Shown one piece after another: positions 1 through 40,622 of a DNA stretch of 40,622 bases. Source of the stretch: a virus; IMG/VR virus record IMGVR_UViG_3300038701_000778, positions 1-40,622 of that record; one strand, given 5' to 3'. The notes beneath the pieces were generated by a model that worked only from the letters and a program-made list of their open reading frames with translations, was not told where the DNA came from and made no database searches. The stretch's first letter is position 1, and every line of letters begins with the position of its first letter. Both the position numbers and the translations under genes were made by a program.

Positions 1-299
1 GCATCGCCATAATAGGACCGGTCAACGTCAACGATAACCTCATTGCCCATATAACCTACTTTCGTGTCGACTATATCGCCAAGGAAATCATTCGGTATTC
101 GCCTGTCGACCTTCTCATACTTCGCGGGTTTCCTTTCGAGGATAGGCACCGAGGTCTGTAGATACCTATCGTACAACTGACGCTGAACCCGAGCCCGTCC
201 GGTCCTATGCTCGATGATAAGATCCTTGATGAGCTTGTACATCGGCTCCATGGCATCCTGTCGGATGATTTCTGTTATCTGTTCGGTAGTCTGTATCAT
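1..299 (-). CDS. Portal protein, N-terminal part (gene split by the contig ends)
   Basis: This is the first 99 or so residues of the portal, the dodecameric ring at the capsid vertex through which DNA is packaged. The start ATG at 299-297 overlaps the terminase stop (ATGA). The frame stays open to base 1 and encodes the motif RIPNDFLGDIVDTKVGY, typical of SPP1 gp6-like portals. Because 2-127 is identical to 40495-40620, the frame continues without interruption into the piece at 39320-40622. Joining the two gives a 490-residue protein, a normal size for this family. The family call is from remembered motif and context, not a search. Confidence 0.88.
   Translation of the reverse strand, partial: MIQTTEQITEIIRQDAMEPMYKLIKDLIIEHRTGRARVQRQLYDRYLQTSVPILERKPAKYEKVDRRIPNDFLGDIVDTKVGYMGNEVIVDVDRSYYGD
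2..127. repeat. 126-bp terminal redundancy, left copy
   Basis: Bases 2-127 are identical to 40495-40620. The outermost bases differ (1 against 40494, and 128 against 40621). The repeat lies inside the portal coding sequence and both copies are in the same frame. It is best read as an overlap from assembling a circular or circularly permuted molecule rather than as a biological end. Confidence 0.9.
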
Positions 300-1489
300 C
301 TCGGTATTGCCGCCGTTATCCTTGGTGTTCTGTTCTTAAGCATCACCGGCTCTAATGCATATCTCAGAGCGTCGATGCAATGATTGTGCTTATCTTCCAA
401 AACCGGCAGTACATCACCGGTCAGCTTATCGGTCTTGTAACTGTAGTGCTTCATCTCATCCAATACGTGTCGGCACCGCTCGTGGACTATGATCTCTTCA
501 AAGCCCCTGAGAAAGGTTATACCATCCTCAACAGAGCCCTTGCCTTTCTTTGCCGATCGCATCTTATAACCGGCCTTACGCATATACGATATGGTCTCTG
601 GTCGTGCCGAGTCTGCCGTGATCCACCATTTGCGGGCATCGGGAACTGAATCGAACAATGCAGGAGTATCGTCTATGTCAACGCCTACGCCATATGCCTC
701 GTGGTCAATCCACAGCTTACCGTCATGGATGTATCCCCGAACCAACGTCGACGGGTCCTGTGAAAAGCCCCAGTCAGCGCCGAGATAGAATATCGCATCA
801 TCTGGAGTGTCAAACACAGCAGACCGGAACTTACCCTTGAATACCTGAGCGTCTGATATGGTCCGGCATTGCCCTTCCCATATGTGTAGGTACTTCTCGT
901 AGTCCGTGCGCTTATCGTATTCCATCTCCTTCCTGAGTACTTCAGGAAAGAACGGATTATCAAGATGGTTGATCTTCGCAACTATAGCATCATCGCGCTC
1001 AGACTCGATGAACATGCTATAAACAGGATCTTCCTCAGTGTTCGGGTTGAATGTAAACCATATCTCAGAGCCAGGCTTACGAACAGTCGGGATAAGCAAG
1101 TCAAGTGACTCTTGGCTTACCGCTTGCGCTTCCTCAACCCATGCAATGTCTATGCCCTCTGTAGACTTGATACTATGAACGTTCCGGTACAAGCCCTTGA
1201 ACATGAACCGCGAGCCATTCAGATATGTTATCTGATCCCGCTTAATCTCCCATCCTCTCCGGTCAGTCACAATACCTGCGATAAGACTATGAACAGAATC
1301 AGCGATAGAGTTTTGTATCTCCCGCGCACAAAGCACCAATATCCCGTGACTGTTATACTCGCATAGTTCGACAGCCATCATAGCAAATGATCGAGACTTC
1401 CCAGACCCTCGACCGCCATACGCTACCTTGTAACGAGCAGGCTTCCTGAATACACCGAAAGCCCCAGGTATTACCCATGTCCCGGCCAA
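296..1489 (-). CDS. terL: Terminase large subunit (TerL)
   Basis: This is the ATP-driven packaging motor and headful or end nuclease, 397 aa. Visible motifs are Walker A GGRGSGKS (25-32), Walker B IDIAWVEEAQ (113-122), the coupling motif FTFNP (145-149), and an RNase H-like nuclease with acidic residues in LGADWGF (D239), TADSARPE (D293) and NHCIDALRYA (D373). These match the PBSX/Terminase_3 family. It overlaps terS by 19 bp upstream and the portal start by 4 bp downstream, so packaging genes are translationally linked. All expected catalytic residues appear present. Confidence 0.96.
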   Translation of the reverse strand: MAGTWVIPGAFGVFRKPARYKVAYGGRGSGKSRSFAMMAVELCEYNSHGILVLCAREIQNSIADSVHSLIAGIVTDRRGWEIKRDQITYLNGSRFMFKGLYRNVHSIKSTEGIDIAWVEEAQAVSQESLDLLIPTVRKPGSEIWFTFNPNTEEDPVYSMFIESERDDAIVAKINHLDNPFFPEVLRKEMEYDKRTDYEKYLHIWEGQCRTISDAQVFKGKFRSAVFDTPDDAIFYLGADWGFSQDPSTLVRGYIHDGKLWIDHEAYGVGVDIDDTPALFDSVPDARKWWITADSARPETISYMRKAGYKMRSAKKGKGSVEDGITFLRGFEEIIVHERCRHVLDEMKHYSYKTDKLTGDVLPVLEDKHNHCIDALRYALEPVMLKNRTPRITAAIPR

Positions 1490-1851
1490 ACTAACCCCAA
1501 CTGTTTCCTATTGCCGTCTTCATCTTCTGTAAGATGGGTGAATTCCTGAGAGTCCTTCCACCCGAAGTTGTTCTTTAGGTTGAAGATTAGCCCGGTCACA
1601 GAAGAACCACGGTACAATTGCTCTTCAATATACTGCTCAATCCGGCCCTTTGCCCTTTTTACCGTGACCAGAAACTCGGGTTTATCAGTTTCGTAATATA
1701 GTAACCCTTGCCTACCCTCGAACCCGAGCGCTAATGCAAGCCCTGTCACTGTAGGCGGACGGTCCTCTGCAACACATTGATCAAAGTATGAGTCAATAGC
1801 CTGTTGCATGTCTTCCGGCGTATCGTATGCCGGTGGCCGTCCTGTCTTCAT
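1471..1851 (-). CDS. terS: Terminase small subunit (TerS)
   Basis: A 126-aa DNA-recognition subunit of the packaging enzyme. It begins with a basic GRPPAYDTPEDMQQAI segment, then a helix-turn-helix-like stretch around TVTGLALALGFEGRQGLLYY and a helical region, as in gp3-type DNA-packaging small subunits. The ATG at 1851 has an AGAGGA ribosome site 6 nt upstream. It lies directly upstream of terL and overlaps it. The tRNA-like element at 1863-1940 forms most of its leader. Assignment rests on position and on the resemblance of the N-terminus to that family. Confidence 0.85.
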   Translation of the reverse strand: MKTGRPPAYDTPEDMQQAIDSYFDQCVAEDRPPTVTGLALALGFEGRQGLLYYETDKPEFLVTVKRAKGRIEQYIEEQLYRGSSVTGLIFNLKNNFGWKDSQEFTHLTEDEDGNRKQLGLVWPGHG

Positions 1852-1862
1852 TGTTATCCTCT

Positions 1863-1940
1863 TGGACCTATCGGGAGTTGAACCCGAGTCCCTACCGTTC
1901 CCGTTCAGGTCTTTCGATAGGTCGATCCCACCGTAGGCCC
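1863..1940 (-). other. tRNA-like element in the terS leader
   Basis: Read on the minus strand, this 78-nt stretch has a 7-bp acceptor-like stem (GGGCCTA with TAGGTCC, one G-U), a discriminator A, and a perfect 5-bp T stem with canonical loop TTCAACT. No convincing anticodon stem, D arm or encoded CCA is seen. An alternative 9-bp pairing, GACCTATCG with CGATAGGTC, also exists. It starts on the last base of the preceding stop codon and ends 12 nt before terS. It could be a degenerate tRNA, a tRNA-mimicking regulatory or processing signal, or the 3' half of a host tRNA kept as an attachment site. Confidence 0.45.
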
Positions 1941-2368
1941 TACGTACTGACTATTATCTCATAATAGCTCACCACTTGGTAATTCTTATCAAGCCCGTAC
2001 TCTTCCCATTCCTTATCGTAGTACCATGATGATAGCTTCTCGGGCTTCGGACACAAATACCGACCGCGCCCCAATGGGATAGCGTCTCGTGGTATGGTTC
2101 TGTCACTTATACCGTACAGATTATCGCTTGTTTTTTTCTGTACATTACCATACCGCTTACGATAGTAAGCTGCCTTTATTGATAACCGTCCCTGGTTCTC
2201 GTAGTACTCAAGGCTCATATCGTCCTGCTGTTCCGCTATCCGTATCCACGCATCTTGGATATACTCTTCCTGGTCCTGTATATCCTTAGAATACCGCCTC
2301 GCCACCTTCGCAAGCGCAGCATTTAGGCGTTTGTCAATCATCAGTGCGGCGAGACGTTCACCTGTCAT
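1940..2368 (-). CDS. Hypothetical protein, weakly sigma-factor-like
   Basis: 142 aa, not firmly recognised. Residues about 24-46 (RRYSKDIQDQEEYIQDAWIR) resemble the helix of sigma-70 region 2 in small phage sigma-like proteins. The C-terminal part is rich in Tyr and Trp, without a clear region 4 helix-turn-helix. The ATG at 2368 overlaps the previous stop (ATGA). It is the last gene before the tRNA-like element and terS, so a late-gene regulator is conceivable, but that is a guess from position. Confidence 0.6.
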   Translation of the reverse strand: MTGERLAALMIDKRLNAALAKVARRYSKDIQDQEEYIQDAWIRIAEQQDDMSLEYYENQGRLSIKAAYYRKRYGNVQKKTSDNLYGISDRTIPRDAIPLGRGRYLCPKPEKLSSWYYDKEWEEYGLDKNYQVVSYYEIIVST

Positions 2369-2631
2369 ACTTCCTCCATTTCCTCATCGTCCGGCAGCTT
2401 ATCATCTAACCACTCAAGCGCGAAGTGAGTATATGTGTTCTCGTAGTACTTCCCATAGGTCAGGAGTAGCGTGTCAAGACCATACGCGAAGGCAAGCTCG
2501 GGGTCTTCGACTTGCTTGTATACTTCATCGAGCACATAGAATACAAAGTCACGGGTATGGTCGAGCCGGTCGGCGAGGTCTGTTTGCTCGGGCTGTCCGA
2601 ACTTACCAAGAACATCATCTATCCAGCTCAT
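2365..2631 (-). CDS. Hypothetical acidic protein
   Basis: 88 aa, family not recognised. The sequence is acidic and helical, ends in a run of Glu and Asp, and has no membrane segment or cysteine motif. The ATG at 2631 is chosen because it overlaps the upstream stop as ATGA, the usual junction in this operon. An upstream TTG at 2637 has GGAGG 5 nt away and is an alternative. It sits between the sugar nucleotidyltransferase and the sigma-like gene. Confidence 0.7.
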   Translation of the reverse strand: MSWIDDVLGKFGQPEQTDLADRLDHTRDFVFYVLDEVYKQVEDPELAFAYGLDTLLLTYGKYYENTYTHFALEWLDDKLPDDEEMEEV

Positions 2632-3287
2632 AACCAATCATACCTCCGGTCGTTCTTGAAAGGGTCACCGCCTGGCATTGCTGGAAATCCTCCCCAATAC
2701 TCATACCAATGCTTAATGCGGTAGTAGTCGAGGATTGTATCAACGGTAAGCGAAAATGAATATTGTATTTCATCGTCAACTATCCACTCACATTGGAACA
2801 GGTCCGGGCGCATGTAGATCGTATTCGTCACATGGTCGCTTGGCTCGGCACGTTTCAACGCATCGGCACGGAATACCTCGGCGTAGATCCCGTATGCCGT
2901 CAGTGCTGAGGGTCTGCCGTCTACCAAGTACCCTACATAGTCTGCTTTGGTTTCCTTCGCCTTCTTGATGAGCATATTAGCTCGGTAAGGATCTACGAAC
3001 GGTTGATCACCGCATAGCCGGACGAAGTATAGGTCAGGGTCATCCCATGTCTTAGCCTCAGCCACGAACCTTTCCGACACAAGGCCCTGATACATGGCAG
3101 CAAATCCGGTGTACTTCGCTATCTCATACGAATTTTCATCAGTCAGGATGACGGTATCGTCAACGTCCATCTCGTCTGTTGCGTCGACTACGTGCTGTAC
3201 GATAGCCTTTCCGCCGATAGGGAAGAGTACCTTGTTCGGGAGCCGCTCACTACCGAGCCTCGCTTGTATGCCTGCTATGAATGTCAT
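2628..3287 (-). CDS. SpsF/PseF-like cytidylyltransferase
   Basis: 219-aa nucleotidyltransferase of the SpsF/NeuA/PseF type, which activates a sugar acid with CTP to the CMP-sugar. The N-terminus carries the family signature GIQARLGSERLPNKVL (residues 6-21), with the nucleotide-binding Arg and Lys, followed by LCGDQPFVDP, which contains the metal-binding Asp. Length is normal for the family. It overlaps the acetyltransferase upstream and the 88-aa gene downstream by ATGA. With the neighbouring PseB, PseC, PseI and GNAT homologues it would make the final activated nonulosonic acid. Exact sugar specificity cannot be read from sequence. Confidence 0.86.
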   Translation of the reverse strand: MTFIAGIQARLGSERLPNKVLFPIGGKAIVQHVVDATDEMDVDDTVILTDENSYEIAKYTGFAAMYQGLVSERFVAEAKTWDDPDLYFVRLCGDQPFVDPYRANMLIKKAKETKADYVGYLVDGRPSALTAYGIYAEVFRADALKRAEPSDHVTNTIYMRPDLFQCEWIVDDEIQYSFSLTVDTILDYYRIKHWYEYWGGFPAMPGGDPFKNDRRYDWL

Positions 3288-3841
3288 CTATTGTACCTCC
3301 ACACGTCGGCTGTAATATCGAAACCACGGGCATTATACCATATCCCGTTGTAGTATTTCCGGTGGTTCATATGATACGTGTTCCCACCATATTTACTCAT
3401 CTCTTTTAGCCAAAAACTCGGAGCGCTTGTAGTGTAGTACACCTCTCCCCATACTGTGTGGAGTCCAAAGGTGTCGAACGCCTTTTCAAGTATCAGTGCG
3501 AACGCCCCGCTGCCATACCCCCTGCTTCGCTCATCAGGTGCGATGAAAAGGCTAACCTCAGCGGTCCTGTTTACCCAATCGATGTTCTCTAAGCCTCCGT
3601 ACCCTACGAGCTTCTCCGGGTCGTGGATGCCATAATGGTCTATTAGTCGAGTCTCCGGGCCTATGTATATTTCAGCCATGATAGACCACATGTACATGGT
3701 ATGGGACTGGGATACCTTTTCGTAGTACGATTGCTGATTGCTCTCGGTCAGGTAGTCAGGAGTGCGGAACGGCGCTATGTCTTGGTTCCGCCACTCGGCG
3801 ATACGGTATAGATCGTTAAGTGTCAGTGCTTTTAGTCTCAT
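3284..3841 (-). CDS. GNAT acetyltransferase (PseH-like role)
   Basis: 185 aa GNAT-fold N-acetyltransferase. The acetyl-CoA loop is visible as DERSRGYGSGAFALIL (R-x-x-G-x-G/A), after a beta strand AEVSLFIAP, and the N-terminus RLKALTLNDLYRIAEWRN is typical of RimJ/PseH-type enzymes. PseH adds the 4-N-acetyl group to the amino sugar made by PseC, and its position between PseI- and PseF-like genes fits that role. An insertion around residues 55-75 is unusual. Start and stop overlap neighbours by ATGA. Acetylation of another substrate cannot be excluded. Confidence 0.82.
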   Translation of the reverse strand: MRLKALTLNDLYRIAEWRNQDIAPFRTPDYLTESNQQSYYEKVSQSHTMYMWSIMAEIYIGPETRLIDHYGIHDPEKLVGYGGLENIDWVNRTAEVSLFIAPDERSRGYGSGAFALILEKAFDTFGLHTVWGEVYYTTSAPSFWLKEMSKYGGNTYHMNHRKYYNGIWYNARGFDITADVWRYNR

Positions 3842-4482
3842 GGCCTCGCCTCGTTATAGAGTTGTGCTACATCAGTAGGAGTCACCGCGAACGGCCCCGC
3901 GTCCGGGTTATCCTCCGAGTGCTCAAGTACATAGTGTTTTTCAATGACCTTCGGCTTATACATCCTGTAAAAGTCCCATCCTACGGTATGGTCCGACACA
4001 CCTGACCTGATCTGGCCCGGTTCAAACCGCTCAACGTACGTCTCGGACTTTGCAGGGTATTCACTCACGCAACACAATGGAGTAGCTTCCCGACACAGCA
4101 CGAACTCAGCCGCAGACGGGACAGACTGAACAACCTCAACGTCATAGGCCCGTACAACGTCTGCAAGCTCCCCCAAGTCGGGACGGTTCGCAATCTTGAT
4201 GAATGGTACATCGTAGTTTATTAAGTGCATTAAAGAATCCATATCAAAGACACTCGCCGTAACCTTAAAGCCCATGTCACGACCATAGTGATAGGCAAAG
4301 TCAAACGCCGCGAACGTTAGCGGCTCATTCGGTGGCTCGTTTCTGAATAACTGAAACTTAACCACAGGTTGATAAAATTGGAAGACCGGAGGAATAGACT
4401 TGTCCAGCTCGTAGAACATATCCCGTATCGTGGATTCGTCATTGTGGCATGTGTTGCCGGAGCCAAAGTCAAGTATTAGCAT
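3838..4482 (-). CDS. NeuB/PseI-like nonulosonic acid synthase, short form
   Basis: 214 aa, TIM-barrel enzyme condensing phosphoenolpyruvate with a six-carbon amino sugar to give a nonulosonic acid. Family landmarks are VVKFQLF (40-46), FIKIANRPDL (94-103), CCVSEYPA (137-144), GVSDHTVGWD (161-170) and VIEKHYVL (179-186), including the His residues that bind metal in NeuB. The C-terminal antifreeze-like SAF domain of cellular enzymes is absent, and the barrel itself looks shortened. The ATG at 4482 follows GGAG by 7 nt and gives a family-like N-terminus, so it is preferred over 4512. Confidence 0.83.
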   Translation of the reverse strand: MLILDFGSGNTCHNDESTIRDMFYELDKSIPPVFQFYQPVVKFQLFRNEPPNEPLTFAAFDFAYHYGRDMGFKVTASVFDMDSLMHLINYDVPFIKIANRPDLGELADVVRAYDVEVVQSVPSAAEFVLCREATPLCCVSEYPAKSETYVERFEPGQIRSGVSDHTVGWDFYRMYKPKVIEKHYVLEHSEDNPDAGPFAVTPTDVAQLYNEARP

Positions 4483-4717
4483 ATTCTTCTCCAAGCTGCC
4501 TTTCCACTTCATCTTTTAGCAGTTGTAGCCTATTTACCATAGTATCTATCCATGCTTCTACATCCCACACCTTCCACTCAAGTTCTATACCTGGAGGAAA
4601 GGCGAGCGCGGCATACTTCACATTGCAGTTAGGCTCTGAATGGAATGCAATTTTCATGGTGTACCTGTCGTGAAGGTGATCTTTTACGATCTCAAAATCA
4701 TCAACGTATATCCTCAT
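4469..4717 (-). CDS. Hypothetical protein in the sugar operon
   Basis: 82 aa, not recognised. It starts at the ATG at 4717, which has a strong GAGGAGGT ribosome site 5-6 nt upstream. It is a mixed charged protein with a long C-terminal helix and no cysteine motif or membrane segment. It overlaps the NeuB-like start by 14 bp and the 50-aa gene upstream by 17 bp, so it is embedded in the nonulosonic acid operon. It is far too small to be the missing PseG hydrolase. Confidence 0.72.
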   Translation of the reverse strand: MRIYVDDFEIVKDHLHDRYTMKIAFHSEPNCNVKYAALAFPPGIELEWKVWDVEAWIDTMVNRLQLLKDEVERQLGEEYANT

Positions 4718-4853
4718 TCCCAACCTCCTCATACTTCATCACGCTATCGCCGTCCCTGTCAGGTGCTCGCTCTGCCTTGACGTACACTGTAGCATTTTCA
4801 GGGATCTGTGTATAGTCGATGGTCGTCCCGTAGGCGTATATCTCTACATCCAT
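4701..4853 (-). CDS. Small ORF, 50 aa, in the sugar operon
   Basis: The frame from ATG 4853 to TGA 4701 encodes 50 residues starting MDVEIYAYGTTID. It overlaps the end of the aminotransferase-like gene by 10 bp and the start of the 82-aa gene by 17 bp, closing what would otherwise be a gap in a fully packed operon. The ribosome site is only moderate (AGGATGGG). No family is recognised. The beta-rich pattern and fit with the overlaps are the only support. Confidence 0.55.
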   Translation of the reverse strand: MDVEIYAYGTTIDYTQIPENATVYVKAERAPDRDGDSVMKYEEVGNEDIR

Positions 4854-5491
4854 GAGTACCCATCCTGGAATATCGGGAACTGCGACAGGTCAGGATAGGG
4901 TGAGTTCGGCAAGTCTTCGTTATCGTCCGGCATCCCGGCCATGAGCATTAAACCCCGTGCGGCATCGTCAGGTTTCATGTGGCAGTGGAAGCCTGGAGTG
5001 ATAAACTTGTCTTTATCTGCCGCTGTCTTCGGAGTCCGCCCGTCAAAGCGCATCTTCCGTAGGTAGTGGTATGCATCCTCATTTTCAGTTAGGATCATCC
5101 CTCCACGGCCTATAGGTAGGTGCTTCGTCTCGTGGAATGACAAGCACCGTAGCTCGTCTCGGCCCATGTACATACCCTTTCTGAAGCGTCTCGCCGAGTC
5201 TATGATATTCGTATCAGAGTAGATACCATTTGCCCTTGCTCTGAAACCGTATTCACCAATCCATTCCTCGTCCACAAATGAGCATTTACCACCGAGCGCG
5301 AGGACTGCATATGGTACGCCTACGTATGTATACTTAGGCATCTCGATAAGGTCCCACCTATGGAACATCTTATCGTATGCAAGGCATAGCTTGATAGCGT
5401 TGGTACAGGAGTCAACAGCCACGCCATACGGAGCCCCAGCATACTCAGCAACGCAACACTCGAACTCATCAACAACGTCGTAGATGTGCAT
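4844..5491 (-). CDS. DegT/DnrJ/EryC1-type aminotransferase (PseC-like), short form
   Basis: 215 aa PLP-dependent sugar aminotransferase homologue. It shows the N-terminal signature EYAGAPYGVAVDSCTNAIKL, an Asp in NIIDSARRF at the usual PLP-nitrogen contact, and the Schiff-base Lys region LSFHETKHLPIGRGGMIL followed by GFHCHMKPDDAARGL. Family members are usually around 370-400 aa, so the C-terminal small domain is missing. PseC aminates the 4-keto sugar made by PseB, whose gene is directly upstream. The ATG at 5491 joins the PseB stop as TGATG, with GAGG 7 nt before it. Confidence 0.8.
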   Translation of the reverse strand: MHIYDVVDEFECCVAEYAGAPYGVAVDSCTNAIKLCLAYDKMFHRWDLIEMPKYTYVGVPYAVLALGGKCSFVDEEWIGEYGFRARANGIYSDTNIIDSARRFRKGMYMGRDELRCLSFHETKHLPIGRGGMILTENEDAYHYLRKMRFDGRTPKTAADKDKFITPGFHCHMKPDDAARGLMLMAGMPDDNEDLPNSPYPDLSQFPIFQDGYSWM

Positions 5492-6399
5492 CACGGGGCC
5501 TCGATAAGTTCTCTAAGCTCAGACGAATAAAGCTTCGGCGCATGCTCTGACGTGTACGGTTTCAATCCCCTCGGGCTTCCTCCGGCATCAGGCGGTAAAC
5601 TGTAGTACCATCCAATATCCACTGCTCGATATGCTTCATACGCTGTCATAAGTGTTTCGTGAATCTTCTCCCCTGGTGATAGGCCTCGCTCAGTTATTAC
5701 CGCATCCTCAGCGAATGCATAGGCCAAGTCCTCGACGTAGAATGCATTAGCCTTACTCACAAGCATCTCAGCCGTGGGATATTCACCGGTCAAAGCGTGA
5801 ATAGCCAACTCAATAGCGTACTCAAACGTTACGCCGAACCGAGTACACCGCCGGTCGGTCAATTTGAACACCCCATAATCAGCCATCTTGCGGAACACGT
5901 CAAACACAGACCCACGAGAACCTATGACATTGCCATACCGTACCACAGACTGGTTACCGTCAAGTGTGATCCGCTCTGCAAGCATCTTTGTAGCCCCGTA
6001 TGCATTGATAGGCTCACACGCCTTGTCTGTTGATAGCAGTACCATCCTCGCGCCGACACGGTTAGCAGCGTCGACCACATTAGCCGTCCCTGCTACGTTT
6101 GTCTTGATAGCCTCTCTCGGATCTCTCTCGGCTGTATGTACGTGCTTCAGCGCAGCTGAGTGGATAACGTACCGTACCCCTTTCATAGCCCGGTCAAGTC
6201 GCGCCTTGTCCCTCACGTCGCCGATCTCAAATGTGACCCTTTCGTCTTCGGTCTTGCGCATTTCATACTGCTTGTACTCATCACGGGAGTAGACAACAAT
6301 CTCACTTGGATCGTACTTTTCGAGTATGTACGGGATAGCATGAGAGGCAAAGCTCCCTGTGCCGCCTGTTATCAGCCATTTCGCATTAGCGTAGATCAT
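5491..6399 (-). CDS. UDP-N-acetylglucosamine 4,6-dehydratase (PseB-like)
   Basis: 302-aa extended short-chain dehydratase. The NAD-binding loop TGGTGSF is at 11-17, followed by VVYSRDEYKQYEMRK, IGDVRDKARLDRAM and HSAALKHVHTAERDPREAIK, all hallmarks of PseB/FlaA1. The catalytic region is LLSTDKACEPINAYGATK, with Asp-Lys at 126-127 and the Tyr-x-x-x-Lys pair at 134-138. PseB makes the inverted 4-keto-6-deoxy sugar that begins pseudaminic acid synthesis; retaining dehydratases such as CapD are the alternative. A good AAAGGA site lies 8 nt before the ATG at 6399, which overlaps the RNA ligase stop. Confidence 0.92.
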   Translation of the reverse strand: MIYANAKWLITGGTGSFASHAIPYILEKYDPSEIVVYSRDEYKQYEMRKTEDERVTFEIGDVRDKARLDRAMKGVRYVIHSAALKHVHTAERDPREAIKTNVAGTANVVDAANRVGARMVLLSTDKACEPINAYGATKMLAERITLDGNQSVVRYGNVIGSRGSVFDVFRKMADYGVFKLTDRRCTRFGVTFEYAIELAIHALTGEYPTAEMLVSKANAFYVEDLAYAFAEDAVITERGLSPGEKIHETLMTAYEAYRAVDIGWYYSLPPDAGGSPRGLKPYTSEHAPKLYSSELRELIEAP

Positions 6400-7006
6400 T
6401 ATTGAAATCCTTTGTCTTGAGCTTCGTGATAATCCTATGACCCGTCCTTGTGTACAACTGAGTCTTAGGCTCGAGAACGAGACCCTCAGCCTTTGCGTCG
6501 GCTAATGTACTATCGAACCCGTCGGAAACAAAATGTGCTGCCTGAGTTATGTTTCCACTCCATACCACAGGAACAGACTTAACATGTATGTCTTTAGCTA
6601 TTTGGTCAACGTCCTCACGTTTGAGCCAATACCCACCTATGAAAACATCGAAAAGTATGAAATCAACATTGTCAGATATGTAATTCTTGCCGGCCTTCTG
6701 GATCTTGTTCCCGTACCCCTCACCAAACAAGATGAAATCTTTAGCATCTATATGCTTATCTGCTAATTTCCCTATAACAAGTAGTACTTCGTAAAGTTCC
6801 GGCAGTATCTGAGCGCGATCGGTCTTCCCTGCTATCGATATTTTACCATACTCTTTCCCGATACGGATATTCATTCCGTCAACCTTCTCAGTGCCTACCC
6901 ATTGACAGGAATGTAAAAACCCTATCTCTTTTGTAGAGAACTCATCTGTGAATCTTCCTTTTGAATCTCGCTTCCATACGGAATGGATCTTATGATACTC
7001 CCTCAT
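6386..7006 (-). CDS. RNA ligase (Rnl2-like nucleotidyltransferase)
   Basis: 206-aa ATP-dependent RNA ligase homologue. The adenylated lysine lies in TEKVDGMNIRIG (K41, motif I K-x-D-G). Later motifs are FILFGEGYG (III), VDFILFDVF (IIIa), AEGLVLEP (IV) and IITKLKTKDF (V), in the order of covalent nucleotidyltransferases. It would seal nicked RNA, in phages typically tRNAs cut by host defence nucleases. It is short, with little C-terminal domain. It opens the operon segment that continues into the nonulosonic acid genes. No kinase/phosphatase partner is seen. Confidence 0.88.
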   Translation of the reverse strand: MREYHKIHSVWKRDSKGRFTDEFSTKEIGFLHSCQWVGTEKVDGMNIRIGKEYGKISIAGKTDRAQILPELYEVLLVIGKLADKHIDAKDFILFGEGYGNKIQKAGKNYISDNVDFILFDVFIGGYWLKREDVDQIAKDIHVKSVPVVWSGNITQAAHFVSDGFDSTLADAKAEGLVLEPKTQLYTRTGHRIITKLKTKDFNNDLR

Positions 7007-7033
7007 TCCTCATCCTCCACAAGGCCGATATGC

Positions 7034-7105
7034 TCAGTGAATATGTACCCGCATCGCCGGGACATTAAACCAGCCCTCGTAGACATGCTCAAATCTATGC
7101 CTCAT
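7034..7105 (-). CDS. Possible micro-ORF, 23 aa
   Basis: The frame from ATG 7105 to TGA 7034 encodes 23 residues (MRHRFEHVYEGWFNVPAMR and four more). A GGAG site lies 9 nt upstream and the start overlaps the preceding stop by 11 bp, a spacing common in this genome. It fills the only gap between the RNA ligase and the Cys-rich gene. There is no family evidence, so it may be merely leader sequence. Confidence 0.35.
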   Translation of the reverse strand: MRHRFEHVYEGWFNVPAMRVHIH

Positions 7106-7271
7106 CTTCACGTTCTCCACTTGAGGTAAACTCCCCGCACCAATCATCTTTATCAGCTATAGGATAATAGCTAAGATCTTTATACGGTATGAGCCTCGGA
7201 TACCGATGGCAAATACCATGCTCGGTATACTTATCACCTTCCCAAAAAAGACAATTTTCACACGTGCTCAT
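7095..7271 (-). CDS. Small Cys-rich, probably zinc-binding protein
   Basis: 58 aa starting at the ATG at 7271, which has a GAGG site 6 nt upstream. The sequence begins MSTCENCLFWEG, a C-x-x-C pair. Two more cysteines follow (in GICHRYP and DDWCGEF), enough for one zinc site. Similar tiny four-Cys proteins are common in phages, with unknown function. It overlaps the DnaB stop by 14 bp. Confidence 0.7.
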   Translation of the reverse strand: MSTCENCLFWEGDKYTEHGICHRYPRLIPYKDLSYYPIADKDDWCGEFTSSGEREDEA

Positions 7272-8481
7272 TATCAACCTCATCAAACCTTACAAACGCC
7301 TTGTTGAATCGCAGCTTGACACGGCCCTTTTGTCCGTCCCTGTTCTTTGCCACGATAGCCCATACCATATCTTCCTCCTCATCGTCACGGTGTAGCAGGA
7401 TAGCAACGTCAGCGTCCTTCTCGATATCAGAAGAGTCTGAGAAGTCTCCAAGGTGCGGTTGCCGTCCATCAACATCACGTCTCAATTGTGCCGCGGCTAC
7501 AACAGGTATGTCAAGCTGCCGACTCAAGTCCTTCAATGCCGTACTTGCTTGTGCCACTCTATCCCGCCGTTCTTCTTTCGATTGTACCCTAATTTTCTGT
7601 AGGTAGTCAACGAAAAGTATATCGCACCCGTGAAATTCCACCATCTGCCGGGCGATAGCCTGGACCTTACTGAGCTCCTGGTTTGGAACGTCGTAAATAA
7701 AGAACTTGGATGAATACACATCACCTGCTACAGACGTCAGCTTATCAAACGTCTCCTTAGTCACCATCCCTGTAGCTATTTGCTCTGACGGTATCGACCC
7801 CTGAGATGCGAAGGTCCGTAGCATCAACTCCTCTTTGCTCGACTCGATTGAGATGAAACCAACAGTAGCACCACCACGGATAGCAAGGTGGTCAGCGATG
7901 TTCAACAGCAAGGCTGACTTGCCCTCTGACGGACGGGCTCCGACATAGTACAGCCGCCTCTTTTGCCATCCGAGGATGAACGAGTCAAGCTTGTTATAGC
8001 CCGTCTCAATTCCCGGCAAGGCACCGCGAGCGTGATACCGTTCCTCAATCTGATGGACCGCATTATGAACAAGGTCCGCTCGGTTGTGTATTTTATCACC
8101 ATGGCCAGTGCTTAGAATGTCCGTCAGACCTTCGTAGGCGGCCGCTATGGCATTTTCTACCGTTTCGGCGTCTCGTAGCTCATTGGATAACGTCTCGACG
8201 CGTTTCCGGCGATATTCGTCAATAACCTTGCCCTGGTAATATTTCCAGTTCGCGGTACTTCCAACAGCCGAAGTCAGGGCAGAAATGTAGGCCGCATCTC
8301 CACCGTAGTCGTGAACAGTAAGCAAGTCAGGCTCTACACCGTCGGCAATGCATTTCCGGATAGCCTCATACGTGCGCCTGTTTTCAGGAGTTGTGAAGTG
8401 CCGTTCGTCAACAGACAGTTCATACCACAATTTGGAGTCAAGAAGGATCTGTCCGAGAAGGTTACGTTGGGATTCACTCAT
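7258..8481 (-). CDS. Replicative DNA helicase, DnaB-type
   Basis: 407 aa. The N-terminal helical domain is followed by the RecA-like motor: Walker A GARPSEGKSALLL (181-193), motif H1a-like GFISIESSKEEL, Walker B CDILFVDYLQKI (about 286-297), and the C-terminal SSDIEKDADVAILLHRD typical of DnaB. It unwinds DNA at phage forks. With the DnaD-like protein two genes upstream it probably recruits the host polymerase, since no phage polymerase is encoded. The ATG at 8481 is preferred to upstream codons because MSESQRNLLGQIL matches the usual DnaB start. It overlaps the previous gene by 8 bp, and its ribosome site is weak. Confidence 0.93.
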   Translation of the reverse strand: MSESQRNLLGQILLDSKLWYELSVDERHFTTPENRRTYEAIRKCIADGVEPDLLTVHDYGGDAAYISALTSAVGSTANWKYYQGKVIDEYRRKRVETLSNELRDAETVENAIAAAYEGLTDILSTGHGDKIHNRADLVHNAVHQIEERYHARGALPGIETGYNKLDSFILGWQKRRLYYVGARPSEGKSALLLNIADHLAIRGGATVGFISIESSKEELMLRTFASQGSIPSEQIATGMVTKETFDKLTSVAGDVYSSKFFIYDVPNQELSKVQAIARQMVEFHGCDILFVDYLQKIRVQSKEERRDRVAQASTALKDLSRQLDIPVVAAAQLRRDVDGRQPHLGDFSDSSDIEKDADVAILLHRDDEEEDMVWAIVAKNRDGQKGRVKLRFNKAFVRFDEVDNEHV

Positions 8482-9256
8482 CTGGTGAATCCGAAAAACA
8501 ACCGCAGCCGCCCCAATCAAATAGGTCACATTGCATCGGACCATCAAGATAACGCTCGCGGAACTCTCTGAGAGTTAAATATTCATTCACCCCGTTCTCG
8601 GTTTTCTTTAAGAAGGGATGGTTAGAACCAATATGGTCATACACTTCCTGCTCCTTACGCTCCATCTCAAGATACCTATCAGGCCATGTCTCGTACAGCT
8701 TCTTAAACTGTGCCTGCCCTGATTTGATGCAAAACCCTCCGCAGTTTGCATGCTGAAACCCATACTTGTACATCCGTGGCGGTTCGAGGCCCTCGGCCTT
8801 TGCAGCCTCAATCATGCCTGGTTTTTCGATATATGGCTCATCACACAAGGGAGCTAAGTATATCCAAGGTAGCTTCCGGGCTGCCATCCTGACAAAGCGA
8901 TGCTCTTCGGTCCAGTCGATGCCAACATACACGCGAACAGTCTCAGGGGTGAAGTTATCAGCTATCCACTTATCAGCAAGCTCACGCTTTAGGATTCGTG
9001 AACATGGGTCAATACGAGAATTGCCCATGAACTTAACATCCTTGAATACCTCGAACACATCACGCCCGTCTGCAATGATGATAAGCTCAGAACCGACATT
9101 ATCAGCTGCCTCATGAAGAAAACGGTAATTGTCCTCGTCCTCCATCTTCGTATCCATGAACAGCAGCTTAGTATTATCAGCGCCATGCATATCAGCAACG
9201 CGCTTTGCAGCAGCCCATGAGCCTATCCCGCTTGAAAACATTACGATGTGTGTCAT
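8474..9256 (-). CDS. PP-loop ATPase, PAPS-reductase/adenine nucleotide alpha hydrolase family
   Basis: 260 aa. The N-terminus HIVMFSSGIGSWAAAKRV is the PP-loop (usual form SGGxxS; here the first Gly is Ser). It is followed by LLFMDTKMEDEDNYRFL and by SRIDPCSRILKREL, as in PAPS-reductase-like proteins of phages. The C-terminus adds Cys clusters, NCGGFCIKSGQAQF and CDLFDWGGCGCF, that could bind metal or sulfur. The family activates substrates by adenylation for sulfur or nitrogen transfer; the phage substrate is unknown. It lies between the DnaD-like and DnaB genes and near the DpdA-like gene, so a role in nucleic-acid modification is possible. Confidence 0.82.
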   Translation of the reverse strand: MTHIVMFSSGIGSWAAAKRVADMHGADNTKLLFMDTKMEDEDNYRFLHEAADNVGSELIIIADGRDVFEVFKDVKFMGNSRIDPCSRILKRELADKWIADNFTPETVRVYVGIDWTEEHRFVRMAARKLPWIYLAPLCDEPYIEKPGMIEAAKAEGLEPPRMYKYGFQHANCGGFCIKSGQAQFKKLYETWPDRYLEMERKEQEVYDHIGSNHPFLKKTENGVNEYLTLREFRERYLDGPMQCDLFDWGGCGCFSDSPDE

Positions 9257-9963
9257 TTCCCTAACCTCGATACATCTATCATGCCCTCATCCTCCTGCAT
9301 CACCTTCGATACCTTATCACGTTTCAGCCAGTCTTCGCAAGCAGCGGCATAATCGCGGTACTGCCGTTTCCCGCCCTTCTTCGCATCCTCCCAGCAGACA
9401 ATTTTATCAAGGTAAGCATCGCACACTTTCAACCCATACTCCGATACGATACGCTCCCATCGAGATTTCCCAAGAGGCAGTGATAGAGTAGGGTGGCTTA
9501 TTTTCTCCGGTCCCTTCTTTTCTCTTATTGTCTTGTCTAGTCTAGTCTTTTCTTCACAATTGTCTGTGACAGTCTGAGACAGCAATTCTGGAGATTTTAT
9601 GTTGACATTTTTGTAGTTTTGGATGAGTGCTCGTATCTTCTTTGATCGCGTCTCCGACTGCTGTAAGTACCGGTATACCTTCGTGCACATGATTTTTCCC
9701 TCGATTTCCTCCTGTTCAATGAGCCCTTGAGCGATGAAATACCAGAGCATCTCCTCGATCTTAGCCGTGTCTTCGTTGAACAATTCAGCTATATCTGTGC
9801 TCGCCTCCTCAAGTATCGGGAGCGGTCGGTCGTCCTCAATATGCGCCGTGATAGACTCAAGGATGAAGTTGTACAGGCCATATCCCCTGAGCCCGTACTT
9901 GCTTATGACTCGGCGCATCTTAACGTCGTAGGTCATATTACTCATGTGTTTGAACCATTTCAA
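9253..9963 (-). CDS. DnaD-like replication initiator/helicase loader
   Basis: 236 aa. The N-terminal part (KWFKHMSNM, then KMRRVISKYGLRGYGLYNFI) matches the DUF4373/Lin1244-type winged-helix domain of phage replication initiators. The C-terminal WERIVSEYGLKVCDAYL to YRDYAAACEDWLKRD resembles a DnaD C-terminal region that binds DNA or helicase. The start is a TTG at 9963 overlapping the previous stop as TTGA. It gives the family-typical KWFKH beginning, whereas the next ATG at 9945 has no ribosome site. It likely loads the DnaB-type helicase encoded two genes downstream. Confidence 0.8.
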   Translation of the reverse strand: MKWFKHMSNMTYDVKMRRVISKYGLRGYGLYNFILESITAHIEDDRPLPILEEASTDIAELFNEDTAKIEEMLWYFIAQGLIEQEEIEGKIMCTKVYRYLQQSETRSKKIRALIQNYKNVNIKSPELLSQTVTDNCEEKTRLDKTIREKKGPEKISHPTLSLPLGKSRWERIVSEYGLKVCDAYLDKIVCWEDAKKGGKRQYRDYAAACEDWLKRDKVSKVMQEDEGMIDVSRLGK

Positions 9964-10745
9964 AACGGCAGTTCTCCCTGCATATCGTTACTCTTGCCTA
10001 TCGATTCAAAGAATGGGATGCATGCATTGAATCGCTCTTTCAGACCATCCCTATCGTATGACCATAGAAGATTCCAATCAATACCAATCCCCCTAATGTA
10101 TGCCCTTACCATACTACTGAACGGGTGATGATCCCAATTCAATGCAGATTCACTGTTGAACTTGATTGTCTTCCACGGCGTTATGACCATCCCAAATCTT
10201 GCCAGCCTAAATGCGTACGTCCCATCAACAGAATAGAATGGATAGGTTGATAGTATATCAGTGTCCATAAATCCGAAACCATGGGCCATACAATCATTAC
10301 CAGCTATCGAAAAGCATCTATCAAGGAATTGCTTCTTCTTTATCCTGCTCCCCTTGTTTATTGCAGCGAACCCCAAGTATTCCGAGTTGTCAATGTAATG
10401 ATTGAGCGTTCGTTCTGAATCCATCTCATGAAATACAGGGATAGGATTGAATCCGCACGATCTGCTATAATCGTAAAGTTCTATGCTCCTATCATTGTCT
10501 CCTATACTATCAAGCGCTGCATATGCATCAATCTGGTCTGCATTGATATTGATGAAATCGTGGTACTTTTCGATGTCTATCTTCCTCCCTTGTTTCCAAG
10601 CGACGTACCCTCCTGAGTCGATAAATAGACGCTTCGCCCATGATGGTCTATCAATGCGGAATACCCTATTTGAGAAAGCATGGAGCACGTTTATATCTGG
10701 CAATCCCTCCCAATTGAGAGGGACCGCAGAGTAGTAAATAATCAA
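9960..10745 (-). CDS. DpdA-like 7-deazaguanine DNA transglycosylase (TGT fold)
   Basis: 261 aa, related to tRNA-guanine transglycosylase. FIDSGGYVAW (41-50) corresponds to the DSGGYQ motif of TGT, with the general-base Asp at 43. Then come YAALDSIGDN, a GFAAINKGSR loop in the place of the substrate-binding GG motif, and AHGFGFMDTD with YSVDGTY, where D174 fits the nucleophile. The pattern matches phage DpdA proteins, which exchange guanine in DNA for a 7-deazaguanine base. It is directly downstream of a queuosine-precursor transporter. The start is TTG 10745 (TTGA overlap). A tRNA rather than DNA target cannot be excluded. Confidence 0.78.
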   Translation of the reverse strand: MIIYYSAVPLNWEGLPDINVLHAFSNRVFRIDRPSWAKRLFIDSGGYVAWKQGRKIDIEKYHDFININADQIDAYAALDSIGDNDRSIELYDYSRSCGFNPIPVFHEMDSERTLNHYIDNSEYLGFAAINKGSRIKKKQFLDRCFSIAGNDCMAHGFGFMDTDILSTYPFYSVDGTYAFRLARFGMVITPWKTIKFNSESALNWDHHPFSSMVRAYIRGIGIDWNLLWSYDRDGLKERFNACIPFFESIGKSNDMQGELPF

Positions 10746-11332
10746 TGCCTATTTCTCGTAAGAAAATAAAATACAGGAGTGTCGAGCGCTGCGACAATAA
10801 GCTTGACGATGTACTGGGATAACATTATTGCCACGATGCCGGGGGAGCCCCAGAATGCGATAAGAATAAATACAGACGTGTCTATAGCCTGGCTCGTCAT
10901 CGTTGACAGATTATTCCTTAGCCATTTATGCCTCCCCTTTGTCACCGATTTAAGAAGACTGAATAGTCTAACATCAACATTTTGGGATATGAGATATGCA
11001 ACCATTGACCCTATAACAATCCTCGCATTAGTGGCAAAGAATACATCATATGCGCCATTAACCTCAGATGCGAATGCAGGGGAACGCAACGCGCCAACTC
11101 CTGCTATCACAATCATGGCAAATGCCGAAAACCCAAATCCTCCCCACACAACCTTAGTAGTGTATTCTTTCCCATATAGCTCGGTAAGAATGTCAGTGCA
11201 CAGGAATGTAACCGCATACAACACGAACGCTCCAGGCAACACCATACCACCAATCAATACAAGCCTATTCGTAATGATATTTGACAGCACAATCGAAACA
11301 AAGAACAACCCACTGATTATATCACGTTTCAT
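10742..11332 (-). CDS. Queuosine-precursor transporter, YhhQ/QPTR (DUF165) family
   Basis: 196-aa integral membrane protein with about six hydrophobic segments. The YhhQ signature is visible: VLSNIITNRLV in the first helix, then PGAFVLYAVTFLCTDILTEL and YGKEYTTKVVW, with the acidic T-D-x-x-x-E pair. The family imports preQ0/preQ1-type 7-deazaguanines. The ATG at 11332 has GGGAG 6 nt upstream and lies 2 nt after the helicase-methyltransferase stop. The gene overlaps the DpdA-like start, so supply and insertion of the base are probably co-translated. A membrane transporter is unusual in a 40-kb phage. Confidence 0.88.
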   Translation of the reverse strand: MKRDIISGLFFVSIVLSNIITNRLVLIGGMVLPGAFVLYAVTFLCTDILTELYGKEYTTKVVWGGFGFSAFAMIVIAGVGALRSPAFASEVNGAYDVFFATNARIVIGSMVAYLISQNVDVRLFSLLKSVTKGRHKWLRNNLSTMTSQAIDTSVFILIAFWGSPGIVAIMLSQYIVKLIVAALDTPVFYFLTRNRH

Positions 11333-11334
11333 TT

Positions 11335-13584
11335 TCAACTCCCGAATAATGTTTGTTCACCACGCTCACTTTGAGCAGCCATAAGATTCTTGCAAGCCTG
11401 CCTCCAATAGCTCTCTTTCAACTCCGCACCTATGAACCTCCTGCCCATCTTCACAGCCTCATACCCTTCAGATCCAATCCCGCCGAATGGCGACACTACC
11501 AAGTCTCCTTCGAGACTCCATAGCTGGAGAGCCCTATGGATAACCTGTAACTGCAATGGGGCAATGTGCCTTTCGTCCTTGTCATCCCTTGCACTTCTGT
11601 GCTGCAGCGTATCAGATGGATTTATGTCCATCCACACAGGAGATGCATATCGCTGCCATACGTCGATTGAGTATCGTTTGCCTTGGTTGGCAGTCTTTTT
11701 ACCTTCGTTTATATCAGTTCCAACAAAGTGATCAAACTCACCGGTGATAGGCTTAGTGTTTTCTCCAGGCTTTCGCATTGTGACAAGGTAGTCAGGAATT
11801 CCTTGGCGGCTCATTGCTGAGTCTTTTACAATCTGCTTATGGAGTAGCCCGAGCGCCTTCGTTCGCTGCATTGCAGTGACCGGATCTTTCCATATCACAA
11901 CCTCAGAATGGAAGATAAATCCCTCAGCTTCGTACATCCTGATAAGGTCGCCTCTGAAGTCTCTAATACCAATGTAGCCATTATGAGCTTTGCTCGTGGG
12001 GAGATTCATGCAATGGAACGATATGAGCCTACCTGGTCTGAGCGTACGGAATTGCTCCTTGACCAAGAACTTGTAATGTTCGTAGAACTCTCCATCGCTC
12101 TTGCTGTTTCCCATGTCTCGGTCGCTCGCGCTATACGTATACAGGGACGAGAACGGAGGAGAAAAGATCATGTAGTCAACAGAATCATCGTCAAGTTTCT
12201 TATGCACTTCAACGGTATCACCAAGGTACATAGTCCACGACTCGCCACTCTTCACATCTTCTCGGTAATCGTCGCTCGTCCGCTTGATCCCCTTGATGTT
12301 CTCTTCGTTTATTGCATGCATGTGCTGCACCATCTCCTCGGCCATCTTCATGGCATCGCGCTCCTTTCGTTCAATATTCCTAACCACAGCGCCCTCAAGC
12401 TCTGATACAATGATTTTGACATCAACAGGATTTTCCTGACCAAATCGCCAGCACCTGCGTACAGCCTGGTAGTATTGCTCGTAGCTGTCTGATAGCCCGA
12501 CGAATACAACATTATGGCACTGTTGGAAATTCAAACCATACCCAAACATAGAAGGCTTGGAAACAAGCACGCGAATAGATCCATTCGCAAACCCGATAGC
12601 AGAATTGATCTTGTGATCATTGCTGTCAGATCCCTTTACCTCAACTGCATCAGGTATCAGCTTCTTCAGTGTAGCGCTCTCGTCATTCCTATCGCACCAT
12701 ACCAGCCATTGCTCTGTGCTGTTGTTCACCATCTCAGCCGCTGCTTTAGCGCGGTCCTCGGTAGTGTCCCTCCTCGCAGCTTGCCGTTCTTGCAACGTCT
12801 GAGCCTCGACAGGGAATAGAAAACCATCCTGCGGTTCGTCATGTTGAATAGTAACTTGCTCTACAGATAGTTCCGGAAGAATGAATCTACCATCGTCGTA
12901 CCCAAGGTCAGACGGCTTGCGGATCATCACCGCCCATGATGCAACCCACCGCCAGAACTCGCTCTCAGCATGGCCTTTTAATCTCCATTTCTGTGTCTCG
13001 CCACCATCATGGACAAAAAACATACTGAGCATTTCAGTGCGCGTCATCGCACCTACGAACTCTGCGTGGTTTCCAAGCTCCATAAAATCATTAGGTGCAG
13101 GAGTAGCAGTGCAAGCCAACCTGAAAGGGATAGATCCAAATCGTTCTATGATCTCGGTCCTAATCTTGCCTGTGTAGCTCTTCAGAATTGAAGATTCATC
13201 AAGGACTATCCCTGTGTAGTTATCAGGGTCGAAATGCTCAAGGCGTTCATAGTTCGTTATTGATACCCTGGTAGGAACTTCCCCATGCTCTGAGTACTCC
13301 ATCTTGTCTTCGTGGAACTTCTCAGCCTCGCGGATTGTTTGAGATGCCACAGCAAGAGGAGCGACTATCAGCACATTGCCTGGTATGTGATGAGCCCATT
13401 CCAATTGCATAGGAGTTTTCCCCATGCCGCAATCTGCGAATATACAACCCCTGCCGCGCTTCAATGCCCATCTTACTATGTCAGCCTGGAAGTCGAAGAG
13501 CATATCGTTGATCTCTGGGATCTCTTTCAATCCGGTAGGCTTATCGTCTATAGACTTTTGCTTTAGAAAATCTTGATACGTCAT
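11335..13584 (-). CDS. SNF2-type helicase fused to DNA methyltransferase
   Basis: 749 aa, two enzymes in one chain. Residues 25-430 form a superfamily-2 motor: FADCGMGKT (Walker A, 49-57), IVLDESS (126-132), ACTATPAPND (157-166) and QAVRRCWRFGQ (373-383). Residues 445-730 form a DNA methyltransferase with SPPF (475-478, motif IV of N4-cytosine/N6-adenine enzymes), the HIAPLQLQVIHRAL region, and SPFGGIGSEGYEA (698-710, AdoMet motif I); the circular order IV then I is of the beta type. It probably protects phage DNA against restriction. No nuclease motif was noticed. It is the first gene of the modification cluster. Confidence 0.9.
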   Translation of the reverse strand: MTYQDFLKQKSIDDKPTGLKEIPEINDMLFDFQADIVRWALKRGRGCIFADCGMGKTPMQLEWAHHIPGNVLIVAPLAVASQTIREAEKFHEDKMEYSEHGEVPTRVSITNYERLEHFDPDNYTGIVLDESSILKSYTGKIRTEIIERFGSIPFRLACTATPAPNDFMELGNHAEFVGAMTRTEMLSMFFVHDGGETQKWRLKGHAESEFWRWVASWAVMIRKPSDLGYDDGRFILPELSVEQVTIQHDEPQDGFLFPVEAQTLQERQAARRDTTEDRAKAAAEMVNNSTEQWLVWCDRNDESATLKKLIPDAVEVKGSDSNDHKINSAIGFANGSIRVLVSKPSMFGYGLNFQQCHNVVFVGLSDSYEQYYQAVRRCWRFGQENPVDVKIIVSELEGAVVRNIERKERDAMKMAEEMVQHMHAINEENIKGIKRTSDDYREDVKSGESWTMYLGDTVEVHKKLDDDSVDYMIFSPPFSSLYTYSASDRDMGNSKSDGEFYEHYKFLVKEQFRTLRPGRLISFHCMNLPTSKAHNGYIGIRDFRGDLIRMYEAEGFIFHSEVVIWKDPVTAMQRTKALGLLHKQIVKDSAMSRQGIPDYLVTMRKPGENTKPITGEFDHFVGTDINEGKKTANQGKRYSIDVWQRYASPVWMDINPSDTLQHRSARDDKDERHIAPLQLQVIHRALQLWSLEGDLVVSPFGGIGSEGYEAVKMGRRFIGAELKESYWRQACKNLMAAQSERGEQTLFGS

Positions 13585-13787
13585 ATCTCAAACCTCAGAG
13601 CCTCTACCTGTTCATCATCAACGCATACCGGCAGGCCCTTGATATTGTCTATGCTCGTTACTCCCATGTCATGCCTCACTGCCTCATACGTCCCACGGCT
13701 CATGTATATCCGTTTTGGATGGAGACCGGTCCTTCGCCAGTCCTCAAGCTCCTCGCACACTGCCCAAAACAGCTTACTCTCTTTCAT
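13581..13787 (-). CDS. Hypothetical small protein
   Basis: 68 aa, not recognised. It has a mixed alpha/beta look, with WRRTGLHPKRIYMSRGTYEA resembling small phage accessory proteins. Both ends overlap neighbours by ATGA (start 13787, stop 13581), which strongly supports it as real. It has no cysteines beyond two scattered ones and no membrane segment. Confidence 0.75.
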   Translation of the reverse strand: MKESKLFWAVCEELEDWRRTGLHPKRIYMSRGTYEAVRHDMGVTSIDNIKGLPVCVDDEQVEALRFEI

Positions 13788-14239
13788 AGCTCATCCAATG
13801 AGCTTGTATGACCATAGCTACTCATCCTGCTGACGTGTCCAGTTATGTAGGCTTCTATCCCGCCGATGAGTGTTCGGTCTATCCCATAAAGTATAGGATT
13901 GCTGTCTGACTCCCACAATGGGCATCGATAGGTAAGCGCATGGATACGGTTGTTGAATGACCCATCAACGAGGCGGAATTGCTTCTTTATTTCGGATGAT
14001 GTGACAGGCTGATTTTCAGCTATCCATTTTTCCATCCTAACCAGAAGCTCGTCTATATCTGCCTTTTTGCTTTCTGGATTGATTCCGTCAAATTCATATG
14101 TATACGATACCTGTTTCCCGCACCTTCCACACTCAAACCTCCGATACTTCTTTGCGCCCCTAACCTTCGTGCATTTCACGTACAGCCGGCCGCCGCACTC
14201 AGGGCAGCTCTCGTGTTTTCTGCTTGTAGTACTCGGCAA
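13784..14239 (-). CDS. Zinc-ribbon protein with possible winged helix
   Basis: 151 aa. Residues about 10-35 hold two C-x-x-C pairs (CPECGG and CGRCGKQ), a zinc ribbon. The C-terminal half (VRMEKWIAENQPVTSSEIKK onward) looks like a small winged-helix DNA-binding unit. The start is taken as TTG 14239, which has a strong GGGGAGGT site 7 nt upstream; the ATG at 14317 would add 26 residues lying wholly inside the NinG-like gene. It overlaps that gene's end by 41 bp. A DNA-binding or transcription role is likely but unproven. Confidence 0.68.
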   Translation of the reverse strand: MPSTTSRKHESCPECGGRLYVKCTKVRGAKKYRRFECGRCGKQVSYTYEFDGINPESKKADIDELLVRMEKWIAENQPVTSSEIKKQFRLVDGSFNNRIHALTYRCPLWESDSNPILYGIDRTLIGGIEAYITGHVSRMSSYGHTSSLDEL

Positions 14240-14585
14240 TTTCTCGTACCTCCCCTGTTGTAAACTTGCGCGGTTTGTTACTCTTCCGCACCAGCTCATG
14301 ATATGCGATGTACCCATTTCGGTCTACCCATAAGTCTGTCATCATCTCCGGCTGATACTCATGGCGCATGTTGCACCCTCTGCACTGGCACTCGGCGTTA
14401 AGCTCATCCCACCTTGTGGCGTATTTGGCCCGTGTGATAAGGTGACCACAGGTCATAACCCCATCGCCCTTGCTGCCGGCTATCCCACAGGTCTTACAGA
14501 TGTACTTGTCCCTGGCTCTGATGTACTCACTAAAAGCTTTGTCTGCCGCAGCTACCGCTTTCTGTCGCTCGGTTCGTTTCGCCAA
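14199..14585 (-). CDS. NinG/Rap-like recombination protein
   Basis: 128 aa. A basic helical N-terminus leads to a zinc-finger and HNH-like core: YICKTCGIAG, then MTCGHLITRAKYATRWDELN and AECQCRGCNMRHEYQPEMM. This is the arrangement of lambda NinG (Rap), a structure-specific nuclease or recombination factor acting on branched DNA. The start is TTG 14585, with GGAGGA 5 nt upstream. The ATG at 14600 lies just before that site and has no site of its own. Its neighbours are a Cas4-like nuclease and an ssDNA-binding protein, which fits recombination. Confidence 0.83.
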   Translation of the reverse strand: MAKRTERQKAVAAADKAFSEYIRARDKYICKTCGIAGSKGDGVMTCGHLITRAKYATRWDELNAECQCRGCNMRHEYQPEMMTDLWVDRNGYIAYHELVRKSNKPRKFTTGEVREIAEYYKQKTRELP

Positions 14586-14958
14586 GTAGATCCTCCACAT
14601 AGACGCCTATCTCAGCAGCCCATTGTATGGCTATGCTGATAGCTTGCGCGTCTTGGTTTTTGGTGTAGTCCGCCTCGCTCTTGATGTAGGCATAGGTATC
14701 CTCCACATACTGCTCGTATATGTCATGCATGTCATGCCAACTGCCACGATACTTCGGCGGGCCTTTCTCCTTCACAATGTCAAGAAAGTCATCATATAAC
14801 AACGGAGTCACTACTTCACACTTGATCTGTAGCTTAGTCTGCTCGAAGGTCTGCCCCATTTCAGGGGCAAGCCTCCGGACAATTGCATGGAATAAGTTTT
14901 GACTCTCCCGCGAATGTGGCTCATCGAGGATATAGGCCCCGCACTTAGGACAGGTCAT
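14530..14958 (-). CDS. Hypothetical protein with N-terminal Cys pair
   Basis: 142 aa. It begins MTCPKCGAYILDEPHSRE, a single C-x-x-C knuckle. It continues with a helical segment QNLFHAIVRRLAPEMGQTFE that recalls the QN-x-x-hydrophobic-HA pattern of NinB-like recombination proteins, although the similarity is weak. The ATG at 14958 has no clear ribosome site and relies on coupling with the LuxR-type gene, which it overlaps by 14 bp. It precedes the NinG-like gene, consistent with a nin-type recombination pair. Confidence 0.6.
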   Translation of the reverse strand: MTCPKCGAYILDEPHSRESQNLFHAIVRRLAPEMGQTFEQTKLQIKCEVVTPLLYDDFLDIVKEKGPPKYRGSWHDMHDIYEQYVEDTYAYIKSEADYTKNQDAQAISIAIQWAAEIGVYVEDLLGETNRATESGSCGRQSF

Positions 14959-15208
14959 AGTCGATTGGCATAAGCGCTTCAATGACGAGTGCCATAAGCT
15001 GGTATTGATCAGACACGTTGAGCTTCTTGCATATGTTAGCTACGTGGTCTGATGATGTTTTTGGCCCTACTCCAGTCGCTTTAGCAATCTCCTTTTTAGT
15101 CATCCCTGCGAGCATGAGATTGCAGTAGTTCTTTTCCGTTCTTGTGAGATCGTCAACCCCTGGAACCCACTCGCTAGGTATATGCTTTGTTAATGGTGTT
15201 ATTTGCAT
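14945..15208 (-). CDS. LuxR/GerE-type helix-turn-helix regulator
   Basis: 87 aa starting at the ATG at 15208, with AGGAG 7 nt upstream. Residues about 24-80 form a GerE domain: DLTRTEKNYCNLMLAGMTKK, then EIAKATGVGPKTSSDHVANI and CKKLNVSDQYQLMALV. This is the four-helix DNA-binding unit of LuxR/NarL proteins. There is no receiver or ligand domain, so it is a free-standing DNA-binding protein, like short LuxR-type regulators or sigma region 4. It may time phage or host transcription; its targets are unknown. Confidence 0.85.
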   Translation of the reverse strand: MQITPLTKHIPSEWVPGVDDLTRTEKNYCNLMLAGMTKKEIAKATGVGPKTSSDHVANICKKLNVSDQYQLMALVIEALMPIDYDLS

Positions 15209-15209
15209 G

Positions 15210-15977
15210 TTATTCTCCTGTATCTCTAAGCACTTCAGACCAGCATGTGTCCTTAAAGTCACAGTACATACACTGCCAATCTGACTTGTATACCACATTG
15301 TCTTTCTGATACTTGTCCCGAATCTCCCCGTTCTTGATAGCAACTTGGTAGTCACGGTCTGGAATCTTCCCTGCGTCAAGGGCAAGCTCCACGTCGACAA
15401 GGTTCTCGATGTAGTCGTCAATGTTCAACTCAAACACCTTGCCGTTGACTATCAATCCGTCTGGATGGTCGTCAATAATGAACTCAGTACGATAGCCATT
15501 GTCACGCCCGAAGTATATCAGGTTGAACGACTTGATCGGCGTGAGCTTCGTGTACAGCAGGACTTGCGCTATGTGTTCCTCTTTCGGCGCTTGAGTCTTT
15601 TGGATATGAGCGATACCACGACCGAATGAAGTTTTAAGCTCAATACCTCTAACCCCATCGATAACAAAATCAAGGCGCATACCGATAGGATGAGATAGGC
15701 CATCAGGATGAACACGGTAATGGCATTGTGTATCATATCTCTGTATCTCCCCGTTCTCTACGGCCCATTTGGCCCAGTCCTCTATAATGTCCTCGGCCTT
15801 CTTACCCATTTCCATCTTCCACACCGCCCCGGCGGTCGGTGGATTGCTTGGTATCTCACTTGTCCACTTGTAATAGAGCTGCCTCCGACAGGCAGTGATG
15901 TCGGAGGCGTAGTGCGATTTCCTTTCCCATTGGCCTCTGTCGAGGAGGAAGCGGTCAATGCTGTCAATTACTCTCAT
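15210..15977 (-). CDS. Cas4/RecB-like PD-(D/E)XK nuclease
   Basis: 255 aa. The nuclease core is MRLDFVIDGVRGIELKTSF (Asp, then E-x-K), typical of RecB/Cas4 5'-3' exonucleases. A Cys in ITACRRQLYYKW near residue 30 and three in CMYCDFKDTCW near the C-terminus match the four-Cys iron-sulfur cluster of Cas4 and AddB. The ATG at 15977 has AAGGA 7 nt upstream. In phages such proteins act in recombination or end processing. Nearby genes encode an ssDNA-binding and a NinG-like protein. There is no CRISPR array or Cas1. Confidence 0.87.
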   Translation of the reverse strand: MRVIDSIDRFLLDRGQWERKSHYASDITACRRQLYYKWTSEIPSNPPTAGAVWKMEMGKKAEDIIEDWAKWAVENGEIQRYDTQCHYRVHPDGLSHPIGMRLDFVIDGVRGIELKTSFGRGIAHIQKTQAPKEEHIAQVLLYTKLTPIKSFNLIYFGRDNGYRTEFIIDDHPDGLIVNGKVFELNIDDYIENLVDVELALDAGKIPDRDYQVAIKNGEIRDKYQKDNVVYKSDWQCMYCDFKDTCWSEVLRDTGE

Positions 15978-16416
15978 GGTGTATCCTTGTATGACATTTC
16001 TGACATACCCATGTAACCTCAAGAGGTTCGCTGTAATCGTGATGATGGCCGTGCAATTGACCATCATCCCCACAAACCTCGCAAGCTTTCGGCTTTGATA
16101 TTTTACCGTCTCTTAATGCATTGCCAAGTGCTGTTCTTGCTTTGTATTTTTCCGGATTTTCTCTTCTATGCTTTTTCACACTCCTATCGTGCTGCTTCCT
16201 TCTCTCGTTAGTATTAAATCGAATCTTATCGTACTCTCGGTAGTATTCTATATTCGATTCTCTGTTTGACCTAACATCTCGCTTCGTGCACTCTTTGCAC
16301 TTGTTTAGATGCCCGTCAGCCATTTCAGGATGCCTATAGAAATCATCTATAGGCTTATCCTCTCCGCACTTAAAGCATACCTTAGAACGGCACTGGTTCA
16401 TCGTATGGATCATCAT
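15964..16416 (-). CDS. HNH endonuclease
   Basis: 150 aa. An N-terminal zinc knuckle pair (VCFKCGEDKPIDDFY and LNKCKECTKRD) and a basic helical linker lead to the HNH core CEVCGDDGQLHGHHHDYSEP, then WVCQKCHTRIHHE. This is the usual form of free-standing phage HNH homing-type endonucleases. The first ATG at 16416 sits 7 nt after AGGAG, so it is preferred to the ATG at 16401. It overlaps the ssDNA-binding gene by 35 bp and the Cas4-like gene by 14 bp, so it is well integrated in the operon. Confidence 0.87.
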   Translation of the reverse strand: MMIHTMNQCRSKVCFKCGEDKPIDDFYRHPEMADGHLNKCKECTKRDVRSNRESNIEYYREYDKIRFNTNERRKQHDRSVKKHRRENPEKYKARTALGNALRDGKISKPKACEVCGDDGQLHGHHHDYSEPLEVTWVCQKCHTRIHHESN

Positions 16417-16927
16417 CTACAAACTCCTGCGGCTCATCCTCAGTCTGCCCCAATGCCTCACGTATCCACTTAGGCATATAGTCGGCGGGAAGGGTAGGTG
16501 CAAGTAGCTCGACGCCTTTCTGTACCGGCATGATCCCGGAGATACGGACAGACTCATTCCCGGCCTTGGTCGTGTATGATACAAGGTTCAGGGTGCAGTT
16601 AACCCCTACCACGTTCTCAAGGTCGAACCCTTTCTCTTCCTGCGGGGTGAACCCACGACCGCGCCACCCTTCAAGGTCTTTGCGAAGGTTAGACTTCTCA
16701 TTGAGGCTCGCCGTATAGGTCTTGGTCACCGTGAACGGTTCTCCGGCGAACTTACCTTCTTTTCGCTCCTCAGCCAATTGCCACACGATAGCAACCTTGT
16801 GCTGTGGCTTACCCTGAAATCCTGGCTGCTCACCAAGGTCGAATACCTTAGCACATACGGCCTGGTGCATACCTGCCGGTGGATGCTCAAAACTCCCACC
16901 ACCCGAATCACTTACTACTACTGGCAT
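16382..16927 (-). CDS. ssDNA-binding protein-like (DUF669-type)
   Basis: 181 aa. It has the pattern of a phage OB-fold family found in replication clusters: PAGMHQAVCAKVFDLG, VAIVWQLAEER, FTVTKTYTASLNEKSNLRK, and GFDLENVVGVNCTLNL. The C-terminus is very acidic and ends DEPVPF with a terminal Phe, the kind of tail that SSB proteins use to recruit partners. It would coat single-stranded DNA during replication and recombination. The ATG at 16927 has AAGGA about 9 nt upstream. Confidence 0.78.
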   Translation of the reverse strand: MPVVVSDSGGGSFEHPPAGMHQAVCAKVFDLGEQPGFQGKPQHKVAIVWQLAEERKEGKFAGEPFTVTKTYTASLNEKSNLRKDLEGWRGRGFTPQEEKGFDLENVVGVNCTLNLVSYTTKAGNESVRISGIMPVQKGVELLAPTLPADYMPKWIREALGQTEDEPQEFVDDDPYDEPVPF

Positions 16928-16997
16928 CTGTTCCCATCCTTTGCAAAAGCTGTGAATATATATCGACCAATCCAACATGGAGATCGTCGATAACCAT
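16908..16997 (-). CDS. Possible micro-ORF, 29 aa
   Basis: The frame from ATG 16997 to TGA 16908 encodes 29 residues (MVIDDLHVGLVDIYSQLLQR and nine more), amphipathic and helical. It overlaps the ssDNA-binding start by 20 bp and lies 16 bp after the upstream gene. Its ribosome site is poor, so translation would depend on coupling. Support is only its fit in the packed operon. Confidence 0.35.
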   Translation of the reverse strand: MVIDDLHVGLVDIYSQLLQRMGTDASSSK

Positions 16998-17013
16998 TTG
17001 CTTGTCTTTCCCG

Positions 17014-17223
17014 TCAGAACTCGCTGCGAGGCTTATAAGTAGCCTCAGCTGTCTTAGTATGTTGTCCTTGCTGTTCAACCTGTTCCTCCAATCTTACGAT
17101 GTAATCTGCTAACGTCTCAAGTGCCGCGTCTATGTACACCTCCTGAAATGGTTTTGATCGTAGCATACTTTTGATGCTATCGTGCTTTATTCTATCTGTC
17201 AAGCTCTGTAAGCGTTGTGTCAT
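17014..17223 (-). CDS. Hypothetical coiled-coil protein
   Basis: 69 aa from the ATG at 17223, helical with a probable coiled coil (ETLADYIVRLEEQVEQQGQH). No ribosome site is obvious. A 5-bp hairpin (GCCGC-GCGGC, 17232-17246) sits just upstream of the start and could influence translation. A GTG at 17283 would extend it by 20 basic residues. Function unknown. Confidence 0.6.
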   Translation of the reverse strand: MTQRLQSLTDRIKHDSIKSMLRSKPFQEVYIDAALETLADYIVRLEEQVEQQGQHTKTAEATYKPRSEF

Positions 17224-17283
17224 AAAAGGTAGCCGCTTACGGCGGCCAGTCGGTGTGCGACGGCTGGGGACCGTCACGTACAC

Positions 17284-17571
17284 ATCACAAGTTTCTGACC
17301 CTGGTTATTTTTCGTGCTCCAGGTACACGTATTTTGCTGCTATCAACGATAGCCCGGTCAACGACCGATGGACGAGGCGGGAGTCGAACCCTGCTCCATC
17401 ACGATATGCACCGTACACCACTCGCCCAAAATCCCCACCGACCCTACTGATAATCAACGTCGTGCGTTGACGTTCAGATCGGCAGGGTGCCCGCATTGCT
17501 ACCACACCATCCACCGTGTAGCGGGCTCGGCCCGTCCCTGCTCCGAGTCAACCGTCTCGGCCCGTATCCGG
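17284..17571 (-). other. Non-coding interval with hairpins, 13-bp repeats and tRNA-like sequence
   Basis: I see no convincing gene in these 288 bp, the longest such gap in the leftward transcript. It holds a tRNA-like segment (17369-17427), a perfect hairpin GCTATC-GTT-GATAGC near 17345, a hairpin TCAACG-CACGA-CGTTGA near 17460, a GC-rich hairpin GCGGG-CAC-CCTGC, and copies of the 10-mer CTCGGCCCGT. The 13-mer CCGGTCAACGACC flanks it at 17354-17366 and 17568-17580, each copy able to fold into a hairpin with an AAC loop. It could be a structured RNA, a replication or packaging site, or the remains of an inserted element. Confidence 0.5.
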
Positions 17572-17580
17572 TCAACGACC
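17354..17580. repeat. Pair of 13-bp direct repeats flanking the non-coding interval
   Basis: CCGGTCAACGACC occurs at 17354-17366 and 17568-17580, 214 bp apart. The right copy extends to a perfect palindrome CCGGTC-AAC-GACCGG and contains the stop codon of the HicB-like gene; the left copy folds with five pairs. Confidence 0.7.
17369..17427 (-). other. tRNA-like sequence, 59 nt, lacking one arm
   Basis: On the minus strand a 7-bp acceptor-like stem (GGGCGAG with CTCGTCC, one G-U) and discriminator A enclose a 6-bp hairpin (TACGGT-GCAT-ATCGTG) and a T-arm-like GGG-TTCGACT-CCC with only three good pairs. It is about 17 nt too short for a normal tRNA and has no standard anticodon loop. It may be a degenerate tRNA or a tRNA mimic. 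Confidence 0.35.
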
Positions 17581-17763
17581 GGCGGTAGGATCGTCCTCCC
17601 GTCGAGCGTCATCCAATCGCATCGTCAGTACGGCGATAGTATGTTCCATCGAGTTGCAAAGCGCTTCCATAGCAGTATGACCGTGACCCTTCAAACCATG
17701 GCCCTCGTCGTGCTCACATATCCAGCACTCGTCTTCGTAGGACCATGTAATCGTGTATTTCAT
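17572..17763 (-). CDS. HicB-like protein
   Basis: 63 aa. MKYTITWSYEDECWICEHD, then LKGHGHTAMEALCNSMEHT, follows the HicB partial RNase-H fold pattern (an edge strand, a W-rich hairpin, then a helix after T-x-x-EAL). There is no attached DNA-binding domain and no HicA toxin beside it, so it may be an orphan antitoxin-like or inhibitory protein. The ATG at 17763 overlaps the upstream stop (ATGA) and follows GGGAGGG closely; the ATG at 17766 lies too close to that site. Confidence 0.7.
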   Translation of the reverse strand: MKYTITWSYEDECWICEHDEGHGLKGHGHTAMEALCNSMEHTIAVLTMRLDDARREDDPTAGR

Positions 17764-18044
17764 CATCCCTCCCGTCGAGCGTCGATCTGTGTTGCGATTT
17801 CTTCTGCCGCATCGGTCATACCCTTTTTGTAGTGATACACCGGATCGTCTGTGTAAAGTCCATCCATCTCCAACAGAGCCGAGTCTGCCATGCGTTGGGC
17901 AATCCGAGCACACGCTTCTCGCTCATCGGCGATCATGCGCTTTACCACGTCGGCGCGGATGTACTCCGTGTCATCGTCCAGCTTTGTATCGAGCATCTGT
18001 ATGTCAATTACGCGTTTACTCGTCCATATCCTCTCAGGCATCAT
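17763..18044 (-). CDS. Hypothetical protein
   Basis: 93 aa, with a helical ADEREACARIAQRMADSALL segment common in many small phage and prophage proteins of unknown function. No catalytic motif is seen. The ATG at 18044 has GAGGAG 8 nt upstream and the gene overlaps its upstream neighbour by 11 bp. Confidence 0.75.
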   Translation of the reverse strand: MMPERIWTSKRVIDIQMLDTKLDDDTEYIRADVVKRMIADEREACARIAQRMADSALLEMDGLYTDDPVYHYKKGMTDAAEEIATQIDARREG

Positions 18045-18420
18045 CAGTTAAACTCCTCACCACCGCGTTCCATGCGCGAATCACCTGAGCCTTGGTTTCG
18101 AGATCGCCCACGTAAAAGAAACCGACTCCGGCGCGCCATCCGCCTGCATATTGCTGTATCCGCGGATACTCCCCATCCGGCCCCGGCAGTATCTCCGGCT
18201 CAGGCGCGTGGAGGGAATCCCGCCAATCGCCTTCCCACTGGATGTCTATCGCTTCGAGGGAGTACACAAAAATATCAGACACCCACGCCTTGCCCGAAAA
18301 ATGCGGTCGCCGTTCATAGGCGTACCACATACCACATTTATCAATGGCAACCCACGCGCCCATAGCATTAGCCACTTTCTGCGGCGTGATCGGCGCTGTG
18401 ATTTCACTGATCTTTTTCAT
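18034..18420 (-). CDS. Hypothetical protein
   Basis: 128 aa from the ATG at 18420, with a strong GGAGGGG site. It is Trp-rich (at least seven), with a compact alpha/beta look in MWYAYERRPHFSGKAWVSD and VGFFYVGDLETKAQVIRAW. No family is recognised. It overlaps the gene upstream by 17 bp and the 93-aa gene downstream by 11 bp. Confidence 0.75.
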   Translation of the reverse strand: MKKISEITAPITPQKVANAMGAWVAIDKCGMWYAYERRPHFSGKAWVSDIFVYSLEAIDIQWEGDWRDSLHAPEPEILPGPDGEYPRIQQYAGGWRAGVGFFYVGDLETKAQVIRAWNAVVRSLTDDA

Positions 18421-18622
18421 CCTTCCCCTCCTGTTCGGCCTCGTCGGCCATGCGTACCCATTCCTCAAGCTCCTCCAACTCAGCTATCAAATCTTCCGCC
18501 CGTTCGATCAATCTGCAACCAGGGCATTCGAATGGATTGCCGATCCACTGCTTTTGGTTGAGATGGTATCTCCGGTATGCGGTTGTTAACTGCTTGAGCA
18601 CACTAAGAATCTGATCGTTCAT
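18404..18622 (-). CDS. Hypothetical helical protein
   Basis: 72 aa from the ATG at 18622, with GGAG 7 nt upstream. It is almost all helix, with an acidic coiled-coil-like C-terminus (ERAEDLIAELEELEEWVRMA) and one CPGC pair. The ending VRMADEAEQ is shared with the neighbouring 92-aa protein (VRMADEAEK), suggesting related or duplicated C-terminal ends. Confidence 0.72.
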   Translation of the reverse strand: MNDQILSVLKQLTTAYRRYHLNQKQWIGNPFECPGCRLIERAEDLIAELEELEEWVRMADEAEQEGKDEKDQ

Positions 18623-18881
18623 CGTTCTTCTCCGCCTCGTCGGCCATGCGTACAAGCAGGTCCCGTACCTGTACGTACACCGCGTCCATTGCATCGGCGT
18701 GACCGATGTAACCCTCTGGGTAATCATCGATCTCGTCAACTCTTCTCTCAGCCTCCCGCAACGTCTCCGCACGGCAGCGGCGGAGTTTAATTTCGAGCGT
18801 TACCACCATCTCCGCGAGTGTTTCCGGGTCCTCAGTTGCAAGCTCTTCCATTCGTATTCGTTCATCAAAGTCAAACTTCAT
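18603..18881 (-). CDS. Hypothetical charged protein
   Basis: 92 aa from the ATG at 18881, with GGAGGAG 6 nt upstream. Highly charged and helical, it resembles many unassigned phage early proteins. It overlaps the gene downstream by 20 bp and the 27-aa ORF upstream as ATGA. It shares the ending VRMADEAE with the next protein. Confidence 0.72.
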   Translation of the reverse strand: MKFDFDERIRMEELATEDPETLAEMVVTLEIKLRRCRAETLREAERRVDEIDDYPEGYIGHADAMDAVYVQVRDLLVRMADEAEKNDERSDS

Positions 18882-18961
18882 TCCAACTCCTCCGCCAGCT
18901 CCTCGGAGGTCAGGTGTCGGCGGCCGGTGAACCAGTCCCATCTAACCATACACTTAGACAT
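18878..18961 (-). CDS. Small ORF, 27 aa
   Basis: The frame from ATG 18961 to TGA 18878 encodes 27 residues starting MSKCMVRWDWFTGRRH and ending in an acidic helix. A GAGGAG site lies 9 nt upstream. The stop overlaps the next start as ATGA and the start overlaps the RHH stop. Such precise junctions on both sides make a real micro-protein likely, although no family is known. Confidence 0.55.
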   Translation of the reverse strand: MSKCMVRWDWFTGRRHLTSEELAEELE

Positions 18962-19169
18962 CGTACATTACTCCTCGGAGCTCTACCAGCTCCCTAATGT
19001 GATCCAGGGACATATCCCTGTTCCGGTCCGGCGATACGATCTGAGTATAGCCTATCCACAGGATAGCACGCAATACCTCAGAGCGCTTTACACCGGTTTT
19101 GTTGGCTAATTCCGTCACCGCCTTCTCGAATGCAGCAGGAACCTGTACAGCAAGCATCGTCTTGTCCAT
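18954..19169 (-). CDS. Ribbon-helix-helix (CopG/Arc-type) regulator
   Basis: 71 aa. MLAVQVPAAFEKAVTELANK then TGVKRSEVLRAILWIGY gives the beta strand plus two helices of the RHH DNA-binding fold, with the expected T/S-R-S-E turn. It is the first gene of the leftward transcript, facing the rightward island, so it is well placed to control its own promoter and the divergent one. No strong ribosome site precedes the ATG at 19169. Confidence 0.75.
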   Translation of the reverse strand: MDKTMLAVQVPAAFEKAVTELANKTGVKRSEVLRAILWIGYTQIVSPDRNRDMSLDHIRELVELRGVMYDV

Positions 19170-19235
19170 GTAAGATAGGGTAATGATATGATCGTGGAGT
19201 GTAAAGAGATTTGGAAAAGTTTTTTTGAAAAGTTG

Positions 19236-19263
19236 TTGACACTGTCTGTAGGTGTGATATTAT
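19236..19263 (+). promoter_or_regulatory. Sigma70-type promoter P1
   Basis: TTGACA at 19236-19241 and TATTAT at 19258-19263, 16 bp apart, preceded by an A/T-rich UP-like tract with a run of seven T. It lies 20 bp upstream of the first rightward gene. The same layout recurs at 19827-19854. Confidence 0.8.
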
Positions 19264-19282
19264 AGCAGATAAGGAGATTGGA

Positions 19283-19474
19283 ATGACTAACGAGAAAGCA
19301 GTCGTCGCGTACATTGAAAAGATCGAGGAAGCAAGGCGATACCTTAACATGATCAAGATGAGCCTTGATGACCACATGGGCATCGGCCCTGATGACGTTG
19401 ATTGGTCGCACGTCGGAAGTATAAGCCATGTCCTTGAGTCACTCAAAGACATAGAAGAGTTCATAGGTAGGTAG
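19283..19474 (+). CDS. Hypothetical small protein, first of the rightward island
   Basis: 63 aa, one of only three rightward genes. It is helical and acidic, with a long amphipathic N-terminal helix (NEKAVVAYIEKIEEARRYLN). No family is recognised. AAGGAG lies 6 nt before the ATG, and promoter P1 is just upstream. Probably an early or host-takeover protein, judged only from its strong expression signals. Confidence 0.78.
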   Translation: MTNEKAVVAYIEKIEEARRYLNMIKMSLDDHMGIGPDDVDWSHVGSISHVLESLKDIEEFIGR

Positions 19475-19477
19475 GGC

Positions 19478-19756
19478 ATGAAGAAGTCAGAAGCAGTTAA
19501 CAAGGCAAAGAAAGAGTCGATCCTGATCCGCTCCGATGGAGCGTATGGAGTCTCCACCGTTGGGAGCGGATGGTCCGGGGGGCTCACCTACCGGCAGGCC
19601 CAGAGGCTCCGTGGGGACATCGTCATCAACCGAGCGCTTAGGCACATGGGCTACCCAGACCATCAGATAGCAATGCTACCTATGGATGTGTACAGCGGGA
19701 ACTTCCGCGAGTCGCTGGATCTGGCTATCGATATACTCGATACCATGAGTACCTAA
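19478..19756 (+). CDS. Hypothetical protein in the rightward island
   Basis: 92 aa, with a basic N-terminus, a Gly/Ser-rich stretch (GVSTVGSGWSGGLTYRQAQR) and a helical C-terminus. It begins 3 nt after the previous stop, with a GGTAGG site, so the two genes are co-transcribed. An intrinsic terminator follows at 19772. No family is recognised. Confidence 0.75.
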   Translation: MKKSEAVNKAKKESILIRSDGAYGVSTVGSGWSGGLTYRQAQRLRGDIVINRALRHMGYPDHQIAMLPMDVYSGNFRESLDLAIDILDTMST

Positions 19757-19771
19757 ATGGTACAATAAGCC

Positions 19772-19805
19772 ATGGCTGTACTATTACGGTACGGCCATTT
19801 TTTCT
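19772..19805 (+). terminator. Rho-independent terminator after the first two rightward genes
   Basis: A 10-bp stem ATGGCTGTAC-GTACGGCCAT (19772-19781 with 19789-19798, one G-U), a 7-nt loop, and then a run of T. It separates the first rightward unit from promoter P2. Confidence 0.85.
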
Positions 19806-19826
19806 AAGTTTTTTTTGAAAAAGTTA

Positions 19827-19854
19827 TTGACACATTTTCTAAGTGTGATATACT
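19827..19854 (+). promoter_or_regulatory. Sigma70-type promoter P2
   Basis: TTGACA at 19827-19832 and TATACT at 19849-19854, 16 bp apart, with the same upstream T tract and TGAAAA as P1 and the same GTGTGATAT just before and into the -10 box. It drives the third rightward gene. Confidence 0.82.
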
Positions 19855-19882
19855 CTAAGTATCAAGAGTTAAGGAGATTATG

Positions 19883-20068
19883 ATGATTGACACAAAGAAA
19901 GATTGGATTAAGACCAATGGCGAATGCCCCGAAGACCTTTTTCTTACGAATGTTGAAGTCAAATTTAGAGACGGAAAAACATTATCAGGTTTCGAGACTC
20001 AGTTTTGCTGGAGTTGGCTCTCAGATATTCCTGAGAGCGACATAGTTGAATATAGGGTAATACAATAG
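19883..20068 (+). CDS. Hypothetical small protein, last of the rightward island
   Basis: 61 aa, compact and Trp-containing (TQFCWSWLSDIPESDIVEYR), not recognised. Of two tandem ATGs, the one at 19883 has the better 6-nt spacing from AAGGAG, the same spacing as in the first island gene. It ends 1 bp from the stop of the converging metallophosphoesterase gene. Its transcript would run on to the terminator at 20136. Confidence 0.75.
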   Translation: MIDTKKDWIKTNGECPEDLFLTNVEVKFRDGKTLSGFETQFCWSWLSDIPESDIVEYRVIQ

Positions 20069-20069
20069 T

Positions 20070-20879
20070 TCAGTCAAACAAATACTCCGGGCTGATCCGC
20101 TTCGGCCCGGTCATATCGAACCAAGCTACTACAGTGCCCATAGGCTTCGGCCTCATGGGCCTTTTTGTGGCATAGCTGTCAGGACGCCCTGTGTAGTTCC
20201 CGAGCTGCCAATTCCATTGTCTCTTTTCGACCACGGATACATTGTGCATGTCCATTGTCAGGGCAAGGTCAGGAGCGCCAAGGTCGATACCGTGTGAGTG
20301 GCCCGTTGCTATGATGTCAAACCAGGCCCAATTCATAACATCACGCTCGACGGTATTCCGCTTGAGTCCAGTGTTCTTTCCGGTAATGGATGAGTGATTT
20401 GCATAGATAGAGTATGCAGTTCCCCGTGTTCCTGAACCCAACCGACGGGAGATGATAGCGAATAGCTCATAATGGAAATATGGCACGCCGATCTTCTCAG
20501 AGATTATCTGCATAGGATCTATCCCGGTGTCTCGATAGGTCCGCTCGTCGTGGTTTCCCGTGGTCATCCCAATACAATTGTCGCTTATTGTACTAAGTTT
20601 CTCAGATATGATGTTAATTTGTGACTGTGGGGAATCGGTCTGCGTGAATACAGAATCACCGACGGAATATCGAGTGCCGTTCTCCATGAGATCCCCAAGT
20701 CCAAACCACAACGCGTCATTTTGTTTGATCCAATCAATGACATAATCAAAAAGCTTTGCATTGTGATTCGGATGCCCCACATGGACATCTGAAATACCAA
20801 CAACCGGCTGAGACTCGCGGTCGGTGACAATCCTATTGACAGGATAATCACCGCCGCGCTTCAATTCTGAGTAGTACAT
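20070..20879 (-). CDS. Metallophosphoesterase (calcineurin-like)
   Basis: 269 aa with the complete motif set: SDVHVGHP (30-37, D-x-H), FGLGDLMENG (G-D), TTGNHDERT (G-N-H-D), YANHSS and ATGHSHGID (G-H-x-H). These bind two metals for phosphodiester or phosphomonoester cleavage. Related phage proteins act as nucleases or phosphatases; the substrate is unknown. The ATG at 20879 follows AGGAG by 5 nt. It is the last gene of the long leftward structural transcript, after the tail and lysis genes, and its 3' end carries a terminator for the opposite strand. Confidence 0.88.
   Translation of the reverse strand: MYYSELKRGGDYPVNRIVTDRESQPVVGISDVHVGHPNHNAKLFDYVIDWIKQNDALWFGLGDLMENGTRYSVGDSVFTQTDSPQSQINIISEKLSTISDNCIGMTTGNHDERTYRDTGIDPMQIISEKIGVPYFHYELFAIISRRLGSGTRGTAYSIYANHSSITGKNTGLKRNTVERDVMNWAWFDIIATGHSHGIDLGAPDLALTMDMHNVSVVEKRQWNWQLGNYTGRPDSYATKRPMRPKPMGTVVAWFDMTGPKRISPEYLFD
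20136..20166 (+). terminator. Strong UUCG-loop terminator for the rightward island
   Basis: GCCCATAGGC-TTCG-GCCTcATGGGC (20136-20145, loop 20146-20149, 20150-20160 with one bulged C), then CTTTTT. This is a textbook intrinsic terminator on the plus strand. It lies inside the 3' end of the converging gene. Confidence 0.85.
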
Positions 20880-20887
20880 CCGTACTC

Positions 20888-21217
20888 CTATCGATAAGTT
20901 TCCCGACGCTGAATGAACCAATAGGCCTCGTCGACCTGTTTGATACCGGTCCCTTGCGTCGAGTCGTAGTCCCAATTTATGGTAATGTACCGCTGAAGTC
21001 CATCCGCAGGATCGTTGTCGCTCGTGTCGGTGTTGAAGTTGATCGATGTCGCAGGAGACACGACTACCGAGCTCCTGCTGTTCACAATCGAATCGCGTTC
21101 ATTCCGTAATGTATAGGTTACATTGTTCGGGACCACAGCCGCGTTGGTTTCGTCCTTGAAGGCTACGGTGAATGACTGCCCCTCGCCTTCGGTTATGTCA
21201 TCTAATTTGGTAGCCAT
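20888..21217 (-). CDS. Hypothetical virion-associated protein
   Basis: 109 aa, beta-rich (QSFTVAFKDETNAAVVPNNV and VTYTLRNERDS), resembling an Ig-like or adaptor domain of phage structural proteins. The ATG at 21217 overlaps the preceding stop (TAATG). Its position after the spike genes suggests a tail or particle accessory protein, but no family is recognised. Confidence 0.68.
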   Translation of the reverse strand: MATKLDDITEGEGQSFTVAFKDETNAAVVPNNVTYTLRNERDSIVNSRSSVVVSPATSINFNTDTSDNDPADGLQRYITINWDYDSTQGTGIKQVDEAYWFIQRRETYR

Positions 21218-21600
21218 TATGCCGGGTCCCGTACCTCGTCATCAAACCCAGGAATGTTGACCTTGTTTCCGGTCGTGAGTTGCTGAGTCGAGGTTACCGT
21301 AGTGATAAGCAGTACCTTGCTATTCCCTGTGTCATTGAGGTACAGGTTATCCGGTACGCCGGTCCTGATAACATCAACGCTATCTTGGCTGTCCGGAGTT
21401 ATCTTCCTACCTGACACGTCACCATTCTGAATGGTAAAGCTGCCGGTCGTGAGACTTGCTACCTTTGCGAGCACCCTGGTATCGGTTGTGTCTGACACAA
21501 GCGCGAAGTCAGTGCTACTATCCGTGCACAGGGTCATTGACGTTGCCGCTGCGATTGCCTGTAACAGCGCGTCTAATGCGTCATCGTTTACGAGTTTCAT
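21217..21600 (-). CDS. Hypothetical virion-associated protein
   Basis: 127 aa, beginning with a helix (DALDALLQAIAAAT) followed by a Thr/Ser/Val-rich beta region. It is of the kind found in phage spike-accessory or collar proteins. The ATG at 21600 has AGGAG 8 nt upstream. No family is recognised. Confidence 0.68.
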   Translation of the reverse strand: MKLVNDDALDALLQAIAAATSMTLCTDSSTDFALVSDTTDTRVLAKVASLTTGSFTIQNGDVSGRKITPDSQDSVDVIRTGVPDNLYLNDTGNSKVLLITTVTSTQQLTTGNKVNIPGFDDEVRDPA

Positions 21601-21691
21601 TGTTCTTGCTCCTATCCTTGCCTACATAATGGACAAGGTTCGCGACTGTGATAGTCACGTTCTCTTTCTTCTCTTCCTTTACTGCGTCCAT
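21581..21691 (-). CDS. Small ORF, 36 aa
   Basis: The frame from ATG 21691 to TGA 21581 encodes 36 very basic and charged residues (MDAVKEEKKENVTITVANLV and sixteen more). An AGGA site is 5 nt upstream. It overlaps the repeat-spike stop by 13 bp and the next start by 20 bp, the same style of junction as its neighbours. Confidence 0.5.
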   Translation of the reverse strand: MDAVKEEKKENVTITVANLVHYVGKDRSKNNETRKR

Positions 21692-23442
21692 ACTATCCTG
21701 CCTGTTTTTTTTGTGAATGTTGCTGACCCAGCCTTCCCGGTAAACGTCATTGTCACTATCCCATCTGCTATCGTGAAATTGACCGAGTCAAGTCCGTGCG
21801 CGTGCACCAAGTCCTGAATAGCCAACAGATGGCTCTGTGTGAGCTCTACCGTCCCTTGCGATTGCTCATGGGTAAGGTCATCTATAACGATAACATGAGC
21901 CTGTGTGTACCCTACGCCATCTAATGTATGAGCATGTGTAAGGTCGTCTACCGATACCGTTACCCTTGGCGACAGTGACGCCCCATCTACAACATGCGCG
22001 TGGTACATATCAGATACGGTGATATTGTGCCGTTGCGTCAGGGAAACGCTATCCAATACCTGTGCGTGGTACAGGTCATCTGCTATCGCGCTTATCTCAT
22101 CACTCAGCGAAACTGCGAGTGTATCAAGCTCATGAGCATGTGATAGCCCGTCTACACTAATACCCTGACGTTGTGTTAGGTAGAGCCCTTCGTCAGTCTC
22201 GATAAAATTGCCACTGAATGGAGGGCTCTCGATGTACGAGTACACTCCGTTGATATGGCCGTGAAACAGCCCGTCAATGGCTATGTTCTGGGCCTGTGTC
22301 AGTGTGACGGTATCCAACTCCCCAGCGTGGAACATCGAAGCTATCTCGATATTCTGGACTTGCTGTATCGCTACCGTGTCTAAAGCATGAGCGTGAAATG
22401 AATCAGCTACGGTTATGTTCTGGGTCTGCGTTATCGATACTGTATCAAGTGCATGGGTATGGTCTAATGCTCCAAGACTGACTGTTACGTCACCGCCACC
22501 AGCCGCTATATACTCATCAGCGCCGATACTCGGAGTCGCACCCCACGAATCGCCATCAATGTCAGTTGACGGCCCACCTGTTATGGTCGTACCGCCCTGG
22601 AACAGGTTTCCGGTATTGCCGAGCGTGAAATCGCCGGTTGCATAATCGGGGAACTCATTGGCCCAATCGCTTCCGCTCGGCGCTACCGCATTTGTGCCGT
22701 CGCCATCGTCGGAGGCGCAATGGTCTATTGTTATCGTTGCGTTAAAATCATCAGTGCAATTAAATACCGCGCAGTTCGTAGCGACGTTTGATCCAGAACT
22801 GGTCTGACCTATACCTGTGCCGCAGTCGTAAATAACAGTCTGATAGATTGAAACATTCCATGTGCTCGACAGATTTAACGCTGGCCCAGTAAATCCAGTA
22901 AAAATGCTGTTCTGGATAATGATTTCTCTGGTTGCCCCGGAGGAAAACGCGCACCGAATCGCCTCTCCGCCAGTTCCAGCCCCGATAGATCGGAACCGGC
23001 ACGAATCGAAGCGTATGTCCGCACCATCTCCGGCAGTCATGTTGAATAAGTACCGATTGCTCGATCCAGTATTTAGCTGGAACTGGATTCCCTGGAACCT
23101 GACATGATCAGTTCCTGAACTAATATCAACCTCTTCGAAACCTCCAATCTCAAGTCTATAGCGTGTATCGTCCCACCCTGTCTTTAAAGCCTCGTCTCCA
23201 CTCGCCGCCTCGATGAGAATATAGTTGCTGGATCCGGTGGTCCACCCATTCAGGTCCAGTTCAGAACTATCTATAGTACCAGCTGATGCTCGTACGTAGA
23301 CATGGTGCCAGTCACCAGCAGTTACAAGGTCAGTCTGCTCTGCCGCCTCCCATGCATCTAAAGAGGTATACGCATCAGTCCAGGAGGTCCCGTCTGCTGC
23401 GCCTGTTGCGTCTGGATCTACATAACGTACTACCTCTGCCAT
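21679..23442 (-). CDS. Tail spike/fibre with beta-helix and His-x-His repeats
   Basis: 587 aa. The N-terminal part (about 1-320) begins VVRYVDPDATGAADGTSWTD and continues with DIRFDSCRFRS and REIIIQNSIFTG rungs, the pattern of a right-handed parallel beta-helix. The C-terminal part (about 328-558) has ten near-22-residue repeats, each with HAH or a variant, LD, a V-x-LTQ strand and a D-x-h-x turn. Phage fibres with HxH motifs, such as T4 gp37, bind metal along a trimer. It is probably a receptor-binding fibre. The ATG at 23442 is chosen for family-like start and position after the previous stop. Confidence 0.78.
   Translation of the reverse strand: MAEVVRYVDPDATGAADGTSWTDAYTSLDAWEAAEQTDLVTAGDWHHVYVRASAGTIDSSELDLNGWTTGSSNYILIEAASGDEALKTGWDDTRYRLEIGGFEEVDISSGTDHVRFQGIQFQLNTGSSNRYLFNMTAGDGADIRFDSCRFRSIGAGTGGEAIRCAFSSGATREIIIQNSIFTGFTGPALNLSSTWNVSIYQTVIYDCGTGIGQTSSGSNVATNCAVFNCTDDFNATITIDHCASDDGDGTNAVAPSGSDWANEFPDYATGDFTLGNTGNLFQGGTTITGGPSTDIDGDSWGATPSIGADEYIAAGGGDVTVSLGALDHTHALDTVSITQTQNITVADSFHAHALDTVAIQQVQNIEIASMFHAGELDTVTLTQAQNIAIDGLFHGHINGVYSYIESPPFSGNFIETDEGLYLTQRQGISVDGLSHAHELDTLAVSLSDEISAIADDLYHAQVLDSVSLTQRHNITVSDMYHAHVVDGASLSPRVTVSVDDLTHAHTLDGVGYTQAHVIVIDDLTHEQSQGTVELTQSHLLAIQDLVHAHGLDSVNFTIADGIVTMTFTGKAGSATFTKKTGRIVWTQ
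21772..22461 (-). repeat. Ten imperfect 66-bp (22-residue) repeats coding for HAH motifs
   Basis: The coding repeats begin HTHALDTV and end HAHGLDSV. Most units are 22 residues, one is 24, and one carries a 19-residue insertion with PPFSGN. The protein pattern is better conserved than the DNA, so the repeats are old or kept by selection on structure. Confidence 0.85.
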
Positions 23443-23447
23443 ATCAT

Positions 23448-23891
23448 CTACATCCCCGAATCCCGCAAGCCCGTCGGGCGCATCGGGACCCAAGTCAAGA
23501 CCGGGCTGTACCAGAAAGGGCCGGAGAGAGTGTCCACCTCCGTTACTGAGTATGCCGGTTCACTGACTGTCACATTTCCGCCTCCGTCGGTGTGTACCGA
23601 TCGGACCGCTACCGCCCACTCACTCCGATACGGGAATGAGAGCTGTAACGATGTCGTTGCAGTCGAGCCTATGAGCGATAAGGACGTGACAGGCTGTAGG
23701 GTAATGTCACCTTGCGCCATGTCCCACGCGTATACCTCGTACTCTACAGCGTCACCAGGGAGAAATGCATTACCATCTGAATCTGTAGTTACCGCGCTCC
23801 ATTCGAGCGTAGGGGTAGACTCATAGTAGACCTGTTGGCCTGCCGCTAGAGCCGCGACGAGAAGTAGGGCGATGATTAGTAGGCGTTTCAC
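23448..23891 (-). CDS. Secreted beta-sandwich protein with signal peptide
   Basis: 147 aa starting with GTG at 23891 (GTGA overlap). The N-terminus MKRLLIIALLLVAALAAG is a clear signal peptide, with likely cleavage after AAG or nearby. There is no lipobox Cys. The mature part resembles a fibronectin- or Ig-like beta sandwich (AVEYEVYAWDMAQGD and WAVAVRSVHTDGG). An exported phage protein next to the lysis genes could act at the cell envelope, for example in lysis or superinfection exclusion, but its role is not known. Confidence 0.72.
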   Translation of the reverse strand: MKRLLIIALLLVAALAAGQQVYYESTPTLEWSAVTTDSDGNAFLPGDAVEYEVYAWDMAQGDITLQPVTSLSLIGSTATTSLQLSFPYRSEWAVAVRSVHTDGGGNVTVSEPAYSVTEVDTLSGPFWYSPVLTWVPMRPTGLRDSGM

Positions 23892-24175
23892 GCTGTGAAC
23901 TCCGCAGTCGCAATGAGTGCATCAAGTGTCGCTTTGAGAGACTGAAACTCTGTTTGCAACTTCGCCTTTTCATCCTGCGCTAATGTCTCGAATGCCCCTG
24001 TAGGAGTGTAACCGTTGATTGTGGTTACTACGTCAGCGTACTTTGTAGGGATCGCTCCAAGGGCAGCACTCCCAGCCTCAATGTTTGACTTTGCCGTGTT
24101 ATACCGTGTCTGTACAGCCCTAATCTGAGCTGCTATCTCGTCGAGCCCTTGTTTTACTTCTGAATATGTTGCCAT
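23888..24175 (-). CDS. Hypothetical coiled-coil protein in the lysis region
   Basis: 95 aa, helical with two coiled-coil stretches (IAAQIRAVQTRYNTAKSN and LAQDEKAKLQTEFQSLKATL) around a Pro/Gly hinge. It has no signal or membrane segment. The start overlaps the holin stop (TAATG). Function unknown; it could be a virion or spanin-associated protein. Confidence 0.7.
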   Translation of the reverse strand: MATYSEVKQGLDEIAAQIRAVQTRYNTAKSNIEAGSAALGAIPTKYADVVTTINGYTPTGAFETLAQDEKAKLQTEFQSLKATLDALIATAEFTA

Positions 24176-24576
24176 TAGTGTCTCCCCTGTGTCCCTTGTG
24201 ATTTCTCGACTGTCCTATACGCCCCGAACCCGAGCAAGCCAAACATGAGCGGCCACAATGCTGCGGCATCTATGTGCGGCATATCCAGACCAAACCCCGA
24301 CGCGATAGGCCGGAACAGGAATTGATAGAATACCGCAAGCCCTCCAGTCCATCCGAGGAACGGTCTCCAGCCAGCAACAAATAGACTGCCGCTCTCGGCC
24401 TCAGACTTGTTGAGCTCTATCTGTGCAAGCTGTAGTTGCTGTTCGAGTTGCCGAGCCTTTAGCTTGTTCTCTTCGCCAGTTATCGCGTCTCGAATATCCC
24501 CGGCCAATGTCCCGGCACCTTCAATAGCCCCACGGACCGTGTCTTGACTTGAGAATAGATTGCCGAATAGTCCCAT
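24175..24576 (-). CDS. Holin, 3TM/GTA-type
   Basis: 133 aa. After a helical cytoplasmic part (ARQLEQQLQLAQIELNKSEA) comes the family hallmark VAGWRPFLGWTGGLAVFYQF, with two or three membrane segments and ending GFGAYRTVEK. This matches PF11351-like holins of phages and gene transfer agents. It would form the inner-membrane holes that time lysis. A second small membrane gene, the putative endolysin and an XhlA-like gene lie next to it. Confidence 0.85.
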   Translation of the reverse strand: MGLFGNLFSSQDTVRGAIEGAGTLAGDIRDAITGEENKLKARQLEQQLQLAQIELNKSEAESGSLFVAGWRPFLGWTGGLAVFYQFLFRPIASGFGLDMPHIDAAALWPLMFGLLGFGAYRTVEKSQGTQGRH

Positions 24577-24755
24577 TAGTCAGTGTCCGGGAAGACCGTA
24601 GAGAACCCGAGTAGGTTAGCAATGAGCCCAATACCCTGGACTACAACCGGTAACCAGTCAGGAGTTACGTCAGTCCCAAACAGTGCCCCGCCAACTCCAA
24701 GGAATACAACTCCCGAAATCATGAACCCGATACCTTTCCGTTTTCTTGCTTCCAT
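24576..24755 (-). CDS. Small two-helix membrane protein, possible second holin or antiholin
   Basis: 59 aa from the ATG at 24755, with AGAGG 6 nt upstream. A basic N-terminus (MEARKRKG) precedes two membrane segments, GFMISGVVFLGVGGALFG and WLPVVVQGIGLIANLLGF, giving an N-in, C-in hairpin. Its stop overlaps the holin start (TAATG). Such a hairpin in a lysis cassette suggests a holin regulator, but no family is recognised. Confidence 0.7.
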   Translation of the reverse strand: MEARKRKGIGFMISGVVFLGVGGALFGTDVTPDWLPVVVQGIGLIANLLGFSTVFPDTD

Positions 24756-24759
24756 ATAT

Positions 24760-25206
24760 CTACCTCTTGAATATCCTTTTGCTTTCCAATACACCTTCGC
24801 TAACGGTGATGCTGTGGTCATATGGCTCAACAGCGCCCCATGGGTCATATGTGACAATTCCGCTCCCGTTCCCGGCTACGAAATGATCCCAGTTATTAGC
24901 CCTATGATGGTATTTTAAAATCTCGAACTCTCCGCTCTTGCACACATAATCCGCAGGCATGTGGCCACGGTACTCAACGTCAACGCCGAGCATCCCGAGT
25001 ATCAGGTCAGGCCGTAAAATGTAGACATCCTCGCGCATGTACTTACGTTTCACGGCAGTGGTATAGATGTCCTCGCATATGCTCCGGGCATCGAGAGAGA
25101 CGTGGTTGTACACAACCCCGAACCACACGAGCGAGAATAGGTAACATCCATTGTCTCGGACGATAGGATAGTTTACCGCTATCCACGGGTCACGTTGCAG
25201 GATCAT
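24760..25206 (-). CDS. DUF261/C39-like papain-fold peptidase, putative endolysin
   Basis: 148 aa. A catalytic-looking Cys in RDNGCYLFSLVWF, a His in NNWDHFVAGNGSG and an Asp in VTYDPWGA are placed as in C39-like papain-fold peptidases. The DxGC plus DPW pattern is like DUF261 proteins, which I associate with Borrelia and relatives. Its position between two membrane genes of the lysis cassette suggests it cuts cell-wall peptides. No signal peptide is present, so export through the holin is expected. No other endolysin candidate is visible. Confidence 0.68.
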   Translation of the reverse strand: MILQRDPWIAVNYPIVRDNGCYLFSLVWFGVVYNHVSLDARSICEDIYTTAVKRKYMREDVYILRPDLILGMLGVDVEYRGHMPADYVCKSGEFEILKYHHRANNWDHFVAGNGSGIVTYDPWGAVEPYDHSITVSEGVLESKRIFKR

Positions 25207-25451
25207 GACCTATCCAAATGCTTTTCGATCATTCTCTTAATGTCCTTAGTGTCCTCGCTCATCGAGTGCAGTTCTGCCTTCATCGTCGCGTAATGCGTCT
25301 CAAGAATACCTATCCGCTGTGTGTTAGCGTCCACCTGAGATTGCACCCGCTCAAGCGTCTTTTTCTGGTTTGCTCCAAGCATTGCAAAAATCACACCAGA
25401 AAACGAAAGGATTATCCCAGCTATCAATACTACTACCGACCATATGTCCAT
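25203..25451 (-). CDS. XhlA-like membrane-anchored coiled-coil protein
   Basis: 82 aa. An N-terminal membrane segment (VVVLIAGIILSFSGVIFAML) is followed by a long coiled coil (LERVQSQVDANTQRIGILE and on). XhlA-type hemolysin or holin-associated proteins usually have the reverse order, so it may instead be a spanin-like i-component. The ATG at 25451 has GGAG 7 nt upstream, and the stop overlaps the peptidase start. It belongs to the lysis cassette by position. Confidence 0.7.
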   Translation of the reverse strand: MDIWSVVVLIAGIILSFSGVIFAMLGANQKKTLERVQSQVDANTQRIGILETHYATMKAELHSMSEDTKDIKRMIEKHLDRS

Positions 25452-25454
25452 TTT

Positions 25455-25766
25455 TTACTCCGTGCTCGTCGTTATAAGTTCCTGCGTGTATACCTTGCTC
25501 AGGTCAGATACCGGTATCTCAGGCTTTCGCGCTATGCTTATAGGCGCATACCGTCCTACAAATCCTGCATTCTCAAGTAGGTTGACAATGTCACTCAAGT
25601 CAAGCGCCGATGTGTCGGACCTATTTACCTGTATTGTTAAGTACCCACCATCCTCTAAGTCGAGCGTCTTCTTTAGCGTCCCGCCGGTCGAGGTCGGCTC
25701 GTAGAGAATGACCTTGTCACCGTTGGTCAGGACTTTCTTATCCCAGTATATATCCCAATGCTCCAT
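25455..25766 (-). CDS. Hypothetical protein after the spike gene
   Basis: 103 aa, beta-rich at the start (DKKVLTNGDKVILYEPTSTG), not recognised. The ATG at 25766 has AGGAG 5 nt upstream; a GTG at 25772 is also possible. It starts 8 bp after the beta-helix spike gene ends. It is perhaps a small spike or tail accessory protein. Confidence 0.65.
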   Translation of the reverse strand: MEHWDIYWDKKVLTNGDKVILYEPTSTGGTLKKTLDLEDGGYLTIQVNRSDTSALDLSDIVNLLENAGFVGRYAPISIARKPEIPVSDLSKVYTQELITTSTE

Positions 25767-25774
25767 ATGCACTC

Positions 25775-27610
25775 CTATGTCGTATCAAATGCAGCCGTTC
25801 CGGTATTCGTTCCAGAATCAGTATAGTTTGTCCCGTTGTTTGTGCTTCTCCCGCCTGAGATCTGGACACGGCTAACACCGGCAACCTCAACGCCTGTACC
25901 AGAACAGTTCCGCACATCTATCGATGATAGTTTTTGATCAGATGAAAATGCCTTTATGCCTATAGAATTCGACGCTGTTGCTGTGTTGTCAACATCATCT
26001 ATCATGGCTCCTGTGAGATTAGCCCCGCTTCCTGATAAGTATACCCCATATATAGTACATGATCCGTCTGTAGCGTCACAATTTGTTACCACAGTGTTGC
26101 TTATCTGGCACTGGTTACTTACAGAAGATACCATCGCAGACAACACGCCGGAATAGTCGGTGATTACGTCTCTAACAGTCACATTGTTTAACTGCGCTTT
26201 TCCAGTGAATTGTACAGATACACCGTATATCATTGGCTGCGTATTGCTGCTACCGTCTAGTACTATATCTGATAGTTGCTGTTGATTTCCGTTAGTTATA
26301 AGTACACCGGCAACACAATCAGTATCAGCCAGCAATATTTTACTTACCTGAGATCTATCGCAATTCTGCATTTCAAGCATGGAATCTGCAGAACCGACTA
26401 ACTTCACGTTAGATATGACTACATCATCACAATAATGCATCTCGACCAAATTATATGAGTTGCTACTGTCTGACCTTTTTACAGTCAAATCTTTTATTTC
26501 TATTCCGCTAACTTCGGAACCGGAAGATGCGAGCTGTTCTACTACATTATCTAATCCTGACATAACTATAGTCGTCGAATCACGCCCGGCACCTATTAAC
26601 GACACATTTTCCTTGAGGGTTATCACAGAGGTTGTGTTGAAATCACCCTGAGATAAGAACACAATCCCGCCGCCTTTCGAGGCCATAGCATCAATAGCTG
26701 CCTGGATCTGGACGTCATCATCCGTTCCATCACATACATAGCTCGTTTCCTCGGTGAAGTCTGCGGCTCCTACAAATACAGTATTACCCCGCGATATTTT
26801 TCTCCCTGAGTTGCCGAGAATCTTGAATGCAGCCTTATAGAAGCTCGTCTTTACCCAATTCTCTTCGACCTCACGGAACACACAATGAGTAAGCCCAGGT
26901 CCTCCTGGTCGCCGCTCGATGTCAACGGAGTAGCATTCTACAGTCGAGTCAATATCCTCGTAGATGCCTTTGTTATCGACAACGATAGATAGTGCATACC
27001 TATCCCCCGGTGTGATGTCGAACCGAGTCCCGTACAGAGACACACCGTAGATATGCTTTCGCTCACTCACAAGTATGCCGTGCCACTTGGCCCAATAGTC
27101 AGCGATAGCCTCGACCTGTTGCTTCCTCATGATCATATCGTTGGAGACTTCGAACGTCCGCACACCGGTGTTATAGATGTCCTCGTAGTCTACAAAATCA
27201 TCATGAGTAAACCCGTCGTCACCTGAGAACCGAGTAACGGTCTGACCTGCTATTGCTATCCCTACAATGTCTTGAGTAGACCCTGAACTGTTAGTCAACA
27301 GGATCTCTGCATACCCTGGACGTGACGTAGTATCGAATGTAGTCGTAGTAAACGTAGATGTCGGCTGCACAATTAGCCGTGCGCTTTTGACGCCGATTAT
27401 CTCTTTCCGACTTCTGCTGTTGGATACCTTTGATACCGATGACCCAGGAAGATTCTCCACAGGGCCGCCGCCCTTCTGTCCTATGAGATTAGCGTCTGTT
27501 ACTGGCTCGGTCCTTGTGTCTTGCCTCGGCCTATACCCTGCGGACCCTTGGTTGCTACCGCCGATACCGCCGGAGGCGCCTATAAGTGATGTGAAATCAA
27601 AGCTTGACAT
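25775..27610 (-). CDS. Tail spike with pectate-lyase-like beta-helix
   Basis: 611 aa. The N-terminal about 280 residues contain a Gly-rich start, then a beta-rich attachment region that includes SERKHIYGVSLYGTRFDITP. From about residue 290 the sequence is a Pectate_lyase_3-type helix: YVCDGTDDDVQIQAAIDAMA, then GGIVFLSQGDFNTTSVITLK, then many N/D-rich rungs to the C-terminus. Such spikes bind and often cut host surface glycans. It directly follows the tail-tip gene, with the ATG at 27610 two bp after the previous stop. The catalytic residues cannot be assigned by eye. Confidence 0.84.
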   Translation of the reverse strand: MSSFDFTSLIGASGGIGGSNQGSAGYRPRQDTRTEPVTDANLIGQKGGGPVENLPGSSVSKVSNSRSRKEIIGVKSARLIVQPTSTFTTTTFDTTSRPGYAEILLTNSSGSTQDIVGIAIAGQTVTRFSGDDGFTHDDFVDYEDIYNTGVRTFEVSNDMIMRKQQVEAIADYWAKWHGILVSERKHIYGVSLYGTRFDITPGDRYALSIVVDNKGIYEDIDSTVECYSVDIERRPGGPGLTHCVFREVEENWVKTSFYKAAFKILGNSGRKISRGNTVFVGAADFTEETSYVCDGTDDDVQIQAAIDAMASKGGGIVFLSQGDFNTTSVITLKENVSLIGAGRDSTTIVMSGLDNVVEQLASSGSEVSGIEIKDLTVKRSDSSNSYNLVEMHYCDDVVISNVKLVGSADSMLEMQNCDRSQVSKILLADTDCVAGVLITNGNQQQLSDIVLDGSSNTQPMIYGVSVQFTGKAQLNNVTVRDVITDYSGVLSAMVSSVSNQCQISNTVVTNCDATDGSCTIYGVYLSGSGANLTGAMIDDVDNTATASNSIGIKAFSSDQKLSSIDVRNCSGTGVEVAGVSRVQISGGRSTNNGTNYTDSGTNTGTAAFDTT

Positions 27611-27611
27611 A

Positions 27612-30539
27612 CTACCACCCGCCCCTCGGCCCATTTATGGCCGAGTTGATTGCATCGGCACCGGCATAGTCAACAACATAGTCGCTGGGCCTACCTGCGG
27701 GCTGTGTCAAGTTCTGCCCCTCTACGTTCCGAAGGTCGGCAAAGAATCTACCGAATGTGTCAGGGTCCGGGAATTGGTCACCGTTAGCAACGTCAAACCG
27801 TACAGACTCACCAGACACGTTGAATAGGTCGGTAGCAGTCCCACCCCATAGATACTTCTCAAACTCGTCTTTGACAATGTAGACTCCACGGACAATGATC
27901 CTGTTTGCAGATACTGAGTCGAGATGAGTTCCCACGCCACCGACAAGCCCTTCGCTTATCGTCTCAAGCGTTTCAGGGTCAGCCCATCCACCAAGAACAC
28001 AGCGGAACTTGAAGCAGCCGGAAGCGTCCATGCCTATGTACAGTGCTACAGTAGCATCTGCGATCCGCTTCAGGACCGACCATGGAGACTCATTTGGATT
28101 GATCACGGCCCACGGATGGGTAAAGGTATCAGTGTATATCACACCATTTTGGTCGGTGTATGTAATTGTCGGCTCGACATGGAATCCCACAGAGTCCCAT
28201 CCAGACTCGGCGTAGTCGTCTGCGTCTTTACTCGTGGCAGTGTTATCCACATACCAATCATAGGCACGTTTGGACTGTGTGAGCATTCCTGCATCTGCGT
28301 AGACAACCGCGCCGCTCGATACATTAACCCGGAACACGATTCTATCCGAATCTCCATCCGTGATAGTGTGGGTCACATCAACGCGTTCGTAGTAATCCTG
28401 CGTGGCATCGATAGCAAGAGCTTGTGTAGTCTCGTCATTCTGCCCGCTTGAGTCGTGCTCTTCCAAATCAAGTGTTACCGTCGCGGCGGTAGCGCACTTG
28501 ACATATACGCTCTGAGTGTAGGTTTCGCCCTTGTTTAGGGCCTTATTCCCGGTAAATAGGACAGTCTGTGAAATATCTCCCGCTCCAGCGGTACAATCAA
28601 TTTCAGCACATGCCGTGCCTATAAACTCTTCAACGGTATCACGAGCAATAACGGCGGAGCCGCCTGCGGTCCATGCCGTTGTGATGGTGGCGTTCTCAAA
28701 CCCTGAATCACTGAGGTAGTTTCTCACGTTCTTCTGCGTGCCTAACCGAGCTACGGTGTGGATAAGACTTGTATCTTCATCGGTGTCAGCGAGTTGATAG
28801 TTCTCCCACGTTGCCCCTTCTCTTTGGATTGATGTCGCTATGTCTGCTACGGCATCCTCAGCACTGACTGATACAGTGGTAACCCCTCCGGCATGCGAGC
28901 TACGCTTGTACAGTCCCGCGTCAACCTTGCCAACAAAGAACGGCTCCCAGTCTCCGCTGTACCATGTCTCTGCTACAACTCTCGTACGGGTCTGTAAGTA
29001 CTTCTGAGTGGAAAGGCCATTGTATCTCCCGTTAGTCGGGTCAAAGGCAAAGTACACATCGTCGTTGAACTCGCCGTCCTTCGACTCAAGCGAGAATGAT
29101 AACGTGTTCGCCCCCGCGCTCCCTGACATCGGCTCCTCTACCTGTGCTGACTTAGAGTAGCTGTAGACATAGTCTGTGACATCGCATAGGGTACGACCTG
29201 CACCCTCTCCGTTAAAGTCCCACACTATCCGCTCATTCTTCACGTCATTGAAGTCGTTCTGAATGTCTGCATCGGTGGCGACGTAGTTGGCAATTAACAT
29301 AGCATAGGCGTATTCGGTTTGAGCGTTGACCGAACCTGCCGTGTGGCCTACTGACATACATGGAAAGTTACTCACCTTCGCGGTAATATTACCAGACCAT
29401 GTCGTATCCTGGCTGACCTTGTTGATCCACAGTTGGCTACCTGCTGTCGTGCCGGTTGACAGGTCTATGGCTACGTCAATGGTCAACCACTGGTTGAGGT
29501 CTGTGTAGGTTGTGCCGTCATCGAATTGGGAAGACGCGAGGTATCTTTCCGTCCCGCCGTCATTCCATCTGACTTGGATAGAATTATTAATTTGGTCGTA
29601 GTACGTAGTGAATCTATGTGTAGCGTCTAACCGCCACCCGAGCAATCGCTTATTTGATGATGTGCCATAATCAAACCATGGCCGTACAACCAGCCGAAGC
29701 GTAAACGTCTCTGGCATGTCTATCAGATAGTCCGGCTCAATATCGGACAAGACGTTGGCACGGACGTTGTAGAGGTATTCTATCTCGGTCTCGGTCAGGG
29801 CTCGGTCGTAGATGCGGACGTCGTCGATGTCGCCGTGGAAATTGTTGGAATTATTGTTATTCGAACCTATATAATGAGATCCTCCGTCAATGGTTGAAAT
29901 CGTAGCATCGACCACGATGTGATACCACGTATCAAGCTCAAGAGAAGCGCCATTGCTTGACAATGCTCCATTGAGATACACGGAATTCAGTGTTATTGGT
30001 GCTGTAGTTATATTGATCTGTGGTGTCGCTGTTGCGAATACCTCCGTTCCTATCATAAGACCATCAATGTCACTGCCAAACCCGCCCGAAAACAGCATTG
30101 ACTGGTTAGATGCTGTAGCGGATGCTTTCCTGAACCAGCAGCTAAACGTATAACGAGCTGCTGATAATGCAAGCGTAGTGTCTACATTATCATCCACTCC
30201 ATCAAACCGCAGCGCCCGACCAAGCCCGGGAACCCCCGCGACCTGTACCGCCCCCGAAATAGTCCCGTCGTTGGCTCCAAAGTCATCGGTGAGCGTCGTA
30301 CCAGTGACGTTGTCCATGGTGTAGTGAGCGACTAACCCGGAGGACGGATAGTTGGCCGTGCCGATAAATGCGCTCTTGGTCCCTGTGAAGTTGTAGTCGC
30401 TTCTCGCGGTATTGTACTTGAGGTTATGCCCTGACAGTGGAGGGTAGCGAAGACCACGTGGATCGATGTAGAACCGCTCTTGAGCATTCCCGATGTCAAG
30501 CTCACTCTTCCATGCCGAGGATATGTGCTCGATGCTCAT
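27612..30539 (-). CDS. Large tail-tip protein with LamG and carbohydrate-binding modules
   Basis: 975 aa, the biggest gene. Residues about 68-260 form a LamG/concanavalin-like domain (SSGLVAHYTMDNVTGTT to DDVRIYDRALTETEIEYLY). A second lectin-like sandwich lies around 285-440. About 650-780 holds a CBM4/9-type module (NYLSDSGFENATITTAW and GETYTQSVYVKCA). The C-terminal part (NESPWSVLKRIADATVALY to the end) looks like a tail-tip hub region. It starts by TAATG overlap with the tape measure gene, the usual place of the tail hub, and probably combines virion attachment with glycan binding. Confidence 0.78.
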   Translation of the reverse strand: MSIEHISSAWKSELDIGNAQERFYIDPRGLRYPPLSGHNLKYNTARSDYNFTGTKSAFIGTANYPSSGLVAHYTMDNVTGTTLTDDFGANDGTISGAVQVAGVPGLGRALRFDGVDDNVDTTLALSAARYTFSCWFRKASATASNQSMLFSGGFGSDIDGLMIGTEVFATATPQINITTAPITLNSVYLNGALSSNGASLELDTWYHIVVDATISTIDGGSHYIGSNNNNSNNFHGDIDDVRIYDRALTETEIEYLYNVRANVLSDIEPDYLIDMPETFTLRLVVRPWFDYGTSSNKRLLGWRLDATHRFTTYYDQINNSIQVRWNDGGTERYLASSQFDDGTTYTDLNQWLTIDVAIDLSTGTTAGSQLWINKVSQDTTWSGNITAKVSNFPCMSVGHTAGSVNAQTEYAYAMLIANYVATDADIQNDFNDVKNERIVWDFNGEGAGRTLCDVTDYVYSYSKSAQVEEPMSGSAGANTLSFSLESKDGEFNDDVYFAFDPTNGRYNGLSTQKYLQTRTRVVAETWYSGDWEPFFVGKVDAGLYKRSSHAGGVTTVSVSAEDAVADIATSIQREGATWENYQLADTDEDTSLIHTVARLGTQKNVRNYLSDSGFENATITTAWTAGGSAVIARDTVEEFIGTACAEIDCTAGAGDISQTVLFTGNKALNKGETYTQSVYVKCATAATVTLDLEEHDSSGQNDETTQALAIDATQDYYERVDVTHTITDGDSDRIVFRVNVSSGAVVYADAGMLTQSKRAYDWYVDNTATSKDADDYAESGWDSVGFHVEPTITYTDQNGVIYTDTFTHPWAVINPNESPWSVLKRIADATVALYIGMDASGCFKFRCVLGGWADPETLETISEGLVGGVGTHLDSVSANRIIVRGVYIVKDEFEKYLWGGTATDLFNVSGESVRFDVANGDQFPDPDTFGRFFADLRNVEGQNLTQPAGRPSDYVVDYAGADAINSAINGPRGGW

Positions 30540-32776
30540 TAGTAGCCCCTCGACATTCGACGCTGACCGCCTGTGATGTATCTAATCAATTCCCGTTCGT
30601 GGATCATACTTCCCTGTACCGTTATCTGTGGAGCGTTGACAACAGTTGTCCCGCCCATGCCGCCCATCCTATCGAGTGGGATAACAGCTTCAGGGCCGGC
30701 TTCTCCGATGAGTGCGTTCGTTGGTCCTGTTACAATACCGCCCTGAGCAAGAGGGACCTGTTGAGATGCTATTGTTCCTACCTGTACGGCTGTTGCCGCA
30801 GCGATAACACCGGCAGCGATACCGCCAGCAATAGGACCAAGCTCGGCAAGTGCCTTCGTTACAGCAAGAGCGCCATTGACAAGGGCCATAGAGATAGCAG
30901 CCGCCTTCTCCTTGCGGAACTGCTCTTTCTTGGCCTCGTTGATGTCTTCCTGAGCTTCACGGTATGCCTGGCTGTTCTTCTCATACCTGTCGCGGATCTG
31001 CGTGAGCTGTGCTATCTCGGCATTAAATCTGTTTTGCTGTAGGTCGCTTATCGCAGACAATGTAGATGAGAACGTTCCGCCAAGATACTCATTCAACCCT
31101 TCGTGAACATCAATGACACTCTGGGCATTCTTTGAAATCTCATCATACGCGGCAGCCCATTCACCGCTTGCCCCTGCATTCACTGTATCAACAAGGCGCT
31201 CAAACGCATTTCTCAGGTCTTCTACTTCCTCTTTTGCGCGCATGATAGGCACAGGCATTTGCTCCATCATCTCTGCGGCATCTTCAGCAGAAATCCCAGA
31301 ATACTCAAGCGCATCGCTCAATATTTTCTGCTGCTTTTGCTCTTCTATTGTCTTTGCTATAAGAGTGTCGTAAAGCTCATTTATCCGGTCTATCTCATCA
31401 CCTGACTTGACATAGTTCTTATTAGCTTCCGCTATAAGCTCTGCCCGTTCTCGCTCAAGACGTTCTATCTCAGTCTCGCCTGTTATCTGCCGCTCTATTT
31501 CTCCGGCTATCTCTCTGAGTCGCTCGCGCATATCAGTAGCAAGTCTTGTTTGACTCTCAAGCTCCTCAGCACGCTGCCTTTCCTCACGGGCTATCCGCTC
31601 CGCCTCTTCGCGTTCTCTCTCAGCTTCAGCCAAAGCCTGTCTACGCTGCTCGGCTATCCTCTGCCCAGCTTCTATCTGGAGTTGAGTAAGGTTGTTCATT
31701 GTAGACTGTAAGTTGTTCCGTTCTACCTCAAGACTTCTCAGCTCTTCCTCAAGACGTATGATATTGTTATTTATCCCAATCCTACGCACCGGGCCTACAT
31801 CATTAGCTTCTTGTCTGAGCCTCGCGAGGTTCTGAGTTGTCTCTCCTATCCTCGCCTCGAAGTCATCAATTGACTCTTCCATGGCAGCTATATCGCGGGC
31901 AAAGAATGCCTCTTCCGCTGCGTCTGACAAGTCCTGTCTTGCCGCCAAATAGTCATCAAACTCTCTAAACTTTTCAATTACCTCTAACAGTTCCTCACGC
32001 GCTGGGCGGAGTCCTTCTGTTATCATCTGGCCAAACTGTTCTTTAATGTCTCCAAGCGCATTCTTGTACCTGACAGCAACACCGGATGCGGTATCGGCCA
32101 TTGCCTGCGATACGCCGCCAACCTGCCCCTCAAGAACATCGAGAATAACACCTTGAGCACCAGCAACGTCACCAGCGTCTTGTAACGACTTTATGAGGTT
32201 CTTCTGCTCTTCAGTAAATGAAACGCCGACCCTTCTTAGTGCCGTCAGACCTGTAGCTGGGTCTTCAAGAGCCTTGCCGAGCTGCAATGCTGATGACTTC
32301 ATATCCTGCCCGAAAGCTGCTGACATATCAAGCGCTAACTCTGTAGTCCTCTCAAACCCTTCTCCCTGGATGCTCTTGAACGTCAAGAGCAATGACTGCA
32401 TCTCAATTATTGCCTCATCACCAAAAGTAGTCACACCTTGGAGACGTGAAGCCATGCGCTGAAGTTCGTCAGAGTTAAACCCGGCAGCTTCTCCGGTTGC
32501 TCTCAGTACACCGTCAAGCCTCGCTACTGCCTGTTCCTGTCTTTGGAATGCGTCTACAGACTCACTCACCGCACGTCGTAACGCCTGCAAGCCTGCTATC
32601 GCAGCGCCAATCGCAAGTCCACCGGCAAGAGTCTTGAAAGATGTCGAGAAAGACTTCCCCATAGTCTTACTGCTCTTCGCGGTCTTATCGAGTTGTTTGT
32701 CTACCTTTTTGATTTCACGAACGGCCCGGTCAACTTCCGCTCGTATCTGTACAACTAACTCTTCCGCAATGGCCAT
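30539..32776 (-). CDS. Tape measure protein
   Basis: 745 aa. It has a helical N-terminus (AEELVVQIRAEVDRAVREIK), the tape-measure domain around residues 80-250, long coiled coils (about 280-470, with many E/R/A heptads), and hydrophobic segments near 50-70 and 650-700 (AAAISMALVNGALAVTK; IAGGIAAGVIAAATAVQV). It ends in a Gly-rich tail typical of the family. It sets tail length and is ejected with the DNA. At roughly 0.15 nm per residue it would suit a tail of about 110 nm. It follows the tail chaperone pair directly. Confidence 0.93.
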   Translation of the reverse strand: MAIAEELVVQIRAEVDRAVREIKKVDKQLDKTAKSSKTMGKSFSTSFKTLAGGLAIGAAIAGLQALRRAVSESVDAFQRQEQAVARLDGVLRATGEAAGFNSDELQRMASRLQGVTTFGDEAIIEMQSLLLTFKSIQGEGFERTTELALDMSAAFGQDMKSSALQLGKALEDPATGLTALRRVGVSFTEEQKNLIKSLQDAGDVAGAQGVILDVLEGQVGGVSQAMADTASGVAVRYKNALGDIKEQFGQMITEGLRPAREELLEVIEKFREFDDYLAARQDLSDAAEEAFFARDIAAMEESIDDFEARIGETTQNLARLRQEANDVGPVRRIGINNNIIRLEEELRSLEVERNNLQSTMNNLTQLQIEAGQRIAEQRRQALAEAEREREEAERIAREERQRAEELESQTRLATDMRERLREIAGEIERQITGETEIERLERERAELIAEANKNYVKSGDEIDRINELYDTLIAKTIEEQKQQKILSDALEYSGISAEDAAEMMEQMPVPIMRAKEEVEDLRNAFERLVDTVNAGASGEWAAAYDEISKNAQSVIDVHEGLNEYLGGTFSSTLSAISDLQQNRFNAEIAQLTQIRDRYEKNSQAYREAQEDINEAKKEQFRKEKAAAISMALVNGALAVTKALAELGPIAGGIAAGVIAAATAVQVGTIASQQVPLAQGGIVTGPTNALIGEAGPEAVIPLDRMGGMGGTTVVNAPQITVQGSMIHERELIRYITGGQRRMSRGY

Positions 32777-33087
32777 TTACTGCTCTTCTCCACTTTCTGC
32801 CTTTGGAAACTCGCCGCTCTCTCTTCTACCGCTATGAACGTCTCTAACAACTCTATCAACCACTCCGGCTGCTCGGCCCATCCCCCGAGGAATGGGAGGC
32901 CGAACCTACGATACCTGTTGTACACCTTGAGAGCGGAGTAGTAGTCATCGGTGAAATACCCTGGTATATCCCGGCGCAATACTTCCACGCCAAAGACATG
33001 GACGGTCATATCACGTTCGCGGTCCCAACTCCACGGCTTAAACGTTCGCCACCCGCTATCATCAAGATCAAGCGCGAACGCTATGCT
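32755..33087 (-). CDS. Tail assembly chaperone, -1 frame extension (GT-like)
   Basis: The open frame from 33087 to 32755 (110 codons before the stop) has no start of its own at its beginning. It includes a later ATG at 33009 that would give 84 aa. It is reached by a -1 slip at CCCTTTA (33087-33093) from the upstream chaperone, giving a fusion of 127 + 110 = 237 aa (join 33467-33087 and 33087-32755). This is the classic lambda G/GT arrangement just before the tape measure gene, which it overlaps by 22 bp. The extension includes GWRTFKPWSWDRERD, a WD-x-x-R-like end common in GT proteins. Confidence 0.82.
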   Translation of the reverse strand, partial: SIAFALDLDDSGWRTFKPWSWDRERDMTVHVFGVEVLRRDIPGYFTDDYYSALKVYNRYRRFGLPFLGGWAEQPEWLIELLETFIAVEERAASFQRQKVEKSSKWPLRKS

Positions 33088-33467
33088 AAAGGGCCTGTAT
33101 CTACCTGTGGCGAGTCGTTAAGTAGGGCCTGCTCAATCTCAGAGACAAGCATTTGATGCACCCCACCGGTTGAGTAGAGCTGATCGGCGGTCTTGATCTC
33201 TTTGATGTCGCCATCTTCGCTAATAGCGTAGTTCTCAATCTTGGTCACTACCGACTTCACGAAACCAGCTTCGTCAGATACGTACTCAAGGCTCGACTCG
33301 GTTTCCCCGCTTACCTTGATTCTAAGTGGCTTACGGTAGAAGAACTTGCCCCGTTCAGATGGAGATAGGAACCGGTGATACACCTTGATCTGATCAGCTT
33401 CCGGTAGATCCCGGTTCCCGTTCCACTCAGGTACGTATACTTTCTCTTTGACTACTTCTACGATCAT
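33081..33467 (-). CDS. Tail assembly chaperone (G-like)
   Basis: 128 aa made without frameshifting. It is an alpha/beta protein with YHRFLSPSERGKFFYRKPLR and a helical end. Its position, after the tail tube gene and before the tape measure gene, matches gpG-type chaperones, which coat the tape measure during tail assembly. The stop TAG at 33081 lies 4 nt beyond the slippery heptamer. It overlaps the tail tube stop by ATGA. Confidence 0.82.
   Translation of the reverse strand: MIVEVVKEKVYVPEWNGNRDLPEADQIKVYHRFLSPSERGKFFYRKPLRIKVSGETESSLEYVSDEAGFVKSVVTKIENYAISEDGDIKEIKTADQLYSTGGVHQMLVSEIEQALLNDSPQVDTGPLA
33087..33093 (-). promoter_or_regulatory. Programmed -1 frameshift site, C CCT TTA
   Basis: Read in the zero frame as GGC CCT TTA GCA TAG, the heptamer CCCTTTA is a perfect X-XXY-YYZ slippery site. 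After the slip the tRNAs re-pair on CCC TTT, and the frame is open for 110 codons. Confidence 0.83.
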
Positions 33468-33988
33468 GCCTTTGGTATTCCTCGTGCTGTTGAAGTCGAC
33501 TCTACATACAGTAGATCACCGTTCTGCGTTCCATTGTACGTCCAGCCTACCGGAGAACCAGCATTCATATTGACAGAAAAGCCGTTTGACAATACAGGTA
33601 TGACGTACTTAGCGCCGTCAATGTCATCGCTCGAAGCGGCTGTGTCGATAGGCTTGACTATGTCATGGATGAATAGGTCGCCGTCCTTTATGGCATCCTG
33701 CGAAGTATCAGACGTGTCATTAAGCGATAGCTTTGCAAACCGATTGATCAGCTTATGCAGGATCGTATCACCAACCCTAAAATGACCATTCGCCGATACA
33801 CTACCGGAGATAAGCCCTTCAATGTACTCCATCGAGTTTGCATTGATCTTCGGGATCTCGTTCACTTCGCGGGACACGTCGATGGTAATATCCTCGACAT
33901 ATCCAATTTCATTTCCGAACGACGTAGAGCCGCTCGACGTTGACAGATACGCTATGCTCTGTCGTCCATGTACTACATTACTTGGCAT
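33464..33988 (-). CDS. Major tail tube protein
   Basis: 174 aa. It has the pattern of siphovirus tube proteins: an N-terminal GRQSIAYLSTSSGSTSFG, then VEDITIDVSREVNEIPKIN and YIEGLISGSVSANGHFRVGD. Its place between the tail-completion genes and the chaperone pair also fits. Tube subunits stack as hexameric rings around the tape measure. No sheath gene lies beside it, which supports a non-contractile tail. Confidence 0.85.
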   Translation of the reverse strand: MPSNVVHGRQSIAYLSTSSGSTSFGNEIGYVEDITIDVSREVNEIPKINANSMEYIEGLISGSVSANGHFRVGDTILHKLINRFAKLSLNDTSDTSQDAIKDGDLFIHDIVKPIDTAASSDDIDGAKYVIPVLSNGFSVNMNAGSPVGWTYNGTQNGDLLYVESTSTARGIPKA

Positions 33989-34148
33989 TCTTTAACCTCT
34001 CTCGCAGGTCACATAGTGTGATTCCTGCCCAATAATACTTACCATCACCAATCAACTTGATAATATCATCAACAATTTCCCATAACTGTGGCTCATTATC
34101 GCATCTCTCTGACCATTCTTTTACAACGGCATCTTGTTCGCTAACCAT
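33978..34148 (-). CDS. Small hypothetical protein between tail genes
   Basis: 56 aa from ATG 34148 to TAA 33978. It is helical and Trp-rich (MVSEQDAVVKEWSERCDNEP and on). It overlaps the tail terminator stop by 8 bp and the tube start by 11 bp, and AAGGTGG lies about 5 nt upstream. The fit at both ends supports it as a real gene. No family is recognised. Confidence 0.65.
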   Translation of the reverse strand: MVSEQDAVVKEWSERCDNEPQLWEIVDDIIKLIGDGKYYWAGITLCDLRERLKNAK

Positions 34149-34533
34149 TTCGCCACCTTATCACGGCATCAACCACCATATGATACGGCTCTGTGTTGTC
34201 CTGCCGTGGTATCGGATGCTCGCTCACCGACTCACAGTACATCGTATACCCATCTTGTGTAGCCTTTATCGCGTCCACCGTCCTACGAAGCAATGCCCGT
34301 ATCCTCGCTGATAGTCCGATGTTCTTGCACCATATATGATGCTGTATTCTTGCCGCGCCCTGCTCACTCACCCCGAGGTGCTGTTTTAAATTGGGGTCAT
34401 CCACAACCCACATCACAATGATAGGCGTACCGGTCCCGCTCGGCGCTTCCTGCCAATACACATCGGCAAGAGTGGTGATAGCAGTCTGTGACTTTAACCA
34501 ATCGAAATAGGCCTCTTCTGCGCTATTGGCCAC
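34141..34533 (-). CDS. Tail terminator/completion protein (DUF3168-like)
   Basis: 130 aa. The pattern EEAYFDWLKSQTAITTLADV, TPIIVMWVVDDP, then RIQHHIWCKNIG is like DUF3168 or gp17-type tail completion proteins, which cap the tail tube where it meets the head. It starts with GTG at 34533, with AAGGAG upstream. It follows the HK97 gp10-like gene, the usual order. Confidence 0.76.
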   Translation of the reverse strand: MANSAEEAYFDWLKSQTAITTLADVYWQEAPSGTGTPIIVMWVVDDPNLKQHLGVSEQGAARIQHHIWCKNIGLSARIRALLRRTVDAIKATQDGYTMYCESVSEHPIPRQDNTEPYHMVVDAVIRWRNG

Positions 34534-34858
34534 CGAGTGCTCTCCTTATATGGGACCGCCATAGATCAGTGAGTGGCTTACGGTTCATATCAAGCGCAGG
34601 CCTTAGATATGGCTGTGCGCTTTGCCTTCTCGTGCCATACTCTACATAAGGAGCGTACTCAACGTTAGTTCCTACTATAGCGACGTCTCTTTTGACGTCC
34701 ATGCTTATGCTATTCCGGAGCCTCCCTGAATCAACAGGTACGAGCCGCTTAGATTGTCCCTGCACAATGCGACCAGCTTCCTCAAGGAATACGCGCTTCT
34801 CCCGTTCAAGGTTCTCTGCGTTCATTCTTTTCCGTCGCGTAACGTTAACTTGAAACAC
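34523..34858 (-). CDS. HK97 gp10-like head-tail protein
   Basis: 111 aa. It has the family core RLVPVDSGRLRNSISMDVKR, then VGTNVEYAPYVEYGTRR and QPYLRPALDM, diagnostic of HK97 gp10-like neck or tail-completion proteins. The GTG at 34858, with GAGG 8 nt upstream, keeps the usual overlap with the upstream gene. The ATG at 34825 is an alternative that would remove 11 basic residues. Confidence 0.88.
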   Translation of the reverse strand: MFQVNVTRRKRMNAENLEREKRVFLEEAGRIVQGQSKRLVPVDSGRLRNSISMDVKRDVAIVGTNVEYAPYVEYGTRRQSAQPYLRPALDMNRKPLTDLWRSHIRRALGGQ

Positions 34859-35174
34859 CGTCTCGCCTCACATAGATAAGTGCATGGTGATTCCGCTGTA
34901 GGGTATTCTTCGGCTCCTGCACAACCCGGAACTGCTCACCGTTCCACTCGAGCTTATCGTCGAACGCTATGGTGGTTTTGTCGCAGAATATCTTGTAATC
35001 AGCTAATACGTCAGGTTGTCCAGCAATGTACCGGCCTTGGCCCGACAGAAGATTTACCGCAGCTACGAACGTATCAGTATTGGCCCAACTGCCCGTATCA
35101 GTATCGAACTGATCCCCCGTGGAGGACGTGAACGCGAGGCGGTTGACTGTCTGCGTATAGTAGTCGCTGATCAT
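34845..35174 (-). CDS. Head closure/stopper protein
   Basis: 109 aa, beta-barrel-like, with DYYTQTVNRLAFTSSTGDQF and ALIYVRRDGVSS at the end, as in gp16-type head-closure or head-tail joining proteins. The ATG at 35174 overlaps the connector stop as ATGA. It seals the connector and joins it to the tail. Family assignment rests on length, fold impression and gene order. Confidence 0.75.
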   Translation of the reverse strand: MISDYYTQTVNRLAFTSSTGDQFDTDTGSWANTDTFVAAVNLLSGQGRYIAGQPDVLADYKIFCDKTTIAFDDKLEWNGEQFRVVQEPKNTLQRNHHALIYVRRDGVSS

Positions 35175-35773
35175 ATGTAGGCCGCTCGTCTCCACCGGTC
35201 GAGCATCTTAATCACCCGTGTTGGGTACTGATTGCTCCCGGCATAGGTTACCGAGTAGTCATCCAACCGCTCGGACTTTACGTCACTCGGCCTCGCGTCA
35301 TCCATGAGAAACCACAGCATCTTCGCCGCGGCAAGCCTTAACTCACGCGGCCACTTGACCCGGCTTATACGGATCATGCCAATGTAGTTGTCATCCTTTG
35401 TATCAGTCTGAGCCTGGTCTACAAATAGCCCATAGTCGTCGGTCTTCAGCGTTCCTGCAGAGGCCGAGCTAAGATGGTAGTAACCGACATTAGCCCCGCC
35501 ACCTTCTACAACAATGTCCATTGTGGAAGAAAAACCGTTCTCGACAAACTCCTGCTCGTCATCAGTGATGTAGTCGTAGGTATCGGAATCACCCTTGACA
35601 AAGGTGAAGTCACCAGAGGACCGACGGTACACATACTTGTCCTGAAACGCGTGACCAAGGTACGAGATAATGTCCCTCTCAACCAACGGTAATAGATAGG
35701 CTATTCGACTATCATAGTCTGAGTTGGTGATATTCAGGATGGTCTTTACGTCAGCCGCGCTCATGAGTGGCAT
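35171..35773 (-). CDS. Head-tail connector (gp6/gp15-like adaptor)
   Basis: 200 aa. It opens with SAADVKTILNITNSDYDSRI and AYLLPLVERDIISYLG, the helical start typical of gp6/gp15-type adaptors that bind beneath the portal. A beta insertion follows, and then a helical WPRELRLAAAKMLWFLMDD. It ends at RRAAYI, overlapping the stopper gene. Confidence 0.82.
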   Translation of the reverse strand: MPLMSAADVKTILNITNSDYDSRIAYLLPLVERDIISYLGHAFQDKYVYRRSSGDFTFVKGDSDTYDYITDDEQEFVENGFSSTMDIVVEGGGANVGYYHLSSASAGTLKTDDYGLFVDQAQTDTKDDNYIGMIRISRVKWPRELRLAAAKMLWFLMDDARPSDVKSERLDDYSVTYAGSNQYPTRVIKMLDRWRRAAYI

Positions 35774-36558
35774 TACTTCAACCCCGCTAAGTATTTCCTC
35801 AGATTGTCCGCTTCCATCGCCGCACCCTCGGTCCGGAGGATCTGCTGTTGTAGTGACTCAGCCTGTTTCCGAGCCTGCGCGAGCCCTTCGTTCAATCCCC
35901 GCTGCCGGTTCTGGACATAGGCGATGTGCTCTGACGGTTCCTCGTACCCATACTCGAATCGCGCCTTCATTAGCTCCGACTCTTTGGGTAGGTACAACCG
36001 CTTGATCTTACCATCGAGCATCATGCCGTGAATAATCCCGAGCGCCCACATACAGCTCGGCTGCTGTGAGTAGTACTCAGTTTCATGGGCCATGTGCACA
36101 CCGTACAGGCTAATGTCAGTGTATCCGTCGTAGATCGCTTTCAGGAGCATCCACGTTATCGTGTTTGATACCGGTAGCCTGTTATCAGACATCGCCTCAT
36201 CCAACATAAACATCTTTTTTACTTCATCACGCGGATACGGCGTCGAGTTTGGGATTTCATCGTAATGATCCTGCATGAAGATCGGCCCGTCAAACTCATT
36301 GAGCCGAGCCATTACATGCATATCTCCCCAATACCGGCGCGGGTGCATCTCAAAAAGCACATCTATCCGCTCTGCATCATCATGCGCCTGCGTTGGCCCA
36401 CAGCCCCACATCTCGTACTCTTCGAAAGCATATGGAGCTTGACCTAATGTACCCGCAGTACCAAGGATACAAAGCGGCCTTTTCTTAGCCGCCTTGCCCT
36501 TGGTCTTTGCCTTCAGGGCATCTTCCCCGATAAGGTCTTTAACAGTCGTACTTGGCAT
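35773..36558 (-). CDS. Rossmann-like DUF115/Maf-like protein, possible glycosyltransferase
   Basis: 261 aa, lying among the head genes. The N-terminal core LCILGTAGTLGQAPYAFEEY, a middle DGPIFMQDHYDEIPNSTPYP and SNTITWMLLKAIYDGYTDIS-LYGVHM resemble DUF115/Maf and GT42 sialyltransferase-like folds, where a similar 'GY-x-x-I-x-L-x-G' segment binds the CMP-sugar. The C-terminal about 60 residues are a coiled coil (EGLAQARKQAESLQQQI). Similar proteins occur in other phages with no known role. With the CMP-sugar operon in the same genome, transfer of a nonulosonic acid to the virion is an inference. The ATG at 36558 has AGGGGA 6 nt upstream. Confidence 0.6.
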   Translation of the reverse strand: MPSTTVKDLIGEDALKAKTKGKAAKKRPLCILGTAGTLGQAPYAFEEYEMWGCGPTQAHDDAERIDVLFEMHPRRYWGDMHVMARLNEFDGPIFMQDHYDEIPNSTPYPRDEVKKMFMLDEAMSDNRLPVSNTITWMLLKAIYDGYTDISLYGVHMAHETEYYSQQPSCMWALGIIHGMMLDGKIKRLYLPKESELMKARFEYGYEEPSEHIAYVQNRQRGLNEGLAQARKQAESLQQQILRTEGAAMEADNLRKYLAGLK

Positions 36559-36566
36559 CGTATCCC

Positions 36567-36938
36567 CTATGGAAGCAGAATCGCCCGCACCCTCGTCACC
36601 GAAGTAGACGCGGTACTCTTTGCCAAATTGATACGCCCGTTACTGTCCTTGAACCGGTGAGTCTCAAGAGGGCCGATAAGGTACTCCTTCGCCCCAGTTG
36701 TCGTGACAGTAAGATCCCCAATAGTACCACCGGTATACTGCGCGCCATCCTTGACGACAATGTTAGTAACCAGGGCCCCGGTCTGCTCGGCGACGAAAAT
36801 CACCTTGCTTGCATCCATATCACTCACGTCAAGGTACGCATAGGCACCGGTAGACGTAAGAGGTGGAGCGGCGGTAGAAAACAGATCCCCGTCGTTCCTC
36901 GTGGCTTCAACAGCCGTAATAGCACTTGATCCAGCCAT
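36567..36938 (-). CDS. Head decoration/fibre-like protein
   Basis: 123 aa, small and beta-rich with many Ala, Thr and Gly (VTNIVVKDGAQYTGGTIGDL and EYLIGPLETHRF). It sits directly after the capsid gene, where decoration or stabilising proteins are usual. AAGGAG lies 7 nt before the ATG at 36938. Family not firmly recognised. Confidence 0.7.
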   Translation of the reverse strand: MAGSSAITAVEATRNDGDLFSTAAPPLTSTGAYAYLDVSDMDASKVIFVAEQTGALVTNIVVKDGAQYTGGTIGDLTVTTTGAKEYLIGPLETHRFKDSNGRINLAKSTASTSVTRVRAILLP

Positions 36939-36948
36939 ATATTACTCC

Positions 36949-37797
36949 TTAGGTCGTGAGACCACTGAACTGAGCGTAAACAACACCGAGATGGTCAGGT
37001 CGAACAACCTTTGCACCGTAGATGTAGAGCCCCTTCATGCCTTCATCGAAATAGTCTTCACGCTGTACCGCTCGGATCTCAGAGACCTGACCGGCATACG
37101 CAATAGCATCACGAGCACCGAACATGATCCGGTAATCAGTACCATCATTAGAAACGTTGTTAGACTCGTACCACTCAAAACCCATACCAGTTACAACGTT
37201 GTTAAGCGCGGGACTGTTCGGTGTGTCGAAGGTGTTGGTGCCGTTGGTAATCTGGGCATAGCGGAGCAGCTGCATGAACCAAGGTGGCGCAACGCACCAC
37301 GGAATACCCATAACATCATTCTCTTTGAGATAGCGATGCATGTAGGTGATCAGGTCAGGCATCATATTCGCGTACAGGTTAAGACCAGTCGCGGAACTGC
37401 CGAGATTGGTGGCATTGGTAATACCTGCCTCGGTGTACTTCGCAGCAATGAACTGGTCAATGGTATTGCCTACCGCATGAGCAGCCTTACGCATAGCACC
37501 GTCCATGACAGACACATTCATCTGTGCCGCGTCTACGTCAGAGACCGTGAAAGCAAAATACTTCTTCTGGTCAATGACAAGCTCACGCTGTGCATCGTCG
37601 ACGTCCTGCCAAGTGACACCGGTAGATGTATAGCTCGATACATCGATGTCGCCAATTTCATTGATCTTCAGAACCTGACCGGCCTGAATCTCACCCTCGT
37701 AACTCGTATCTACAACCTGTGGAAATACAAACGCCTTGTCCGTGTTGACAATGAAGCGCCTACTCCACAGTGTCGGTTTGAAAAGTTCCAAACTCAT
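36949..37797 (-). CDS. Major capsid protein
   Basis: 282 aa. Its N-terminus (LELFKPTLWSRRFIVNTDKA) and the strands YEGEIQAGQVLKINEIGDID and LVIDQKKYFAFTVSDVDAAQ match the P22 coat/HK97-fold type of coat protein used by many siphoviruses. It directly follows the scaffold gene, as in other head operons. A strong GGAG site precedes the ATG at 37797. Confidence 0.9.
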   Translation of the reverse strand: MSLELFKPTLWSRRFIVNTDKAFVFPQVVDTSYEGEIQAGQVLKINEIGDIDVSSYTSTGVTWQDVDDAQRELVIDQKKYFAFTVSDVDAAQMNVSVMDGAMRKAAHAVGNTIDQFIAAKYTEAGITNATNLGSSATGLNLYANMMPDLITYMHRYLKENDVMGIPWCVAPPWFMQLLRYAQITNGTNTFDTPNSPALNNVVTGMGFEWYESNNVSNDGTDYRIMFGARDAIAYAGQVSEIRAVQREDYFDEGMKGLYIYGAKVVRPDHLGVVYAQFSGLTT

Positions 37798-37806
37798 GAT
37801 TTACTC

Positions 37807-38388
37807 CTATTTTTTCATGGCCGAGTTCATGATCGCGTCAAGAACGTCTTTAGGGATGTTGTCAACTTCCTCATCAGACAGTCTATTCAGTTTCGCGTAA
37901 TCAAGGTTATTGTCCGGTTGTTCTGTCCCGGTAACTCTGCGGCCATTTTCTTTGGCATGTGCTTTGAAATCCTCTGTCTTTCTTTTTGTGATGATCTCAT
38001 TCAGTTGATCAAGATACTGAGCCATGCCTTCTTCACTCGATGTATCTATGTCGATCAAGCTCGATACTTCAGGGTATCCTGCTTCAGCCGCTTTGGTTAA
38101 TCGCATCTCACGAATATCTTTAGCCCTTAGCTGCTGACGCAATTCCTCAACTTCCTGCTTTGCTGTCTTCTCTACTTTCTGAGCCTCTTCGCTTTTGCTG
38201 TTAAGCGCTTCCGTCAGTTCTGTAAGTTTCTGAGTTAGCTCTCGTACCTTCTTATCAGATCCAGCCTGTGCTTTCTTAACCTGCTCAAACTGTTCACGCG
38301 ATACAGTCTGATCTTTACCCTCAGTTACTTCGTCACTAACCTCTTCGATCCGTTCCTCTTCAGTAACGGCTCTTTGTTCATCAGCCAT
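37807..38388 (-). CDS. Scaffold protein
   Basis: 193 aa, highly charged. A long central coiled coil (KKVRELTQKLTELTEALNSK, then ELRQQLRAKDIREMRL) precedes the helical segment EAGYPEVSSLIDIDTSSEEG, as in gp20/DUF4355-type scaffold proteins. The C-terminus is basic. It guides capsid assembly and is lost from the mature head. The gene order portal, gp7-like, scaffold, capsid is standard. Confidence 0.9.
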   Translation of the reverse strand: MADEQRAVTEEERIEEVSDEVTEGKDQTVSREQFEQVKKAQAGSDKKVRELTQKLTELTEALNSKSEEAQKVEKTAKQEVEELRQQLRAKDIREMRLTKAAEAGYPEVSSLIDIDTSSEEGMAQYLDQLNEIITKRKTEDFKAHAKENGRRVTGTEQPDNNLDYAKLNRLSDEEVDNIPKDVLDAIMNSAMKK

Positions 38389-38391
38389 GTC

Positions 38392-39408
38392 TTACTCCTG
38401 TAGAAATGTATATCTTTGTCCGTATCTATTAGCGTTGAGCCCGCGTCTGCGTGCCCACTCACTGAATGTCTGATACGGTTGTATCCCCTCGTCTCGTATC
38501 CGTCTCACTGTCGGCGCATATCCATCAACTTGCGGATTGACATCACACCTGCAATTTATGTCAAAAGATGCAACGCCGCTACGCCTCGGACCAGGAACCA
38601 GACCGACTGCAGCATTCCAACCGTCCGGCGTATCCTTTTGCCGCCCGTCTAACACAGCATGTTCAGGTCTGGTTCGTATGTCCAAGGTTGCATCCCATAC
38701 CTCGGTAATTCCTACGCCAAGGTCACGGGACTGTTGGTAGCTTATCTGCTCACCTAACCCGGTGCTCCTTAATGTCTCCGTACGGGCTATGGTCATCGCC
38801 TGTCGATATGACTGGGCCAAGCCTCTATCCTGGAGCCGTCTGGCTATCCTCGGTATAGACTCACCCCGAATCACCCCTTGTGTAACATCCTCAGCTATCC
38901 ACCTACGGGCATCACCGGCGTAATTTACATTCAACGCATCATCGAGCACCCGTGCATGTTGAGCTATCTCTTCAGCAGACATAAGCCCCGCGAGAGGGGC
39001 GGAATTCCCGCTAATCCCTACCGCGCTTCTGACCATGTTCGGGTCGAGCAGGCCCCAATTCAGATCCACCCCAGCCTGTTGACTTACCGCCCACGCATGG
39101 CGATAGAATGACTCTTCAAAGGCCACGCTTGAAATCTCTTTCAAAAACTCCTGGTTTCGCAGGAGGGTAGGCTGGAACGTCTCATAGATACGCTGTTCGA
39201 GCTGGCTCTGACGCAGGAACCGTGTGGCCTGCGCCCGTGTCAACTCACCCTCAATTCCGTATATCTCATAGAGGCGGACAAGCTCGGCACGGATAGCAAC
39301 GATAGCCTGGTTGTAGGCTCTAATTAGCTCCTGGTCCGCTACGTTCTCCAGCCGCTCCATCGTCCGGTGTATCCGCCTGCTGTTCTCCGCTAAATCCCGT
39401 GTTGGCAT
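38392..39408 (-). CDS. SPP1 gp7/Mu F-like minor head protein
   Basis: 338 aa. The C-terminal half holds the conserved domain: TIARTETLRSTGLGEQ, VWDATLDIRTRPEHAVLDGR and FDINCRCDVNP, with the R-x-x-H and C-R-C motifs. The N-terminal half is helical. Such proteins bind the portal and help DNA entry and exit. AGGA lies 6 nt before the ATG at 39408, so it is preferred to 39411. It overlaps the portal stop by 89 bp, long for this genome. Confidence 0.92.
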   Translation of the reverse strand: MPTRDLAENSRRIHRTMERLENVADQELIRAYNQAIVAIRAELVRLYEIYGIEGELTRAQATRFLRQSQLEQRIYETFQPTLLRNQEFLKEISSVAFEESFYRHAWAVSQQAGVDLNWGLLDPNMVRSAVGISGNSAPLAGLMSAEEIAQHARVLDDALNVNYAGDARRWIAEDVTQGVIRGESIPRIARRLQDRGLAQSYRQAMTIARTETLRSTGLGEQISYQQSRDLGVGITEVWDATLDIRTRPEHAVLDGRQKDTPDGWNAAVGLVPGPRRSGVASFDINCRCDVNPQVDGYAPTVRRIRDEGIQPYQTFSEWARRRGLNANRYGQRYTFLQE

Positions 39409-40622
39409 CATCCATCCTAAACGGGCTTAACTCCCGCTCTTCCTCTAATCGTCTCAACTCCATTTCAGGGTCATCTATAAAGCTCATCATGCCGAATGCA
39501 GTCCGCTTGCTGATATGGTTGACAAGAATCTCCAAGGTCTGGGCCTCGGCGAAGTTGTCTTTCGGAAAGTTCCGTGTGAATGTGTATGAGAGAGATGCAG
39601 GGTCAATGTCTACATACCCTACCGCCCGCCAATACTCAGACAGCATCCGGTACTGTTCCCGCAATGCCCTGGTGAACTTCCGCTCTGTTATCTTTGAGTT
39701 GTTCTCAAGATTCAGTAGCGCGACTTGCCAGCCCATGACGCGCATGTCACCGGAGAAGTCTTTACTCATGTCGATGGACTTAGCAAACTGATAAATGTTC
39801 CTTCTGAGCTCGGCAAGCAAGTCTTTTACAACCGTATCGTTGATCTGCTTGTTTACAAACCCGACTTCACCGTCCTCAGAGAGCGGAAAGATACCGGTCT
39901 GCTCAAGGTCTCGTACAAGCTCGGCTCCGACATCCATCCCCGAACCTTTAACGAACATATACGCCATTCTCAACTGCTCAATCTCTGACCCAGTGGATGA
40001 GAGTACAGCATCATAGGCGTCAATAAGTTTCAGGGCCTTTTCGGCATCGCCCATCATCTGCTCATTGTTGAGCATGGGGATTATCGGAATCCCGTCGAAC
40101 AAGTGCGGCTGTACTCCTCCGTTACCTTTCATTGGGTCGATGCTCAAGTTCAACTGCCCGTCATCGATGAAATAGGTAATGTTCCCCCGGTCGTACATCT
40201 CAACCACTGTGAGCTTCCGTTCCTGCGGCCCTAACCGTTCCTGAATCTCGTAGTATCGAAATACCACTTGCGGCTTATTGATGCTCTGATCGTATACATA
40301 AATGACTTCCCATGGCGGGAGGTTCATCGGTCTTGCTATGGCATCCTCATCAACGTACAATAGCCGGTACGAATGTCCACATATAGCGGACTTTCTAAGC
40401 GCTTCGCTGTTCAGGTCGAGTGTATCATTCTCAATCCTGAAGTCGTGGAGCGCCTCGACGTCTGCATCATAGTTCGGCTCGTCAAAATCATCACCATCGC
40501 CATAATAGGACCGGTCAACGTCAACGATAACCTCATTGCCCATATAACCTACTTTCGTGTCGACTATATCGCCAAGGAAATCATTCGGTATTCGCCTGTC
40601 GACCTTCTCATACTTCGCGGCT
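39320..40622 (-). CDS. Portal protein, C-terminal part (gene split by the contig ends)
   Basis: 433 residues, open at the right edge. It starts in the RIPNDFLGDIV region repeated at the left end, then has LRKSAICGHSYRLLYVDEDA, EYYEIQERLG-like strands and SIDMSKDFSGDMRVMGWQVA, followed by helical stem and wing segments. These match SPP1 gp6-like portals. The C-terminus is Gly/Pro/Asp-rich and is overprinted by the gp7-like gene. With the left piece the full protein has 490 residues and starts at the ATG at 299. Confidence 0.93.
   Translation of the reverse strand, partial: AAKYEKVDRRIPNDFLGDIVDTKVGYMGNEVIVDVDRSYYGDGDDFDEPNYDADVEALHDFRIENDTLDLNSEALRKSAICGHSYRLLYVDEDAIARPMNLPPWEVIYVYDQSINKPQVVFRYYEIQERLGPQERKLTVVEMYDRGNITYFIDDGQLNLSIDPMKGNGGVQPHLFDGIPIIPMLNNEQMMGDAEKALKLIDAYDAVLSSTGSEIEQLRMAYMFVKGSGMDVGAELVRDLEQTGIFPLSEDGEVGFVNKQINDTVVKDLLAELRRNIYQFAKSIDMSKDFSGDMRVMGWQVALLNLENNSKITERKFTRALREQYRMLSEYWRAVGYVDIDPASLSYTFTRNFPKDNFAEAQTLEILVNHISKRTAFGMMSFIDDPEMELRRLEEERELSPFRMDDANTGFSGEQQADTPDDGAAGERSGPGAN
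40495..40620. repeat. 126-bp terminal redundancy, right copy
   Basis: Identical to bases 2-127 and in the same portal frame. Removing one copy gives a circular map of 40,493 bp. Confidence 0.9.

Follow-up and report, generated by a model that had tools for sequence, protein, structure and literature searches.

Miniature nonulosonate enzymes and a sialyltransferase-fold gene in the head block of a phage that may decorate its own virion

A sugar-enzyme operon upstream of the packaging genes

The window analyzed here is a stretch of viral DNA of 40,622 nucleotides (IMG/VR record IMGVR_UViG_3300038701_000778, positions 1 to 40,622). Five overlapping sugar-enzyme genes were found on its minus strand at positions 2628-6399. 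The operon runs from a PseB-like dehydratase and an aminotransferase through two small open reading frames (ORFs) to a synthase, a GNAT acetyltransferase and a cytidylyltransferase, and is followed by two more small ORFs and the terminase. Overlaps of 4 nt were present at the PseB/aminotransferase, synthase/GNAT and GNAT/cytidylyltransferase junctions. The small ORFs of 50 aa (4701..4853, minus strand) and 87 aa (4469..4732, minus strand) had no family match in the profile searches. The sequence-only reading had described five such genes, linked by short overlaps and lying just before the packaging genes. This description held, the same position was observed in related phages, and profile searches placed each of the five enzymes in its named family and none outside.

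All five enzymes scored above the Pfam cut-offs and below the curated NCBIfam equivalog cut-offs. The best equivalog was PseB, PseC, PseH or PseI for four of them, and homologues of PseB, PseC, PseH, PseI and PseF of the pseudaminic acid (Pse) pathway are present as a set. The first gene (5491..6399, minus strand) encodes a PseB-like UDP-GlcNAc 4,6-dehydratase of 302 aa (TIGR03589, 1.2e-82; PF02719, 1.2e-65), with a TIGR03589 score of 277 bits against a cut-off of 407.75. Inspection of its sequence revealed the nucleotide motif ITGGTGSFAS and the catalytic STDK...YGATK. The PseH-like GNAT N-acetyltransferase has 185 aa (3284..3841, minus strand; PF13302, 1.2e-11; TIGR03585, the PseH model and best equivalog, 1.3e-6). 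The CMP-sugar cytidylyltransferase has 219 aa (2628..3287, minus strand; PF02348, 6.1e-16) and is of the SpsF/PseF/KdsB type. KdsB models scored better than PseF on the protein of the window, whereas its counterpart in the sister phage L014 was PseF-like (5.1e-48). The sister operons also contain a Pse-associated methylase that scored above its cut-off.

Genes of this kind are usually bacterial, and records labelled as phage that carry them can be bacterial as well: a CMP-sialic acid synthetase match in the phage collection was actually a contig of the Moritella chromosome. PseB matches in Staphylococcus and Listeria 'phage' records were left out, as these records were unannotated. The contig of the window, however, has a 126-bp terminal repeat, by which the genome is closed within the portal gene, and the operon lies at the same place, upstream of TerS/TerL, in L014 (capsid protein 80% identical) and in a second related phage, G026. 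The operon is therefore phage DNA; bacterial contamination was ruled out, and an erroneous join of bacterial sequence to a phage contig is an extremely improbable explanation. The gene order was the same in the related phages and is thus not due to chance. Since the operon keeps its site while the PseB, aminotransferase and synthase proteins of these phages are only ∼43-55% identical to those of the window, it has been maintained over a long divergence.

Miniature aminotransferase and synthase

The aminotransferase gene (4844..5494, minus strand) encodes a compact PseC-like PLP aminotransferase of the DegT family (216 aa; PF01041, 4.1e-19; best equivalog PseC). About half of the normal length is missing, including the C-terminal small domain, and the open frames of complete cellular relatives measure 376-681 aa. 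The PLP residues Asp99 and Lys124 were invariant in a 16-member alignment (A6). The AlphaFold model (pLDDT 94.4, pTM 0.91) matched sugar aminotransferases with a Z score of 19.7 and PseC with 17.9, and the fold of the large domain was kept. In the phylogenetic tree, the mini-aminotransferases formed one separate clade with 100/100 support. They thus have the fold, the PLP lysine and aspartate and the UDP-sugar operon context in common with PseC, ArnB and perosamine synthase, but differ from these ∼375-aa enzymes in their length of ∼200 aa, the absent small domain and their separate position in the tree. The protein is rare in bacteria, where it was found in two Bacteroidia genomes (of 198) within chromosomal glycan clusters. 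These two genomes rule out that the mini-aminotransferase is restricted to phages.

The synthase gene (3838..4512, minus strand) encodes a compact NeuB/PseI-like nonulosonate synthase of ∼214 aa (PF03102, 1.2e-9; best equivalog PseI, 2e-8). Its start is probably at ∼4482, because the first conserved methionine, residue 11, lines up with the start of the relative in L014. About a third of the normal length is missing: the ORF stops at the end of the barrel, and the C-terminal SAF (antifreeze-like) domain was absent from all mini-synthases. K45, Q47, K99, S123, Y145, S166-D167-H168, E184, H186 and D197 were invariant from mini to full-length synthases, and these include the PEP- and metal-binding barrel residues K45, K99, S166-D167-H168, E184, H186 and D197 (14 sequences). 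The sugar-side glutamate that follows the K-I-A-S motif is gone, with KIANRP or KIAARP in the mini-synthases versus KIASFE in the pseudaminic acid synthase 8h2c. A comparison of catalytic residues, on which the family assignments of the sequence-only reading had been made to depend, thus found the key residues kept with the exception of this glutamate.

Used as a single-protein query, the synthase had no match in viral contigs, and tblastn gave none in deposited phages; its relatives were found by alignment-based and aminotransferase-based searches instead. A profile of the mini-synthase and its phage relatives (A7) had 8h2c as its top match among PDB sequences (1.2e-63), and a two-sequence synthase profile (A4) alone reached 2.1e-5 against the PDB. 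Both mini-enzymes recur among unrelated phages.

A sialyltransferase-fold gene among the head genes

Within the head-gene block, the major capsid gene (36949..37797, minus strand; phrog_267, 5.2e-47) is followed by a gene for a small head protein of 123 aa (36567..36938, minus strand; phrog_24894, 5.2e-5). By its position, which is kept in relatives, this protein is decoration-like, and it is a candidate acceptor. The next gene (35773..36558, minus strand) encodes a protein of 261 aa, a putative CMP-nonulosonate transferase with a GT42/Maf-like fold. It is separated from the decoration-like gene by 8 bp and overlaps the head-tail connector gene by 1 bp.

The transferase candidate had no Pfam or PHROG match, and its structural model was only moderate (pLDDT 72). 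When the model was compared with the PDB by Foldseek, ranks 1-14 were all CstII or Cst-I (E 1.1e-5 to 4.7e-4, probability 1.00), while the first other match had an E value of 0.022. Z scores were 11.8 for CstII and 10.9 for the flagellin glycosyltransferase Maf, and lower for archaeal HPPK (9.9) and thiamine pyrophosphokinase (9.2). A profile of the family (A5) was searched against PDB sequences, and eight of the nine matches listed were GT42 sialyltransferases, at E values of 0.03-0.5 that are below significance (best 0.029); one designed protein was also among the matches listed, which spanned 0.03-0.8 and included no natural family but GT42. The candidate therefore resembles the GT42 enzymes CstII and Cst-I and Maf (5mu5) at the level of the fold (Foldseek, VIA-align) and, like them, is linked to CMP-nonulosonate genes; unlike them, it has no significant sequence match to the group and lies in head-gene blocks.

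Relatives of the candidate adjoin head genes in phages whose capsids belong to three different families. In L048 and L050 a cytidylyltransferase gene directly adjoins the transferase gene, and G034 carries a cassette in the order NeuB, transferase, NeuC and NeuA (cytidylyltransferase), with NeuC above its cut-off. Cytidylyltransferase genes were present in 6 of the 16 records found with the transferase versus 1 of 45 viral records drawn at random (Fisher p ∼9e-4), and in 4 of 12 when the clade of the window was left out (p ∼0.006). Three more nonulosonate-operon phages, recovered with the aminotransferase query, also contained the transferase. Many phages with the transferase, most of them fragments, showed no nonulosonate genes (G033, G037, G040 and others). 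Conversely, the family was undetected in the nonulosonate-operon phages G016, G018, G022 and G025, so other acceptors or enzymes exist. Among 50,697 deposited phage records it was found in one Microcystis phage only, the cultured Mvi-Yong1342-1, and this near absence makes the family easy to miss.

Proposed pathway and alternative readings

Our preferred interpretation, which we hold to be probable, is that the phage synthesizes a nonulosonate in CMP-activated form, most likely one of pseudaminic type, and that its own sialyltransferase-fold enzyme puts the sugar on the capsid or decoration protein. The PseB-like enzyme would dehydrate and epimerize UDP-GlcNAc, the mini-aminotransferase would aminate the product and the PseH-like GNAT would acetylate it. 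UDP would be removed by the host or some other enzyme, after which the mini-synthase would condense the freed sugar with phosphoenolpyruvate and the cytidylyltransferase would charge the nonulosonate to its CMP form. The GT42-fold protein, made together with the head proteins, would then move the sugar onto Ser/Thr of a head protein. We infer every chemical step here, as well as which sugar is made, what serves as donor and acceptor, and how the phage benefits.

Of the six enzymes of the bacterial pseudaminic acid pathway (PseB, PseC, PseH, PseG, PseI and PseF), five have a counterpart in the phage operon, but those of PseC and PseI are miniature and the set lies next to packaging genes. PseG (TIGR03590) was detected in none of 11 phage records, the window and ten other such phages, at E values up to 1. 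The near-complete set proposed earlier thus stands for five enzymes, two of them reduced in size. Given the shortened enzymes and the missing PseG, the product may instead be another nonulosonate or a different ulosonate, and a different intermediate may be the starting point or the end point of the pathway. We regard this as the less probable outcome, though one of some weight: the equivalog matches below cut-off, the lost SAF domain and glutamate of the mini-synthase and the KdsB-like score of the cytidylyltransferase all favor it. Against it stand the Pse equivalogs of four of the five enzymes, the top match of the mini-synthase profile to pseudaminic acid synthase, and the PseF-like gene and Pse methylase of the sister operons. 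The pseudaminic-type assignment of the sequence-only reading accordingly fits the families and these matches, while sequence does not fix the exact nonulosonate.

Nonulosonates are typical cell-surface sugars, and the operon could alter the infected cell, with CMP-nonulosonate feeding host transferases that act on flagella, capsule or LPS; this might, for instance, shut out other phages. The 261-aa gene would then be unrelated. The four operon phages in which the transferase family was undetected agree with such a role. It is nevertheless unlikely given that the operon has a late position, immediately upstream of the terminase and head genes, and that the head operon includes a sialyltransferase-fold gene whose family shows enrichment for cytidylyltransferase genes. 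Among the ORFs of the window no integrase was noticed, and long-term conversion of a lysogen is hence not obvious. It is similarly doubtful that the 261-aa protein is an inactive head protein with a nucleotide-sugar-transferase-like fold, or acts on another substrate, with the sugar operon serving something else. Its lower but real likeness to MptE-type archaeal HPPK and thiamine pyrophosphokinase, and its occurrence in phages without detected nonulosonate genes, would fit this; the Foldseek lead of GT42 (1e-5 versus 0.02) and the linkage to CMP-nonulosonate genes in several lineages argue against it. DNA modification was also considered as a use of the sugar in view of a nearby 7-deazaguanine gene pair; nothing connects the two. 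Among the three uses suggested earlier, namely virion decoration, alteration of the host surface and mimicry of host glycans, decoration of the virion is favored because the head-gene block contains a gene with the sialyltransferase fold.

Glycosylation of capsid and tail by phage-encoded enzymes is established in mycobacteriophages (PMC12363180). As proposed for the mycobacteriophages Che8, Corndog and Myrna (PMC12363180), a phage-encoded transferase would modify virion proteins here; unlike in those phages, the candidate has a sialyltransferase-type fold and the phage also encodes synthesis of an activated nonulosonate. No description of phage-encoded nonulosonate synthesis was found in the open-access literature searched. 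More broadly, we lean toward the view that diverse tailed phages carry an unrecognized sialyltransferase-fold family in the head block, some together with a compact CMP-nonulosonate pathway, and decorate themselves largely by means of their own genes. Naming this family would annotate a recurrent gene beside capsid genes that has no Pfam or PHROG entry. The mini-aminotransferase and mini-synthase pose the question of the minimum that two classic enzyme folds need for activity. If the proposal is true, virions display sialic-acid-like sugars that the phages make themselves; this would change the view of phage attachment, stability and recognition and would provide a defined set of small enzymes for testing.

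Genome layout and the sugar operon

The window (40,622 bases) is a virus record from IMG/VR and carries its main genes on the minus strand. A 126-bp direct repeat at its two ends closes the sequence within the portal gene and the window is, therefore, a complete circular map. In the direction of transcription, an RNA ligase-like gene and a PseB-like gene of the operon precede an aminotransferase gene, two small ORFs and genes for synthase, GNAT and cytidylyltransferase; two further small ORFs and the small and large terminases follow. After the terminases come the portal, MuF, scaffold, capsid, decoration protein, a 261-aa protein and the connector. All five sugar proteins (2628-6399) were placed in the families named for them by the sequence-only reading. 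The RNA ligase-like gene (PF09414; 6386-7006, minus strand) is located directly upstream of the sugar genes and overlaps PseB by 14 nt.

The sugar operon belongs to the phage. Upstream of its terminases, a sister phage (L014/G001), with 80% identity to the window in the capsid protein and 70% in the large terminase, encodes PseB, mini-aminotransferase, mini-synthase and GNAT along with a PseF-like protein. The operon layout of G026 was the same, and on the fragment L021 sugar genes were followed by terminase. The sugar enzymes of the window and L014 shared ∼43-55% identity and retained their catalytic residues, as would be expected if they had been under long-lasting selection. Extended nonulosonate operons were present in other phages (L008/G002, L070/G019, L071/G020 and L077/G016). 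Among the added genes are those for HisF-like proteins, for an N-acetyl sugar amidotransferase, which in L071 exceeds the cut-off of TIGR03573, and for a Pse-associated methylase, which in L077 exceeds that of TIGR03587; they suggest nonulosonates with additional modification.

Elsewhere on the minus strand of the window, a DpdA-type, queuine tRNA-ribosyltransferase-like gene (9960-10745) adjoins a YhhQ-type preQ0 transporter gene (PF02592; 10742-11338), suggesting 7-deazaguanine DNA modification in this phage. A 749-aa protein that joins a helicase to an N6/N4 DNA methyltransferase is encoded at 11335-13584, and the pectate-lyase-like (25775-27634) and beta-helix (21679-23493) tail proteins are possibly polysaccharide-degrading tailspikes.

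Miniature pathway enzymes

The aminotransferase has 216 aa, compared to open frames of at least 376 aa in its complete relatives from bacterial genomes. Its model was very confident (pLDDT 94.4, pTM 0.91) and matched sugar aminotransferases over the full length in Foldseek (7.5e-11), with structural Z-scores of 19.7 to sugar aminotransferases and 17.9 to PseC. Asp99 and Lys124 were invariant in an alignment of 16 aminotransferases. The mini-aminotransferases and two bacterial relatives formed a single clade apart from the full-length enzymes (support 100/100), in a tree whose long joining branches leave the root unsure. Miniature forms were rare in bacteria (2 of 198 Bacteroidia genomes) and were located in chromosomal glycan clusters (G046, contigs C261 and C230; G087, contig C49); they are a possible origin of the phage gene.

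In the mini-synthase the PEP and metal residues are retained, but the SAF domain is absent and so is one conserved Glu. When a profile of this protein and its relatives was compared to PDB sequences, the top match was pseudaminic acid synthase. Searches of the window and ten other phages did not detect PseG, the UDP-sugar hydrolase of the bacterial pathway.

A candidate transferase among the head genes

The 261-aa protein (35773-36558), the proposed transferase, had no match in Pfam or PHROG. In a Foldseek search with its AlphaFold model (pLDDT 72, pTM 0.65) the top 14 matches were all CstII/Cst-I sialyltransferases (E 1.1e-5 to 4.7e-4; next match 0.022), and the Z-scores were 11.8 for CstII and 10.9 for Maf, a flagellin glycosyltransferase. 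A 21-sequence family profile run against all PDB sequences listed nine entries, none of them significant: eight from GT42 and one designed protein. The predicted fold and the weak sequence signal appear to agree.

In relatives of the window the transferase gene is flanked by decoration protein and connector, and L018 and G026 each have two copies. It likewise adjoins head genes in unrelated phages, whose major capsid proteins belong to phrog_10, phrog_267 or phrog_283. In G034 it is part of a NeuB-transferase-NeuC-cytidylyltransferase cassette, whose NeuC exceeds NCBI's cut-off, and in L048 and L050 it directly adjoins a PseF-like gene. Among records of at least 12 kb obtained with the transferase query, 6 of 16 contained a cytidylyltransferase, compared to 1 of 45 viral control records that were sampled with an arbitrary 15-mer (Fisher p ∼9e-4; ∼0.006 without the window's own clade; records not fully independent). 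Three further nonulosonate-operon phages, found with the aminotransferase query (G002, G019 and G020), also encode the family. Across 50,697 deposited phage records it was found once, in Microcystis phage Mvi-Yong1342-1 (L112; PP496355.1, 34781-35584), where it lies just before the gene for the small terminase and is annotated as 'type 11 methyltransferase'.

Proposed glycosylation of the head

Virions are glycosylated by phage enzymes in mycobacteriophages (PMC12363180), and such glycosylation has been reviewed (PMC12691614). A search of open-access journal literature found no description of nonulosonate synthesis encoded by phages. Phages with the transferase and without detected synthesis genes may use host CMP-nonulosonate, or their records may be fragments. 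Since G016, G018, G022 and G025 have synthesis genes and no such transferase, other targets are possible. The analysis shows genes, folds, linkage and positions; the substrate, acceptor and benefit of the proposed glycosylation we infer. The simplest account is that the operon would make a donor sugar, which the GT42-fold enzyme would then move onto a head protein.

What the first reader, a model, noticed from the sequence alone, without database searches (positions are those of the whole stretch)
9960..11332. YhhQ-type transporter coupled to a DpdA-like transglycosylase: imported 7-deazaguanine for phage DNA
A queuosine-precursor transporter gene overlaps a TGT-fold gene with DpdA-like motifs (DSGGY, HGFGF, SVDG). 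No preQ0 synthesis genes (folE, queD, queE, queC) are seen. The simplest reading is that the phage salvages preQ0 or preQ1 through its own transporter and swaps it for guanine in DNA, which is known to protect phage DNA from restriction. A salvage-only design is less studied than synthesis-based ones.
Basis: partly seen in the sequence, partly recalled or inferred. Interest (0 to 1): 0.82.

Follow-up and report, generated by a model that had tools for sequence, protein, structure and literature searches.

The report
Phage transporter–DpdA pair for guanine salvage
This bacterial virus carries, as two overlapping genes, a membrane importer for modified-guanine building blocks and an enzyme of the kind that swaps such bases into phage DNA, so it probably hides its DNA from host defences with material taken up from outside rather than made by itself; the idea has been proposed before, but this stripped-down version is little described and turns out to recur in many viruses.

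Summary
Observation confirmed. Window 10742-11338 (-) is a QPTR/Vut_1 queuosine-precursor transporter; it overlaps by 4 bp a 261-aa TGT-fold gene (9960-10745, -). The latter matches the phage DpdA family (phrog_887, E 7.5e-35), is 30% identical to the DpdA of phage Seurat, keeps D43, D79, H155 and D174, and its model is closest to the solved DNA preQ0 insertase DpdA (Z 13.8), though tRNA TGTs follow at 12.9. FolE, QueD, QueE, QueC, QueF and DUF6884/DpdC are not found in the record, which is nearly but not fully complete. New evidence: of 51 records (48 IMG/VR, 3 GenBank phages) with a transporter of this kind, 33 also have a phrog_887 gene. In all 30 IMG/VR records measured it lies on the same strand within 805 bp; in 18 cellular transporter loci none does. 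Nineteen of the 33 show no FolE or QueD, among them phages Roos and phiFN37, deposited as complete genomes. Best reading: imported preQ0 or preQ1 is exchanged for guanine in phage DNA. The base, the DNA target and the protection are inferred. Phage preQ0 transporters (Vid5, EC151) and DpdA-only phages were reported before, so this is a new variant of a known kind.

The parts
10742..11338 (-). QPTR/YhhQ-type (Vut_1, COG1738-like) queuosine-precursor transporter, 198 aa, TTG start
   Evidence: PF02592 E 4.1e-49, TIGR00697 E 4.3e-45, both over cut-off; 28% identical to E. coli YhhQ over about 154 aa, E 2e-11; 57% identical to L002
9960..10745 (-). DpdA-type TGT-fold base-exchange enzyme, 261 aa, TTG start
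   Evidence: phrog_887 E 7.5e-35; 30% identity to Seurat DpdA, E 5e-22, and 24% to Salmonella phage 7-11 DpdA, E 4e-10; model closest to 7ui4 DpdA, Z 13.8
10742..10745 (-). 4-bp stop/start overlap (TTGA) coupling transporter and DpdA
   Evidence: coordinates
10617..10619 (-). D43 codon of the DSGG motif; aligns with the DSGG catalytic-site Asp of E. coli Tgt
   Evidence: invariant in 23 viral relatives and in Seurat DpdA; BLAST alignment of 35-72 with E. coli Tgt 81-120
10509..10511 (-). D79 codon (ALDSIGD motif), probable base-binding Asp
   Evidence: invariant in 23 relatives; Seurat DpdA has the same motif (VLDGIGD), misaligned by MAFFT
10281..10283 (-). H155 codon (HGFGF motif), probably the conserved phage-DpdA histidine
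   Evidence: invariant
10224..10226 (-). D174 codon (SVDG motif), probable nucleophile (equivalent of the FDCV Asp of Tgt)
   Evidence: invariant; the role is by analogy to TGT, from general knowledge
11335..13584 (-). SNF2-like helicase fused to an N6/N4-type DNA methylase (SPPF motif), overlapping the transporter by 4 bp; possible companion of the module
   Evidence: PF01555 E 3e-15, Helicase_C E 4e-8; 76% identical and in the same order in L002, while nearly all other genes of the two phages differ
9253..9963 (-). Lin1244-like / replisome-organiser-like replication protein, next gene of the operon
   Evidence: PF14297 E 4e-8; phrog_20981 E 5e-22

Best explanation
A salvage-only 7-deazaguanine DNA-modification cassette. 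The phage transporter sits in the host membrane and brings in a free 7-deazaguanine base, most likely preQ0 or preQ1. The phage DpdA, a TGT-fold enzyme, then cleaves the glycosidic bond of chosen guanines in phage DNA through D174 as nucleophile, releases guanine and inserts the imported base, with D43 and D79 holding the base. As the record holds no QueF, DUF6884/DpdC or QueC-type gene, the inserted base is probably left as imported. The modified guanines would make the DNA resistant to many restriction enzymes. Shown here: gene identities, intact motifs, fold, operon, lack of synthesis genes in the record, and repeated adjacency of the two genes in viruses. Inferred: transport activity, the base, the DNA substrate, the level of modification and the protective effect.
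For: Family profiles. The phrog_887 profile matches this gene but none of 14 control genomes, among them E. coli, whose tgt is read, so it separates DpdA from tRNA TGT. Predicted fold: the solved DNA preQ0 insertase DpdA ranks first (Z 13.8, 164 residues, 2.8 A) and all 50 listed entries are TGT-family; the best named viral structural matches are mostly annotated queuine tRNA-ribosyltransferases. Catalytic residues invariant in 23 relatives and, with D79 read by eye, in Seurat DpdA. 33 of 51 records with this transporter have the enzyme; 30 of 30 measured pairs are same-strand and at most 805 bp apart; random placement would give about 10^-19.6 for 14 non-identical records of 20 kb or more; 0 of 18 cellular transporter loci have it. 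In L003 and phiFN37 a DUF6884 (dpdC-family) gene lies between the two. The window and G001 share the helicase-methylase/transporter/DpdA module but little else. Literature: CAjan DNA has dPreQ0 at about 32% of G and a dpdA deletion abolishes it (PMC6884629).
Against: No chemistry on this virus; the host is unknown. DpdA and tRNA TGT structures score within about 1 Z of each other, so the fold does not decide the substrate; the model is only moderate (pLDDT 69, C-terminus under 50). DpdA-only phages are a mixed record: Orion showed no modification and 7-11 only 0.02% of G. The transporter is below the E. coli YhhQ equivalog cut-off, so its substrate could be queuine. Synthesis genes could lie in the host or in the missing end of the record.
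Confidence: 0.66

Rival explanations
1. The pair serves tRNA: the imported base is put into the wobble position of host tRNA to favour phage translation.
For: QPTR transporters feed tRNA queuosine salvage in bacteria, and fusions of QPTR with bacterial TGT are reported (PMC11130926); the fold is shared with tRNA TGT; Hutinet et al. suggest such a role for some phage Q genes.
Against: The enzyme belongs to the phage DpdA family, whose profile does not match cellular TGTs of the control genomes; no Pfam family, TGT included, matches at E 1; it is 261 aa, lacks the CxCxxC zinc motif visible in E. coli Tgt, and no tRNA gene is in the record.
Confidence: 0.12
2. Host-supplied base: DpdA modifies phage DNA with preQ0 made by the host's own queuosine pathway, and the transporter only tops up the pool.
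For: 7-11 carries DpdA only and its DNA has some dADG; eight of 33 transporter-DpdA records also carry FolE and QueD, and Vid5 and EC151 carry the transporter inside synthesis clusters, so the transporter is not only a substitute for synthesis.
Against: The transporter is kept beside DpdA in 19 records with no FolE or QueD, which suggests that import matters where phage synthesis is absent. The host here is unknown, so this is not excluded.
Confidence: 0.14
3. The imported base is queuine or another base, and DpdA has a shifted substrate or is a non-modifying relic, as may be the case in Orion.
For: Chlamydia QPTR carries queuine and not preQ0/preQ1 (PMC11130926); Orion DNA was unmodified despite a DpdA, in a host without preQ0 synthesis; one related locus, L018, has DpdA split in two frames.
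Against: All motif residues are intact in the window and in L002 at 56% identity; the gene pair is conserved between phages that differ nearly everywhere else.
Confidence: 0.08

Closest known systems
Phage DpdA of Seuratvirus (Seurat, CAjan) with full preQ0 synthesis
   Same: Same DpdA family (30% identity over 214 residues to Seurat, conserved D43/H155/D174); CAjan DNA carries dPreQ0 only with its dpdA (PMC6884629).
   Different: Seurat carries FolE, QueD, QueE and QueC beside DpdA; the window has none and has the transporter overlapping DpdA.
Phages Vid5 and EC151 (phage preQ0/preQ1 transporter plus DpdA)
   Same: Phage-encoded Vut_1-type transporter in a 7-deazaguanine cluster; salvage was proposed (PMC6266253, PMC8310023).
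   Different: In both the transporter lies in a synthesis cluster (folE, queD, queC and queE all named for EC151); the window has no synthesis gene.
DpdA-only phages (group 3 of Hutinet 2019: 7-11, Orion)
   Same: DpdA without preQ0 synthesis; uptake was suggested as one source.
   Different: The paper found no link between YhhQ and any phage group and does not describe an adjacent YhhQ-DpdA cassette in the parts read; here they overlap.
Fusobacterium phage phiFN37 and Faecalibacterium phage Roos
   Same: Deposited as complete genomes with adjacent DpdA and transporter, and no FolE, QueD, QueE, QueC (over cut-off) or QueF.
   Different: DpdA upstream of the transporter; phiFN37 has a DUF6884 gene between; low sequence identity to the window.
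Bacterial dpd islands (DpdA-K)
   Same: DpdA-type insertion of preQ0 in DNA; YhhQ lies in about 9% of islands (PMC11888242); best structural match is a DpdA (7ui4).
   Different: No DpdC-family gene in the window; DpdB and the restriction part were not searched as families, and the helicase-methylase matches DpdE only weakly (24 bits, cut-off 500).

Membership tests
Phage DpdA (phrog_887-type, 7-deazaguanine DNA transglycosylase) | Sequence match to the phage DpdA profile | tested here: met
   phrog_887 E 7.5e-35 over residues 36-193; 14 control genomes do not match it
Phage DpdA (phrog_887-type, 7-deazaguanine DNA transglycosylase) | Conserved catalytic Asp residues and the phage-DpdA histidine | tested here: met
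   D43, H155, D174 invariant in 23 relatives and Seurat DpdA; D79 invariant in the 23 and present by eye in Seurat
Phage DpdA (phrog_887-type, 7-deazaguanine DNA transglycosylase) | TGT-type TIM-barrel fold | tested here: met
   7ui4 DpdA Z 13.8, then TGTs Z about 12-13; model pLDDT 69 with a solid core
Phage DpdA (phrog_887-type, 7-deazaguanine DNA transglycosylase) | Inserts a 7-deazaguanine in DNA | not testable with these tools
   needs LC-MS of virion DNA or an enzyme assay
QPTR/YhhQ queuosine-precursor transporter (COG1738) | Vut_1 / TIGR00697 profile over cut-off | tested here: met
   167 bits against 27.2; 154 bits against 50.95
QPTR/YhhQ queuosine-precursor transporter (COG1738) | E. 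coli YhhQ equivalog (preQ0/preQ1 transporter, PRK11212) cut-off | tested here: not met
   43.7 bits against 252; so family member, but not shown to be the E. coli-type preQ0/preQ1 carrier
QPTR/YhhQ queuosine-precursor transporter (COG1738) | Transports preQ0, preQ1 or queuine | not testable with these tools
   needs complementation in an E. coli queD yhhQ strain
tRNA-guanine transglycosylase (bacterial TGT) | Pfam TGT profile match | tested here: not met
   no Pfam family at E 1
tRNA-guanine transglycosylase (bacterial TGT) | C-terminal zinc motif CxCxxC | tested here: not met
   present in E. coli Tgt (CDCYTC), absent from the window protein by reading both sequences
Phage preQ0/G+ synthesis pathway | FolE, QueD, QueE, QueC in the genome | tested here: not met
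   none found in the record; the QueE model used is one subfamily, and the record lacks its portal 5' end
Bacterial dpd island | DpdA with DpdB/DpdC and restriction genes | tested here: inconclusive
   DUF6884 (DpdC family) not found; DpdB and most dpd genes not searched

The most novel reading that the evidence does not exclude
A transporter-DpdA cassette without synthesis genes is a widespread third route to 7-deazaguanine phage DNA, moved between unrelated phages as a unit, that makes anti-restriction protection depend on precursor supplied by neighbouring microbes or the host, so that protection varies with the environment.
Probability: 0.45. Interest if true: 0.66.

Novelty: new variant of a known kind. 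Interest (0 to 1): 0.46.

Why it matters
If phage DNA modification runs on imported base, then resistance to restriction becomes conditional on what other cells release, linking queuosine cross-feeding in a community to phage host range. The recurrent gene pair gives isolates that could be tested at once (Roos, phiFN37), and a clean test of whether DpdA-only phages lack modification because they lack precursor, which the Orion result left open.

Tried and rejected
A single-sequence search of solved structures with the DpdA protein found nothing and a profile search found only an irrelevant receptor chain; only the predicted fold linked it to TGT/DpdA. HHalign against E. coli Tgt alone was not significant (probability 7%). 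The transporter has no relative among solved structures by sequence. The first viral-contig scan with the DpdA protein found no relative and the two-sequence profile found only G001, so relatives were collected through the transporter; this means that the counts describe transporter-bearing viruses, not all DpdA-bearing ones. The reverse link is weak: 170 phage records match the window DpdA but only six match its transporter. The host could not be named: terminase and capsid relatives come from scattered hosts and the transporter tree puts the window with L002 among viral sequences. Considered and rejected: that the contigs are bacterial dpd islands mislabelled as viral; L003 and phiFN37 carry terminase genes near the cassette and Roos and phiFN37 are phage isolates. 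The random-placement figure treats the 14 records as independent, which they are not fully.

Full report
What is there. The window is one 40,622-bp virus record (IMG/VR, linear). On the minus strand an operon runs: helicase-methylase fusion (11335-13584), Vut_1 transporter (10742-11338), TGT-fold gene (9960-10745), replication protein (9253-9963), a PAPS-reductase-like protein (8474-9256) and a DnaB-type helicase (7258-8547). The first four genes overlap their neighbours by 4 bp each. The quoted motifs DSGGY, HGFGF and SVDG are in the protein.

Identity of the transporter. PF02592 and TIGR00697 are well over their cut-offs; the E. coli YhhQ equivalog PRK11212 is hit but far under its cut-off. 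E. coli YhhQ aligns at 28% identity. It is therefore a QPTR-family protein whose exact substrate is open: E. coli QPTR takes preQ0 and preQ1, Chlamydia QPTR takes queuine (PMC11130926).

Identity of the enzyme. It has no Pfam match but matches phrog_887, the phage 'queuine tRNA-ribosyltransferase' family that holds DpdA. By BLAST it is 30% identical to the Seurat DpdA and 24% to the DpdA of phage 7-11. Among 23 viral relatives D43, G45, D79, H106, H155, S172, D174 and G185 do not change; most of these also stand in Seurat. An AlphaFold2 model from 23 sequences (pLDDT 69, pTM 0.70; residues 35-175 solid, the C-terminus poor) has a crystal structure of the DNA preQ0 insertase DpdA as its best match (7ui4, Z 13.8), then tRNA TGTs (Z 12.9 and lower). 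Rows within 1 Z are tied, so fold proves the family, not the substrate. The phrog_887 profile, however, matches none of 14 control genomes, and the protein lacks the zinc motif seen in E. coli Tgt.

The gene pair recurs. Searching IMG/VR with a three-sequence transporter profile gave 45 loci; with the further loci of the first scan, three GenBank phages and the window, 51 records were searched with phrog_887. Thirty-three match. For the 30 IMG/VR records other than the window I computed positions: every one has the DpdA gene on the transporter's strand, at most 805 bp away. Random placement would give about 10^-19.6 over 14 non-identical records of at least 20 kb, an optimistic figure as the records share ancestry. 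Of 18 transporter loci from cellular genomes none has such a gene within the up to 6 kb held on each side. The transporter tree mixes viral and cellular branches, so the viral transporters have more than one history.

Salvage-only or with synthesis. Of the 33 records, 27 were also searched for FolE and QueD: 19 have neither, 8 have both. QueC is over its cut-off in only three of 51 records. The 19 include Roos (54 kb) and phiFN37 (85 kb), deposited as complete genomes; several of the others are fragments. In seven records a DUF6884 gene, the family of dpdC by PMC11888242, is present; where positions were read it lies between DpdA and transporter, which fits dADG as product there. The window has none of these and no QueF.

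Module. The window and record G001 share the helicase-methylase (76% identity), transporter (57%) and DpdA (57%) in the same order, a capsid protein at 45%, and almost nothing else. The three genes therefore behave as a unit, and the methylase may be a second DNA-modification layer; this is inference.

Completeness. The portal gene runs off the record at 40621 and the large terminase lies at the other end (296-1489), so the missing stretch probably lies between terminase and portal and is likely short. Synthesis genes there cannot be excluded.

Mechanism and literature. CAjan DNA has dPreQ0 at about 32% of G and loses it on dpdA deletion; DpdA-only phages gave 0.02% dADG (7-11) or nothing (Orion, whose host lacks preQ0 synthesis) (PMC6884629). 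A phage-borne importer is a simple remedy for that lack. Vid5 and EC151 already paired a phage preQ0 transporter with DpdA, inside synthesis clusters, and Hutinet et al. named uptake as a possible source and noted YhhQ homologues without a pattern. What I did not find described in the papers searched is the stripped transporter-DpdA cassette and its frequency; absence from the open-access library is not proof of novelty, and a relevant 2024 review was not held.

Verdict. Observation confirmed; interpretation the most likely one but unproven in substrate, target and effect; a new variant of a known kind.

Noticed in passing
window 2628-6399 (-): Five genes in a row match CTP transferase, GNAT acetyltransferase, NeuB, DegT aminotransferase and Polysacc_synt_2: most of a pseudaminic/nonulosonic-acid-like sugar pathway in a phage.
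   Followed up: partly
window 11335-13584 (-): Helicase fused to an N6/N4-type DNA methylase, 76% identical in the otherwise different phage G001, next to the same two genes.
   Followed up: partly
window 8474-9256 (-): PAPS-reductase-like ATP pyrophosphatase (phrog_424, E 5.6e-47); phiFN37 has a gene so annotated a few kb from its cassette.
   Followed up: no
L017, L022, L037, L049: Transporter and DpdA with FolE, QueD and a QueE-like hit but no QueC: a possible route that stops at 7-carboxy-7-deazaguanine.
   Followed up: partly
L003:982-2738, L007:8752-10579: DpdA, DUF6884 (dpdC family) and transporter in one row in two viruses.
   Followed up: yes
L018:6402-7240: DpdA split over two overlapping frames beside an intact transporter: decay, programmed frameshift or sequencing error.
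   Followed up: no
L004:3173-3958: 261-aa protein near the transporter that looks TGT-like by eye but has no Pfam match and no phrog_887 match.
   Followed up: no
window 17305-20070: Stretch of nearly 3 kb with no convincing gene on either strand among short overlapping frames.
   Followed up: no
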